Source: a virus. From it: a stretch of DNA of 32,303 bases. Under the pieces are notes generated by a model that was not told the origin of the DNA, ran no database searches, and worked only from the letters and a program-made list of their open reading frames with translations. Below are positions 1 through 32,303 of this stretch, one piece after another (position 1 is the first letter of the stretch; each line of letters opens with the position of its first letter). The stretch lies in IMG/VR virus record IMGVR_UViG_3300010883_000226, positions 1 to 32,303 of that record; one strand, written 5' to 3'. A program made the position numbers and the translations under genes.

Positions 1-1
1 A

Positions 2-277
2 ATGAACGTCCGATTCACCATGCGACCCACCAAGTGGAGCCACGTAAACGGCACAATGCTGACCCGATCAGCGACCGTCTGTAACGCTTGCTACCACGAC
101 GGGATGCACAGTGAGGCAGCAGGGGCGTTCACCACCAAGCAGGTCTGGGCCAAAGTAAACGCAACCAAAGGACTCAGCACTAACCAGAAGTGGACGAAGT
201 ACCGAGCCGCCGCAGTAGTAGCGATTCGCCACCACCTTGATGAGCAGCACCCCGGCGTTATACCGGCGAAGGCGTAA
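2..277 (+). CDS. Hypothetical protein, 91 aa, at the window edge
   Basis: I do not recognise this protein. The ATG lies at base 2 and is preceded by an A, which matches the tail of the start-site leader (…CCACCAAAATG) seen before its neighbours, so this is probably the true start, but the window cuts off the evidence. Visible features are one CxxC pair (VCNACYHD, about residues 27-34) and a C-terminal half rich in Lys, Arg and Ala (TKYRAAAVVAIRHHLDE) that looks helical. It is the first of five short rightward genes. Its stop codon is followed directly by the hairpin and ribosome-binding cassette that precedes the next gene, so it is probably co-transcribed with it. Confidence 0.6.
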   Translation: MNVRFTMRPTKWSHVNGTMLTRSATVCNACYHDGMHSEAAGAFTTKQVWAKVNATKGLSTNQKWTKYRAAAVVAIRHHLDEQHPGVIPAKA

Positions 278-285
278 CACCAACC

Positions 286-305
286 GGGGCGGCAAGCGTC
301 GCCCC
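286..305 (+). repeat. Intergenic hairpin cassette, copy 1
   Basis: GGGGCGGC and GTCGCCCC form an 8-bp stem (one G-T pair) closed by AAGC. It sits 9 bases after a stop codon and is followed by the shared leader ACGGAAAGGGAACCACCAAA and an ATG at 332. There is no T tract, so it is not a standard terminator. The same layout recurs at six other gene junctions in this window. Confidence 0.8.
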
Positions 306-331
306 TAACAAACGGAAAGGGAACCACCAAA

Positions 332-589
332 ATGCAGATGCCTCACCTTAGAGCCGCACAGATCGTTGAGGATAGTATCGCCAACCGAATGTACGCGATG
401 CCAACCCAAGAACTGGCAAACCACCACAACGCAGCACTCCTCGCAGCCCGTGATGTGGTGACGCAGTTGATGAGGTTGCCCGTAGTCTGCCGAACCTTCC
501 ACGACAAGGGTGACGACATTTGTATGTGCTATCACAAGACCCTTGATGTAAAAGGGTTCAAAATCACAACCGAGCGACGAATCGCATAA
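332..589 (+). CDS. Hypothetical protein, 85 aa
   Basis: No family is recognised. The protein starts MQMPHLRAAQIVEDS and has a helical-looking N-terminal half (about residues 1-48), then a short region with three cysteines and a histidine (VVCRTFHDKGDDICMCYH, about 51-68) and a basic C-terminus. The start is fixed by the conserved leader GGAAAGGGAACCACCAAA immediately upstream. It sits between two copies of the hairpin cassette (286-305 and 598-617). That arrangement suggests one rightward transcript with separately translated small genes. The cysteines are too few and too irregular to claim a metal site. Confidence 0.65.
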   Translation: MQMPHLRAAQIVEDSIANRMYAMPTQELANHHNAALLAARDVVTQLMRLPVVCRTFHDKGDDICMCYHKTLDVKGFKITTERRIA

Positions 590-597
590 CACCAACC

Positions 598-617
598 GGG
601 GCGGCAAGCGTCGCCCC
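598..617 (+). repeat. Intergenic hairpin cassette, copy 2
   Basis: This hairpin is identical in sequence to the one at 286-305 (GGGGCGGC, AAGC loop, GTCGCCCC). It again starts 9 bases after a stop codon and is followed by ACGGAAAAGGAACCACCAAA before the ATG at 644. The surrounding roughly 50 bases are almost perfectly duplicated between the two junctions, which points to cassette duplication or gene conversion. Confidence 0.8.
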
Positions 618-643
618 TAACAAACGGAAAAGGAACCACCAAA

Positions 644-844
644 ATGACCGGCGAAGTACACCTCACAAATCGAGGCGAACACACCCTAGAAATCAACGTA
701 CCAAATGGCGATGATGCGTTCGTATCAGCAACGCAACTCCCATCACGGTTTCGCACCAGCGTCCTCAACGTCAGCCTCGACGATCTGGAAGCGATGGCCG
801 CTACCATCACTGAGTACGTGGCAGATCAGCGGGCGCAGTCGTGA
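644..844 (+). CDS. Hypothetical protein, 66 aa
   Basis: No family is recognised. The sequence runs from MTGEVHLTNRGEHTLEINVP to a helical C-terminal segment (VSLDDLEAMAATITEYVADQ, about residues 43-62), so a short beta-rich N-terminus followed by one amphipathic helix is plausible. The start is supported by the conserved leader directly before it. Its stop overlaps the GTG start of the next gene by four bases (GTGA, 841-844), so the two are likely translationally coupled. It belongs to the rightward small-gene run that ends at 1301. Confidence 0.65.
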   Translation: MTGEVHLTNRGEHTLEINVPNGDDAFVSATQLPSRFRTSVLNVSLDDLEAMAATITEYVADQRAQS

Positions 845-1155
845 ACCTCAACCGATACGGACTGCACAACCTCACCATCCTCACCGCCAAGACCAAGACC
901 ATCCACCTCTACGATGATGAGAATGAGGCGGCGATTGAGCGCAAGGCCAAACGTGCATTGACCGCGGGCCACACGGTACGCAGAGGCGACACCGATCAAT
1001 GGCTCACAATCAGCCCTGACGTGAACGCAGAGGGGCAGTTCACATGGCACAGTGACGCTGACCGCTGCCGCCACACCTGGACGCTCTACACCAAGAAGGG
1101 CGACGAGCCTGTGGTCACTGAAAAGATCAAGCAAGGATGGAAGGTGTACGCATGA
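841..1155 (+). CDS. Hypothetical protein, 104 aa, GTG start
   Basis: No family is recognised. The GTG start at 841 overlaps the previous stop as GTGA, and the stop at 1153-1155 overlaps the next ATG as ATGA, so both ends are supported by coupling with the neighbours. The protein is mixed alpha/beta, with an acidic stretch (IHLYDDENEAAIERKAKRALTAG split over about residues 21-43) and an aromatic, polar C-terminal half containing HSDADRCRHTWTLYTKKG. A wing-like or small beta-barrel fold is possible, but nothing diagnostic is visible. Confidence 0.65.
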   Translation: MNLNRYGLHNLTILTAKTKTIHLYDDENEAAIERKAKRALTAGHTVRRGDTDQWLTISPDVNAEGQFTWHSDADRCRHTWTLYTKKGDEPVVTEKIKQGWKVYA

Positions 1156-1301
1156 GCCTGATGCCGCGCCACCCTGAGACATACCCCGACCCTCACTGCC
1201 CTGAGTGCGAGAACTGCGACAGCGAGATGCCTTACAAAACATGCCCAGAAGAACAGTTTGAGAAACTATGCAGCGACCACGCAAGGCTCGCAGCTAACTA
1301 A
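1152..1301 (+). CDS. Small cysteine-rich protein, 49 aa (putative zinc binding)
   Basis: This 49-residue reading frame begins with an ATG that overlaps the previous stop (ATGA, 1152-1155) and ends at TAA 1299-1301. It holds six cysteines: CPECENC (about residues 16-22), then C31 and C40, with a following histidine (SDHARL). A CxxCxxC cluster plus later Cys and His suggests a small zinc knuckle, but no family is recognised. It is the last gene of the rightward run and is followed after 30 bases by a strong hairpin terminator, which fits the end of a transcript. Confidence 0.6.
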   Translation: MSLMPRHPETYPDPHCPECENCDSEMPYKTCPEEQFEKLCSDHARLAAN

Positions 1302-1331
1302 GTTCTCCACATTCCCAAACCTGAAAAATCA

Positions 1332-1366
1332 AACAGTCCTGCCGAATAACTCAGCAGGACTGTTTT
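1332..1366. terminator. Probable bidirectional intrinsic terminator
   Basis: AACAGTCCTGC (1332-1342) pairs perfectly with GCAGGACTGTT (1354-1364), with an 11-base loop. A TTTT run follows on the plus strand. On the minus strand the stem is followed by T-rich sequence, since the plus strand upstream reads GAAAAATCAAA. It lies between convergent genes, the rightward run ending at 1301 and the leftward virion operon ending at 1386, so it can serve both. Confidence 0.85.
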
Positions 1367-1385
1367 CGGAACTCGACTTCAGAAC

Positions 1386-2363
1386 TTACCTGATGTGGAT
1401 TCCTCCAAAGTGGTTCACGCCTGTAACTGTTTGCGTGCCACCCACCAGCACCGATGAGGCAATATCAAAGTCAACCGTCCCTGGCCCATCGCCATCACCT
1501 ATCGCTGAATCGACAACGGTAAAGGCTCCACCCACGACGAACTCATCCAGAGTCACGTTGCCACCGCTCACGCGTACATCCGTGAAGGTGACCGGCCCAA
1601 CGATGCAGTCTGCCGTTAGTGCCTTCACGAACAAGTGGTCGGCGGTGGTTCGTACCGTTGTTGAACCAAAAACGAGAGCAGGTCGAGCCGAGCCGCCAAG
1701 CATAGGAACAGTCGTGGTTCCAGGCGCGGCTGTGATTGCGTATCCGTCTGTCTCTGTATCGGTTATTGAGAGCGACCCAACCTTGCCATCGGTGGCGGCA
1801 AAGTTTGGTGCGCTCAGATCGGTGAAGGTCAGGCTGCTCATGCCAATGCTTGTTGTGGTTGAACCTAGAATATCAATGCCAGATGAACCCATAACGTCGA
1901 TGTTCACGAATGCAATCGATTCAAGTTGCTGACCTGAACAATCCGTACCCAGTGAGCGAGGGTCGCCAAAGGGGTCGGCCCTGTTGATGCGCGGGGTTAT
2001 ATCCAGCACGAAGTCATGGAACGCACCTGTAAGATCAAGCATAGCGGCGGTGCTGGATGCCATCTGGCCCTCTAGCGTTGCAAACTGTTCTGCGTCCTTG
2101 TCCGTGCCTTCTGTGGCCGCTGAGACAACAACAGAACTGAAGTTAGATACCGGCTGGAAGTCGGTTGTCTGCTCTGCAACGGCCAACCCGCCACCGCCCA
2201 TAATAATCAGCATGACAGGGGCAAGCACTTTCATGCCGACCTTCTCCACCAGGGCCGCGCCACCATTCACGATCTTCGGGCGCAACCTGGCCCAGATGTT
2301 GCCGCGTATATCGTCGGCTATCTCTCTTGCTTCATCCTTAGCTTCGCCCTTAAGATTCGGCAT
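1386..2363 (-). CDS. Membrane-anchored protein, 325 aa, end of virion operon
   Basis: No family is recognised. An amphipathic charged N-terminus (residues 1-42) is followed by one hydrophobic segment (about 43-63, VGMKVLAPVMLIIMGGGGLA). The rest is a long Ser/Thr/Gly/Val-rich region that looks beta-stranded, without catalytic signatures I can name. It would place a large domain outside the membrane. The start has a perfect AGGAGG site six bases upstream. It is the last gene of the leftward operon, just after a two-span candidate holin, the region where siphoviruses often carry lysis or host-envelope genes. A lysis accessory or membrane-bound structural protein is possible; I see no endolysin motif. 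Confidence 0.6.
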   Translation of the reverse strand: MPNLKGEAKDEAREIADDIRGNIWARLRPKIVNGGAALVEKVGMKVLAPVMLIIMGGGGLAVAEQTTDFQPVSNFSSVVVSAATEGTDKDAEQFATLEGQMASSTAAMLDLTGAFHDFVLDITPRINRADPFGDPRSLGTDCSGQQLESIAFVNIDVMGSSGIDILGSTTTSIGMSSLTFTDLSAPNFAATDGKVGSLSITDTETDGYAITAAPGTTTVPMLGGSARPALVFGSTTVRTTADHLFVKALTADCIVGPVTFTDVRVSGGNVTLDEFVVGGAFTVVDSAIGDGDGPGTVDFDIASSVLVGGTQTVTGVNHFGGIHIR

Positions 2364-2379
2364 CTAATCCTCCTGCCAG

Positions 2380-2559
2380 TTAGTCTTCTGACTTCTGCTT
2401 ATTGATAATTGCCATCGCTATCGGGCCGAGAACGAGGGCGGCGGTTTTCATTTCTTCAAGACCGTCCCAGCGCATCGCAGCCACAGACATGAATACTATT
2501 CCAGCTATTACAGCCATCACCTGCGGCCTGAATTTTTCCATCATGTTTTTCAAGTCCAT
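2380..2559 (-). CDS. Two-span membrane protein, 59 aa, candidate holin
   Basis: This short gene has a strong GGAGG site nine bases before its ATG (2557-2559). The protein has a charged start (MDLKNMMEKFR), a hydrophobic segment at about 13-29, a short polar turn (RWDGLEEMK), a second hydrophobic segment at about 39-52 and a charged tail (NKQKSED). Small size, a two-helix hairpin and a charged C-terminus match the general plan of class II holins and related phage membrane proteins. Position after the fibre genes, near the end of the structural operon, agrees. Holins share little sequence, so this is an inference; another small membrane protein is possible. Confidence 0.55.
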   Translation of the reverse strand: MDLKNMMEKFRPQVMAVIAGIVFMSVAAMRWDGLEEMKTAALVLGPIAMAIINKQKSED

Positions 2560-2571
2560 CAGTCGCCTCCG

Positions 2572-3294
2572 CTATGCTTCCTTGATTTCCGCACCGACAA
2601 TACCTGCATTGATGAGAATGGCACTTCCCGCTGTACCTGCGCTCCAGATCGAATACTTGACCACGTAAGTGCCAGAGGCGAGCGTTGCCGACAGCCCTGC
2701 CAGTGGCAGCCCGCGATTAGCCGAAGCCCCAACATTGATCTGTGACGTTGCCACCTGTGTTCCGTTGATATATAGATTAGCGTTCACAGTACCCACCGCA
2801 CCGCTGGCAGAGACAACCGCTACGCCATGTCCGAAAATCTTGCGTTTTCCTGTTCCACCAATAGCCACATTCGTCGATGTAATTTCTGCCGTTGCAGAAG
2901 TTACTGCCATATCTAACTCTGCAACTTTGATGTCGGCGGCTGCTCCACCTTCTTGCTGAACCCAGCCGGGTAAAAGCGTCTGTTGAACAGCGATTGCGTG
3001 TTCGTGGTTCGTCGGACTGAATTCAATATTCGCAGTCGCACCGATCTTAGCCATGAACTTTGTGCCTGTGGCATATAGTCGCAGCGCAGTAGCAGCAGGA
3101 TTCGCAGGGGCCGCACCAATGGCGAAATCCATATATGACAAGGGGCCGAGCGAGCCGCCGCCTTCACCGGCTGTACCGGTTGCGTGGTGGTGCGACGTGC
3201 CGAGGAAATCCATATTCCCCTTGATTTGCGCGTCAAGGAAAGTAGCTGTGACGATTGTTCCATCGACCCACGCAACCGGGACTGTCCATGCCAT
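2572..3294 (-). CDS. Putative tail fibre or tip protein with HHH/HxH motifs, 240 aa
   Basis: The N-terminal half (about residues 10-105) is clearly related to the whole of the next upstream gene (3298-3639). Both have TAT..(N/D)AQ(V/I)(R/K)GNMD(F/W)L.TSHHH followed by a Gly-rich stretch, LGP and a later HxH (NHEHAI here, SHSHGY there). The C-terminal half (about 110-240) is beta-rich and ends IVGAEIKEA. Histidine HxH motifs are known in trimeric tail fibre tips such as T4 gp37, where they bind iron; whether that applies here is inference. Its place after the tail tip gene supports a fibre or receptor-binding role. Confidence 0.65.
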   Translation of the reverse strand: MAWTVPVAWVDGTIVTATFLDAQIKGNMDFLGTSHHHATGTAGEGGGSLGPLSYMDFAIGAAPANPAATALRLYATGTKFMAKIGATANIEFSPTNHEHAIAVQQTLLPGWVQQEGGAAADIKVAELDMAVTSATAEITSTNVAIGGTGKRKIFGHGVAVVSASGAVGTVNANLYINGTQVATSQINVGASANRGLPLAGLSATLASGTYVVKYSIWSAGTAGSAILINAGIVGAEIKEA

Positions 3295-3297
3295 GAT

Positions 3298-3639
3298 CTA
3301 ATATCCGTGACTGTGGCTAGTGTCTATCAGTTGCACCACGGCGGTTGCCCCGGCGAAGAAATAATACTGAGCGTTCGGTGCGCTATGAACCGCCGCAGTC
3401 GCCCACGACCTCAGTGTACCCGCACCAGCAGAGGAGGGACTTGCGCCACGGGCTATATCGACAAATGCCACCGGGCCGAGTCCAGAGTTGCCATCTGTAC
3501 CGCCTGAATGGTGGTGCGACGTGGCGAGCCAGTCCATATTGCCGCGCACCTGGGCGTTCATATTGGCCGTTGCGGATGCGCTGGATGTTGCCGCCAAATT
3601 GCCAGCAGACCAATCGTGGGGGACTTCCCATGAAGCCAT
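3298..3639 (-). CDS. Putative small tail fibre/tip protein, paralogue of the next gene, 113 aa
   Basis: This protein matches the N-terminal half of the product of 2572-3294 over nearly its full length: the NMNAQVRGNMDWLATSHHH block (about residues 26-44), LGPVAFVDIARGASP, and a terminal SHSHGY. It lacks the larger beta-rich C-terminal domain of its partner. The start codon directly abuts the stop of the tail tip gene (TAA then ATG), so translation is probably coupled. Tandem related fibre genes of unequal length suggest duplication followed by loss or gain of the receptor-binding end. A structural role is inferred from position and motif. Confidence 0.65.
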   Translation of the reverse strand: MASWEVPHDWSAGNLAATSSASATANMNAQVRGNMDWLATSHHHSGGTDGNSGLGPVAFVDIARGASPSSAGAGTLRSWATAAVHSAPNAQYYFFAGATAVVQLIDTSHSHGY

Positions 3640-6600
3640 TTAGAAACCTGCCTTCGTGTCTGTGCCAAGTTTACTGAACCCGACAACCCACCAACCAGAC
3701 AGGCCGCCTACGGGCGATACAAGATAACTAACCTGATGCTGCCGGTCAGCCGTAATCCGATGCTGTTCACTTTCGATGAAGTAGTCGCCATCACCACCAA
3801 AAGACCCAGCCGCCGTTCCGCTCACCGTTATCCGGTCGGATATGTCCCGCTTCAATGCTGCGTGCATTGAGTTGAGGTTTAGTTCGGCGCGGTATGGAAC
3901 CTGCAAGAAGGCTTGCGGGTCTTTGAATGCCGCCAGCTTTGCGTTGACGTTCTCCTGCGCTTCTTCCGTGTTTGGTATCCACTGGGCGTTGGATTGTGCG
4001 GACATCGAGCGAAGGCCGTAAGTAGAAGTTGACGAACCATCTATCGCCTCAACCACCACCGGCGCGCTTGCGAGAACTGCCGTGCCGCGCAACTGGGCGT
4101 GCGTAAGATAACCGTCGCGCGTACCCGTGTTCTGGATGCTCATTTTCGCAGCGTTGGCGAATGTCCCTGAAAGCGTCCCGATAACTTCTGTATTCATAAT
4201 CGAGCCGGTCGCCGCACTTGTATCAAACACATTGAAGTCGAACGAGGCGGTCGGGGCCACCCACCCGCCGACAGCGATAGCCGTAGCATCGTTGGCCTGT
4301 GTCTCAGTACCGCCAGCGTTGCGGTTCGGGAAGTAGGCAAAGAACTCAATCGTCTTGCCCGCTTTGATGATGGGCGCAGACGTACCGGCAACGGCCTCTG
4401 GATGGTTCCACAGGGTTGCGTTCGCTGCACCGTTTGAGTAGATCACCACCTGCGCCTGGAACTGATTGAATATCGCCTCTGACGGGTCGTGTACCTGAAG
4501 CGCGCTATACCGAATCGGGCTGACCGTTTCGTCGTCTGCGATGGTGGTCTGTGATTCCAGGTGCTTACCACGCATTCGGTGGTAGCGATCTTCAAACTTT
4601 ATTTTGTTGGAGCGGCCTTCAACCAGAAAGCCAACCTCGGTGGACTCCATTTCACGCAACGAGAATAACGCCTTGCGCGGCCCTGCAAAGTACCGCGTTG
4701 GGGTGGTCTGCCCGGTATCTATCTCCCGCGCTGTTGCATCCCAACCAGCCTCGGTCAAAACATTATTGACGATGCCGCCTGTGTTCGTGCCGGTGATGAT
4801 CTGAGAATTGACCTCGGCCTTCCCCACTACGTCGAACGGGCCGATGCCAGTGATGATTGCAGTATGGTATCCATCAACCGAAGGGCGGTGCTGGATGCTG
4901 TCTATCTTGCCCTGCCACTCGGTAACAGGGAATGGGGTCTTCGTGCGTATCCGCATCGGGCGACCTGGTAGCAATTTGCCGAACAGGGTTGCGCCTGTAT
5001 TCAAGGGCGAATACTCCGCTGCCTGATCTAACAGCAGGACGCTCGCCTTGCCTGGCTGAGACAACGCCGTGATCGTGACTGGCGAACCACGGCCACGCTG
5101 CCACTGAGCCGACATGACGCTCGTCGTAATGTCGTCGCCTGTGCCATCGAATTTGCCATCGTTGCCCCAGTCCACTTCCACCACGTATTCAGCCTTAGTG
5201 GTTGCGAGTTCTGAGCCGACACCGCCGATGCCTTCAAGGATGAAGATGGAACCAGCGGCAAAATTATCGCCTACATTATCCGGTTTTATCAGCAATGTTG
5301 TGATGGCTGCTGTTTGTTCAAATCGGCTTGATTGTAATCGAATGTAATTAGAATCAAGTGACCCACTTACCGTCACGTAATGCTTGTGACGGTCAGTCTT
5401 AGCATACTGAGGAATTAGCGTAGTCATCGACCCGAAGATATTTGCACCCGATGTTGCGGCAGGAAGGAGGCCAATAGTAGGGTCATCAGCGGGCCGGGTC
5501 GCAGCCACTGTTGTGTTCACACCATGAATGGTCTGTGTTGAGTAGTTACTCGCGCCAGTTACTCCATTGACGATCATATCTATACTATCAACCGCTACTC
5601 CAGAGGCGGTGCTGCGCCCATATACAGACAAGCGCATATCTTCATAGCCCGCAGGAACGGTCAGCGTAACGCTAGCTGTATCAGATTCTAGTTCGACATA
5701 ATCTACTGCCCGCTTTGGTGCGTGGTAGAGGCTCATCATTGAACCTGACTTGAAGTTCGTGCCAGTTACGGGGTTGAACAGAAGGGAGGTGACTGCCTCA
5801 ATATTGTCCCGTCGGCCTGATAGGACTCGGATTCTAGAGTTCGTCTGGTTGTACTGACCAGAGAGGGACAAGTAGTGAACATCGTTCGCACCTTTACCGA
5901 AGGCCGAATAAGATGCGATCAGCGGGCCAAACATATTCGCAGATGCGTTGTTGCCAACCGCTGTTCCAATAATCCGATCTGTTGCTGATGATGCTGATGC
6001 TGAGCCATCCCCGCCATCTAGTAGTTGGCGCGCATAATTCGATGCGGTTGTGTCGCTGTTGATTGAGAATTCAAGCGAATCATCTTCCTGCGCTCGGTCA
6101 GTCCTGAGATACCCAATCCCAACGAGGTCGCCTTCCTGAACTAGATCATCCAGGTCAGAGAAGGTGAACGTGCCATCGGCGGCTAGCACTTGTTCTTCTA
6201 CCGCGTAGTCCTCATCAACTACGGCGAGTTCAAAGACTGACCCGGCGAGGAAGTTCGTTCCGCTCTGAGGGATCGCCTTCATGCTTGTTATAGCAGCCAC
6301 GTTCGCCCATTGATTCACCGTCGTGAATTGGATCAAGTCGGCGGCCCCTGCTATGCAAAGAGCGGTCTTGTGATTCGCTGTGTTGAACGCATGGGGGATG
6401 AGCATTGAGCCGCCGCCGAACGCACCAGCAGCAGCAGTATCACCCGCGAAAGAAATTGAAGTGAGTGCCGACTGAGCAGTAACCCGCGCAGCAGCAGCCG
6501 TGGTGTTGTCGGCGTATAAATATTGGTAGGCGTAATTCGCGCCCGTGTCTCCGTTGAGTTGGAAAAGCGCAGCATCATTCCCACCGTTGCGGTCTGTTCT

Positions 6601-6744
6601 TCCACTAGCAATAACCACTAGGTGACGTGCCGTAAATGGCAGCGCAGCCACGAGCGTATTTATCCCTGAGAACGTAACGCTGGATGCGGCGACAGTTAGT
6701 TCTGTGCGTGCGATTGTTCTGATCGGCGGCAGTCCCGGAATCAT
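3640..6744 (-). CDS. Tail tip/baseplate hub protein with triplicated N-terminal domain, 1034 aa
   Basis: This is the largest gene, directly after the tape measure gene, where siphovirus tail tip or hub proteins lie. Its start overlaps the tape measure stop as TAATG. Residues about 11-505 consist of three related blocks of about 160 residues (11-174, 178-342, 347-505), each with a GRT/GRS-like start, an NYA.Q or NYS.Q motif, AN.FG or a similar turn, and an end like P..GTNF..GS...L. From about 520 a hub-like region begins (VEVDWGNDGKFD, then QWQRGRGSPVTI and PGRPMRIRT), resembling phage minor tail proteins. The C-terminus includes LNSMHAALKRDISDRITVSG, typical of hub domains. Host attachment and tail assembly are the likely roles. 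Confidence 0.8.
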   Translation of the reverse strand: MIPGLPPIRTIARTELTVAASSVTFSGINTLVAALPFTARHLVVIASGRTDRNGGNDAALFQLNGDTGANYAYQYLYADNTTAAAARVTAQSALTSISFAGDTAAAGAFGGGSMLIPHAFNTANHKTALCIAGAADLIQFTTVNQWANVAAITSMKAIPQSGTNFLAGSVFELAVVDEDYAVEEQVLAADGTFTFSDLDDLVQEGDLVGIGYLRTDRAQEDDSLEFSINSDTTASNYARQLLDGGDGSASASSATDRIIGTAVGNNASANMFGPLIASYSAFGKGANDVHYLSLSGQYNQTNSRIRVLSGRRDNIEAVTSLLFNPVTGTNFKSGSMMSLYHAPKRAVDYVELESDTASVTLTVPAGYEDMRLSVYGRSTASGVAVDSIDMIVNGVTGASNYSTQTIHGVNTTVAATRPADDPTIGLLPAATSGANIFGSMTTLIPQYAKTDRHKHYVTVSGSLDSNYIRLQSSRFEQTAAITTLLIKPDNVGDNFAAGSIFILEGIGGVGSELATTKAEYVVEVDWGNDGKFDGTGDDITTSVMSAQWQRGRGSPVTITALSQPGKASVLLLDQAAEYSPLNTGATLFGKLLPGRPMRIRTKTPFPVTEWQGKIDSIQHRPSVDGYHTAIITGIGPFDVVGKAEVNSQIITGTNTGGIVNNVLTEAGWDATAREIDTGQTTPTRYFAGPRKALFSLREMESTEVGFLVEGRSNKIKFEDRYHRMRGKHLESQTTIADDETVSPIRYSALQVHDPSEAIFNQFQAQVVIYSNGAANATLWNHPEAVAGTSAPIIKAGKTIEFFAYFPNRNAGGTETQANDATAIAVGGWVAPTASFDFNVFDTSAATGSIMNTEVIGTLSGTFANAAKMSIQNTGTRDGYLTHAQLRGTAVLASAPVVVEAIDGSSTSTYGLRSMSAQSNAQWIPNTEEAQENVNAKLAAFKDPQAFLQVPYRAELNLNSMHAALKRDISDRITVSGTAAGSFGGDGDYFIESEQHRITADRQHQVSYLVSPVGGLSGWWVVGFSKLGTDTKAGF

Positions 6745-8981
6745 TAGAAGTTACTCGCTCGCGCAACATTCAGCCCTGAGAGCGATTGGTCAGATACACG
6801 CATGGCCTCTACTTCGCTGACAACGGCCACGTTGTTCAGATTGTTCAGGTCTGTCAGGTTGGGCGCAATTACTGTTATATAACCACCAGAACCTGCCGCC
6901 ACGACTTGCTCAATCGGCAGCGGCGCACCGCCGAAGCCCGGTAGCGCACCACCGGCAAGTACTCCACCCAGGTCAGCCGACACGCTTCTCTGAGCCGTTA
7001 AGCGTGCGAGTTCTTCTTCCAGTATCGCTTGACGGTTCCCACCACCAAAACCGCCCGCCGCCAACTGTTTATTTATTTCTTCAATGCGAGCGAGCCGTTC
7101 TTGGTTAGCTGCTGCAAGTTTGGCGACCAGCGATTGTTCAGACCCTGAGCGAGTTTCGATTGTGGGTATGAGGCTTGCCAGAAACGCGTCGGCACGTTCA
7201 TTCACGACCCCCTGCAAATCAGCGATGCGCTTTAATGTTTCTGCCTCAAGTATTACCTTGTCCTGAGCCGCATCTTCTTCGTCATCCATCTCTCCGTCGA
7301 TACGTTCTTTGGTCAGGGTGCTTCGATATATGTTCGTTGCTTTGGTATGGGCAGCACCATCATCTTCAAGGGTGTTCAATGCTGCCCTATTCTCGGTGGC
7401 ATCGCCAAGCGTGCCTGAACTTATTTCTGCCACTTTGTCGGCTAAGACTTGCGCCAGTCTGGCTTGTTCTGCGACGTTTGATGCTGCACCCGCAGCCTGA
7501 TTCTCAAGGTTCCGCAGCACTGAGGCCGTTTCCTGCTCCTGAATTATTTTTCGCTTCTCAGCATTTTCTTCTTGCTGCCGCATAAACTCATTGGCGAATT
7601 CCATCGCAAGGGCAAAAGCCTTTTCATCTGCGCTGGCTCTTATTGCGTTTTGGCGAAGGATGTGGGCTGTTTCCTGATCGCGAATGTCCTTCCGTAGGGT
7701 GGTATCTGTCTCAAACTTTTCCATGAAGTTATCAGCGAAGGTCTTAGCTACCGCAGCCGCATCCTCAAGAGACTCCGCTAACTCATCGACGGACTCAGTT
7801 GTGCCATCAACCGCACCTTCAACCCCGTCCATACCTTCTTCAATCCTGCCCGTACCTTCTTCGGCATCGTCAGCGAGTTCCTCGACCTTCTCCCCCGTTA
7901 TGTCAATTTGCACGCCGAACTCTTTTACGGGCGGGATAGTCTTACCGAACAAGCCAGCAATCTTGTTTGCGCCATCGATCATTTTATTGATGACCTTGAC
8001 ATACATATTGATATAGAGGGCCAGCGCATCAAGGATGAAGTTGATTGTATTTTCAACGACTTGCTTGACCTCATCCCACTTGGCAATCATCAGGACAATC
8101 GCCGCGACGATGGCGATGATGGCGATGGGAATTATCAATAAGGGTAGCGATGCCGCCGAGATCAATGCGAAGCCCCCTGCGATGGCAGGAAGGAAACCGA
8201 TTATGAGAAGCATGGGGCCGACAATAAGGGCAAGGGCAACAGCGACAGCCGTACCAATCGCCACCCATTTCAGTAGCGAGGGGTTGAGGTTGTTCACCCA
8301 GTCAGCCATCTTCTCAATTTCGATGGCGATCTTATCTACGAATGGCAACAGTTGGTCGCCAATAACCTGGGCGGTATCACCGAGGCGGTTCTTCAACTGA
8401 ACCATAGGGTCGGCAGCGGCTTCGGCTGAACCACCGAACTGTTTAGTCAGCGCAGCCATGATCTCGGTCTGTGTTGCGCCCTTCTCTAGCATGATTCCAT
8501 ATCGGCTCAGAGAGGACGTTTCACCAGCGATGGCCTTACCTACCAACAAGGCCGCTGCGTTGAGGTCTATGTTCGCTCCAGCAGCCACGTCGGTCGTTAC
8601 AGACAGGGCATCCAGTGAGCCTTCCCACTTGCCGCCGATGGTAACCAACTTCTGCAACGCATCCCGCTGTGCCTCGTCACCGAAATTGGTCTTGCGCTGG
8701 ATAGCGTCGATGTTCTTTTCGATCTGCGCTTCGTTGGCAGCGTAAGACGTGCCGACATTCTTCAAGGATTGGTTGAGCCTACTTATCCCAATCTCTTGCT
8801 CTTTGGATGAGGCGATGAACTTGCCGAGGATGGCCGCGCCAGCAACGCCCACAGCCGTAATTGCTATCCCGGCCTTCTTCGCCGTACCGCTGAATTTTTC
8901 CAGCTTGGATTGCGAATTCGCAATCCCCTTGCTGAATTTATCTTTCAGCGAGAGGATTACTTCTAGGCGACGATCAGCCAT
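6744..8981 (-). CDS. Tail tape measure protein, 745 aa
   Basis: The tape measure fixes tail length and is ejected during infection. The N-terminus (MADRRLEVILSLKDKFSKGI) and the Gly/Ala-rich hydrophobic segment after it (about 37-53) are typical, and hydrophobic runs at about 235-300 could form membrane spans during DNA entry. Residues about 370-640 are rich in Glu, Ala, Lys and Arg with heptad-like spacing, consistent with coiled coil. Its start overlaps the stop of the frameshifted chaperone as TAATG. At the roughly 1.5 angstrom per residue seen in siphoviruses, the tail would be near 110 nm. Short compared with many tape measures, but complete. Confidence 0.9.
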   Translation of the reverse strand: MADRRLEVILSLKDKFSKGIANSQSKLEKFSGTAKKAGIAITAVGVAGAAILGKFIASSKEQEIGISRLNQSLKNVGTSYAANEAQIEKNIDAIQRKTNFGDEAQRDALQKLVTIGGKWEGSLDALSVTTDVAAGANIDLNAAALLVGKAIAGETSSLSRYGIMLEKGATQTEIMAALTKQFGGSAEAAADPMVQLKNRLGDTAQVIGDQLLPFVDKIAIEIEKMADWVNNLNPSLLKWVAIGTAVAVALALIVGPMLLIIGFLPAIAGGFALISAASLPLLIIPIAIIAIVAAIVLMIAKWDEVKQVVENTINFILDALALYINMYVKVINKMIDGANKIAGLFGKTIPPVKEFGVQIDITGEKVEELADDAEEGTGRIEEGMDGVEGAVDGTTESVDELAESLEDAAAVAKTFADNFMEKFETDTTLRKDIRDQETAHILRQNAIRASADEKAFALAMEFANEFMRQQEENAEKRKIIQEQETASVLRNLENQAAGAASNVAEQARLAQVLADKVAEISSGTLGDATENRAALNTLEDDGAAHTKATNIYRSTLTKERIDGEMDDEEDAAQDKVILEAETLKRIADLQGVVNERADAFLASLIPTIETRSGSEQSLVAKLAAANQERLARIEEINKQLAAGGFGGGNRQAILEEELARLTAQRSVSADLGGVLAGGALPGFGGAPLPIEQVVAAGSGGYITVIAPNLTDLNNLNNVAVVSEVEAMRVSDQSLSGLNVARASNF

Positions 8982-9594
8982 TACGCATCTCCCATCGTGC
9001 GCGGCTTAGGCCTTTCTCTAGGCACTCCGCTTTTTGTTTTTGCTGCTGCCATCGTCTTGTTTTGTTCACCAGTCTGGTACGACCACCAGCCAAGAATATT
9101 GTTGAAGTCCTCCTGGCTCATGTTCTCTTTTATCCATTCTGGCGTTTGGCCCATTTCTAAAGCCACTTGGATTATATTGGCCTCGTAAATGACCTGATAA
9201 TCGTCATGGTCTGCGGGTAGATTGTCCGAGGATATTGATACCTTTTTTTGCGCTATCCTCAGCCGCTCTGCGAAGTCGTGGCCGCCGCCGCTTCTAAAGG
9301 GACATTGGTTTCTTCTGTGATGTACGTGACGATATCAATCGGCAGAGAATCGAAGCCCTCATCGCTATAAGGCAATCCGATACCGTCAGCCTTTATCGCC
9401 CAGCCTTTTACAATCAGCCGCATGAAACCAGTCGCATCGGTTTCGTCTAACTTGCCCATACGCTGCGTCATGCCCACGGTGATGCGGGTTGGTATCTGCA
9501 CCCAGCCCGGCTCATCCAGAGCAAAACGGTCAGCGTCCAGCGGTAGTTGTCTGAACCCGAACAGTGGCTTGTATCCATCTTTGGCCTTTGCCAT
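8981..9594 (-). CDS. Tail assembly chaperone G-T fusion made by -1 frameshift, 204 aa
   Basis: Siphoviruses make a short chaperone (G) and a longer G-T fusion by programmed frameshifting just before the tape measure gene. Here the downstream frame has no good start of its own but is open from about 9334 down to 8983. It encodes a protein-like stretch (DFAERLRIAQKKVSISSDN, then YQVIYEANIIQVALEMGQTP and NILGWWSYQTGEQNKT). The G frame contains the -1 slippery heptamer CCCTTTA in phase (C CCT TTA, 9301 to 9295), and the T frame is exactly -1 relative to G. The fused product would be 9594-9295 plus 9295-8981. The stop overlaps the tape measure start. Confidence 0.8.
9259..9594 (-). CDS. Tail assembly chaperone G (zero-frame product), 111 aa
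   Basis: This is the short product of the chaperone pair. The start chosen is ATG 9594 (MAKAKDGYKPLFGF) because a GGGAG site lies just upstream; an earlier in-frame start at 9663 would add a proline-rich stretch of non-coding appearance. The sequence PLDADRFALDEPGWVQIPTR with TQRMGKLDETDATGFMRLIV resembles small phage chaperones in composition and position, between tail tube and tape measure genes. It ends at TGA 9259-9261 after an alanine-rich tail (EAAAATTSQSG). The C-terminal part holds the frameshift site used to make the longer fusion. Function is assigned by synteny and the slippery site rather than strong motifs. Confidence 0.8.
   Translation of the reverse strand: MAKAKDGYKPLFGFRQLPLDADRFALDEPGWVQIPTRITVGMTQRMGKLDETDATGFMRLIVKGWAIKADGIGLPYSDEGFDSLPIDIVTYITEETNVPLEAAAATTSQSG
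9295..9301 (-). promoter_or_regulatory. Programmed -1 ribosomal frameshift site CCCTTTA
   Basis: On the minus strand the bases read C CCT TTA in the zero frame of the chaperone gene, an X XXY YYZ heptamer. Slippage to CCC TTT enters the frame that runs on to the tape measure gene. GC-rich sequence (GCGGCGGCGGCC) follows within a few bases and may stall the ribosome. Confidence 0.75.
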
Positions 9595-9625
9595 TTTCTT
9601 CTCCCTTAATAGGTCTGTCGGTTGT

Positions 9626-9692
9626 GTGGGTGGCGGGCGTATCACCGACTGAAAACGCCGCACCGGGAGACTGGCACAGGGCCACCACCCAC
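9626..9692 (-). other. Possible long-range stem in tail tube/chaperone gap
   Basis: In the 118-base gap between 9594 and 9713, GTGGGTGG (9626-9633) is complementary to CCACCCAC (9685-9692), with about 50 bases between. It could fold the transcript between the tail tube gene and the chaperone gene. There is no T tract, so a terminator is unlikely. A role in balancing translation is a guess. Confidence 0.35.
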
Positions 9693-9712
9693 GTTGCCCT
9701 GAAATAAAGGGA

Positions 9713-10147
9713 TTAGTACGCGGTCAGCGTTGAAGTCCCGTCAATCTGGAATGTCACATTGACCGTCTGCACGTCACCCGGCGACCCATCAAAACTCATC
9801 TCAAAAAGTCGCGCAGGGATGAGCCACTTCGGGCTTCCACTGGACGTACCATCTGGCGAGTAAACGATGTTGCGCGCCGCCGTTGAAGCATACAAAGATG
9901 CCATCACGCTGTACGACTCCACCGCCCCTGACGAGTAGAGGAAACTGAAACTTAAATCGGCTGTCTCCAAGCCCTGCCTGTTCCGGTGTCCTGCGTCGCC
10001 CATCGCCACAACGTCCACGGTGTCATACGAAACACCAGGGTGTCCGCTTACCCACAATGAAGTGAGATTGGTTGTGGCCGAAGCAACCGAGTTTACGAAG
10101 GCAATCTCCGCTGCCGACCCTTTGAGAACTACTGCTCCCGCAGCCAT
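9713..10147 (-). CDS. Tail tube-like protein, shorter paralogue, 144 aa
   Basis: This protein aligns by eye with the N-terminal part of its upstream neighbour (10159-10917): DTVDVVAMGDAGHRNRQGLE here against DTVDAVTFNDAGHSNKHGLE there, then a similar LY.S.GA..SY.V.. segment and a FQIDGTST end that resembles FDQSGTSD. Both therefore appear to be tail tube subunits. This one lacks the extra C-terminal domain. It has a strong AAGGAGG site before ATG 10147. Order (terminator, tube, tube, chaperone) fits a siphovirus tail module. It could be the main tube protein, a minor or tip tube subunit, or one of two co-polymerising forms. Confidence 0.7.
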   Translation of the reverse strand: MAAGAVVLKGSAAEIAFVNSVASATTNLTSLWVSGHPGVSYDTVDVVAMGDAGHRNRQGLETADLSFSFLYSSGAVESYSVMASLYASTAARNIVYSPDGTSSGSPKWLIPARLFEMSFDGSPGDVQTVNVTFQIDGTSTLTAY

Positions 10148-10158
10148 ATTGAGCCTCC

Positions 10159-10917
10159 TTAAGCCCTGTACGCGCCAAGCACAAACTCAACTGAGCCTGA
10201 ACTTGCGTCGCGTGTAACTACTACCCGAACGAATGCCCGGAGTTGACCAGACGAAATAAGTACGGTTCCAGCCGACTGCGCGCTGGCTACCGTCATTGAT
10301 GCACCTGTGGCCGATATGAAGTTCGCCCCGTTTGCAGATGAGTGTTCAATCTGAAAATCGAATTCCTCATTCCCACCAGACATTGAGGCGTTGAGAATGT
10401 GGAGATAGTAACGACCGCCAGCCGTGGACGATGCCCCCATTGTTGCGACCGTACTCGTTGAGTTGGCCGTGTACGTTGTTCCGATAACCCCTGTGATGAA
10501 GTCAGACGTACCGCTCTGGTCGAATCCTGCGTTGAGTTCCAGCAGGTCGCCGGGGCCACCATCCTGCGCCACGCTGAACGCCGTTACTTTGTCCAGCCCG
10601 ATACCTTGCTTATCCCGAATCGCCGAGCCTTCGGGGTAGTAGGAAACGACTCTGGCCGAAGCGTTCCCTGTGCTGTCGCCAAACATATCCATCACCACAT
10701 TGTAGGAACGGCCCGCTGATGCGGTGTACAGCCCTGTCCAATCGAATGACACGCTTTCCAGTCCATGCTTGTTGGAATGGCCCGCATCGTTGAACGTGAC
10801 CGCATCCACGGTGTCTTTCGACAGGTTGGGATGACCTGAACGACCGTCCTGCCCAAGATTTGCACCGTGGGCATAGACCGCAGGATTGCCGCCTTTGAGA
10901 ATATTTAGATCAGCCAC
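10159..10917 (-). CDS. Major tail (tube) protein, 252 aa, with C-terminal extra domain
   Basis: Position between the tail terminator candidate and the chaperones, and homology to the smaller gene downstream, support a tail tube role. Residues about 1-145 form the shared tube-like domain (KDTVDAVTFNDAGHSNKHGL, about 34-53). Residues about 155-252 form an added beta-rich domain (GGRYYLHILNASMSGGNEEF, then FQIEHSSANG and VRVVVTRD), which would decorate the outside of the tube, as the C-terminal domain of lambda gpV does. The start is GTG at 10917, with GAGGT just upstream. Its AUG-less start and the paralogue may set the ratio of the two subunits. Confidence 0.75.
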   Translation of the reverse strand: MADLNILKGGNPAVYAHGANLGQDGRSGHPNLSKDTVDAVTFNDAGHSNKHGLESVSFDWTGLYTASAGRSYNVVMDMFGDSTGNASARVVSYYPEGSAIRDKQGIGLDKVTAFSVAQDGGPGDLLELNAGFDQSGTSDFITGVIGTTYTANSTSTVATMGASSTAGGRYYLHILNASMSGGNEEFDFQIEHSSANGANFISATGASMTVASAQSAGTVLISSGQLRAFVRVVVTRDASSGSVEFVLGAYRA

Positions 10918-10920
10918 GTT

Positions 10921-11331
10921 CTACCTCACATACTCGATAGTGAATTCAGCTACGGCAAAATCACCAGCACCAACAACGCCACGGGTGGCGGTCTGACCTT
11001 GACGCACGAACGCACCTTGTACTGCGCCACCAAGCGTACTGTCTGCCGCAATAGCAGCGGTAACGCTGTTGCTCCCGGCGTTGTCGAAATAGTTTTGCGC
11101 CTTCTCCCACGCCTCCTCGGTGTCAGCAGAAGCCACGTAGATAATCAGGTCAACGGTATACACGGTGGTCGTGCCGCCGAAGGTGATGTTCGGGTTGGCC
11201 GTAGCCGGTACGAGCATCCCACCTGGCAACTCGTTTATTACATCAGGCTGGCGCGGGTATATCCGCAGATCGGAGATACCGTTTTCAAGGGCAGTTTTCA
11301 GCCCTGTGTACACATCGGTCGTGGTGGTCAT
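10921..11331 (-). CDS. Putative tail terminator / tail completion protein, 136 aa
   Basis: The start chosen is ATG 11331 (MTTTTDVYTGLKTALE), because it overlaps the previous stop as ATGA; a longer reading from 11397 would overlap that gene by 70 bases. The protein has an N-terminal helix, then IYPRQPDVINELPGGMLVPA, a beta segment (VYTVDLIIYVAS), EEAWEKAQNYFDNAG and a final strand (FAVAEFTIEYV). This pattern matches the general fold order of gpU-like tail terminators: helix, strands, helix, strand. Its location between the gp10-like gene and the tail tube gene is the usual place. The call rests mainly on synteny. Confidence 0.65.
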   Translation of the reverse strand: MTTTTDVYTGLKTALENGISDLRIYPRQPDVINELPGGMLVPATANPNITFGGTTTVYTVDLIIYVASADTEEAWEKAQNYFDNAGSNSVTAAIAADSTLGGAVQGAFVRQGQTATRGVVGAGDFAVAEFTIEYVR

Positions 11332-11834
11332 CGAGTGCCACGCTTCTTGAACGCCTGTGTCATTTCTTCCCAGAACTCGCGCTGGATGCGAGGCCACTCA
11401 TTGTTCTCAACATCGTCCAACGCAGGATTCAAGAAGGGCTGACCGCTCTCAGCCTTACCGCCACCCTGGGCAATAGACCTTGCCACCAAGAACGCCCCGC
11501 TACGGCCCGCCGGGAAGCCGTGCCGCCGCGCCCACGGCTGCAACGCAGATAACGGTGGCCAATGTGGACGACTACCGAACTCAACCGCCTTTGCGTAGGG
11601 CTGGCCCGAACCGACAGCGCGGGCGAATTCACCACGGCGATCTATGGTGATGCTGTTTTTCAAATGCCCGCGGTCAACGGGGACGCGCTTCACGGCGAGT
11701 TCCATCGTCTTAGCCGCCGCCTTATCCAGCGCGCGCACCGCTGCCCTCGTAGCGAATTTGGGGTCTTTCAAATCACGCAAGAGTTCCTTCACCCCGACGA
11801 GTTCTATTCCTACGCCTGACGAGCCTGTGGTCAT
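11328..11834 (-). CDS. HK97 gp10-like neck/tail completion protein, 168 aa
   Basis: The sequence fits the HK97 gp10-like family of neck and tail-completion proteins: VGVKELLRDLKD at the N-terminus, AVKRVPVDRGHLKNSI at about 51-66, then YAKAVEFGSRPHWPPLSALQ and a C-terminal QPFLNPALDD. The VPVDRG.L..SI plus Y...VEFG plus PFL.PA series is the family signature. The start (ATG 11834) overlaps the upstream stop and the stop overlaps the downstream start, each as ATGA, so translation is coupled along this stretch. It acts at the head-tail junction during assembly. The assignment of family is good; the precise role varies between phages. Confidence 0.8.
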   Translation of the reverse strand: MTTGSSGVGIELVGVKELLRDLKDPKFATRAAVRALDKAAAKTMELAVKRVPVDRGHLKNSITIDRRGEFARAVGSGQPYAKAVEFGSRPHWPPLSALQPWARRHGFPAGRSGAFLVARSIAQGGGKAESGQPFLNPALDDVENNEWPRIQREFWEEMTQAFKKRGTR

Positions 11835-12694
11835 TTGCCCATGTACCTTCGCTTGAACGGGCCGAGCATCTGCCTAACGTCGCTGTCTATCCCGTTCGGA
11901 ATCATTGGTACGAGTTCACCGGCTTCGGGTAATCCCATCTCCTGGCCGAAGCCACCTTTGGCACGTCGGAATAATCGCCCTGCCTGAATCAGCACAGCCT
12001 CACGCACAGGCGAGGGATATTCACGGCGGCTGAATATAGACCCCGAAGCGATTACCGTGGCTGTTGAGCCATTCACGCCACGCCTGAGTACGACTGTCGT
12101 GCCTGACGTTGATTCCACATACATCTGCTCAACACCATTGAGCAGCGTCCACCCAATCTGTGGCCCCGCACCTGCGTATGTAATAGTCGTGGTCGATGCA
12201 CTGAACGACGCAGAGGCCGTGGCAGCTTGAGTATTCGTGGCATGAGAGAAGCCCCACGTACCGTTGATCTCGTAGTTGCGTTGGCCCTTCTCAAAGTTGT
12301 CCTGCGTGCCGTTGCTGTGCTGGCTTATCTCCAGCCGCATGTACGGGCGCGCATCGCCATACGTCGAGGTCGGGTTAGCGTTGTACGGTGCGTAGAAATA
12401 ATCGGTTCCAGCGTTGCCCCACACCACGTCGAACGTGCCATCCATGTTGTCAGATTCTTTGAGGCCACTAGCAGGAATTGACACCACGTCGCCAATGAAT
12501 AGCGTGCCGTTACCTGGGCCATCGAAGAAGCGCGTGTCCTCTACGGTGTAGAAATGCCGCTTCGTGATCTTGTCTACTTCACGGCTGACACCTTCCAGCA
12601 GTTCACGCAGACGCAGGGTCTGAGCCGAGCCGGTAGAAGCGATGTTGAGAACGTATGTGCCAGTGAGTTCATCTACTGACGCGTAGGAGTTCAT
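11831..12694 (-). CDS. Head-tail connector (adaptor) protein with inserted beta domain, 287 aa
   Basis: The N-terminal part (YASVDELTGTY, then LRELLEGVSREVDKITKRHF, about residues 27-47) and the C-terminal part (PSPVREAVLIQAGRLFRRAK, then DVRQMLGPFKRR) resemble the helices of gp6-type head-tail adaptors that sit under the portal. The middle is unusually long. Residues about 48-140 are beta-rich, and about 150-225 look like an inserted Ser/Thr/Gly/Val domain (ASFSASTTTITYAGAGPQIG, then TVVLRRGVNGSTA). That makes it larger than typical adaptors of 100-200 residues. It may project outward from the neck. Overlaps of ATGA on both sides keep it within the coupled operon. Confidence 0.7.
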   Translation of the reverse strand: MNSYASVDELTGTYVLNIASTGSAQTLRLRELLEGVSREVDKITKRHFYTVEDTRFFDGPGNGTLFIGDVVSIPASGLKESDNMDGTFDVVWGNAGTDYFYAPYNANPTSTYGDARPYMRLEISQHSNGTQDNFEKGQRNYEINGTWGFSHATNTQAATASASFSASTTTITYAGAGPQIGWTLLNGVEQMYVESTSGTTVVLRRGVNGSTATVIASGSIFSRREYPSPVREAVLIQAGRLFRRAKGGFGQEMGLPEAGELVPMIPNGIDSDVRQMLGPFKRRYMGK

Positions 12695-12939
12695 GTAGAC
12701 ACCTGATAAACGCCACCAGATTCGACGTACAGCCCTGCGCCACCAGAGCGGAGTGTGCCAGCATCATCTACAACATTGAACGCCATGCTCGCCTTGAACG
12801 ATGCGCCTACGTCTGAGATTTCGATCGTGCCAGCAGCGGTGGTTTCACGCACACCAGTTCCACTGTCGCCGTAAACGAACAGCCAGCCAGAACCTACGCT
12901 GGTTCCATTCTCAGTGATAGCGACCGTAATTGTGGGCAT
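12691..12939 (-). CDS. Small structural-region protein, 82 aa
   Basis: No family is recognised. The protein is short and beta-rich, with many Gly, Ser, Thr and Val residues (MPTITVAITENGTSVGSGWL, then ETTAAGTIEISDVGASFKAS and GGAGLYVESGGVYQV). This suggests a small beta-sandwich or a fibre-like domain. It overlaps the connector gene by ATGA at 12691-12694, and its own ATG directly abuts the stop of the gene before it. Being inside the head-neck segment, it is probably a virion component such as a decoration or neck protein, but there is no direct motif support. Confidence 0.6.
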   Translation of the reverse strand: MPTITVAITENGTSVGSGWLFVYGDSGTGVRETTAAGTIEISDVGASFKASMAFNVVDDAGTLRSGGAGLYVESGGVYQVST

Positions 12940-13125
12940 CTACGCCTTCTTTTTCTCAGGAATCAACTCTATGACCTTCTCGGCCCTAGCCTCACCAAGT
13001 TCATCGGTTTGCTCTTTGATCTTGCGAGAGAGAGCAGACTTCATAAGGCGCAGGTTCGTGTTCTCCTGCGTCAACTCAGTGATAACGGCTTGCAAGTCGT
13101 CGGCGGTCAGTTGGATTTCACTCAT
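12940..13125 (-). CDS. Small coiled-coil protein, 61 aa
   Basis: No family is recognised. Nearly the whole protein (about residues 7-58, from ADDLQAVITELTQENTNLRL onward) is highly charged and helical with leucines and isoleucines at heptad-like spacing, so a coiled coil is likely. It ends in KKKA. Start and stop both touch neighbours: ATGA overlap at 13122-13125, and the TAG stop immediately before the next ATG. A similar small helical gene precedes it (13122-13334), so the two may act as a pair, for example as assembly factors between the head and neck genes. That role is inference. Confidence 0.6.
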   Translation of the reverse strand: MSEIQLTADDLQAVITELTQENTNLRLMKSALSRKIKEQTDELGEARAEKVIELIPEKKKA

Positions 13126-13334
13126 GCTGGACGGTTCGTAGCAGTAAAACCTTTCAGGTCTGGGTCACCTGATGTATCCAGCAACCCCTCAATGTCAGCC
13201 TTCTGAGCAGTAACAGTTGCGGTTTTGTACAGAGCGTTCTCGTCACGGAGTTTTCGCAGCTTGATAATCGCCTGAGACTGTGCGGTGTGCCGAGCCTCTA
13301 ATGCTTCCAGAGAATCTTCAATGTAAGTAGGCAT
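13122..13334 (-). CDS. Small helical protein, 70 aa
   Basis: No family is recognised. Residues about 4-45 (EDSLEALEARHTAQSQAIIK, then LRKLRDENALYKTATVTAQK) are helical and charged, followed by a short tail (GLLDTSGDPDLKGFTATNRP). AGGAGA lies five bases before the ATG at 13334. It sits between a putative fibre gene (13342-14013) and another small coiled-coil gene, with ATGA overlap to the latter. Both helical proteins lie in the head-neck part of the operon, so a structural or chaperone role is plausible. Confidence 0.6.
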   Translation of the reverse strand: MPTYIEDSLEALEARHTAQSQAIIKLRKLRDENALYKTATVTAQKADIEGLLDTSGDPDLKGFTATNRPA

Positions 13335-13341
13335 ATCTCTC

Positions 13342-14013
13342 CTATGCTATATACGGATTATTCGTGCCGAATATTGTGATCTCTACGTCATAAGTTCCAG
13401 CACCGCCGCCGCCAGTATGGAGCAACGATATTTGCCGTTCGGCTGACATGGTGTAGGTACGAGTCGTTGGTGCTGTCCCGTCCTTCGTGCTGGCCGCTTT
13501 GACAATCGTCGAACCTGACCCCCGTGGGATAATAATCAAATCTTGGAACTGATTTTCTGAGTTATCGTTCTTACGGCCTATTACCATCCCGAACCCACCA
13601 GTGACCCCTCCTGCCATCCCATCTGAGGAAGTGGCAATCACCGTGGTCGTGTTATCCAACACGCTCTGAGTGTTCTTCTGGTATATCCCCATACCGCCGG
13701 GAGAGCCTCCACTTTGCACGAAAAGGCCATCACCGAAATATGACTTTCCTGCAACTCCTATACCACCAGCAACCTTCAATGCCCCAGCGGTGGCAGATGT
13801 AGATGCTGTGGTGTCTGCTATATCCACTGATGGAGCAAATGTAATATCGGTTGCATCGAACTCTGCAATCTCAGCACCACCAACGCTCAAATTGACTATG
13901 TTTGCACCGGAAGACCAGAAACCCGTGTCGCGGTCGCCTCGGACGTATGCGCCGGGAAGGGCTACTGTTCCAGCAGGAAACGAACCGGGGACAGGAATGA
14001 AAGTAAATGGCAT
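13342..14013 (-). CDS. Putative virion fibre protein (head or neck appendage), 223 aa
   Basis: The N-terminus (VALPGAYVRGDRDTGFWSSG, about residues 17-36) has the D.DTGF(W/Y)S.GAN pattern common in phage tail and head fibres. The next part (STSATAGALKVAGGIGVAGK, about 73-92) matches the S..TGAL.V.GG.GV.G repeat seen in many phage fibre and collar proteins. The C-terminal part is beta-rich and ends YDVEITIFGTNNPYIA. What is odd is the place: it lies between capsid and connector genes rather than with the tail fibres. That suggests a head fibre or neck whisker, although a moved tail fibre is also possible. Family-level support is good; location on the virion is inferred. Confidence 0.65.
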   Translation of the reverse strand: MPFTFIPVPGSFPAGTVALPGAYVRGDRDTGFWSSGANIVNLSVGGAEIAEFDATDITFAPSVDIADTTASTSATAGALKVAGGIGVAGKSYFGDGLFVQSGGSPGGMGIYQKNTQSVLDNTTTVIATSSDGMAGGVTGGFGMVIGRKNDNSENQFQDLIIIPRGSGSTIVKAASTKDGTAPTTRTYTMSAERQISLLHTGGGGAGTYDVEITIFGTNNPYIA

Positions 14014-14297
14014 CAGGACGTACCAAATGCAACGTCTACACCCTCGCCAGATACGGCGGTGTCAATGTAGAAGTCGCCGAAAGATACATAAGGCTTCTTC
14101 GTGTCAGCGGAGTACGTCTGCACGTCGCCCGGTTGCCACGGCATAGCTGTCGAACTGACACCACTGTTACCGATATATACCGCTGACGAATTGCCTACCC
14201 TTGCGGTGATCGTATATGACGTTACGAAGTCATACGTCCCACTGGCAAAGGCCGATGCGGTTCCAGCCGTAGCTGTCGCGCCAAGATGAAGGAACAT
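14013..14297 (-). CDS. Small virion-region protein, 94 aa
   Basis: No family is recognised. The protein is beta-rich with alternating small and hydrophobic residues (MFLHLGATATAGTASAFASG, then YTITARVGNSSAVYIGNSGV and YVSFGDFYIDTAVSGEGVDV), consistent with one compact beta-sandwich. The stop overlaps the next ATG as TGATG at 14011-14015. It sits directly upstream of the fibre-like gene in translation order. Small beta proteins at this place, between capsid and connector genes, are often decoration or cement proteins, but I cannot show that here. Confidence 0.6.
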   Translation of the reverse strand: MFLHLGATATAGTASAFASGTYDFVTSYTITARVGNSSAVYIGNSGVSSTAMPWQPGDVQTYSADTKKPYVSFGDFYIDTAVSGEGVDVAFGTS

Positions 14298-14300
14298 AAT

Positions 14301-14618
14301 TTACCTCGTAATCGTCAGGGCTGCTTTGTAGCGACCTTCACGCTTTGCTTTGCGGAGTAGTTCTTGCTTCTGCTGACTCAATCGCCCTGGAATCATGCGC
14401 CTGTCCATGTCCGGTGTGACCTTCATGGTGGTGGCATATTCCTGGCCGATATTCGGTGGCTGCTCATCATCGCCAAGCAGCATCAACTTGTCAGGGTGAG
14501 CAGTGGTCAGCCTCAACGCCAGATCGTCGTCGAGGTCAACCACCGCACCCTTTTCTATCTTGTGTTTCCGCGCCCTGTGTCGGTATTCATGCGCTTCGTA
14601 ACCAAACACCTTTGCCAT
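14301..14618 (-). CDS. Hypothetical protein in head module, 105 aa
   Basis: No family is recognised. It is basic and partly helical: KVFGYEAHEYRHRARKHKIE at the start, an acidic middle (VVDLDDDLALRLTTAHPDKL, about 27-46), then a segment rich in Met, Arg and Pro (TPDMDRRMIPGRL) and a helical C-terminus (LLRKAKREGRYKAALTITR). An alternating basic and acidic layout with a helical tail would suit a capsid-binding or neck protein. A GGGAG site lies upstream of ATG 14618. The call is limited to probable coding and probable structural context. Confidence 0.6.
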   Translation of the reverse strand: MAKVFGYEAHEYRHRARKHKIEKGAVVDLDDDLALRLTTAHPDKLMLLGDDEQPPNIGQEYATTMKVTPDMDRRMIPGRLSQQKQELLRKAKREGRYKAALTITR

Positions 14619-14642
14619 CGTTTGTCTCCCTTGCTGGCCTTG

Positions 14643-15161
14643 CTAGCCGGTTACAACGTCGATGTATTCAACAACGAGGTTGAGGCCACCCATCGTTGAA
14701 GTCGGTGTGTCAATCGACTGCATGATTACGCTGTCGCCAGACGTACCGTTGCCAGCGATGCTCAAGAAGCCCAGATCAAGTACGCCCTTCGTTGCCGATG
14801 CAGCGACGGTTCCGTGATCTGTGTACCGGGTGTGCGCGCCTACGGTAAGCGTGCCGCCATCAATGAAGGCAGCGTTCGCACCAGTACCGTCAGAGCCTGT
14901 GCCAATGTCAATCGTTCCGGTTCCCGCTGTGACAGAAACGATGTAGGACACCTTCGCCCAGACCGGGCCTGATTCGGGATTGATGAATGCCGGGTTGCCT
15001 GTGCCAGTCGAGGTCAGATCGGCTGCGCCGACCCATACCTTCCAGCCCTGATACTCGCCACGCTGCGCCTGTGCAGTCGAGGCGTTTGCCTGGCCCGCTG
15101 CGGCCAGTCGCTTTACGACTACCCCGGTCGGGTCTGTTCGGTCGTGATTTCTAGCAGCCAT
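14643..15161 (-). CDS. Putative head-associated (decoration) protein, 172 aa
   Basis: No family is recognised with certainty. After a basic N-terminus (MAARNHDRTDPTGVVVKRLA) the protein is Gly/Thr/Ala/Val-rich and beta-stranded (YIVSVTAGTGTIDIGTGSDG, then GGTLTVGAHTRYTDHGTVA and NLVVEYIDVVTG at the end). It is the first gene after the capsid gene, separated from it by a 148-base leader with strong hairpins. That place and composition fit a capsid decoration or stabilisation protein made in large amounts. The AGGAG site is seven bases before the ATG. Confidence 0.6.
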   Translation of the reverse strand: MAARNHDRTDPTGVVVKRLAAAGQANASTAQAQRGEYQGWKVWVGAADLTSTGTGNPAFINPESGPVWAKVSYIVSVTAGTGTIDIGTGSDGTGANAAFIDGGTLTVGAHTRYTDHGTVAASATKGVLDLGFLSIAGNGTSGDSVIMQSIDTPTSTMGGLNLVVEYIDVVTG

Positions 15162-15173
15162 TATTCTCCTATC

Positions 15174-15225
15174 GCTGGATGCTCTCTACTGAGCGAGCGG
15201 CTCACCCGCTGTTCGTCCATCCAGC
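15174..15225 (-). other. Nested stem-loop in leader after the capsid gene
   Basis: GCTGGATG (15174-15181) pairs with CATCCAGC (15218-15225), and inside it AGCGG (15196-15200) pairs with CCGCT (15206-15210). The structure lies just upstream of the ribosome-binding site of the gene at 14643-15161. It could protect the capsid message or tune translation of the next gene. Confidence 0.5.
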
Positions 15226-15263
15226 CCGCTCCCATTTCATAGGGTGACGGTTGAGTTTTCGGT

Positions 15264-15290
15264 GGCCGGGGATTTCGCCCCGGCCTTTTT
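15264..15290 (+). terminator. Strong hairpin between capsid and next gene, T tract on plus strand
   Basis: GGCCGGGG (15264-15271) pairs with CCCCGGCC (15278-15285), loop ATTTCG, followed by TTTTT on the plus strand. As an intrinsic terminator it would act on rightward, antisense transcription. For the leftward operon mRNA the same hairpin lies 20 bases beyond the capsid stop but lacks a T tract, so it is more likely a stabilising or partly attenuating structure. Confidence 0.6.
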
Positions 15291-15309
15291 AGTTTTTACC
15301 TGCTAGGGC

Positions 15310-16860
15310 TTATGCTCCAGCGAGTTTGCTGATGTTGTACGCGCCAGCGGTGTGCGTTGCGCCCGTAATATCGCCAGAGCGATCTACAAGTGCGATGCGG
15401 AAACTGACGTACATCGTGGTCTGGCCCTTGCCAGCTTCGCGCTCCGTTTCAAATGTGATGCCTCGTCGGAAGCCCACGTACCACTGAGTGGTATTGAAGC
15501 CAAGAATCGTTCCCTCGGTGTTCGCAGCAGCGGTAACAGGGTCGGTCACTTTTCCATTGGCCCCCGTGTTTCGCATCTGCTCAGACACCAAGATCGGGGT
15601 CGCGTAAAGGCTCATCAGTTCACCAGACGACAGGGTTGAAGTTCGGCTGCTGTCAGCAGTCTCAATTTCAGCAATCGCCAGTGATGCGATGCGGGTCTGC
15701 GCGTCTGTGACGAATACGGTTTCCGAAGGTCGGATTGCGTACTTGCCCATCTTGGCGAGAACCAGGTTGTACGCTGCGGCTGATACCGCTGCGTTGTGGT
15801 TTGTGCCTTGCCCTGTGTTGTCCACAAGGAAGGCGTGACGCAGACCATCGAATCCGAGCAACCACTGGGCCTTGCCAGGGTCGGTCGCCAAGATCGTTGC
15901 ACCATCGGAGTTGATGCCGCTGGCAGCAGTCTGGTCAGCGTTCAAGAGAACGTCATCGATCACTTCGGCTGCGTTGCGAGCAAGGCTGGAGCGGAGTTCG
16001 GTGGCGAACGCAACGATTGAATCCTCGCTGAGTTCGTCAGAGAACGGCACGCCTGTCTTAAGACCCTTTGCGTTCAGGGTAACTTTTGAAGTCGCAACAT
16101 CGGTCGTGGTTGCTGAGACATTCTGGTTGATGGGATACCAGTTTGTGTTCCCAAGCTGAGTCGGCCAGTCGTATGGCTGAGTCGGCATTGGAACCTGGGT
16201 CATCACCGGGAGAACCACCGAGGTCAGGTTCACGTCCATCCAGAGGCTTGCGGCCTCAAAGGTTGGGACGAGTTCATCGCCAGAGCCAGCGGTGGTTGAA
16301 TCCATCGCCTTTTTCTTGGCAACTTCTGTCCGCATGGCGTTTGCCCATGAGCGTGCGCCAACTGCGTAACGCTGAACGGCAGGGTGTCCCATCGGGAGTC
16401 CCTTTGCTTCGGCGCGCATACGGATGGCGTTTTCTTCCCACTGGTCAATCTGCTCAAAGCCGAAAGAATCCAGAAGGGCTTTCTTGGCTGCTTGGGCTTG
16501 AACGAACCACGGATGGTCGTCGGCAAGAACGGTGTCGCCAGAGTGGAACATTCCTTTACCGGCGAGGAAGGCATTAAGTTCCGGGATACCAGCACCGGCG
16601 AAGCGGCCCTCTGGAACACGGATGCCGTTGCGGTAATCCAGCTTCAAAGCCTTGTCCCGCTTACCGTCTTTCATCTGCTTTTCAAGATCGCCAACAATAT
16701 CGGTGATGCGCTGAACTTCCTCTTTAAGAGGGGCAACGCCTTCCTTCACCCTGTCGCCCATGAACCCGCGAACTTCGCGAATCTCATGGAGTAGATTGTC
16801 AACGTCTGAATCTACCGGGGCATCGGCGACCTGCGCCGCTGCTTCCTTCTCATCAGCCAT
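15310..16860 (-). CDS. HK97-fold major capsid protein, 516 aa
   Basis: This is the shell-forming protein. The N-terminal region (about residues 1-75) is highly charged and helical (LLHEIREVRGFMGDRVKEG, then LKEEVQRITDIVGDLEKQMK), matching the HK97 delta scaffolding domain that the prohead protease removes. The body has the expected layout: STTAGSGDELVPTFEAASLW (N-arm into E-loop), a P-domain-like helix (SEDSIVAFATELRSSLARNA) and a C-terminal part (YVGFRRGITFETEREAGKGQ, then TMYVSFRIALVDRSGD). The adjacent upstream gene is the protease, overlapping by eight bases. Length fits capsids that keep a delta domain. I see no separate scaffold gene. Confidence 0.9.
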   Translation of the reverse strand: MADEKEAAAQVADAPVDSDVDNLLHEIREVRGFMGDRVKEGVAPLKEEVQRITDIVGDLEKQMKDGKRDKALKLDYRNGIRVPEGRFAGAGIPELNAFLAGKGMFHSGDTVLADDHPWFVQAQAAKKALLDSFGFEQIDQWEENAIRMRAEAKGLPMGHPAVQRYAVGARSWANAMRTEVAKKKAMDSTTAGSGDELVPTFEAASLWMDVNLTSVVLPVMTQVPMPTQPYDWPTQLGNTNWYPINQNVSATTTDVATSKVTLNAKGLKTGVPFSDELSEDSIVAFATELRSSLARNAAEVIDDVLLNADQTAASGINSDGATILATDPGKAQWLLGFDGLRHAFLVDNTGQGTNHNAAVSAAAYNLVLAKMGKYAIRPSETVFVTDAQTRIASLAIAEIETADSSRTSTLSSGELMSLYATPILVSEQMRNTGANGKVTDPVTAAANTEGTILGFNTTQWYVGFRRGITFETEREAGKGQTTMYVSFRIALVDRSGDITGATHTAGAYNISKLAGA

Positions 16861-17815
16861 TAGAAATACTCCTTAGCTGCAATAGTGCCTGAGAAACCGC
16901 GCCCCGCTGATCTGCGTTCAGGGTTTCTTTTTCCGTAATGGACTCCGGTATTTCCGGTTCCACTGTTTCGGACTTTTTTGGTTCTGGCTCGTCATCTTCC
17001 GGGTCAGCGGTGCGAGCCGTATCCACCACTGACTTGATCGCCTCGGCTGCGGCCTCTATTGAGTTCGCCGCGTCTATAAGCGATGTGAGATTCTTCTTGC
17101 TGATCGAACGGCCAGCCTTCGCCTCCAGAAAGTCGGTGTGGTCAGTCCACTCCACGTTGTAGTTGAGATTGATCCACTCATCAGATGAGGTCGTTGTCTC
17201 AGGTGCTACGCCGGGAAGTTCGATGCTGTCCATGTAGAACACGGGCCTTGCGCCAGCGTCTAACGCCTTCTTCAATGCAGCCTGGTTCATGGGGATTGGC
17301 ACGCCTGAGATTTCTAGCAGTTCAGCCTTCGTGAAAAGAAAGCTGGCGAACATGCCCTTCTTGCCTTCACCGTCCCGGTCGCGTTCCTCGAATTCGGTGG
17401 GCCTGAAACCAACCGACTGCGCCCGAAGTATTCCCTCGTCAAACTTGCGAGCGATGCCCGCTGCGAAGTCGTCGCCCATATCGAACTTGACCGTGTTGAG
17501 CAGGGTCTTGCCATCACGCCACACCTTCGGGACTGTGCCGATGGGTGCGATGGAATAGTTGTGCGCCCACATATATACGGGGTTGGATTTGAAGTTCGCC
17601 AAGTCCCAGCCCGCTTGCTGGATAACATCGCCGCCGCGGTCTTCGTCCTCTGTCGAGGCTACGAAGACATTGACTGACTGGTCATCTTCATGGGCCTTCG
17701 CTTCAAATACGACTGGCCGATAGAGCATGGGAGATTCACCCACGCCTCGCCTGTACGCATCCAGGGTCGTGACTTCATCATCACGGACGCGCTTGAGTAC
17801 CTCTGAAAAATCCAT
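16853..17815 (-). CDS. HK97-type prohead protease, 320 aa
   Basis: This serine protease of the U35 type cleaves the capsid delta domain during head maturation. The family pattern is clear: VFVASTEDEDRGGDVIQQAG (about residues 50-69), NPVYMWAHNYSIAPIGTV with likely catalytic His85, LRAQSVGFRPTEFE with likely catalytic Ser134, and ELLEISGVPIPMNQAALKKA (about 165-184). The C-terminal 120 residues (about 200-320) are an acidic, probably flexible extension that could act in scaffolding. A GGAAGGG site precedes ATG 17815. It is the first gene of the leftward operon here. Portal and terminase genes, which normally come before it, are absent from this place. Confidence 0.9.
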   Translation of the reverse strand: MDFSEVLKRVRDDEVTTLDAYRRGVGESPMLYRPVVFEAKAHEDDQSVNVFVASTEDEDRGGDVIQQAGWDLANFKSNPVYMWAHNYSIAPIGTVPKVWRDGKTLLNTVKFDMGDDFAAGIARKFDEGILRAQSVGFRPTEFEERDRDGEGKKGMFASFLFTKAELLEISGVPIPMNQAALKKALDAGARPVFYMDSIELPGVAPETTTSSDEWINLNYNVEWTDHTDFLEAKAGRSISKKNLTSLIDAANSIEAAAEAIKSVVDTARTADPEDDEPEPKKSETVEPEIPESITEKETLNADQRGAVSQALLQLRSISNG

Positions 17816-17837
17816 ATGCCCTTCCGTTTTGTTGCAA

Positions 17838-17874
17838 CAAAAAAGCCCGCCACCAATAGAAGGGGTGCGGGCTT
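17838..17874 (-). terminator. Leftward intrinsic terminator in the leader of the virion operon
   Basis: Read leftward, AAGCCCGCACC (17874-17864) pairs with GGTGGCGGGCTT (17854-17843), with one bulged base, and a TTTTTT run follows (17844-17839). It lies between a likely leftward promoter and the protease start at 17815. Transcription of the virion genes from that promoter would have to pass it. Confidence 0.8.
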
Positions 17875-17898
17875 ACACGGGGAAGCTATGCGTAAGTC

Positions 17899-17929
17899 AG
17901 TATAAAGGATGGTTCATATACTGGGTCAA
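17899..17929 (-). promoter_or_regulatory. Candidate leftward promoter of the virion operon
   Basis: On the minus strand TTGACC (17929-17924) and TATACT (17904-17899) are spaced by 19 bases (18 if TTATAC is taken as the -10 box). It is back-to-back with the rightward promoter at 17937, the two -35 boxes being seven bases apart. Start of transcription would be near 17892. The -10 and -35 are close to sigma70 consensus. Confidence 0.55.
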
Positions 17930-17936
17930 TTAGGGG

Positions 17937-17966
17937 TTGACGTTTCGGAAACTGCTAGTGTATTAT
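17937..17966 (+). promoter_or_regulatory. Rightward promoter, family copy A
   Basis: TTGACG (17937-17942), an 18-base spacer and TATTAT (17961-17966), preceded by GGGG. It belongs to a set of six with the same GGGGTTGAC start and 18-base spacer. The ATG of the next gene (17973) begins six bases after the -10 box, so the message would be nearly leaderless. Confidence 0.8.
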
Positions 17967-17972
17967 TTATGT

Positions 17973-18332
17973 ATGAACACTGAACTGACCACCAACGACT
18001 TCAAGATTATCTGGCGAGGGATTCGCAACCCAAACCGCAAAAGTTACACGCATGACAGCGTGAACTACGATGAGCGGGATGCTTCAATCGACAAGTTCCG
18101 AGTACCCACCATCGTCACCTGCCAGGACTGCGACACCACTATGCGGGCCAACATCAGCAAGCGCGACCGGGTCTACTGCGGCAACCACCAGATGCAGCGG
18201 AGTATCAAGCGCAACCAACTCATCGCAGAGCAGTCGGACAATATGTGTGACGAACGATGCCTCAACGCCAGAGGTCACAAGTGTTCATGCTCATGCGGCG
18301 GTGGCAACCACGGAATGTTCTGGAACTTCTAG
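17973..18332 (+). CDS. Cysteine-rich protein with CSCGG.NHG motif, 119 aa
   Basis: The start chosen is ATG 17973 (MNTELTTNDF), because an earlier in-frame codon at 17937 lies inside the -35 box of the promoter. The protein contains CQDC (about residues 50-53), YCGNH (about 69-73) and a C-terminal cluster C..RCLNARGHKCSCSCGGGNHG, a pattern I have seen in small phage zinc-binding proteins of unknown role. Several Cys/His pairs make metal binding likely. It is the first gene downstream of promoter A, with no ribosome-binding site, and is followed by a DNA methyltransferase gene. A nucleic-acid role is plausible but not shown. Confidence 0.7.
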   Translation: MNTELTTNDFKIIWRGIRNPNRKSYTHDSVNYDERDASIDKFRVPTIVTCQDCDTTMRANISKRDRVYCGNHQMQRSIKRNQLIAEQSDNMCDERCLNARGHKCSCSCGGGNHGMFWNF

Positions 18333-18346
18333 GGCTTACGGAACCT

Positions 18347-18943
18347 ATGAAATACGAGTCCCTCTATAACAAGTCAGAATCCTGGCCTGTGCTGCGTGAC
18401 ATCTTCGCGCTGCGTTTCCCTGAAGCGGAGACAGTGCTGGATTTGACTTACGGGCTAGGCACATTCTGGAAGTGGGACTACCCATTCAAACTCCACAAGA
18501 ACGATTGGGTGACTGAAGCGGACACCTCCCATGACTTCATCGACTACCCGGCGGCGCGCTACGACGTGGTGGTATTTGACCCGCCATTCTCTGCGATAGG
18601 CCCACCCAGCGACGGAAAGGGCGACTGGTCTGCTCGTTACGGTGCTTCACGCGCTCAAGGCGGCCCGCAGAACATCAAAGAGGTAGTTGCCTACACTCTG
18701 GCCGGTATCGAGTCCGCTATGAGGATCGCCCGCTGCGGTGTCATCTTAAAGACTCAGCGCGTCATTGAGTCCATGAAACTCCACGACGTTCCGCATGCTG
18801 CGAAGGTGGAGATATATTCAAATGGCTGGGAGGTCAGCGACCATGTGTACCTCCACGCACCGAAGCGGCCTCAGCCACCGGGTCGCAGGGTGCTGAACTT
18901 CCGCAACGTACTGAGTGAGTTCATAGTCGCGGTTCCTGGTTAA
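18347..18943 (+). CDS. DNA methyltransferase-like protein, 198 aa
   Basis: The chosen start is ATG 18347 (MKYESLYNKSESWPVL); an upstream in-frame start would run far into the previous gene. DLTYGLGTFW (about residues 32-41) fits a SAM-binding motif I and VVVFDPPFSA (about 74-83) is the DPPF catalytic motif IV of amino-methyltransferases. The short length and the order, motif I before motif IV, indicate a compact single-domain enzyme. No restriction endonuclease is adjacent, so it is probably an orphan enzyme that protects phage DNA. Base and target site cannot be read from sequence. Further downstream lies a Mom-like modification gene. Confidence 0.75.
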   Translation: MKYESLYNKSESWPVLRDIFALRFPEAETVLDLTYGLGTFWKWDYPFKLHKNDWVTEADTSHDFIDYPAARYDVVVFDPPFSAIGPPSDGKGDWSARYGASRAQGGPQNIKEVVAYTLAGIESAMRIARCGVILKTQRVIESMKLHDVPHAAKVEIYSNGWEVSDHVYLHAPKRPQPPGRRVLNFRNVLSEFIVAVPG

Positions 18944-18970
18944 CCAAACCGCCCCCCCAGCGAATGGAAT

Positions 18971-19044
18971 GTGGACTAATCCAATCTCGCTTTAGGGGTT
19001 GACGTTCTGAGCGGAGCGATGTTATTATTTATATATCGAAGTTA
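18971..19044 (+). repeat. 74-bp perfect direct repeat, copy 1 (promoter plus leader)
   Basis: Bases 18971-19044 are identical to 21040-21113. The repeat covers an upstream CTAATCCAATCTCG element, the promoter and the start of the leader (ATATATCGAAGTTA). The near-identity implies recent duplication or gene conversion. Confidence 0.85.
18999..19028 (+). promoter_or_regulatory. Rightward promoter, family copy B
   Basis: TTGACG (18999-19004), 18-base spacer, TATTAT (19023-19028). The 40-base leader carries ATATATCGAAGTTA and CCGAAAAGGGAACCACC before the ATG at 19069. Confidence 0.8.
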
Positions 19045-19068
19045 GAGGAACCGAAAAGGGAACCACCA

Positions 19069-19239
19069 ATGCTTACATCAAATGAATTTCTCGCCATCTA
19101 CGTTGCATGGTACGGCGATAAAGATGCCCGATACGGAATTGATGATTTCAGCCGACTGATGAACGATGTAAAGAGGGCGTGGACAAACGACACCCCCGAA
19201 GACAGCATCAACGCCATCGCTGAACTGGTACTCAACTAA
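19069..19239 (+). CDS. Hypothetical protein, 56 aa
   Basis: This short gene is supported by its promoter (copy B), the shared leader immediately before its ATG and a hairpin cassette after its stop. The protein (MLTSNEFLAIYVAWYGDKDA, then IDDFSRLMNDVKRAWTNDTP) looks fully helical, with a mix of aromatic and acidic residues. No family is recognised. It is the first gene of a cassette that continues to at least 21071. Small helical acidic phage proteins made from strong early promoters often act on host proteins, but nothing here identifies a target. Confidence 0.7.
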   Translation: MLTSNEFLAIYVAWYGDKDARYGIDDFSRLMNDVKRAWTNDTPEDSINAIAELVLN

Positions 19240-19248
19240 ACACCAACC

Positions 19249-19272
19249 AGGGGCGGCAACCTCGCCGCCCCT
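19249..19272 (+). repeat. Intergenic hairpin cassette, copy 3
   Basis: AGGGGCGGC pairs with GCCGCCCCT, loop AACCTC. It starts 9 bases after the stop at 19239 and is followed by AGGAAAGGAAACAGCGC and the ATG at 19296. There is no T tract. Confidence 0.8.
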
Positions 19273-19295
19273 ACTAACAGGAAAGGAAACAGCGC

Positions 19296-19544
19296 ATGAA
19301 ACTCGTAAATACCGTAACCGTAAAGCCGTGGGGCAGTCGCATCACACTCGTTGACCTGCGAGAAGATGGCGGCAAGTGGGGATTGCGATGCGAGAACCAC
19401 GGGGCCACATGGTTGACCTTCAACACTCGCGCCCTTGCTTTAGATGAACGCCAGAACCCTGACGCATGGTGCGACGATTGCCAAGCGTCCCTGACGTGGT
19501 TTGAAGCAGGTATGCAGGACAACGAATGGGTAGAGGAAGAATAA
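19296..19544 (+). CDS. Small protein with Cys/His metal-site candidate, 82 aa
   Basis: No family is recognised. A beta-rich N-terminus (KLVNTVTVKPWGSRITLVDL) is followed by C32-ENH-35 and, after about 22 residues, CDDC (about 59-62). C..H and C..C pairs at this distance suggest a single zinc ribbon. The C-terminus is acidic (DNEWVEEE). Translation starts after a hairpin cassette, and its stop overlaps the next ATG (TAATG at 19542-19546), so it is coupled to another cysteine-rich gene. Its neighbours include DNA modification genes. Confidence 0.65.
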   Translation: MKLVNTVTVKPWGSRITLVDLREDGGKWGLRCENHGATWLTFNTRALALDERQNPDAWCDDCQASLTWFEAGMQDNEWVEEE

Positions 19545-19678
19545 TGGATTGCATCGAATGTCAGTACGGGGATGGCGATGCAGATTACGATATTGCCTCC
19601 TGCGAATACGACCACTGCCAAGAGCCAGTATGCGTTTACTGCTACGCCGACCACAAGCGAAATCACGACGAGGCATAA
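19544..19678 (+). CDS. Very small B-box/RING-like zinc protein, 44 aa
   Basis: This 44-residue frame starts at an ATG overlapping the upstream stop by one base and ends one base before the next ATG. It has C3xxC6, C20, C25, C30xxC33 and H37, H41: eight regularly spaced ligands in 44 residues, the number needed for two zinc ions. The order C2..C-C..C2..H-H resembles B-box or cross-brace zinc folds. No family is recognised, and such short domains are hard to classify by eye. It lies in a run of three coupled small genes before the Mom-like gene. Confidence 0.65.
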   Translation: MDCIECQYGDGDADYDIASCEYDHCQEPVCVYCYADHKRNHDEA

Positions 19679-19679
19679 T

Positions 19680-19943
19680 ATGAACATCTGGATTGACCCC
19701 AACGTAAACGAGAAGGCGGAGAGTGGGAAGTATGATGCGGTTGAAGTCCAGCCCATAGTTGACGACCCTATCTCCAAGACGTGCGAGCCAACCACCAACC
19801 CAACCGAAGCAGATTTCTGGAGCGTCTACTTGCACACCCCTGACGCGGGTGCGGTCTGTGTTGCTGACCTACCCAACGAGCATGAAGCAAATACCCTAGC
19901 TTCAAAACTTGAAACGCTCATCTGGAATTATTTGAACGGTTGA
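19680..19943 (+). CDS. Hypothetical protein, 87 aa
   Basis: The start chosen is ATG 19680 (MNIWIDPNVNEKAESGKYDA), one base after the previous stop; a longer frame from 19572 would overlap the zinc protein fully. Visible parts are an N-terminal strand, an acidic/Thr-rich middle (PISKTCEPTTNPTEADFWSV), a second strand pair (YLHTPDAGAVCVADLP) and a C-terminal helix (NEHEANTLASKLETLIWNYL). It looks like a small alpha/beta protein. Its stop overlaps the TTG start of the Mom-like gene (TTGA, 19940-19943), so the two are translationally coupled and may work together. Confidence 0.65.
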   Translation: MNIWIDPNVNEKAESGKYDAVEVQPIVDDPISKTCEPTTNPTEADFWSVYLHTPDAGAVCVADLPNEHEANTLASKLETLIWNYLNG

Positions 19944-20677
19944 TTACCGCATGGCAATATGAACTCAGGGAGAAGTCGCGAGCATCAGATCAAGGCGACT
20001 TGTTTGGGCGGTGGTGGGAAGAACTCAATCTGGATATTCAATCATCCACTGTTCAACGCATCACACCTGACACAGCGAAGCAGATCATACTCAAATACGA
20101 ATGGCTCGGCACTATGCCGCCCTTCATTCAGGATTGCTTCGGCCTGTACTTTGAAGGGCCGCTGGGCCTGACGCTTGGCGGCGCGATTGTTTTCAGTCAG
20201 CGACTTGAAGCAAACCTCAAAGATGCCGAGCATATGAAGAAAACCGTAATCCCTCCAGAGGCGGTCTACCTTTCCCGCGGGGCTTGTGCGTGGTGGACAC
20301 CAAAGAACTCAGCGTCTTACATGATTGCTAATGCGGCGAAGCAGATGGGGAATGTGTCTGTATTGGCATATGCCGACCCTGACGCGGGAGAAGTTGGCTC
20401 CATCTATCAAGCATTGAACTGGGTATATGTCGGGCCTACTAAAGATCATTCCGACCCCAGCGGGTTCTACGTGGATGGCAAATTCAGATCAACCCGCGAT
20501 TTAAAGATGTATTCGACAAAGAGGGTACAAGCCGCCTATCCACAATCAGAAGTGAAGGCGAGCGCACGCAAGCACCGGTACTTAGGTATCTACGGAGACA
20601 AGCGGTGGCGAAAATCTATGTCGGCCCGCATGGAACCTCACGCCCTGCCATATATGAATAGGTATGCAGATGAATAA
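19940..20677 (+). CDS. Mom-like DNA adenine modification protein (GNAT-type), 245 aa
   Basis: The phage Mu Mom family belongs to the GNAT-like fold and converts adenine in phage DNA to a bulky methylcarbamoyl form, blocking restriction. This protein has the family pattern: a GLYFEGPLGLTLGGAIVFSQ strand pair (about residues 68-87), YLSRGACAWWTPKNSASYMI (about 110-129), and VLAYADPDAGEVGSIYQALN followed by WVYVG (about 141-165). The length is close to Mu Mom. The start is TTG, overlapping the previous stop as TTGA; no in-frame ATG occurs before residue 59. A weak start fits a protein that is toxic if overproduced. Assigned from remembered family features; the exact modification is unknown. Confidence 0.75.
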   Translation: MITAWQYELREKSRASDQGDLFGRWWEELNLDIQSSTVQRITPDTAKQIILKYEWLGTMPPFIQDCFGLYFEGPLGLTLGGAIVFSQRLEANLKDAEHMKKTVIPPEAVYLSRGACAWWTPKNSASYMIANAAKQMGNVSVLAYADPDAGEVGSIYQALNWVYVGPTKDHSDPSGFYVDGKFRSTRDLKMYSTKRVQAAYPQSEVKASARKHRYLGIYGDKRWRKSMSARMEPHALPYMNRYADE

Positions 20678-21071
20678 GTGGAACGGCCTAAAACGTACAG
20701 AGTTGAAGCGCGGCACGTCACGGTTGAAGCGGTCGCCCTTTGTCTGGCAGCACAAGCCCATCCCGCAGCAGTCAGCGAAGCGGAAGGCCATCGCCCCACA
20801 GAGAGCCGAGTTTGTGCGCGCCCTACTAACCTCGCACCCATCCTGTCAGGCGGTTCTCTCTGGCGTATGTACGGGTCGCTCTACGGAAGTCCATGAGTCC
20901 ATCAGGCGTAGTGCTGGCGGGGCCATCGTACCCTGCGAGAAGGCTACGGCTCAGGGTCAAACATTCTGGGCCTTGTGCCACTCATGCCATGAGGTCTGCA
21001 CCAACCCCAGCGCAGAGCAGCGGGACATGCTGCTGGGCCGTGGACTAATCCAATCTCGCTTTAGGGGTTGA
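20670..21071 (+). CDS. HNH-like zinc protein, 133 aa
   Basis: The start chosen is ATG 20670, seven bases after an AGGT site; an ATG at 20664 is also in frame. The N-terminal 45 residues are very basic (KRTELKRGTSRLKRS). Then C59 and C67 (CQAVLSGVCTG), EVHESIRRSAGG with H75, and ALCHSCHEVC (about 101-110) form an HNH/treble-clef-like pattern. The central Asn is not obvious, so nuclease activity is uncertain. Its last codons lie inside the 74-bp promoter repeat (21040-21113). DNA binding or nicking is a reasonable inference. It overlaps the Mom-like gene by eight bases. Confidence 0.6.
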   Translation: MNKWNGLKRTELKRGTSRLKRSPFVWQHKPIPQQSAKRKAIAPQRAEFVRALLTSHPSCQAVLSGVCTGRSTEVHESIRRSAGGAIVPCEKATAQGQTFWALCHSCHEVCTNPSAEQRDMLLGRGLIQSRFRG

Positions 21072-21113
21072 CGTTCTGAGCGGAGCGATGTTATTATTTA
21101 TATATCGAAGTTA
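21040..21113 (+). repeat. 74-bp perfect direct repeat, copy 2 (overlaps HNH-like gene end)
   Basis: Identical to 18971-19044. Here the first 32 bases encode the last residues of the HNH-like gene, while in copy 1 they are non-coding, which hints at which copy is the source. Confidence 0.85.
21068..21097 (+). promoter_or_regulatory. Rightward promoter, family copy C
   Basis: TTGACG (21068-21073), 18-base spacer, TATTAT (21092-21097). Its -35 box overlaps the stop region of the HNH-like gene. The leader ends CGGAAAGGGAACGCACCACC before ATG 21141. Confidence 0.8.
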
Positions 21114-21140
21114 CAGATACCGGAAAGGGAACGCACCACC

Positions 21141-21464
21141 ATGAGCGTCAAACTAACACAAGAGATTTACACCGGCCTCGACAAGACTGACCAGATCATC
21201 ATTCGGGAAATCAGCGAAATGCACAAGAGCGCACAACGCCACCCGGCCAAGATTGCATCGCAAAACGCAAAGGGCATCGCTAAATTAGCAGGGGCAAAAA
21301 CCCAACGGGTGAAAGCGTTGCTCAACAAGTACAGCATCCCGCACACGACATACGAAGGAGCGGCAACCGAGAGAGGTATCGGTCGCCAGAGCCGAGCATT
21401 TGAACGCACAGGCTGGGCATACTTCCCCGCCACAGTCACGGTGCAGTACCCCCGCACCAAGTAA
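21141..21464 (+). CDS. Hypothetical basic protein, 107 aa
   Basis: No family is recognised. Residues about 1-70 are helical and rich in Lys, Gln and Ala (GLDKTDQIIIREISEMHKSA, then KGIAKLAGAKTQRVKALLNK), which could form a helix-turn-helix-like DNA-binding region. The C-terminal 35 residues contain Arg-rich and aromatic segments (GIGRQSRAFERTGWAYFPAT). The start is fixed by promoter C and the shared leader. It is followed by a hairpin cassette and two more small genes. A regulatory role is a guess based on charge and helical pattern. Confidence 0.65.
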   Translation: MSVKLTQEIYTGLDKTDQIIIREISEMHKSAQRHPAKIASQNAKGIAKLAGAKTQRVKALLNKYSIPHTTYEGAATERGIGRQSRAFERTGWAYFPATVTVQYPRTK

Positions 21465-21472
21465 CACCCACC

Positions 21473-21496
21473 GGGGGCGGCAACAACGCCGCTCCC
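21473..21496 (+). repeat. Intergenic hairpin cassette, copy 4
   Basis: GGGGGCGGC pairs with GCCGCTCCC (one G-T pair). It starts 9 bases after the stop at 21464 and is followed by CCGGAAAGTGAACCACCA and ATG 21521. Confidence 0.8.
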
Positions 21497-21520
21497 TACC
21501 AACCGGAAAGTGAACCACCA

Positions 21521-21772
21521 ATGGCACTAGGCATGAATGAGACAGACGCAGTTATTGAGTTCATCCAAGAAGAACTCGACCGTGACGCAAACGACTTCTC
21601 AAAGGTTCCAGAGCGCAACGGATTCACCGAAGCATACGAGTGGAACTGGGCCAGCATCAGCGAGTACATGAAGGACAACAACCACAGCATCAACAAGGTC
21701 GTGACCGCCTTCTGGGACAAGGAAACCAAAGGCATGACCGACCGAGAACTTGAAGGAATGGGGTGGCAGTGA
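21521..21772 (+). CDS. Hypothetical acidic protein, 83 aa
   Basis: No family is recognised. The protein is acidic and helical (NETDAVIEFIQEELDRDAND, then EWNWASISEYMKDNNHSINK and KGMTDRELEGMGWQ), without cysteines. Its start lies after the conserved leader and its stop overlaps the next ATG (TGATG, 21770-21774). The high acidity could point to DNA mimicry or binding to a basic partner, but that is speculation. It is the second gene of the cassette driven by promoter C. Confidence 0.65.
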   Translation: MALGMNETDAVIEFIQEELDRDANDFSKVPERNGFTEAYEWNWASISEYMKDNNHSINKVVTAFWDKETKGMTDRELEGMGWQ

Positions 21773-21927
21773 TGAGTACCGTTACGTACTGCGAACACAC
21801 GAAGTCACTGGTCACGAATAAACGGTTCGACCACTGTGCCGGTTGCCTTGCGACCTACAAGCGAGTCAAGACACTCCAAGCCCGTGGGATACGCAACATT
21901 ACCAAGAGGAAGGCAGCGATGAACTAA
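21772..21927 (+). CDS. Small basic zinc-finger-like protein, 51 aa
   Basis: This short frame begins at an ATG overlapping the upstream stop by one base and ends at TAA 21925-21927. It has CEH (residues 7-9) and HCAGC (21-25), giving Cys7/His9 and Cys22/Cys25 as possible zinc ligands, followed by a basic helix (TYKRVKTLQARGIRNITKRK). That combination suits nucleic-acid binding. No family is recognised. Its last five codons (AAMN and stop) and the sequence beyond are shared with the end of the gene at 22376-22603, including the following terminator. Confidence 0.6.
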   Translation: MSTVTYCEHTKSLVTNKRFDHCAGCLATYKRVKTLQARGIRNITKRKAAMN

Positions 21928-21952
21928 CCAGCCGCCCTAATTGAATATCGAG

Positions 21953-21976
21953 AGGCCCGCCCCCGGCGGGTCTTTT
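21953..21976 (+). terminator. Intrinsic terminator ending cassette C
   Basis: CCCGCC (21956-21961) pairs with GGCGGG (21965-21970), extended by outer pairs, then TCTTTT. It is closely related to the terminator at 22629-22655, including the preceding CCGCCCTAATTGAATATC. Confidence 0.85.
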
Positions 21977-22012
21977 CATTTAAGCCCTCGCTAATCCAAT
22001 CTCGATTGGGGG

Positions 22013-22042
22013 TTGACGGTTTAGAATGAGCCGTGTTATTAT
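22013..22042 (+). promoter_or_regulatory. Rightward promoter, family copy D
   Basis: TTGACG (22013-22018), 18-base spacer, TATTAT (22037-22042), preceded by CTAATCCAATCTCG and GGGGG. The leader carries ATATATCGAAGTTAGAG and CCGGAAAGGGAACCACC before ATG 22085. Confidence 0.8.
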
Positions 22043-22084
22043 TTATATATCGAAGTTAGAGACACCGGAAAGGGAACCACCAAA

Positions 22085-22315
22085 ATGCAGGTAGTAGTAA
22101 ACGTCCAGATGATTATCGAGACAAACGGCGAAGCAAACGTAGGCGACGCGATGAAGTACGCCAACTCAATGCTCAACGTAGGCGACGAAGCAATCCGACG
22201 CAGCCTCATTGGTGCGAATGTTCGACCGACGCTCAAACTTGTACGTGACGCAGCCAACACACCAGTCACCGTCGTGAACCACGGCAGGTCACTCGACTAC
22301 TCCAAGGCCAGCTAA
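22085..22315 (+). CDS. Hypothetical protein, 76 aa
   Basis: No family is recognised. The protein begins with a hydrophobic strand (MQVVVNVQMIIETNGE), followed by a helical middle (VGDAMKYANSMLNVGDEAIR) and a second part with VRPTLKLVRDAANTPVTVVN, so a small alpha/beta fold is likely. Start and stop are set by promoter D with its leader and by the hairpin cassette after the stop. It is the first of two genes in a short cassette that ends at a terminator. Confidence 0.65.
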   Translation: MQVVVNVQMIIETNGEANVGDAMKYANSMLNVGDEAIRRSLIGANVRPTLKLVRDAANTPVTVVNHGRSLDYSKAS

Positions 22316-22323
22316 CACCCACC

Positions 22324-22346
22324 GGGGGCGGCAACATCGCCGCCCC
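22324..22346 (+). repeat. Intergenic hairpin cassette, copy 5
   Basis: GGGGCGGC (22325-22332) pairs with GCCGCCCC (22339-22346), loop AACATC. It is followed by CGGAAAGGGAACCACCCACC and ATG 22376. Confidence 0.8.
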
Positions 22347-22375
22347 TCACCCCCACGGAAAGGGAACCACCCACC

Positions 22376-22603
22376 ATGAAAGACTTTTACGAACTCCCCA
22401 TCATCGGCCCGCAACGCTACGCACTCACAGGTGCATCATCTGGAAGGCACGCCATTGTTGACCGAGGCGAGAGCGGCGAGCGCGTCCGCATCATCATTGA
22501 CGGTATGACCGCAGACACAGCGGCAATCATCGAAATTGAAATCACCCCCGAAGTTGCGGAGAGCATCTTGGTAGGACTAGCAAAGGTGGCAGCGATGAAC
22601 TAA
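22376..22603 (+). CDS. Hypothetical protein, 75 aa
   Basis: No family is recognised. It has a short N-terminal segment (KDFYELPIIGPQRYALTGAS), a beta middle (GERVRIIIDGMTADTAAIIE) and a C-terminal helix (TPEVAESILVGLAKVAAMN). The end is shared at the DNA level with the gene at 21772-21927 (GGCAGCGATGAAC then stop), indicating that gene ends and terminators are exchanged as a unit. It is preceded by the hairpin cassette and followed by an intrinsic terminator. Confidence 0.65.
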   Translation: MKDFYELPIIGPQRYALTGASSGRHAIVDRGESGERVRIIIDGMTADTAAIIEIEITPEVAESILVGLAKVAAMN

Positions 22604-22628
22604 CAGCACCGCCCTAATTGAATATCTA

Positions 22629-22655
22629 AGACCCGCCGCCCCCGGCGGGTCTTTT
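22629..22655 (+). terminator. Intrinsic terminator ending cassette D
   Basis: AGACCCGCC (22629-22637) pairs with GGCGGGTCT (22644-22652), then TTT C. It lies between convergent genes: the rightward gene ending at 22603 and the leftward SIS gene ending at 22657. The minus-strand side has no good T tract. Confidence 0.85.
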
Positions 22656-22656
22656 C

Positions 22657-23220
22657 TTATGTCGAGAAATCAGGGCCGTAAACGGGTGCGCCGATACCAC
22701 CAGCGACCATATGAATTACTGCGCTGTGCGCGTCCTCTATGGGGCCATACTCACGGCTGGGGATATGCACCACGTCATCGCAGAGCGGCTTCAATCGCCC
22801 GCCATCCATACCGAGGATTCCCCACACTTTGACGCCCTGATAGTCCTTGTACTTCTTCGCCATATCAATGCAGTTCTGCGAGTTGCCTGAGCCGCTAAAG
22901 AGAAGCAGCATATTAGGCATGAACAGCGCGCCGCTAGAGTACGACCGACTGTGTGCGCCGTGGTATCCCATATCGTTGCTCTCTGCGGTGAGCCATGCGT
23001 TATCTGCCAGCAGGTCGAACGCTGGTATCCCTGCCTGACGTAGATGCAGAACCAGGTGCGCCGCATTCGCCTGAGAACCACCGTTGCCCATCACGTAGAC
23101 CGCCCCGCGGTTTTCGTGCAGGTCTTTGCATAACTGGGCCACACGGCCAACCTTGATCTGGCCCACCGCCCGAAGCGTTGCAGCTTGCAGCGACTTGATG
23201 CGGGTCGTATCAACCTTCAT
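22657..23220 (-). CDS. SIS-domain sugar isomerase, GmhA-like, 187 aa
   Basis: GmhA converts sedoheptulose 7-phosphate to a heptose 7-phosphate. This protein has the same length class and SIS pattern: YVMGNGGSQANAAHLVLHL (about residues 42-60), LADNAWLTAESNDMGYHGAH (about 71-90), LLFSGSGNSQNCIDMAKKY (about 106-124), and a C-terminal EDAHSAVIHM with His165 and His170. Compared by memory with E. coli GmhA, the final histidine is kept, but the helix Glu (Glu65) aligns with His59 and the Gln before the last motif with Glu162, so the substrate may differ. ATG 23220 overlaps the methyltransferase stop as ATGA. It is the last gene of the leftward operon. Confidence 0.75.
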   Translation of the reverse strand: MKVDTTRIKSLQAATLRAVGQIKVGRVAQLCKDLHENRGAVYVMGNGGSQANAAHLVLHLRQAGIPAFDLLADNAWLTAESNDMGYHGAHSRSYSSGALFMPNMLLLFSGSGNSQNCIDMAKKYKDYQGVKVWGILGMDGGRLKPLCDDVVHIPSREYGPIEDAHSAVIHMVAGGIGAPVYGPDFST

Positions 23221-23783
23221 AGTACCATCACGGTCTGCGCCATACGCTTCGCTGCAATCTCGCAATAGCGTTCCTCGATCTCGATACCGATAGCCTTGCG
23301 TCCCAAGTCTTTAGCCGCGCGCAGAGTTGTGCCGCTGCCCATGAAGGGGTCAAGCGCGACACCATCCGGGCAGCGTTTGAGTAATGCCCTCATTAGTTGA
23401 ATTGGCTTCTGTGATGGATGTTCATTCAGTTTGTCTTGTCCAATCTGTGCCGTGACAGACGATGTGATTGATGAATAGCGAAATAATCGCATCATTCCGG
23501 GCCAGTTAAACGAATACACTAATTCGATCAGATCAGGGTTCTTTGCTTTGTCCCAAATAGCTACGGATTCATACGGATACGGGAACATCGCCCGCGCTGT
23601 CCAGAACCACACCTGCGGAATATCAAGCGCAGCGACCTCAGAGAGTCCAATTGAACCGTATTCAAGATGCGCTGTGGGATACGGCGGGTCAGTCAGCACA
23701 AGGTCTGCGCTCAACTCAGGCAGCAACTCGCGGCAGTCAGCATGGTAGATCGTGACTGCATCATCGGAGTAGTAGGGTTTCAC
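23217..23783 (-). CDS. DNA methyltransferase, beta-type motif order, 188 aa
   Basis: This enzyme methylates adenine N6 or cytosine N4 in DNA. LVLTDPPYPTAH (about residues 28-39) holds the DPPY catalytic motif near the N-terminus, and ALDPFMGSGTTLRAAKDLGR (about 143-162) holds the SAM-binding motif near the C-terminus, preceded by HPSQKP (122-127). That order (IV before I) marks the beta class. The start chosen is GTG 23783, which overlaps the aminotransferase stop as GTGA and has GAGGAG eight bases upstream; a GTG at 23792 is the alternative. Coupling by four-base overlaps to sugar enzymes on both sides is unusual and ties it to that pathway. Confidence 0.85.
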   Translation of the reverse strand: MKPYYSDDAVTIYHADCRELLPELSADLVLTDPPYPTAHLEYGSIGLSEVAALDIPQVWFWTARAMFPYPYESVAIWDKAKNPDLIELVYSFNWPGMMRLFRYSSITSSVTAQIGQDKLNEHPSQKPIQLMRALLKRCPDGVALDPFMGSGTTLRAAKDLGRKAIGIEIEERYCEIAAKRMAQTVMVL

Positions 23784-24880
23784 CCCTGCCACTCCTCAAT
23801 CACGCTGCACATATAGGCCACTTCTTCGCCCGTGAGGTATTCGTGAATCGGTACGCTCACATGCTGGTCGCAGAACTGCTCCGCTATTGGGAAGTCACCA
23901 CGGGCGTATTCTAGGGGCCGCATCGCTGGTTGGAGATGGAACGGTATCGGGTAATGCACCTTCGCCTCAACGCCGTTCTCAACCAGGTAGTCGAGGAACG
24001 CTTGCCGGTCGCCATCCACGATGATCTGGTACAGATGATAGGCGTGGCCGGTTCCAGGTTCGACGTAGGGCTTCATTAGTCCATCCACCCTATCGACCGC
24101 CTCATCAAGCAGCAGGGCGTTCTCTGCGCGCCGCGCTGCCATCGTGTCGTAATCATTGAGGACTTCCAGAACCATCGTTGCCTCGACTGTACTCATGCGG
24201 TGGTTGTATCCCGGCTGCTCCCACAGGTCGCGACCTTTGAGGCCGTGGTTCCTGAGTGACCTGCTGGCATCATCTACCGCCGCATCATTGGTAGCGATCA
24301 CGCCACCGTCAGCCCAGCCGTGGACGTTCTTCAATGGGTGAAGCGAGTAGCAGAAGGCGTATGCGTCTTTGAGCCGGTCGCCAATCTTCTGATCTACGAA
24401 CCGACCGTTGACCGCTTGCGCTGCGTCAACGACCAACTTCGGGCCGTTCTTGTGATGCCACCATTCGATGCCGTAGAGATTGCCAGCCCATAGCACCGGC
24501 ACAACCCAGTCATATTGCGTACCGTCGAAGTGTGCGATGTTCGGAGCGTCCACCCGGTCAACGTCCGTGAACACCGGCTTACCGCCAGCCTGAATGATCG
24601 CGCCAGTAGTAGCGATGAACGATACAGGCGAGGTCAGCACTTCCTCACCTGGTTGCAGCCCAGCAGCCTGTAACGCCACAGCGATTGCGTCTGTCCCATT
24701 GGAACACCCGATTGCGTGCTTCGTGCCTACGAGTTCGGCCCATGCGGACTCAAACTCAGCGACCTCTCTGCCGAGCGTAAAATCCCCACGGGAAGCCAGC
24801 GCGCCAAGTCGCGCCAGTATCCGACCTGTGAGTGGGGTCGCGTCAAACTGCCGGTCAAGATAGTTGTACGGCACTCTCAT
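23780..24880 (-). CDS. DegT/DnrJ-type sugar aminotransferase, 366 aa
   Basis: Enzymes of this family transfer an amino group from glutamate or glutamine to a keto-sugar nucleotide, with PLP as cofactor. Visible landmarks are FTLGREVAEFESAWAELVGT (about residues 34-53), GCSNGTDAIAVALQAAG (about 58-74), VVDAAQA with Asp152, and FCYSLHPLKNVHGWADGGV with the PLP lysine at about 184. The C-terminal part (YHLYQIIVDGD, then GVEAKVHYPIPFHLQP and CDQHVSVPIHEYLTGEEV) is typical, and length is normal. The product would be an amino sugar. It follows a short membrane peptide gene and is coupled to the methyltransferase by GTGA. Confidence 0.88.
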   Translation of the reverse strand: MRVPYNYLDRQFDATPLTGRILARLGALASRGDFTLGREVAEFESAWAELVGTKHAIGCSNGTDAIAVALQAAGLQPGEEVLTSPVSFIATTGAIIQAGGKPVFTDVDRVDAPNIAHFDGTQYDWVVPVLWAGNLYGIEWWHHKNGPKLVVDAAQAVNGRFVDQKIGDRLKDAYAFCYSLHPLKNVHGWADGGVIATNDAAVDDASRSLRNHGLKGRDLWEQPGYNHRMSTVEATMVLEVLNDYDTMAARRAENALLLDEAVDRVDGLMKPYVEPGTGHAYHLYQIIVDGDRQAFLDYLVENGVEAKVHYPIPFHLQPAMRPLEYARGDFPIAEQFCDQHVSVPIHEYLTGEEVAYMCSVIEEWQG

Positions 24881-24882
24881 AA

Positions 24883-25017
24883 TTATTCTTCTTTCTCCGC
24901 TTCCGCTGTCCGCTTATCCTCTTGCAGCCTGTTCCAGACAAGCCATCCCAGCGTCGTCCAGACACCCGTGGCAATCGTGAAAGTCCCGGCGATAAGTGCT
25001 ATTTCAACAGCAGTCAT
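24883..25017 (-). CDS. Single-span membrane peptide, 44 aa
   Basis: This short frame lies exactly between the epimerase stop and the aminotransferase start, with the same direction as both. Residues about 6-28 (IALIAGTFTIATGVWTTLGW and following LVW) form one hydrophobic helix, followed by a charged cytoplasm-type tail (NRLQEDKRTAEAEKEE). The tail length and charge resemble small membrane anchors or assembly peptides. No family is recognised. A second tiny single-span peptide starts the same operon (28508-28612), so membrane-bound assembly of the pathway is a possible reading. Confidence 0.6.
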   Translation of the reverse strand: MTAVEIALIAGTFTIATGVWTTLGWLVWNRLQEDKRTAEAEKEE

Positions 25018-25018
25018 T

Positions 25019-26002
25019 TCATTCTCCCTTTGTAACGAGATCACCCATGCGGGCGTTGTTGCGGTAGATCGGGTCGTCGGGGTTTATGGCTCCTTGCTGG
25101 AACCATCGAAAGTTATCGCGTACTGCATCGGCGATTGAGCGAACGCATTTGAAACCTAATTCTTTCTCGGCCCGGCTACCATCCATTCGATATGAACGGC
25201 TGTCCTCAACGTCCACTGTTTCAACAACGGCCTTGATACCTTCCTCACCCGCAACGGTCTGCACAGCCGCCGCAATATCACGCACAGTAAAATTGCCCTG
25301 CGTCAAATTCCACGGCTTGCCAGCTACACCCTCATGCGTCAGCAGCAGACGGTAGAAGCGCACCACATCCTGGACGTGGACATTGGAGCGGAATTGGTCG
25401 CCGCCGTAGGGCGTAATCACACCATCAAAGAACGCTTGCTTGCTGAATATGTTGACCACCGTATCGAGCCGCATCCTGGGGGCTGGCCCCATCGCCGTTG
25501 CCTGTCGCACAGCGGTTGCCACCCTCCCTTGCCTATTTGCCAGCAACACCACCCGCTCACCATCCAGCTTCTGAGCAGCGTATTTAGTTTTGGGTATCGG
25601 TTGTGCGTCCTCGTCGGGGATACCATCTTCCGCAGCAAGGCCGTATACGCTGCTCGATGATGCGTACACGAGCCTCCCGACGTTGCAGACCTTTGCCGCC
25701 CTGATGATGTTCTCCGTACCGCCTACGTTCACTTCTGCGCCGAAGGTAGGATTCATGTCAACCAGTTCATCGGTGACGACCCCAGCAAGATGAATGACCG
25801 CATCCATTCCAGCGGATGCCCGTTCAACAGCTTTGTAATTACGTATATCGCCGGTTATAAAGTCGATGCCTTCGTAGTCGGACAGCGCGTTGCCGAAGTA
25901 GCCGGTATCGAACGTGCGAATGTGATTGTCCTTGTCGCGATGTAGGTACTGAACCAGGGCTGTGCCGATGTAACCAGTTGCGCCAGTAATGAGGATATTC
26001 AT
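25019..26002 (-). CDS. NAD-dependent sugar epimerase/dehydratase (extended SDR), 327 aa
   Basis: This class of enzyme changes nucleotide sugars through an NAD-bound keto intermediate. ILITGATGYIGTALVQYL (about residues 3-20) is the G..G..G cofactor motif, DAVIHLAGVV (about 67-76) is a standard SDR strand, LVYASSSSVYG (about 111-121) holds the catalytic Ser/Thr, and KYAAQK gives Tyr141 and Lys145. The rest (VHVQDVVRFYRLLLTHEGVA, then PWNLTQGNFTVRDIAAAVQT) is normal, and length is typical. I cannot tell 4-epimerase from heptose epimerase or dehydratase by eye. A GGGAG site precedes ATG 26002. It is probably the source of the keto sugar used by the aminotransferase. Confidence 0.85.
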   Translation of the reverse strand: MNILITGATGYIGTALVQYLHRDKDNHIRTFDTGYFGNALSDYEGIDFITGDIRNYKAVERASAGMDAVIHLAGVVTDELVDMNPTFGAEVNVGGTENIIRAAKVCNVGRLVYASSSSVYGLAAEDGIPDEDAQPIPKTKYAAQKLDGERVVLLANRQGRVATAVRQATAMGPAPRMRLDTVVNIFSKQAFFDGVITPYGGDQFRSNVHVQDVVRFYRLLLTHEGVAGKPWNLTQGNFTVRDIAAAVQTVAGEEGIKAVVETVDVEDSRSYRMDGSRAEKELGFKCVRSIADAVRDNFRWFQQGAINPDDPIYRNNARMGDLVTKGE

Positions 26003-26012
26003 CTGTGTCTCC

Positions 26013-27380
26013 CTACGCCAAAATAGATTTTATGAAGCCTTTGAGTTTGTTGAACGGTACAGGGATGTTGCCCTCAGTCTCGACGTGAATGGCCGCTGCT
26101 GCCGCGCCAACTAATGCAACTCCCATGATCGGCGCGCCTGATTTTACGAGCGGTGCTGAGTAACTCAGGAACGCATCACCCGCACCGATCCTGTCTACTG
26201 GCGAATGACTGAACGCCGGGACGTGAAGATACTGAGGCCCGCCCCTATCGGTATGGCAGAGCAACGCGCCCTGATGCCCGCGGGTAACGACCAACATGCT
26301 CGCGCCCAGTCTGGTCATTTCGGAAATCATCTTCTGGTCAATCGAGGTGTTCAGTGGTTGCGCCATATCCAGTTCGACCGCATCCACGACAACGTATGAA
26401 GCCCGGTTCCATTTCCGCAGGGTATTGAAGCCCCAGTTGAGCGAGTTGGCCTGGACGGTGAGGGCTATCCAGTTGAACGCCCCTGTGACCTTCCGCATCG
26501 TTGCATCATCTGGGAACATGCCGTGGCCGAAGTCAGCGACGATTGCGCCATCGACTGAGCCAGAGTCGAAGGGTACATCAGGCCATACCCATTCACCCGT
26601 GGAGTCAGCAAGCGAGAACACCTTTTGATTGAAGGCATCCACCCATCGCCGCTTCGTGACGTAACTCTCCTGCGCCCATTCGGGCAGGTCTACATTCTTC
26701 ACGAAGTTCCGCAGGTGTGCAGCGATAACCCGACTGCCGCCAGCGTAGGCGGTCTGCTTGCCGGTTGGCACGTATGTAATCACGTTCTCTTTCGGCGACT
26801 TGTTGCGTGGCTCAACGAATACATATTCATCGGCTATCGCTTCGCCCAGGACAGCGAAGGAGTTGGCAGCAGCCGCAGAGAGCCACCCGTCAACATCCTC
26901 GTATGAATAGTGCCGTTTAAATAGATCGAGCCACCTCAGCGCATCGCCGGGCAACGTGGGCATGACCTGGTTAATGGCCCGGCTGGATGAGTCCAGTTCT
27001 GTGTCGGTATAGACCAACTCTCCGCCGTGAGCCTCCACCGCTTTGCGCTCGGCATCCAGCATCCCATTCGTATCGAAGTCGCGGTAGTCCTTGCCCTTAA
27101 TGTAAATATCAGGCTCGATCTTTTCGATGGCCGCTACCGCTGAATCTGACTGCGTGATGATCGCGCCCCAGACGTATTGCAGCCCGGCGACAACCATCGC
27201 GCGCTGGTCGTGATTGAACACAGGGCGACCCGGCCCCTTATTCACGAAGTCGTCATGGGTGATGCTCACAAGAAGCTGGTCGCCCAATTCTGAGGCAGCT
27301 TTCAGGTGCGCTACATGGCCGTGATGCAGCACGTCAAATACGCCATGCGCCAGCACGATAGTCGGTTTCTTAGTCGGCAT
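26013..27380 (-). CDS. Nucleotidyltransferase/PfkB kinase fusion, HldE-like with swapped halves, 455 aa
   Basis: Residues about 1-140 are a cytidylyl/adenylyltransferase domain: VLAHGVFDVLHHGHVAHL with the HxGH motif at 19-22, IYIKGKDYRD (about 92-101) and SSSRAINQ (131-138). Residues about 175-455 are a PfkB-type kinase: LGEAIADEYVFVEP..KSPKENV (about 178-200), YAGGSRVIAAHLRNF (about 212-226), and the catalytic DRIGAGDAFLSY (about 396-407). In E. coli HldE the kinase precedes the transferase, so the order here is reversed, as also known in some bacterial homologues. The kinase would phosphorylate C1 and the transferase would add NMP. A C-1 phosphatase (GmhB-like) is not in the window. GAGGGAGA precedes ATG 27380. 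Confidence 0.8.
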   Translation of the reverse strand: MPTKKPTIVLAHGVFDVLHHGHVAHLKAASELGDQLLVSITHDDFVNKGPGRPVFNHDQRAMVVAGLQYVWGAIITQSDSAVAAIEKIEPDIYIKGKDYRDFDTNGMLDAERKAVEAHGGELVYTDTELDSSSRAINQVMPTLPGDALRWLDLFKRHYSYEDVDGWLSAAAANSFAVLGEAIADEYVFVEPRNKSPKENVITYVPTGKQTAYAGGSRVIAAHLRNFVKNVDLPEWAQESYVTKRRWVDAFNQKVFSLADSTGEWVWPDVPFDSGSVDGAIVADFGHGMFPDDATMRKVTGAFNWIALTVQANSLNWGFNTLRKWNRASYVVVDAVELDMAQPLNTSIDQKMISEMTRLGASMLVVTRGHQGALLCHTDRGGPQYLHVPAFSHSPVDRIGAGDAFLSYSAPLVKSGAPIMGVALVGAAAAAIHVETEGNIPVPFNKLKGFIKSILA

Positions 27381-27395
27381 AGTCTCCCTCTGTGC

Positions 27396-28511
27396 CTACA
27401 AAAAGTTGCGGTGCGGTACGTCGCCTGTCGCTGGCTCGATACGCTGGATACCCTTCACATGATTATCGAGAGCGACGTTCGTATAGTGCTGAATGGCGAG
27501 CGCGCCCATATGCTTCGCTGCGTCGAACTGGTCTGAGGCCAGCAGGTTCATCACGTCCCAATATCGGTCGCTGCGCCATATATCAATGAACCGCTCATCC
27601 ACGTAGTTGCCGATGTGGTACGCCGCATACTGTCGGTTGAATAGCATCCCCGTGGGAGCGACCAGGCCAGAGCCGCTAATCTGCAACAGGAATGGAGTGG
27701 CATACATGCGCTTGTACGAAGGCTTGTCGCCGGTCTTGATCTTGCTCCACTTCACGATCACCTGGGTCGTATCGTTGCTCATGGTTTCAGCTTCGTGCAG
27801 GGCTGCATATATCTCAGGGTAACGCTCGTACTCCACGCCCATCGTGCGAGCCTCGTCATCGGATGTGTGCTTGATTACAGCGTAGTCCACGCCGAGGTCG
27901 ATACCGAGTTGAGAGAAGTCCCGAATCTTCTGCCCATCGTCGGGCGTGACGAAGGTCTGGATGCCGAGCGTCACGGCTAAGTTATCCCGTTCCTTTAGGG
28001 CAACCGCGTATCGAACATTCTCCTGCATCACTTCCCATGCGTCGGTGTTCTCAGGGTCGTGGTGCATCATGCGGTTGAAGTCTGCCCGTGTCCCTGCCAG
28101 CACCGTAAAGCGTACCCAGTCGAGCAGAGGCAGCACTTCATCCGATACTTCGGGAGTTAGCCGCCAGCCGTTCGTGGCGTTGCCTACGCTCATCCCACGC
28201 TCAACTGCGCCCTTGATGAATGGGACGTAAGCCTTCGACAATGTGGACTCACCATCACTGATTAGGCTCAGGCCGCGCACACCCATCTCAGCGCAGTCGT
28301 CTAAGAACTGCATCGCTGCATCGTGGGTGATGTTGGCGCGCTCACCTGGTTCCTGGAGCATGGCGTAGCAACCACGGCAGGACGCTTGGCACGCGCGGGT
28401 CAGGGCCATATCTATCGTCACCGGGGCGATGCGTTCTCCAGCTTCCCACGCCTCTACGCGGTCGGTGTGGTAAGCGATCTTCGTGCCATCGAGAATGTAT
28501 TGCTCGCTCAT
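27396..28511 (-). CDS. Radical SAM protein, 371 aa
   Basis: The start chosen is ATG 28511 (MSEQYILDG), because it overlaps the stop of the tiny upstream gene as ATGA. Residues 41-48 (CQASCRGC) give the C-x3-C-x2-C motif that binds the 4Fe-4S cluster, followed by a Tyr, and SLISDGESTL (about 82-91) matches the GGE-type SAM-binding motif. The middle (VRFTVLAGTRADFNRMMHHD) fits a TIM barrel. The C-terminal part (SGSGLVAPTGMLFNRQYAAY and YWDVMNLLASDQFD) has no clear second cluster, so SPASM is not supported. The substrate may be a sugar nucleotide, judging from its neighbours, but radical SAM chemistry is too varied to say. Confidence 0.85.
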   Translation of the reverse strand: MSEQYILDGTKIAYHTDRVEAWEAGERIAPVTIDMALTRACQASCRGCYAMLQEPGERANITHDAAMQFLDDCAEMGVRGLSLISDGESTLSKAYVPFIKGAVERGMSVGNATNGWRLTPEVSDEVLPLLDWVRFTVLAGTRADFNRMMHHDPENTDAWEVMQENVRYAVALKERDNLAVTLGIQTFVTPDDGQKIRDFSQLGIDLGVDYAVIKHTSDDEARTMGVEYERYPEIYAALHEAETMSNDTTQVIVKWSKIKTGDKPSYKRMYATPFLLQISGSGLVAPTGMLFNRQYAAYHIGNYVDERFIDIWRSDRYWDVMNLLASDQFDAAKHMGALAIQHYTNVALDNHVKGIQRIEPATGDVPHRNFL

Positions 28512-28612
28512 CGCACCCACTCAATCAACCACATCACAGACCCCAGTATCGGGAGCATCACAATCGTCTTGATGATGCCCCATTTTTTGGTGCGATAGCG
28601 GTCGGTGTTCAT
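28508..28612 (-). CDS. Tiny single-span membrane peptide, 34 aa
   Basis: This 34-residue frame (MNTDRYRTKKWGIIKTIVML, then PILGSVMWLIEWVR) has a basic start and a hydrophobic helix. Its stop overlaps the radical SAM start as ATGA, and its ATG begins seven bases after a TAGAAT -10 box, so the message would be nearly leaderless. There is no ribosome-binding site. It could be a leader peptide that couples translation, or a real membrane peptide. Being first in the operon and coupled to the next gene argues that it is translated; function unknown. Confidence 0.5.
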   Translation of the reverse strand: MNTDRYRTKKWGIIKTIVMLPILGSVMWLIEWVR

Positions 28613-28619
28613 GGCTGGG

Positions 28620-28628
28620 ATTCTAGCA
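28620..28628 (-). promoter_or_regulatory. Candidate leftward promoter of the metabolic operon (extended -10)
   Basis: On the minus strand TGCTAGAAT (28628-28620) is an extended -10 box, with seven bases then the ATG at 28612. The -35 region is weak (AGGAGC, 28648-28643). It lies inside the left arm of the inverted repeat at 28623-28679, back-to-back with promoter E. Confidence 0.5.
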
Positions 28629-28679
28629 CTTCCCCCTGAATTGCTCCTGATTGGGGGTTGACACTATCGGAAGTGCTAG
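28623..28679. promoter_or_regulatory. 11-bp inverted repeat across divergent promoters, operator candidate
   Basis: CTAGCACTTCC (28623-28633) and GGAAGTGCTAG (28669-28679) are perfect inverted copies, 35 bases apart. Each arm touches one promoter: the left arm overlaps the leftward -10 box and the right arm lies in the spacer of promoter E. This is a good place for one regulator to control both directions. A CGGAAACTGCTAG variant also lies in the spacer of promoter A. Confidence 0.55.
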
Positions 28680-28687
28680 CGTATATT
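28658..28687 (+). promoter_or_regulatory. Rightward promoter, family copy E
   Basis: TTGACA (28658-28663), 18-base spacer, TATATT (28682-28687), preceded by GGGGG. The leader carries CATATCGAAGTTAGG and CCGGAAAGGGAACCATC before ATG 28727. It is the only copy with the full TTGACA consensus. Confidence 0.8.
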
Positions 28688-28726
28688 TTACATATCGAAG
28701 TTAGGAACCGGAAAGGGAACCATCAA

Positions 28727-28942
28727 ATGACCACCGCAGAAACCAAAGCACAGGTTCGCAAAGAGATTCTGGCCGAGGCCGAAGAAAACGCGATTGAATC
28801 CCTCATCAGTGAGGCTGGCGCGATGGCAGACCTTCTCACCCGCAAAATGAAGTGGGAGAAGTTTGGCGGCGCAATCGAATCCAGAACTGAGAAACTAGCA
28901 GAATTAGTGGCCGAAGTTCACAGGCTTCGCGACCTCGCATAA
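28727..28942 (+). CDS. Hypothetical coiled-coil protein, 71 aa
   Basis: No family is recognised. The start chosen is ATG 28727 after the shared leader; an earlier in-frame codon lies inside the promoter. The protein (MTTAETKAQVRKEILAEAEE, then NAIESLISEAGAMADLLTRK and RTEKLAELVAEVHRLRDLA) is helical throughout, rich in Glu, Lys, Ala and Leu, with heptad-like spacing, so a coiled coil or dimer is likely. It is the first gene after promoter E and is followed by a hairpin cassette. Small helical phage proteins of this kind often bind other proteins. Confidence 0.65.
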   Translation: MTTAETKAQVRKEILAEAEENAIESLISEAGAMADLLTRKMKWEKFGGAIESRTEKLAELVAEVHRLRDLA

Positions 28943-28950
28943 CACCATCA

Positions 28951-28970
28951 GGGGCGGCGAGAGCCGCCCC
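28951..28970 (+). repeat. Intergenic hairpin cassette, copy 6
   Basis: GGGGCGGC pairs perfectly with GCCGCCCC, with a GAGA tetraloop. It starts 8 bases after the stop at 28942 and is followed by AGGAAAGGGATAATCAA and ATG 28991. Confidence 0.8.
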
Positions 28971-28990
28971 ACTAGGAAAGGGATAATCAA

Positions 28991-29536
28991 ATGATTACGT
29001 CAGTATTGATAGGCTGGGCCACCATAACCGAGGCCCGCGAAATCACCAACCGCAGCGAGTACGCACGCTGGTTCGACACCATCGAAGCACTCCCCGGTCG
29101 CTACCCGATTATCGGTCAGTTGAAGAACGGCAAGTTCGACTACTACACGGTGCGCTATACCGGCCTCGTTATTCGCTCCAACAACCAGTCCTGCTACGGC
29201 GGCGTGCCAATCGGCAAGGGCGGCATTGATGAGCATGTTGGGCAGACCATGACCGCCAGTCAGGGCGGGTACGGGTACTCACTCAGCGACGTGATTATGA
29301 ATGACCTTGAAACCCCCGGCATCAGCTACGAACTGTTCCCGTGGGTCGAGGTAACTCGCACACGATTCTGGATTGAGGGTCGCCAGAACACCGTGACCAA
29401 GAAAGATGAGCCGGGTCGATGGGCCACCACCGGCAGCGTCCAGCCCCGACCCAACAACGAGGAAGTAATCAAGGCGCAGACCGTAACCTACGCCTCAGAC
29501 ATTGGACATGAAGTTTTCGCACCCGTAGGGGGCTAA
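28991..29536 (+). CDS. Hypothetical protein, 181 aa
   Basis: No family is recognised. The first 20 residues (MITSVLIGWATITEAREITN) include a short hydrophobic segment but not a clear membrane helix. The rest is mixed alpha/beta with a Gly/Tyr/Ser-rich middle (GQTMTASQGGYGYSLSDVIM) and a polar C-terminal part (GRQNTVTKKDEPGRWATTGS, then VTYASDIGHEVFAPVGG). It is the largest protein of these cassettes. A hairpin terminator follows its stop. It could be a modification or inhibitor protein, but there is no evidence for either. Confidence 0.65.
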   Translation: MITSVLIGWATITEAREITNRSEYARWFDTIEALPGRYPIIGQLKNGKFDYYTVRYTGLVIRSNNQSCYGGVPIGKGGIDEHVGQTMTASQGGYGYSLSDVIMNDLETPGISYELFPWVEVTRTRFWIEGRQNTVTKKDEPGRWATTGSVQPRPNNEEVIKAQTVTYASDIGHEVFAPVGG

Positions 29537-29540
29537 TTTA

Positions 29541-29600
29541 GCGGCTCCCCTGCCGCACCCTTTCCGATGGCCCGCTCCCAACTACCTCTGGGGGCGGGCC
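29541..29600 (+). terminator. Tandem hairpins after cassette E (weak terminator)
   Basis: A short hairpin GCGGC/GCCGC (29541-29556) is followed by a longer one, GGCCCGC with GCGGGCC (29569-29600, inner CCC/GGG pairs). The T tract is poor. The layout mirrors 30180-30238, with CACCCTTTCCG between hairpins in both, so the pair is one conserved module. Confidence 0.6.
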
Positions 29601-29651
29601 TGTCGGTTAAGGGGCTATCTCAACTAAAACTAAATTGCCACTGATTAGGGG

Positions 29652-29681
29652 TTGACGGTTTAGAACGTTGTAGCGTATATT
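29652..29681 (+). promoter_or_regulatory. Rightward promoter, family copy F
   Basis: TTGACG (29652-29657), 18-base spacer, TATATT (29676-29681), preceded by ATTAGGGG. The leader holds ACATCGAAGTTAG and CGGAAAGAGAACCACC before ATG 29723. Confidence 0.8.
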
Positions 29682-29722
29682 TATTACATCGAAGTTAGTT
29701 ACACGGAAAGAGAACCACCAAA

Positions 29723-29884
29723 ATGACCGACGCACAGAAACTCATCAACATCGAGAACCGCATCGCACGCGCAGTTGCCAGTGTTCACGGATACATCACC
29801 AAGTCTGAGATTGATGAGCGGGACAGGCTCCAGAAGATCGTCGGGCGAGAGTTCGATGCAGTGAACAACAAGTGGGTTAACTAA
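29723..29884 (+). CDS. Hypothetical protein, 53 aa
   Basis: This short gene is supported by promoter F, the shared leader and the hairpin cassette after its stop. The protein (MTDAQKLINIENRIARAVAS, then GYITKSEIDERDRLQKIVGR and NNKWVN) is helical, with roughly balanced Lys, Arg, Asp and Glu. No family is recognised. It would be the first product of the cassette. The size and the helix pattern are similar to those of the first genes after promoters B and E, although no homology can be claimed. Confidence 0.7.
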   Translation: MTDAQKLINIENRIARAVASVHGYITKSEIDERDRLQKIVGREFDAVNNKWVN

Positions 29885-29894
29885 CACCATCACC

Positions 29895-29914
29895 GGGGCG
29901 GCAGGAGCCGCCCC
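29895..29914 (+). repeat. Intergenic hairpin cassette, copy 7
   Basis: GGGGCGGC pairs with GCCGCCCC, with an AGGA loop. It starts 10 bases after the stop at 29884 and is followed by AGGAAAGGAAAAATCAAA and ATG 29936. Confidence 0.8.
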
Positions 29915-29935
29915 ACCAGGAAAGGAAAAATCAAA

Positions 29936-30175
29936 ATGTCAATCATATTCGTACACTTGCAGGGCAGTCACATGGACACCATGAACTGCCAGCCCGTTAC
30001 CGAGCAGCGCACCATCGACCATCGCCAATGCCCCGCCGCCATCGCTGTCGATGATGTGACAGGCATGGAGGCCGAGTGGCCCGCACACTGGCCGACACGC
30101 ATCGTTATCCCTGAGTTTGTTGAGAGCGACTGGGATGACAACGACGAACGTGAATGGGGTGAGTTCGACGACTAA
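29936..30175 (+). CDS. Hypothetical acidic protein, 79 aa
   Basis: No family is recognised. The N-terminal part (MSIIFVHLQGSHMDTMNCQP) holds a short strand, the middle has two scattered cysteines, and the C-terminus is very acidic (IPEFVESDWDDNDEREWGEF, then DD). Such an acidic tail could bind a basic protein or nucleic-acid-binding surface, but this is speculative. The start is set by the shared leader. It is followed directly by the UUCG-loop terminator. Confidence 0.65.
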   Translation: MSIIFVHLQGSHMDTMNCQPVTEQRTIDHRQCPAAIAVDDVTGMEAEWPAHWPTRIVIPEFVESDWDDNDEREWGEFDD

Positions 30176-30206
30176 TATCGCGGGACACTCCCGCACCCCT
30201 TTCCGT

Positions 30207-30238
30207 AGACCGTTCACCCTTCGGGGTGGGCGGTCTTT
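30207..30238. terminator. Strong terminator with UUCG tetraloop between convergent genes
   Basis: A 13-bp stem runs from AGACCGTTCACCC (30207-30219) to GGGTGGGCGGTCT (30224-30236), closed by TTCG on a C-G pair, followed by TTT. A small CGGGACACTCCCG hairpin precedes it (from 30181). It separates the rightward gene ending at 30175 from the leftward gene ending at 30242. Confidence 0.8.
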
Positions 30239-30241
30239 GGG

Positions 30242-30562
30242 TTAAGCGTCTATCTCAACACCACGCAAGCGGCGCAAGGAATTCATATCGCCTTTGACTT
30301 CCAGGTAGCAGCGCAGACTAGGCTCCACATGCTCCTGAATTGCAGCCTGAACGCGCCGTACAGCCACGCCAGTCTGGGCAGCGGTGTTATCCGGTACGCT
30401 CAGAATTACCCGCCCCTGTGCGCTCGCCGAGATAACCTGCACCGTAGCGTCAACGTCGTAAGCGGCAATCTCGCACGCTTCCTTGCGGTCGCGTTCGTCG
30501 GTGCATTTCCACCAGTCTGACACGGCTGCTATCTCCGCATATGGGTCGCCGATTGTGACCAT
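30242..30562 (-). CDS. Hypothetical protein, 106 aa
   Basis: No family is recognised. The protein begins MVTIGDPYAEIAAVSDWWKC, has a charged helix (TDERDRKEACEIAAYDVDAT), two beta segments (VQVISASAQGRVILSVPDN) and an ending with SLRCYLEVKGDMNSLRRLRG. The layout suggests a small alpha/beta domain. It overlaps the E1-beta-like gene by one base (TAATG at 30560-30564), so the two are co-translated and may be partners. It is the last gene of the leftward group and abuts the UUCG terminator. Confidence 0.6.
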   Translation of the reverse strand: MVTIGDPYAEIAAVSDWWKCTDERDRKEACEIAAYDVDATVQVISASAQGRVILSVPDNTAAQTGVAVRRVQAAIQEHVEPSLRCYLEVKGDMNSLRRLRGVEIDA

Positions 30563-31503
30563 TAGAACGGGCCTCCTGTTGGTACGAATGGTTCGTCTAT
30601 ATCGCCCACCACAGATTCAGATTCTTCGCCGAGCAACCGCAACGCAGCATTCGCAATATGAGCGGGTGTCGGATACCACTCTTGCTCCAACGGATACGAT
30701 GCAGGAACGGGCGTAGCAGGTGGCCGAACGATCAAAGAATCAATGCCATTCATCATCATCCTGATTCCAATGTCTGCCGCCAGCCCTTGATTGTTCAGGT
30801 CAGCGATCACCACTCGGCGCAGCGTTGGAAATGAAGCGTTGGGGTTGCTCATGCTGGCCCACTCCGCATTGATGCCACGCTTCCGCAGCAAGGCGCAAGC
30901 CTCAATACAATCTAGCGTTGTCGCCGACAAGCCGACGAGTTGAATGTCCGCTGTGTCAGGGTCGCCGTATTGCGACATATCACCCTTGATCTCAGACTCG
31001 TACAAACGCCGATGTTCAAATACGACTGTCGGCCCCTCTATATCTGTATAAACACGCTTCAGCGCGGGGATGGTTGCGGGCAGTAATGTCCTCAACCCAG
31101 GGTCAGCGGCGAACCAGTGAGCGGTGGATTGCGTATGCTGCGGGCCGTTGCCCCAGCCCTGGCCGATGATACAGCGCACCATCAGATTCGGTGCGTCGCT
31201 GCCCATGTATCCCCACTTCGCAGCGGTGTTGATTAGATGCTCCATAGAGAGCGTCATAAAGTCGGCGCGGGCGTGTACGAGTATTGGCTTCCAGCCGTTC
31301 TGTGCGAGGCCCACAAGCGCGCCTGTGAGCATGGTTTCGCTCAGGGGTGTTTCAATAACGCGATCTGGGAAGCGTTCATGGGCCAGCTTGGTCGTGCCGA
31401 AGATGCCCTTCTCATCGGTGACACCTGCACCCATAACGATCACGCGGGGGTCGCGCTCCATGAGGGCTACCGTTTCGTGCGCTATCGTTTCAGCGTAGTT
31501 CAT
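30562..31503 (-). CDS. E1-beta/transketolase pyrimidine-domain protein, 313 aa
   Basis: The start chosen is ATG 31503 (MNYAETIAHETVALMERDPR), which overlaps the upstream stop as ATGA; a longer frame exists but would overlap that gene. The sequence follows 2-oxoacid dehydrogenase E1-beta subunits closely: DPRVIVMGAGVTDEKGIFGT (about residues 18-37), VIETPLSETMLTGALVGLAQ with the TPP-contacting Glu56, PILVHARADFMTLSMEHLIN (about 73-92), and GQGWGNGPQHTQSTAHWF (about 114-131). The C-terminal part ends the family region normally. Such subunits need a partner that binds the TPP diphosphate; none is in the window. As a split transketolase or acyl-transfer enzyme it could supply a sugar or branched group. 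Confidence 0.8.
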   Translation of the reverse strand: MNYAETIAHETVALMERDPRVIVMGAGVTDEKGIFGTTKLAHERFPDRVIETPLSETMLTGALVGLAQNGWKPILVHARADFMTLSMEHLINTAAKWGYMGSDAPNLMVRCIIGQGWGNGPQHTQSTAHWFAADPGLRTLLPATIPALKRVYTDIEGPTVVFEHRRLYESEIKGDMSQYGDPDTADIQLVGLSATTLDCIEACALLRKRGINAEWASMSNPNASFPTLRRVVIADLNNQGLAADIGIRMMMNGIDSLIVRPPATPVPASYPLEQEWYPTPAHIANAALRLLGEESESVVGDIDEPFVPTGGPF

Positions 31504-32006
31504 GTGTTCACCTTCCCTGTCCCACCGCACGTAGGGCATGGGCTGTGGCTTTGTGGGCCGTTTACGATTAATGATTTCCAAACAGTGATTTGCCTTCGGT
31601 GGTTTGTTGACCTATCAGATGGTTTAGTGCGACCAGAAGGAGCGCACCACCCCTTCGATTGCCCCCGGCGCATCACCGGCCCCATCGCTGTCGGGGTAAC
31701 TTCTTTCTCATCTTCATCTAGGGCGTACCCCATAACTGACCACACCCGGTCTGTTGTGAACTCCCCCCTCGTTTCACAGACTTCTTTTAGTGCCGTATCA
31801 GCGCGGGCCTTCCAGCCCTCATCTGCTGCCGCGTCAACGCGGGCCATGCCGACTTCCCTGCCATCAACACCCTTCGCAATAGAATCCTGCAAACTAATCT
31901 TTTCGCCATGCTGCCAGTTCCAGTGATGACACTTACCGCATACATCTGCGATCAAGCCTCCACGCCTAAAGCTACGGCAATCGCAGCCCTCACATTTGGT
32001 ACTCAT
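31500..32006 (-). CDS. Zinc-binding winged-helix-like protein, 168 aa
   Basis: The N-terminal 33 residues carry C5, C8, C10, C23, C26 and H27/H28/H33 (CEGCDCRSF and VCGKCHHWNWQHG), a likely zinc site. The middle (TRGEFTTDRVWSVMGYALDE, then AMGPVMRRGQSKGWCAPSGR and DRSTNHRRQITVWKS, about 78-146) resembles a small winged-helix domain common in actinobacteriophage proteins of unknown role. A C-terminal CPTCGGTG (about 157-164) is a DnaJ-like knuckle. DNA binding is likely. It overlaps the E1-beta-like gene by ATGA and the upstream gene by 17 bases, so it may regulate or simply travel with that group. Confidence 0.65.
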   Translation of the reverse strand: MSTKCEGCDCRSFRRGGLIADVCGKCHHWNWQHGEKISLQDSIAKGVDGREVGMARVDAAADEGWKARADTALKEVCETRGEFTTDRVWSVMGYALDEDEKEVTPTAMGPVMRRGQSKGWCAPSGRTKPSDRSTNHRRQITVWKSLIVNGPQSHSPCPTCGGTGKVNT

Positions 32007-32303
32007 TCATTCCTTTCGGCCAGGGGTGCAACTCCATATCGCTCATACTGTCGAATACCCGCGCCACTTCTTGCTTGATCGTTGCAGTGGTATCGCCAAT
32101 CATGGCTGCGTATGCCTCGCCGAATGGGGATGCGGCAAATGTTAGTGCTGCCCCCTGCATCGCCACAAGTTGATCGTCGCCCGTACCAATCCGGTCGTCT
32201 ATCGCTGGGCCAACATGCTCGGCGAATCGCTCCACGTCTGCGCTGATAACGATGGGCCATACGTTGTTCGCTATCAGGCGCGTTACCTCCTCAGCGGTTT
32301 CAG
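31990..32303 (-). CDS. Hypothetical protein, partial (5' end beyond window)
   Basis: The frame is open from the window edge down to TGA 31990-31992. A GTG at 32235 could start it, but the reading upstream of it (TAEEVTRLIANNVWPIVISA) is protein-like and continues out of the window, so the true start is probably outside. The visible 103 residues are helical and mixed (GTGDDQLVAMQGAALTFAAS, then GDTTATIKQEVARVFDSMSD), ending in NEYQM. No family is recognised. It overlaps the zinc/winged-helix gene by 17 bases. Confidence 0.6.
   Translation of the reverse strand, partial: ETAEEVTRLIANNVWPIVISADVERFAEHVGPAIDDRIGTGDDQLVAMQGAALTFAASPFGEAYAAMIGDTTATIKQEVARVFDSMSDMELHPWPKGMNEYQM

Follow-up and report, generated by a model that had tools for sequence, protein, structure and literature searches.

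A Mom homologue of a distinct subgroup in a repeat-bounded gene cassette of an HK97-type siphophage

Organization of the mom region

The window, which is the whole 32,303 bp of virus record IMGVR_UViG_3300010883_000226, derives from an HK97-type tailed phage (siphophage). The genes for the major head protein, head protease, neck and tape-measure proteins are on the minus strand, and the mom region sits within a series of plus-strand genes. All of the open reading frames noted in a preliminary description made from the sequence alone are present at approximately the coordinates given there. No DNA-level relatives of this phage were found in the phage collection, IMG/VR searches with the methyltransferase, HNH and protease proteins gave no close relatives and just two weak ones (by protease), and neither the promoter motif nor the capsid identified close relatives among phages. 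Small cysteine-rich or zinc-type genes are dispersed elsewhere in the genome (at 17973, 21763 and 31500). The features of the region are as follows.

17973-18332, plus strand: small cysteine-rich protein, 119 aa with 8 Cys (PHROG 6842, 1.5e-6); first gene of the upstream unit, outside the mom cassette
18347-18943, plus strand: putative DNA methyltransferase (PHROG 24333, 8.5e-10), in the unit upstream of the cassette
18971-19044, plus strand: left copy of a 74-bp identical direct repeat, with HNH 3'-end sequence (GLIQSRFRG and stop) and promoter TTGACG-18-TATTAT at 18999-19028
19069-19239, plus strand: 56-aa protein whose gene opens the cassette, following the leader/ribosome-binding-site motif CGAAAAGGGAACCACCAA; codon score 0.283
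19248-19273, no strand: intergenic G+C-rich stem-loop GGGGCGGC..GCCGCCCC, one of about seven in the window
19296-19544, plus strand: 82-aa protein of single-zinc type (C32xxH35, C59xxC62); Shine-Dalgarno -5.9 kcal/mol
19544-19678, plus strand: putative two-zinc peptide of 44 aa (ligands C3, C6, C20, C25, C30, C33, H37 and H41)
19680-19943, plus strand: 87-aa protein, not a zinc protein, overlapping mom (PHROG 23974, 0.0019)
19940-20677, plus strand: Mom-like DNA-modification enzyme, 245 aa, starting with a TTG that forms part of a TTGA overlap and belonging to the YEWLGTM/RGAC subgroup (from PF25680, AF2 model and tree)
20664-21071, plus strand (start at 20664 or 20670): HNH-type nuclease-like protein, overlapping the end of mom and with its C-terminus encoded within the right repeat
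21040-21113, plus strand: second (right) copy of that 74-bp direct repeat; its promoter, TTGACG-18-TATTAT, lies at 21068-21097

The preliminary description treated the region as a DNA modification island. The genes it listed are all there, but the methyltransferase gene precedes the promoter at 18999-19028 and is therefore in another transcription unit, which makes the island label only loosely apt. Its product has no Pfam match, and tblastn against 50,697 phages returned nothing; the methyltransferase assignment is upheld by the PHROG match together with a motif I (SAM; DLTYGLGTFW) and a motif IV (DPPF) recognized by eye.

Three small coupled genes precede mom, as had been described, and those at 19296 and 19544 are of zinc type, but the one nearest to mom (19680-19943) is not. 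The 82-aa protein has a CxxH-x23-CxxC layout, unlike the four-cysteine site of Mu Com, and matches no Pfam or PHROG family. The 44-aa peptide scores 0.082 against Pfam zf-B_box, which is under the cut-off; it has a good Shine-Dalgarno sequence (-5.8) and a start/stop overlap, and its codon score of -0.018 falls within the wrong-frame range and under that of another plus-strand frame of the same stretch (0.073). It is the least certain gene of the region. Neither zinc protein has a tblastn match among the 50,697 phages, and the two most likely represent independent small accessory phage genes.

A Mom homologue in a separate subgroup

The product of 19940-20677 matches the Pfam Mom family (PF25680) with an E-value of 5.9e-21 (75.5 bits, against a curated cut-off of 27.1) and PHROG 1384 at 8.3e-22, and the Mom identity proposed in the preliminary description is thus borne out by HMM search. 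An AlphaFold (AF2) model of the protein has a pLDDT of 79, and its top PDB match by Foldseek is 8bv8 (E 1.4e-8; TM 0.56-0.61, both chains), with GNAT acetyltransferases ranking next. Entry 8bv8, titled 'inactive mutant S124A', is the crystal structure of Mu Mom, and a subgroup profile run against PDB sequences gives it (as Mu 'Methylcarbamoylase mom') as the single match, at 2.9e-13; a phmmer search of the PDB with the window Mom alone has no match, such that among sequence searches only the profile finds 8bv8. Window Mom and Mu Mom are only 28% identical, in an alignment confined to the C-terminal half. Ser126 aligns with Mu Ser124, the serine that inactivates Mu Mom when mutated (S124A), and other aligned window/Mu pairs are L111/L109, R113/R111, D146/D149, G150/G153, G153/G156, Y156/Y159, Q157/Q160 and A158/A161, such that the shared core includes the equivalents of Mu Ser124, Asp149 and Tyr159. 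By its sequence the protein is a true homologue in the Mu Mom family, with a predicted Mom/GNAT fold.

The two proteins differ in signature residues. Window Mom, which has an N-terminal extension of its own, shows E54-W55 and R113-G-A-C at the places where classical Moms mostly carry, respectively, an HY pair and NR-[ML]-W (NRMW in Mu) or a motif resembling it; it thus lacks both the HY pair and the NR-[ML]W by which the classical (Mu-type) subgroup is recognized. In the tree, window Mom and 20 other members fall on one side of a branch with support of 100/99, with ten classical Moms on the other, including those of Mu and of Listeria, Salmonella, Bacillus, Geobacillus, Mycobacterium, Microbacterium and Roseobacter phages. 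Window Mom itself is on a long branch (1.6), and its nearest relative, L001, is 40% identical. The signature motifs are shared with YEWLGTM-type Mom-like proteins of environmental phages (L001-L044) and of phage f2b1, and the nearest of these also share an N-terminal M-x-x-A/C-W/H-Q. L001-L044 were retrieved with patterns including KYEWLGTM and their motif uniformity stems partly from selection, whereas f2b1 and the classical tree phages came from unselected tblastn. All 23 of 23 subgroup members match PF25680 and no other family, and we found no characterized member of the subgroup. The alignments and tree place window Mom in a well-separated YEWLGTM/RGAC subgroup, distinct from the classical "HY...NR" signature, and it is for the most part a typical representative of an established enzyme family, in a distinct subgroup and a new setting.

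The HNH-like gene and the flanking repeats

The gene following mom encodes a protein with 34% identity to the 'HNH endonuclease' Pan5_44 of Pseudanabaena phage Pan5, and it has no match in Pfam or PHROG. It is HNH-like as a distant relative of Pan5_44; catalysis is uncertain because the HNH motif is altered (VHES, versus VHHS in Pan5_44).

The two copies of the direct repeat are identical over 74 bp, their likeness extends to 93 bp at 96%, and they are 2,069 bp apart from start to start, with the small genes, mom and the HNH-like gene between them. These bounding repeats had been missed in the preliminary description. Each copy contains a sigma-70-like promoter, TTGACG-18-TATTAT. The first 32 bases of the right copy encode the end of the HNH-like protein, GLIQSRFRG, a segment that matches GLSKSRL in Pan5_44, and the right repeat is therefore a fusion of HNH coding sequence with a promoter. 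Behind the methyltransferase stop codon, the left copy has the tail but no HNH gene, as does a third and weaker copy at 21985, and the other promoters of the phage do not have the HNH tail. The simplest inference is that this junction of HNH tail and promoter was duplicated and that crossover between the copies brought the cassette in or is able to take it out; one such event would delete exactly 2,069 bp. Searches by DNA, protein and promoter motif gave no close relatives for comparison and no empty-site relative without the cassette was found, so mobility of the cassette is something that we infer from the repeats.

Translation of mom and the role of the cassette

The TTG start of mom at 19940 overlaps the TGA of the preceding gene as TTGA, as the preliminary description had it. 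This start is credible since the N-termini of L001, L002 and L014 (MTTAHQ.., MKAHQ.. and MGTCWQ..) begin at the same alignment column as the MITAWQ.. of the window protein; MITAWQYE was a search pattern, and these three proteins do not carry it. Mu mom likewise has a non-ATG start (GUG; PMC6483171) and overlaps its upstream gene. The Shine-Dalgarno sequence of mom scores -3.3 kcal/mol, poorer than the -5.5 to -5.9 of the preceding genes in the cassette, and mom is the sole TTG among the starts examined. Opening of the mom region from -15 to +12 costs 8.7 kcal/mol, the second highest value of 14 starts (that of the methyltransferase is 9.0), and this points to a degree of local structure there. 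In about half of 16 related loci mom overlaps an upstream gene of an unrelated kind, although overlaps longer than 20 nt may stem from choice of the leftmost start. The upstream partners identified in related loci, which often overlap mom, are ParB-like (two by Pfam, the others by eye), methylase or DUF551, unlike the small zinc proteins of the window.

A probable account of the whole is that the cassette is an anti-restriction (DNA-protection) module that produces Mom by coupling and that can be removed as a unit. Mom enzymes protect broadly against restriction enzymes. The promoter at 18999-19028 would transcribe the four small genes, mom and the HNH-like gene, and the GNAT-fold Mom, from its separate subgroup, would protect the phage DNA from host restriction enzymes by modifying its adenines at N6. 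Its poor Shine-Dalgarno sequence and TTG start may hold expression low, with translation depending on ribosomes that end at the overlapping upstream stop codon instead of on an RNA-binding zinc protein of Com type; given this poor Shine-Dalgarno sequence and a start codon used by no other gene examined, ordinary coupling to the upstream gene appears to explain the control of mom best, and it is simpler than an analogue of Com. The cassette might then be gained, lost or swapped by homologous recombination between the 74-bp repeats. A subgroup of Moms with varied upstream genes and no Com suggests that the Com switch is a speciality of Mu-type phages, and coupling with weak initiation may be a more general means of keeping Mom activity low; Mu Mom is reported to be toxic when artificially expressed (PMC12707154). 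A cassette built on promoter repeats offers phages one possible route to acquiring or discarding protection genes.

The Com switch of Mu is the textbook case of Mom control. In Mu, Com binds a hairpin adjoining a structure whose stem contains the mom GUG start (PMC6483171), and the preliminary description suggested Com-like control by an unrelated zinc peptide. In this reading the zinc mini-protein from 19544 or from 19296, of a fold unlike that of Com, would bind the mRNA before mom and switch translation on. Like Com, these two are small zinc-type proteins encoded upstream of mom, here in the same operon, and mom is the weakest start of the operon to that point, with an opening energy exceeding that of most genes. 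RNA folding, which had been put forward as a check, speaks against the idea: in the Mu control the mom GTG is fully paired (probability of being unpaired, 0.00) in a local hairpin with a z-score of -3.4, whereas the window TTG is predicted to be unpaired with probability 0.66 and the best local z-score is -1.0 (against shuffles that preserve base composition only), such that neither a start-burying hairpin like that of Mu nor an RNA target structure for a Com-like protein is seen. A 111-nt fold at window mom is no better than shuffles (z -0.51, with 58 of 200 folding as well), but the Mu fold of this length is equally unremarkable and only the local measure discriminates. The Com profile PF10122, which scores 36.7 bits with the Mu control, has no match in the window and none above the cut-off in 36 related virus contigs. 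The ligands also differ in number and spacing, as Com has a single four-cysteine site (CxxC-x16-CxxC) and the 44-aa peptide a two-zinc C-x2-C-x13-C-x4-C-x4-C-x2-C-x3-H-x3-H, and neither zinc gene of the window is directly adjacent to mom. Only three of 22 related loci have a zinc-like mini-ORF within 1.3 kb upstream, at or below the background rate and in no case directly before mom, and f2b1, Riggi, SP-031, CRP-902, Lupine, LMSP-25 and Cassita have no zinc mini-gene in that position. Mycobacteriophage Moms are of the classical subgroup and also lie amid tiny overlapping genes, and in Cheoctovirus DillTech15 and Fastidio a CxxC mini-gene overlaps the annotated mom start; this was rejected as support because the near-identical Mom of Fromanvirus BaconJack is preceded by a coupled gene lacking cysteine. 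The dispersal of zinc-type genes over the phage also argues against Com-like control. We regard such control as unsupported and give it a very slim chance, and consider it just as improbable that the 44-aa peptide, unrelated to Com, became the activator of mom convergently, at a start that is weak by its poor Shine-Dalgarno sequence and TTG and not by a hairpin.

Two further alternatives concern the chemistry of the enzyme and the spread of its gene. The clean separation from classical Moms in the tree, along with the change from HY to EW and from NR-[ML]-W to RGAC, could mean that the subgroup kept the Mom fold but adds another group, or targets another nucleobase or another kind of substrate. 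Retention of the Mu S124 serine, the Asp-x3-Gly-x2-Gly-x2-Tyr-Gln-Ala core and the arginine, within an unchanged Pfam family, makes this unlikely. We think it very improbable that the HNH-like gene and mom form a mobile homing module spread by HNH, with Mom either carried along as cargo or protecting the target, even though the HNH-like gene directly follows mom between identical repeats and HNH genes adjoin mom in Geobacillus phage PK3.6 and lie near it in Salmonella phage SP-031. Phages commonly carry HNH genes, only two of 23 related contigs have a PF01844 match, and the repeats consist of a promoter and an HNH tail, with the promoter portion similar to others in this phage.

Repeated putative regulatory elements

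The motif CGGAAAGGGAACCACCAA lies directly 5' of start codons and is present in eight copies in the window (at 313, 625, 19052, 21504, 22066, 22356, 28709 and 29704), where 0.01 would be expected. Several copies are preceded by a stem-loop, GGGGCGGC..GCCGCCCC (at about 270, 582, 19233, 21457, 22308, 28951 and 29895). The arrangement is similar to that of the SAS/ESAS elements of cluster K mycobacteriophages (PMC3203893), although the sequences are unlike. Six promoter-like elements, all on the + strand (17929, 18991, 21060, 22005, 28650 and 29644), form one family with a common AGGGGTTGAC core, and five of the six carry the conserved leader ATCGAAGTTA. A 21 bp terminator-like sequence, CCGCCCCCGGCGGGTCTTTTC, is present in two identical copies (21957-21977 and 22636-22656).

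Minus-strand sugar genes

Heptose-type sugar genes are grouped at 22657-31581 on the - strand, and suggest phage-encoded synthesis of an ADP-heptose-like nucleotide sugar. The GmhA-like gene is overlapped by that of a second DNA methyltransferase.

Genes of the region
22657-23265, -, GmhA-like isomerase
23217-23792, -, second DNA methyltransferase (N6_N4_Mtase, 2.9e-22)
23780-24880, -, DegT aminotransferase
25019-26002, -, NAD epimerase
26013-27380, -, HldE-like adenylyltransferase/kinase, reversed domain order
27396-28520, -, radical SAM protein
30562-31581, -, transketolase/PDH-E1-beta-like half

Tandem mom genes

A single environmental phage contig, L002, carries two mom genes in tandem (1683-3183), of the same YEWLGTM/RGAC subgroup as the window Mom, with an overlapping DNA methylase gene ahead of the pair.

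Follow-up and report, generated by a model that had tools for sequence, protein, structure and literature searches.

We asked what kind of sugar a leftward run of carbohydrate-type genes might build, and onto what it would be placed, in a 32,303-nt stretch of viral DNA (IMG/VR record IMGVR_UViG_3300010883_000226, positions 1 to 32,303; hereafter the window). The first-pass annotation had read positions 22657 to 28612 as an operon for an activated heptose-like or amino sugar, with a GmhA-like isomerase, a nucleotidyltransferase-kinase fusion (NTK), an extended SDR epimerase, an aminotransferase of the DegT family and a radical SAM protein. Pfam matches and gene spacing bore out all five classes and their leftward orientation, and we conclude that the window is DNA of a phage (a virus of bacteria) with a genuine sugar-making operon. 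The set as first drawn nevertheless lacked two genes, a DNA methyltransferase within the run and, upstream, a thiamine-dependent E1-beta-like gene that is part of the functional set, while its boundary at 28612 also covers a 34-codon frame whose end falls within the radical SAM start. The features are as follows.

22628..22653, no strand assigned: hairpin of 11 pairs right after the last gene, with a T-rich tail only on the plus-strand side; scored by the scan as a terminator for the plus strand only
22657..23223, minus: SIS-domain aldose-ketose isomerase, GmhA-like, 188 aa (PF13580, TIGR00441)
23217..23792, minus: N6/N4 DNA methyltransferase between DegT and SIS (PF01555, 80.1 bits; phrog_67, E 3.8e-42)
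23780..24880, minus: DegT/DnrJ/EryC1/StrS aminotransferase (PF01041; PLP-lysine candidate K184)
25019..26002, minus: extended SDR of the nucleotide-sugar epimerase/oxidase type (PF01370; Y141xxxK145; SSSSVYG)
26013..27380, minus: NTK, nucleotidyltransferase (residues ~8-137) plus PfkB/HldE-like kinase (residues ~172-450), from Pfam, motifs and fold
27396..28520, minus: radical SAM enzyme, 374 aa (PF04055, motif, model fold)
28508..28612, minus: putative 34-aa frame with a hydrophobic stretch, from translation; overlaps the radical SAM start and may be due to chance
30562..31581, minus: E1-beta-like thiamine-dependent subunit of the 2-oxoacid dehydrogenase type (PF02779, 67.7 bits); translation may really begin at an ATG near 31501

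From 28520 down to 22657 the frames nearly abut, in the order radical SAM, NTK, SDR, DegT, N6/N4 DNA methyltransferase and SIS. The operon call relies on this spacing and on the identical gene order in other phages, since transcription signals are at chance level, with three terminator-type sites against 7.9 in shuffled sequence and five promoter-like sites against 6.2 expected.

The fusion is a single 455-aa frame in which a CTP_transf_like match (residues 11-105; 47.5 bits, cut-off 21) precedes a PfkB match (residues 350-439; 40.4 bits, cut-off 25.8). Its kinase half (residues 156-448) folds most like the heptose kinase HldA (4e84, Z 25.0 over 273 residues), and the transferase-first, kinase-second order noticed earlier is thereby confirmed. 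The motifs HHGH (19-22) and GAGD (399-402) belong to an HxGH and GAGD pair that is invariant in 11/11 NTK rows; in a wider alignment of 17 rows, contig L105 carries TxGH and L106 lacks GAGD. Against the curated HldE profile NF008454 the NTK reaches 108.1 bits, far from the cut-off of 521, and its domain order is the reverse of that in HldE (kinase, then adenylyltransferase). This reversal had been presented as a special "domain swap", a description we do not retain: transferase-first fusions recur in plasmids of Azospirillum oryzae and Solidesulfovibrio and in 13 other viral contigs, and in two marine phages the transferase and kinase are adjoining, overlapping frames in the same order.

The isomerase likewise belongs to a carbohydrate family while departing from its best-known member. 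It matches SIS_2 in Pfam (38.4 bits, cut-off 27), and all 15 solved sequences that it matches are GmhA or DiaA; against the curated GmhA profile TIGR00441 it scores 70.9 bits versus a cut-off of 209.45. The zinc ligands of GmhA (H64, E68, Q175 and H183), described in a passage of PMC5705639 as completely conserved among orthologues, are not all reproduced among its candidate metal-site residues H56, H60, E163 and H171. HMMER aligns Q175 with E163, a glutamate in 16/16 homologues, and E68 pairs with H60 by the four-residue spacing from H56, in a column that is D in 11/16 and H in 5/16; this second pairing is unsure because HMMER opens a gap at that point. H56 and H171 are kept in all 16 homologues. 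As for the C-1 phosphatase said to be lacking, the phosphatase missing from the GmhA/HldE pathway is the C-7 enzyme, GmhB, and no match to the HAD-IIIA phosphatase profile TIGR01662 was found in the whole record.

The radical SAM protein falls slightly under the Pfam cut-off (PF04055, 28.5 versus 29.5 bits). It carries CxxxCxxC at 44/48/51, a motif present in 22/22 rows, and its model (pLDDT 84) has a partial TIM-barrel fold that places it in the superfamily. Its nearest solved relatives by fold are BlsE (Z 21.4) and DesII (Z 21.0), the latter also by profile (1.5e-11), at 11-14% identity. The substrates of both are sugar nucleotides or sugar nucleosides; the RiPP maturase SkfB is nearly tied by fold (Z 20.1), so the radical reaction is not fixed by these likenesses. 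The curated DesII profile TIGR04426 (cut-off 450) did not report the window protein and gave two plasmid homologues 30.3 and 44 bits. The C-terminal auxiliary-cluster cysteines that define SPASM enzymes are replaced in the window protein at 272, 290, 338 and 342: none of the four is found in the window, L019 or L106, against all four in the remaining 19 rows, and Pfam SPASM matched proteins P0003 and P0004, not that of the window. Judged from this alignment, the loss is common to one clade of three phages and might have changed or abolished radical activity, which makes these phages a natural test of the cluster's role in SPASM enzymes.

The SDR (Pfam Epimerase, 132.5 bits, cut-off 20.9; best solved relative 6vo6, E 1e-23) is 48% identical to that of L102. 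DegT matches PF01041 at 238.7 bits (cut-off 19.8), has the nucleotide-sugar aminotransferase 3uwc as its best solved relative (E 8e-70) and contains K184 in an SLHPLK motif, which we take to be the site of the PLP lysine. Neither enzyme was seen in the fetched stretches of L022-L030, so amination is not a core step of the cassette. The DegT frame overlaps that of SIS in L102 and L103, leaving no gene between them; going by this comparison of gene orders, the methyltransferase is outside the conserved sugar set. Near the operon lie a Mom-family gene (19940-20677) and a methyltransferase-like frame (18257-18943). The operon methyltransferase and the Mom gene point to DNA modification as well.

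The best clue to the product is the thiamine-dependent enzyme, overlooked in the first-pass annotation. Glu82 and His149 are invariant in 9/9 rows of E1-beta; the NCBIfam PDH E1 beta matches are under their cut-off, and the family profile finds PDH E1 beta structures at 1.4e-50 versus 2.9e-13 for split transketolase. No E1-alpha was found in the window record, possibly a fragment; the subunit adjoins E1-beta in L019, L102, L103, L105 and L106, and that of our phage probably sits past the contig end. Elsewhere the enzyme takes other forms: a three-domain thiamine enzyme, putatively YerE/AHAS-type, replaces the E1 pair in L024 and L025, transketolase-type halves occur in L015 and L023, and E1 subunits are as short as 192-199 aa in phage contigs L026-L029. 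These types (E1 pair, three-domain, transketolase-type) correspond to the classes that branch keto sugars according to passages of a review, namely alphaKADH2, YerE-like enzymes and transketolases (PMC12247030; also PMC4753412).

Co-occurrence in other phages, expected earlier, was borne out by an identical seven-gene order, E1alpha-E1beta-rSAM-NTK-SDR-DegT-SIS (rSAM being the radical SAM family), in viral contigs L102 and L103. A scan from the fusion, blind to the other genes, found rSAM anywhere in the record in 7/7 contigs with a full-length fusion (L022-L028), together with a thiamine enzyme in all seven (PF00676, E1, in L022, L023 and L026-L028; the three-domain type in L024 and L025). 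On an equal footing, with fetched stretches alone, rSAM accompanies 6/7 full fusions versus 5/73 loci whose match was no more than a weaker one (Fisher p 1e-5). Starting from E1-beta, eight of nine loci contained rSAM together with a whole or partial NTK; L108 has neither.

The surroundings suggest where the sugar might go. In L019, L102, L103 and L106 the cassette has a portal gene upstream, and in L102 it is followed by a head protease/major head gene, for which L103 gives a borderline protease match. Near the cassette in L019, L102, L103, L105 and L106 is a family with a DND-type motif, possibly a glycosyltransferase; PF00535 scores 22.1 bits in one search and 23.6 in another for L019 (cut-off 23.3) and stays under the cut-off in L024, and Pfam gave no match for the relatives in L102, L103 and L106. 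No glycosyltransferase was found in L020 or L021, nor a match to one in the window record, where opposite-strand genes stand between cassette and head genes. The setting of the cassette in several relatives, amid head genes and close to a candidate glycosyltransferase, suggests virion glycosylation, and the phage may put the sugar on its own particles.

Our best explanation, held tentatively and at somewhat less than an even chance, is that the operon is the contig-limited portion of a larger mobile cassette, found also in other phages and in some bacteria, and that its product is a C2-branched amino sugar in nucleotide-activated form (a heptose or similar) that a phage glycosyltransferase transfers, a head protein being the likeliest acceptor. 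What the sequences show is the identity of the genes, their co-occurrence, the order shared with two other contigs and the conserved catalytic motifs; the substrate, the order of steps, the radical reaction, the branch and the acceptor are all predictions. The SIS enzyme would isomerise a ketose phosphate into its aldose form, NTK's kinase half would phosphorylate C-1, a host phosphatase not encoded here would remove the terminal phosphate, if any, and the transferase half would form the NDP-sugar. SDR and radical SAM would then produce a keto sugar through oxidation, epimerisation or deoxygenation of the ring, the putative E1-alpha/beta pair would add a two-carbon unit from pyruvate onto the ketone, DegT would transaminate the ring or branch ketone, and a glycosyltransferase, presumably past the contig end like E1-alpha, would transfer the sugar, most likely onto a head protein of the virion. 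The earlier interpretation stands for the carbohydrate enzymes, whose relatives are HldA for the kinase and GmhA/DiaA for SIS, for phage co-occurrence and for an unusual product, in so far as this is probably not plain ADP-heptose; it does not stand for the fusion as a peculiarity. A bolder claim, which we think unlikely, is that several tailed-phage lineages encode in the head region the whole route to a heptose-type C2-branched amino sugar not described before, with an obligatory radical SAM step and capsid decoration, and that one clade's radical enzyme works without an auxiliary iron-sulfur cluster. A limited literature search found no description of the sugar of such a pathway. The recurrence of thiamine branching, radical SAM and GmhA/HldE-like genes in phages and bacteria makes the pathway testable, and a capsid acceptor would mean that the phage encodes a glycan coat as well as the synthesis of its donor, of which we know only a few phage cases.

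Among the alternatives, the sugar might instead alter the host surface polysaccharide (receptor masking or superinfection exclusion), the role assumed for LPS gene clusters of cyanophages, and leave the virion unglycosylated. Both bacterial relatives sit in surface-polysaccharide-type loci, the Azospirillum homologues with glycosyltransferases and a carbamoyltransferase; in P-SSM2 and P-TIM68, genes annotated as transferase, kinase, isomerase and epimerase neighbour those for tail fibres or glycosyltransferases, and Sf-CH8 and SynMITS9220M01 have part of that set beside glycosyltransferases. We consider this rather improbable given the portal and head genes that flank the cassette in the relatives named above; nor did a flippase or polymerase turn up among the matches obtained. 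That the sugar is placed on phage DNA as hypermodified bases, with the operon's methyltransferase included in the system, seems very doubtful: this enzyme's frame does overlap DegT and SIS, and the Mom-family gene and methyltransferase-like frame lie nearby, but the corresponding gap is empty in L102 and L103, Mom chemistry is not sugar-based, and no DNA glycosyltransferase family was matched among the scanned proteins, a subset of the record.

The chemistry could also run differently. A transketolase-like thiamine enzyme acting first would hand a long-chain ketose phosphate to SIS and lead to an extended, not C-branched, aminosugar, for which lincosamide offers the analogue; this order suits SIS, kinase, transferase, SDR and DegT, and transketolase-type halves do exist in two contigs. 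The far better fit of E1-beta to PDH E1 beta and the L024/L025 substitute, with its three TPP domains as in the decarboxylase/AHAS superfamily, make it decidedly unlikely. A supply of plain ADP- or GDP-heptose, the remaining genes being unrelated passengers, would account for SIS and the HldE-like kinase and transferase, which correspond to three of that pathway's steps; with isomerase and fusion far under the curated GmhA/HldE cut-offs, the zinc site altered and the same additional genes recurring across many contigs, we find it very unlikely.

How does the preferred branched-sugar cassette compare with known systems? The HldE (or HldA plus HldC) and GmhA enzymes of ADP-heptose synthesis are homologous isomerase, kinase and transferase, from which the window set differs in having the fusion's domains reversed, a compact kinase, a changed zinc site and scores below the curated cut-offs. 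The cyanophages P-SSM2 and P-TIM68 share its transferase, kinase, isomerase and epimerase annotations, and P-TIM68 an E1-alpha/beta-like gene; in P-SSM2 and marine virus AG-345-P14, unlike in the window, transferase and overlapping kinase frames are split, and no DegT match was seen in the P-SSM2, P-TIM68 and AG-345-P14 stretches. The radical SAM query matched one cyanophage among 50,697 records, SynMITS9220M01 (29% over 128 aa). Plasmid NZ_CP054615.1 of Azospirillum oryzae has a surface-glycan cluster that is, to our knowledge, uncharacterised: a transferase-first NTK (32% identity, residues 7-438), rSAM (49%), DegT (35%), SDR (34%) and SIS (27%) lie with E1-alpha and E1-beta in a single 10-kb run. 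It differs in being bacterial, with extra SDRs, a second DegT, full SPASM cysteines and a kinase of 312 aa versus 279 aa. Finally, as far as passages of PMC12247030 and PMC4753412 describe them, alphaKADH2 (AviB1/AviB2, KbDH) and YerE resemble the cassette in having a two-subunit E1 or a single three-domain enzyme beside sugar-nucleotide genes, and in kibdelomycin the branch can be transaminated; they are described for C2-branched deoxy-keto sugars, whereas the phage cassette instead has SIS/HldE-like builders and a regular radical SAM partner.

The sugar genes of the window belong to a real, conserved cassette of sugar-nucleotide type. The window record, which at 32,303 bases is possibly a fragment, carries the following features:

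28520-22657, − strand: run of six nearly abutting genes, encoding a radical SAM enzyme (rSAM), a fused nucleotidyltransferase-kinase (NTK), an extended SDR, a DegT enzyme, an N6/N4 DNA methyltransferase and a GmhA-like isomerase (SIS)
30562-31581, in the window: E1-beta gene, with a transketolase pyrimidine-binding domain (Pfam)
15310-17815, − strand (same strand as SIS): head protease and major head genes, 4.8 kb beyond SIS, with + strand genes intervening

The first-pass annotation had assigned five sugar genes here, and Pfam agrees with all five at family level, the sole shortfall being rSAM (28.5 bits versus a cut-off of 29.5). Its account of the operon thus holds for these five genes, while the DNA methyltransferase had been overlooked. 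A hairpin lies 3′ of the operon, with a T-rich tail on the opposite strand. Genes for the tape measure, the major head protein and the prohead protease are likewise on the − strand. Judged by eye, a short frame from the end of the SDR gene (24883-25019, −), in the gap before DegT, has a hydrophobic stretch and perhaps encodes a small membrane protein. The region separating the cassette from the head genes contains, on the opposite strand, a gene for a Mom-family protein (19940-20677, +; PF25680, 75.5 bits), Mom being known for its chemistry as a DNA adenine modification enzyme. The frame at 18257-18943 (+) matches a DNA methyltransferase PHROG (E 1.1e-9) and gave no Pfam match.

When neighbor genes from 17 sources were clustered by sequence, two further shared families emerged; Pfam assigns the first to E1 dehydrogenase (alpha) and the second to the transketolase pyrimidine-binding domain (beta). 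For the GC-rich plasmid loci L014 (Azospirillum oryzae, NZ_CP054615.1) and L015, annotated genes were used, as automatic frame choice gave antisense frames there. A scan with the E1-beta family returned nine viral loci, three of them again the contigs of L019 to L021; 8 of the 9 also carry rSAM together with all or part of NTK, and L108 had neither. In viral contigs L102 and L103, all genes lie on one strand in the order E1-alpha, E1-beta, rSAM, NTK, SDR, DegT, SIS, matching the order of the window. The window record yielded no E1-alpha match. Its nearest relative, judged by rSAM, is L019 (68%), where E1-alpha is located upstream of E1-beta, a place corresponding to where the window contig is about to end; we predict that E1-alpha, a glycosyltransferase and a portal gene lie past position 32303. 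Across 17 records, a search with TIGR01662 found no C-7 phosphatase in the cassette, the matches being one above the cut-off, distant from the cluster on the Azospirillum plasmid, and a weak one in L023.

Another scan started from the fusion and was blind to rSAM and thiamine enzymes. An alignment of the two plasmid NTK sequences described below and that of the window recovered 88 loci from viral contigs, the best 80 of which were retained; in seven of these (L022 to L028), the match spans at least residues 9-415 of 455. Single-sequence scans of the same kind of contigs, using NTK, rSAM or DegT as query, found nothing. Within the fetched stretches, rSAM, SIS and a thiamine enzyme were each present in 6/7 full-length-fusion contigs, as compared to 5, 2 and 10, respectively, of the 73 weaker-match loci, which for rSAM amounts to a Fisher p of 1e-5. 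Over whole records, rSAM was found in 7/7, as was a thiamine enzyme: PF00676 in L022, L023, L026, L027 and L028, and a three-domain type in L024 and L025. On the L022 contig (48 kb), ∼40 kb lie between the fusion and the genes for rSAM and E1-alpha. The fusion and SIS of this contig (L022/G004) lie by one end, E1-alpha and rSAM by the other, and they would be neighbors if the genome were circularly permuted. Six of the 73 weaker loci encode a thiamine enzyme but no rSAM (L052, L062, L090, L092, L094 and L101), and L035 has rSAM and the transferase with the thiamine enzyme absent. Relatives of SDR and DegT occur together in the fetched stretches of the window, L014, L020, L021, L102, L103 and L107; L106 has DegT without SDR, and neither was found in those of L022 to L030. 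Taken together, the expectation that the sugar genes co-occur in related phages is borne out.

The NTK fusion, which the first-pass annotation had singled out as a domain-swapped HldE, is the least remarkable part of the cassette. A tblastn search of 72,556 plasmid records gave matches in 48. Query coverage was 80% or higher in two, from Azospirillum oryzae (E 1e-60) and Solidesulfovibrio carbinolicus (E 3e-48), with the transferase first in both. Single-frame fusions are also present in 13 other viral contigs (L022 to L028, L020/L110, L021, L102, L103, L105 and L107). We therefore reject an HldE domain swap peculiar to the window, since bacteria and many phages have the identical order. In P-SSM2 and the marine virus AG-345-P14, transferase and kinase are overlapping neighbor frames in the same order as in the fusion, and so a joining of neighboring genes would explain the arrangement better than a swap of HldE domains. 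Exceptions are L030, with separate kinase and transferase genes and other genes in between; L029, a 5.8-kb contig on which the transferase stands by itself; L019, where the kinase part has no transferase in front and is truncated at the contig end; and L106. In the latter, the fusion gene (12395-13501) lacks GAGD and its kinase end is unmatched; the gene may be broken or the sequence erroneous, and it was left as read. The bacterial spread is known from the plasmid collection only, as a scan of genome contigs gave just one Bacteroidota locus, with the transferase half (36%). A Pseudomonas aeruginosa plasmid cluster (L016, 3826-10613, and L017) has a transferase, SDR and DegT that are 43%, 37% and 31% identical to those of the window, and no rSAM match.

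As for the kinase half, the best fold match among those listed was HldA (Z 25.0, 273 aligned, 3.9 Å), with further HldA entries at 24.0, 22.5 and 22.1; the lead is modest, given that the best other kinase reached Z 23.4. About 25 residues are missing from 14 of the 15 aligned phage fusions and kept in L023 and both bacterial fusions. GmhA is described as binding zinc through four residues, including E68, Q175 and two histidines (PMC5705639). Both histidines are retained in 16/16 SIS homologues and the Q175 position is E in 16/16, while that of E68, matched by spacing only, is D in 11 and H in 5, including the window. It is plausible that the metal site is active, and also that SIS would act on a different substrate from GmhA. 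The nearest solved protein to DegT is the nucleotide-sugar aminotransferase 3uwc, and that to SDR is 6vo6, named in the PDB a putative sugar-nucleotide epimerase/dehydratase, which we take to be Campylobacter Cj1427, a GDP-heptose 4-oxidase.

In the rSAM family, CxxxCxxC is present in 22/22 rows and four C-terminal cysteines in 19; the window, L019 and L106 have none of these four. A fifth cysteine (residue 219) is lost in the same three and also in P0004 and L122. These three form a single clade (support 100/100; stem of 0.58 changes per site) nested in the cysteine-bearing family, and hence the simplest account of the missing auxiliary cysteines would be one loss rather than an assembly error. 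Among solved proteins, DesII is nearest by profile (1.5e-11), and the fold matches listed place BlsE (Z 21.4), DesII (21.0) and SkfB (20.1) nearly level. With the substrates of DesII and BlsE as background, our best guess is that rSAM acts on a sugar nucleotide. A viperin-type enzyme was rejected (34 bits versus a cut-off of 180, with viperin folds lower at Z 15.9-17.2).

How would the thiamine enzyme contribute? According to a review, keto sugars are branched by three classes of thiamine enzyme, YerE-like decarboxylases, alphaKADH2 and transketolases (PMC12247030; see also PMC4753412); alphaKADH2 are E1-alpha/beta pairs that attach C2 units, the donor being pyruvate in the cases examined, and in kibdelomycin the sugar branch is transaminated (PMC12247030). 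The profile of our E1-beta family, which includes the Azospirillum protein as one row, scores 1.4e-50 against pyruvate dehydrogenase E1-beta structures and no better than 2.9e-13 against a split transketolase. Glu82 and His149 are invariant in nine rows of the family. That the enzyme instead works first, like a transketolase, on a sugar phosphate seems improbable to us, albeit that the transketolase-type halves in L015 and L023 are compatible with this order of events too. In L024 and L025, whose records are without E1-alpha, a three-domain enzyme (which we label YerE/AHAS-type for its Pfam TPP_enzyme N, M and C domains) replaces the E1 pair; this substitution argues that what the pathway requires may be acyl-anion chemistry. 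E1-alpha and E1-beta of L026 to L029 are just 192-199 aa, the Azospirillum subunits being much longer (324 and 360 aa).

In several relatives, the cassette has head genes as neighbors. A portal gene lies upstream of it in L019, L102, L103 and L106; on the downstream side there is a head protease/major head gene in L102 and, in L103, a prohead protease match of borderline score. The rSAM gene of L021 is surrounded by terminase, portal and major head genes, and a major head gene follows in L024. The window head protein had no match in the phage-record collection and a single relative in viral contigs (L012, 96%), whose 8.3 kb are too short for a cassette to show. Between portal and E1-alpha, L019, L102, L103 and L106 encode a candidate glycosyltransferase family (274-367 aa) that carries a DND-type motif, read by eye; L105 has a member as well. 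The L019 member gave a borderline match to Pfam glycosyltransferase 2 (22.1 bits in one search, 23.6 versus a cut-off of 23.3 in another), and four others (L102, two in L103, L106) gave no Pfam glycosyltransferase match.

For mycobacteriophages Che8 and Rita, a major capsid protein with glycans is reported (PMC11256854). We found no description of a phage cassette such as ours among the open-licence papers listed, and one may thus exist elsewhere. Most likely, the product of the cassette is a C2-branched amino sugar on a heptose-like skeleton, used on the virion; here, we infer product, step order and acceptor. Septacidin and the lincosamides serve as analogies among known systems. The novelty lies in the gene combination and in an rSAM clade without auxiliary-cluster cysteines.
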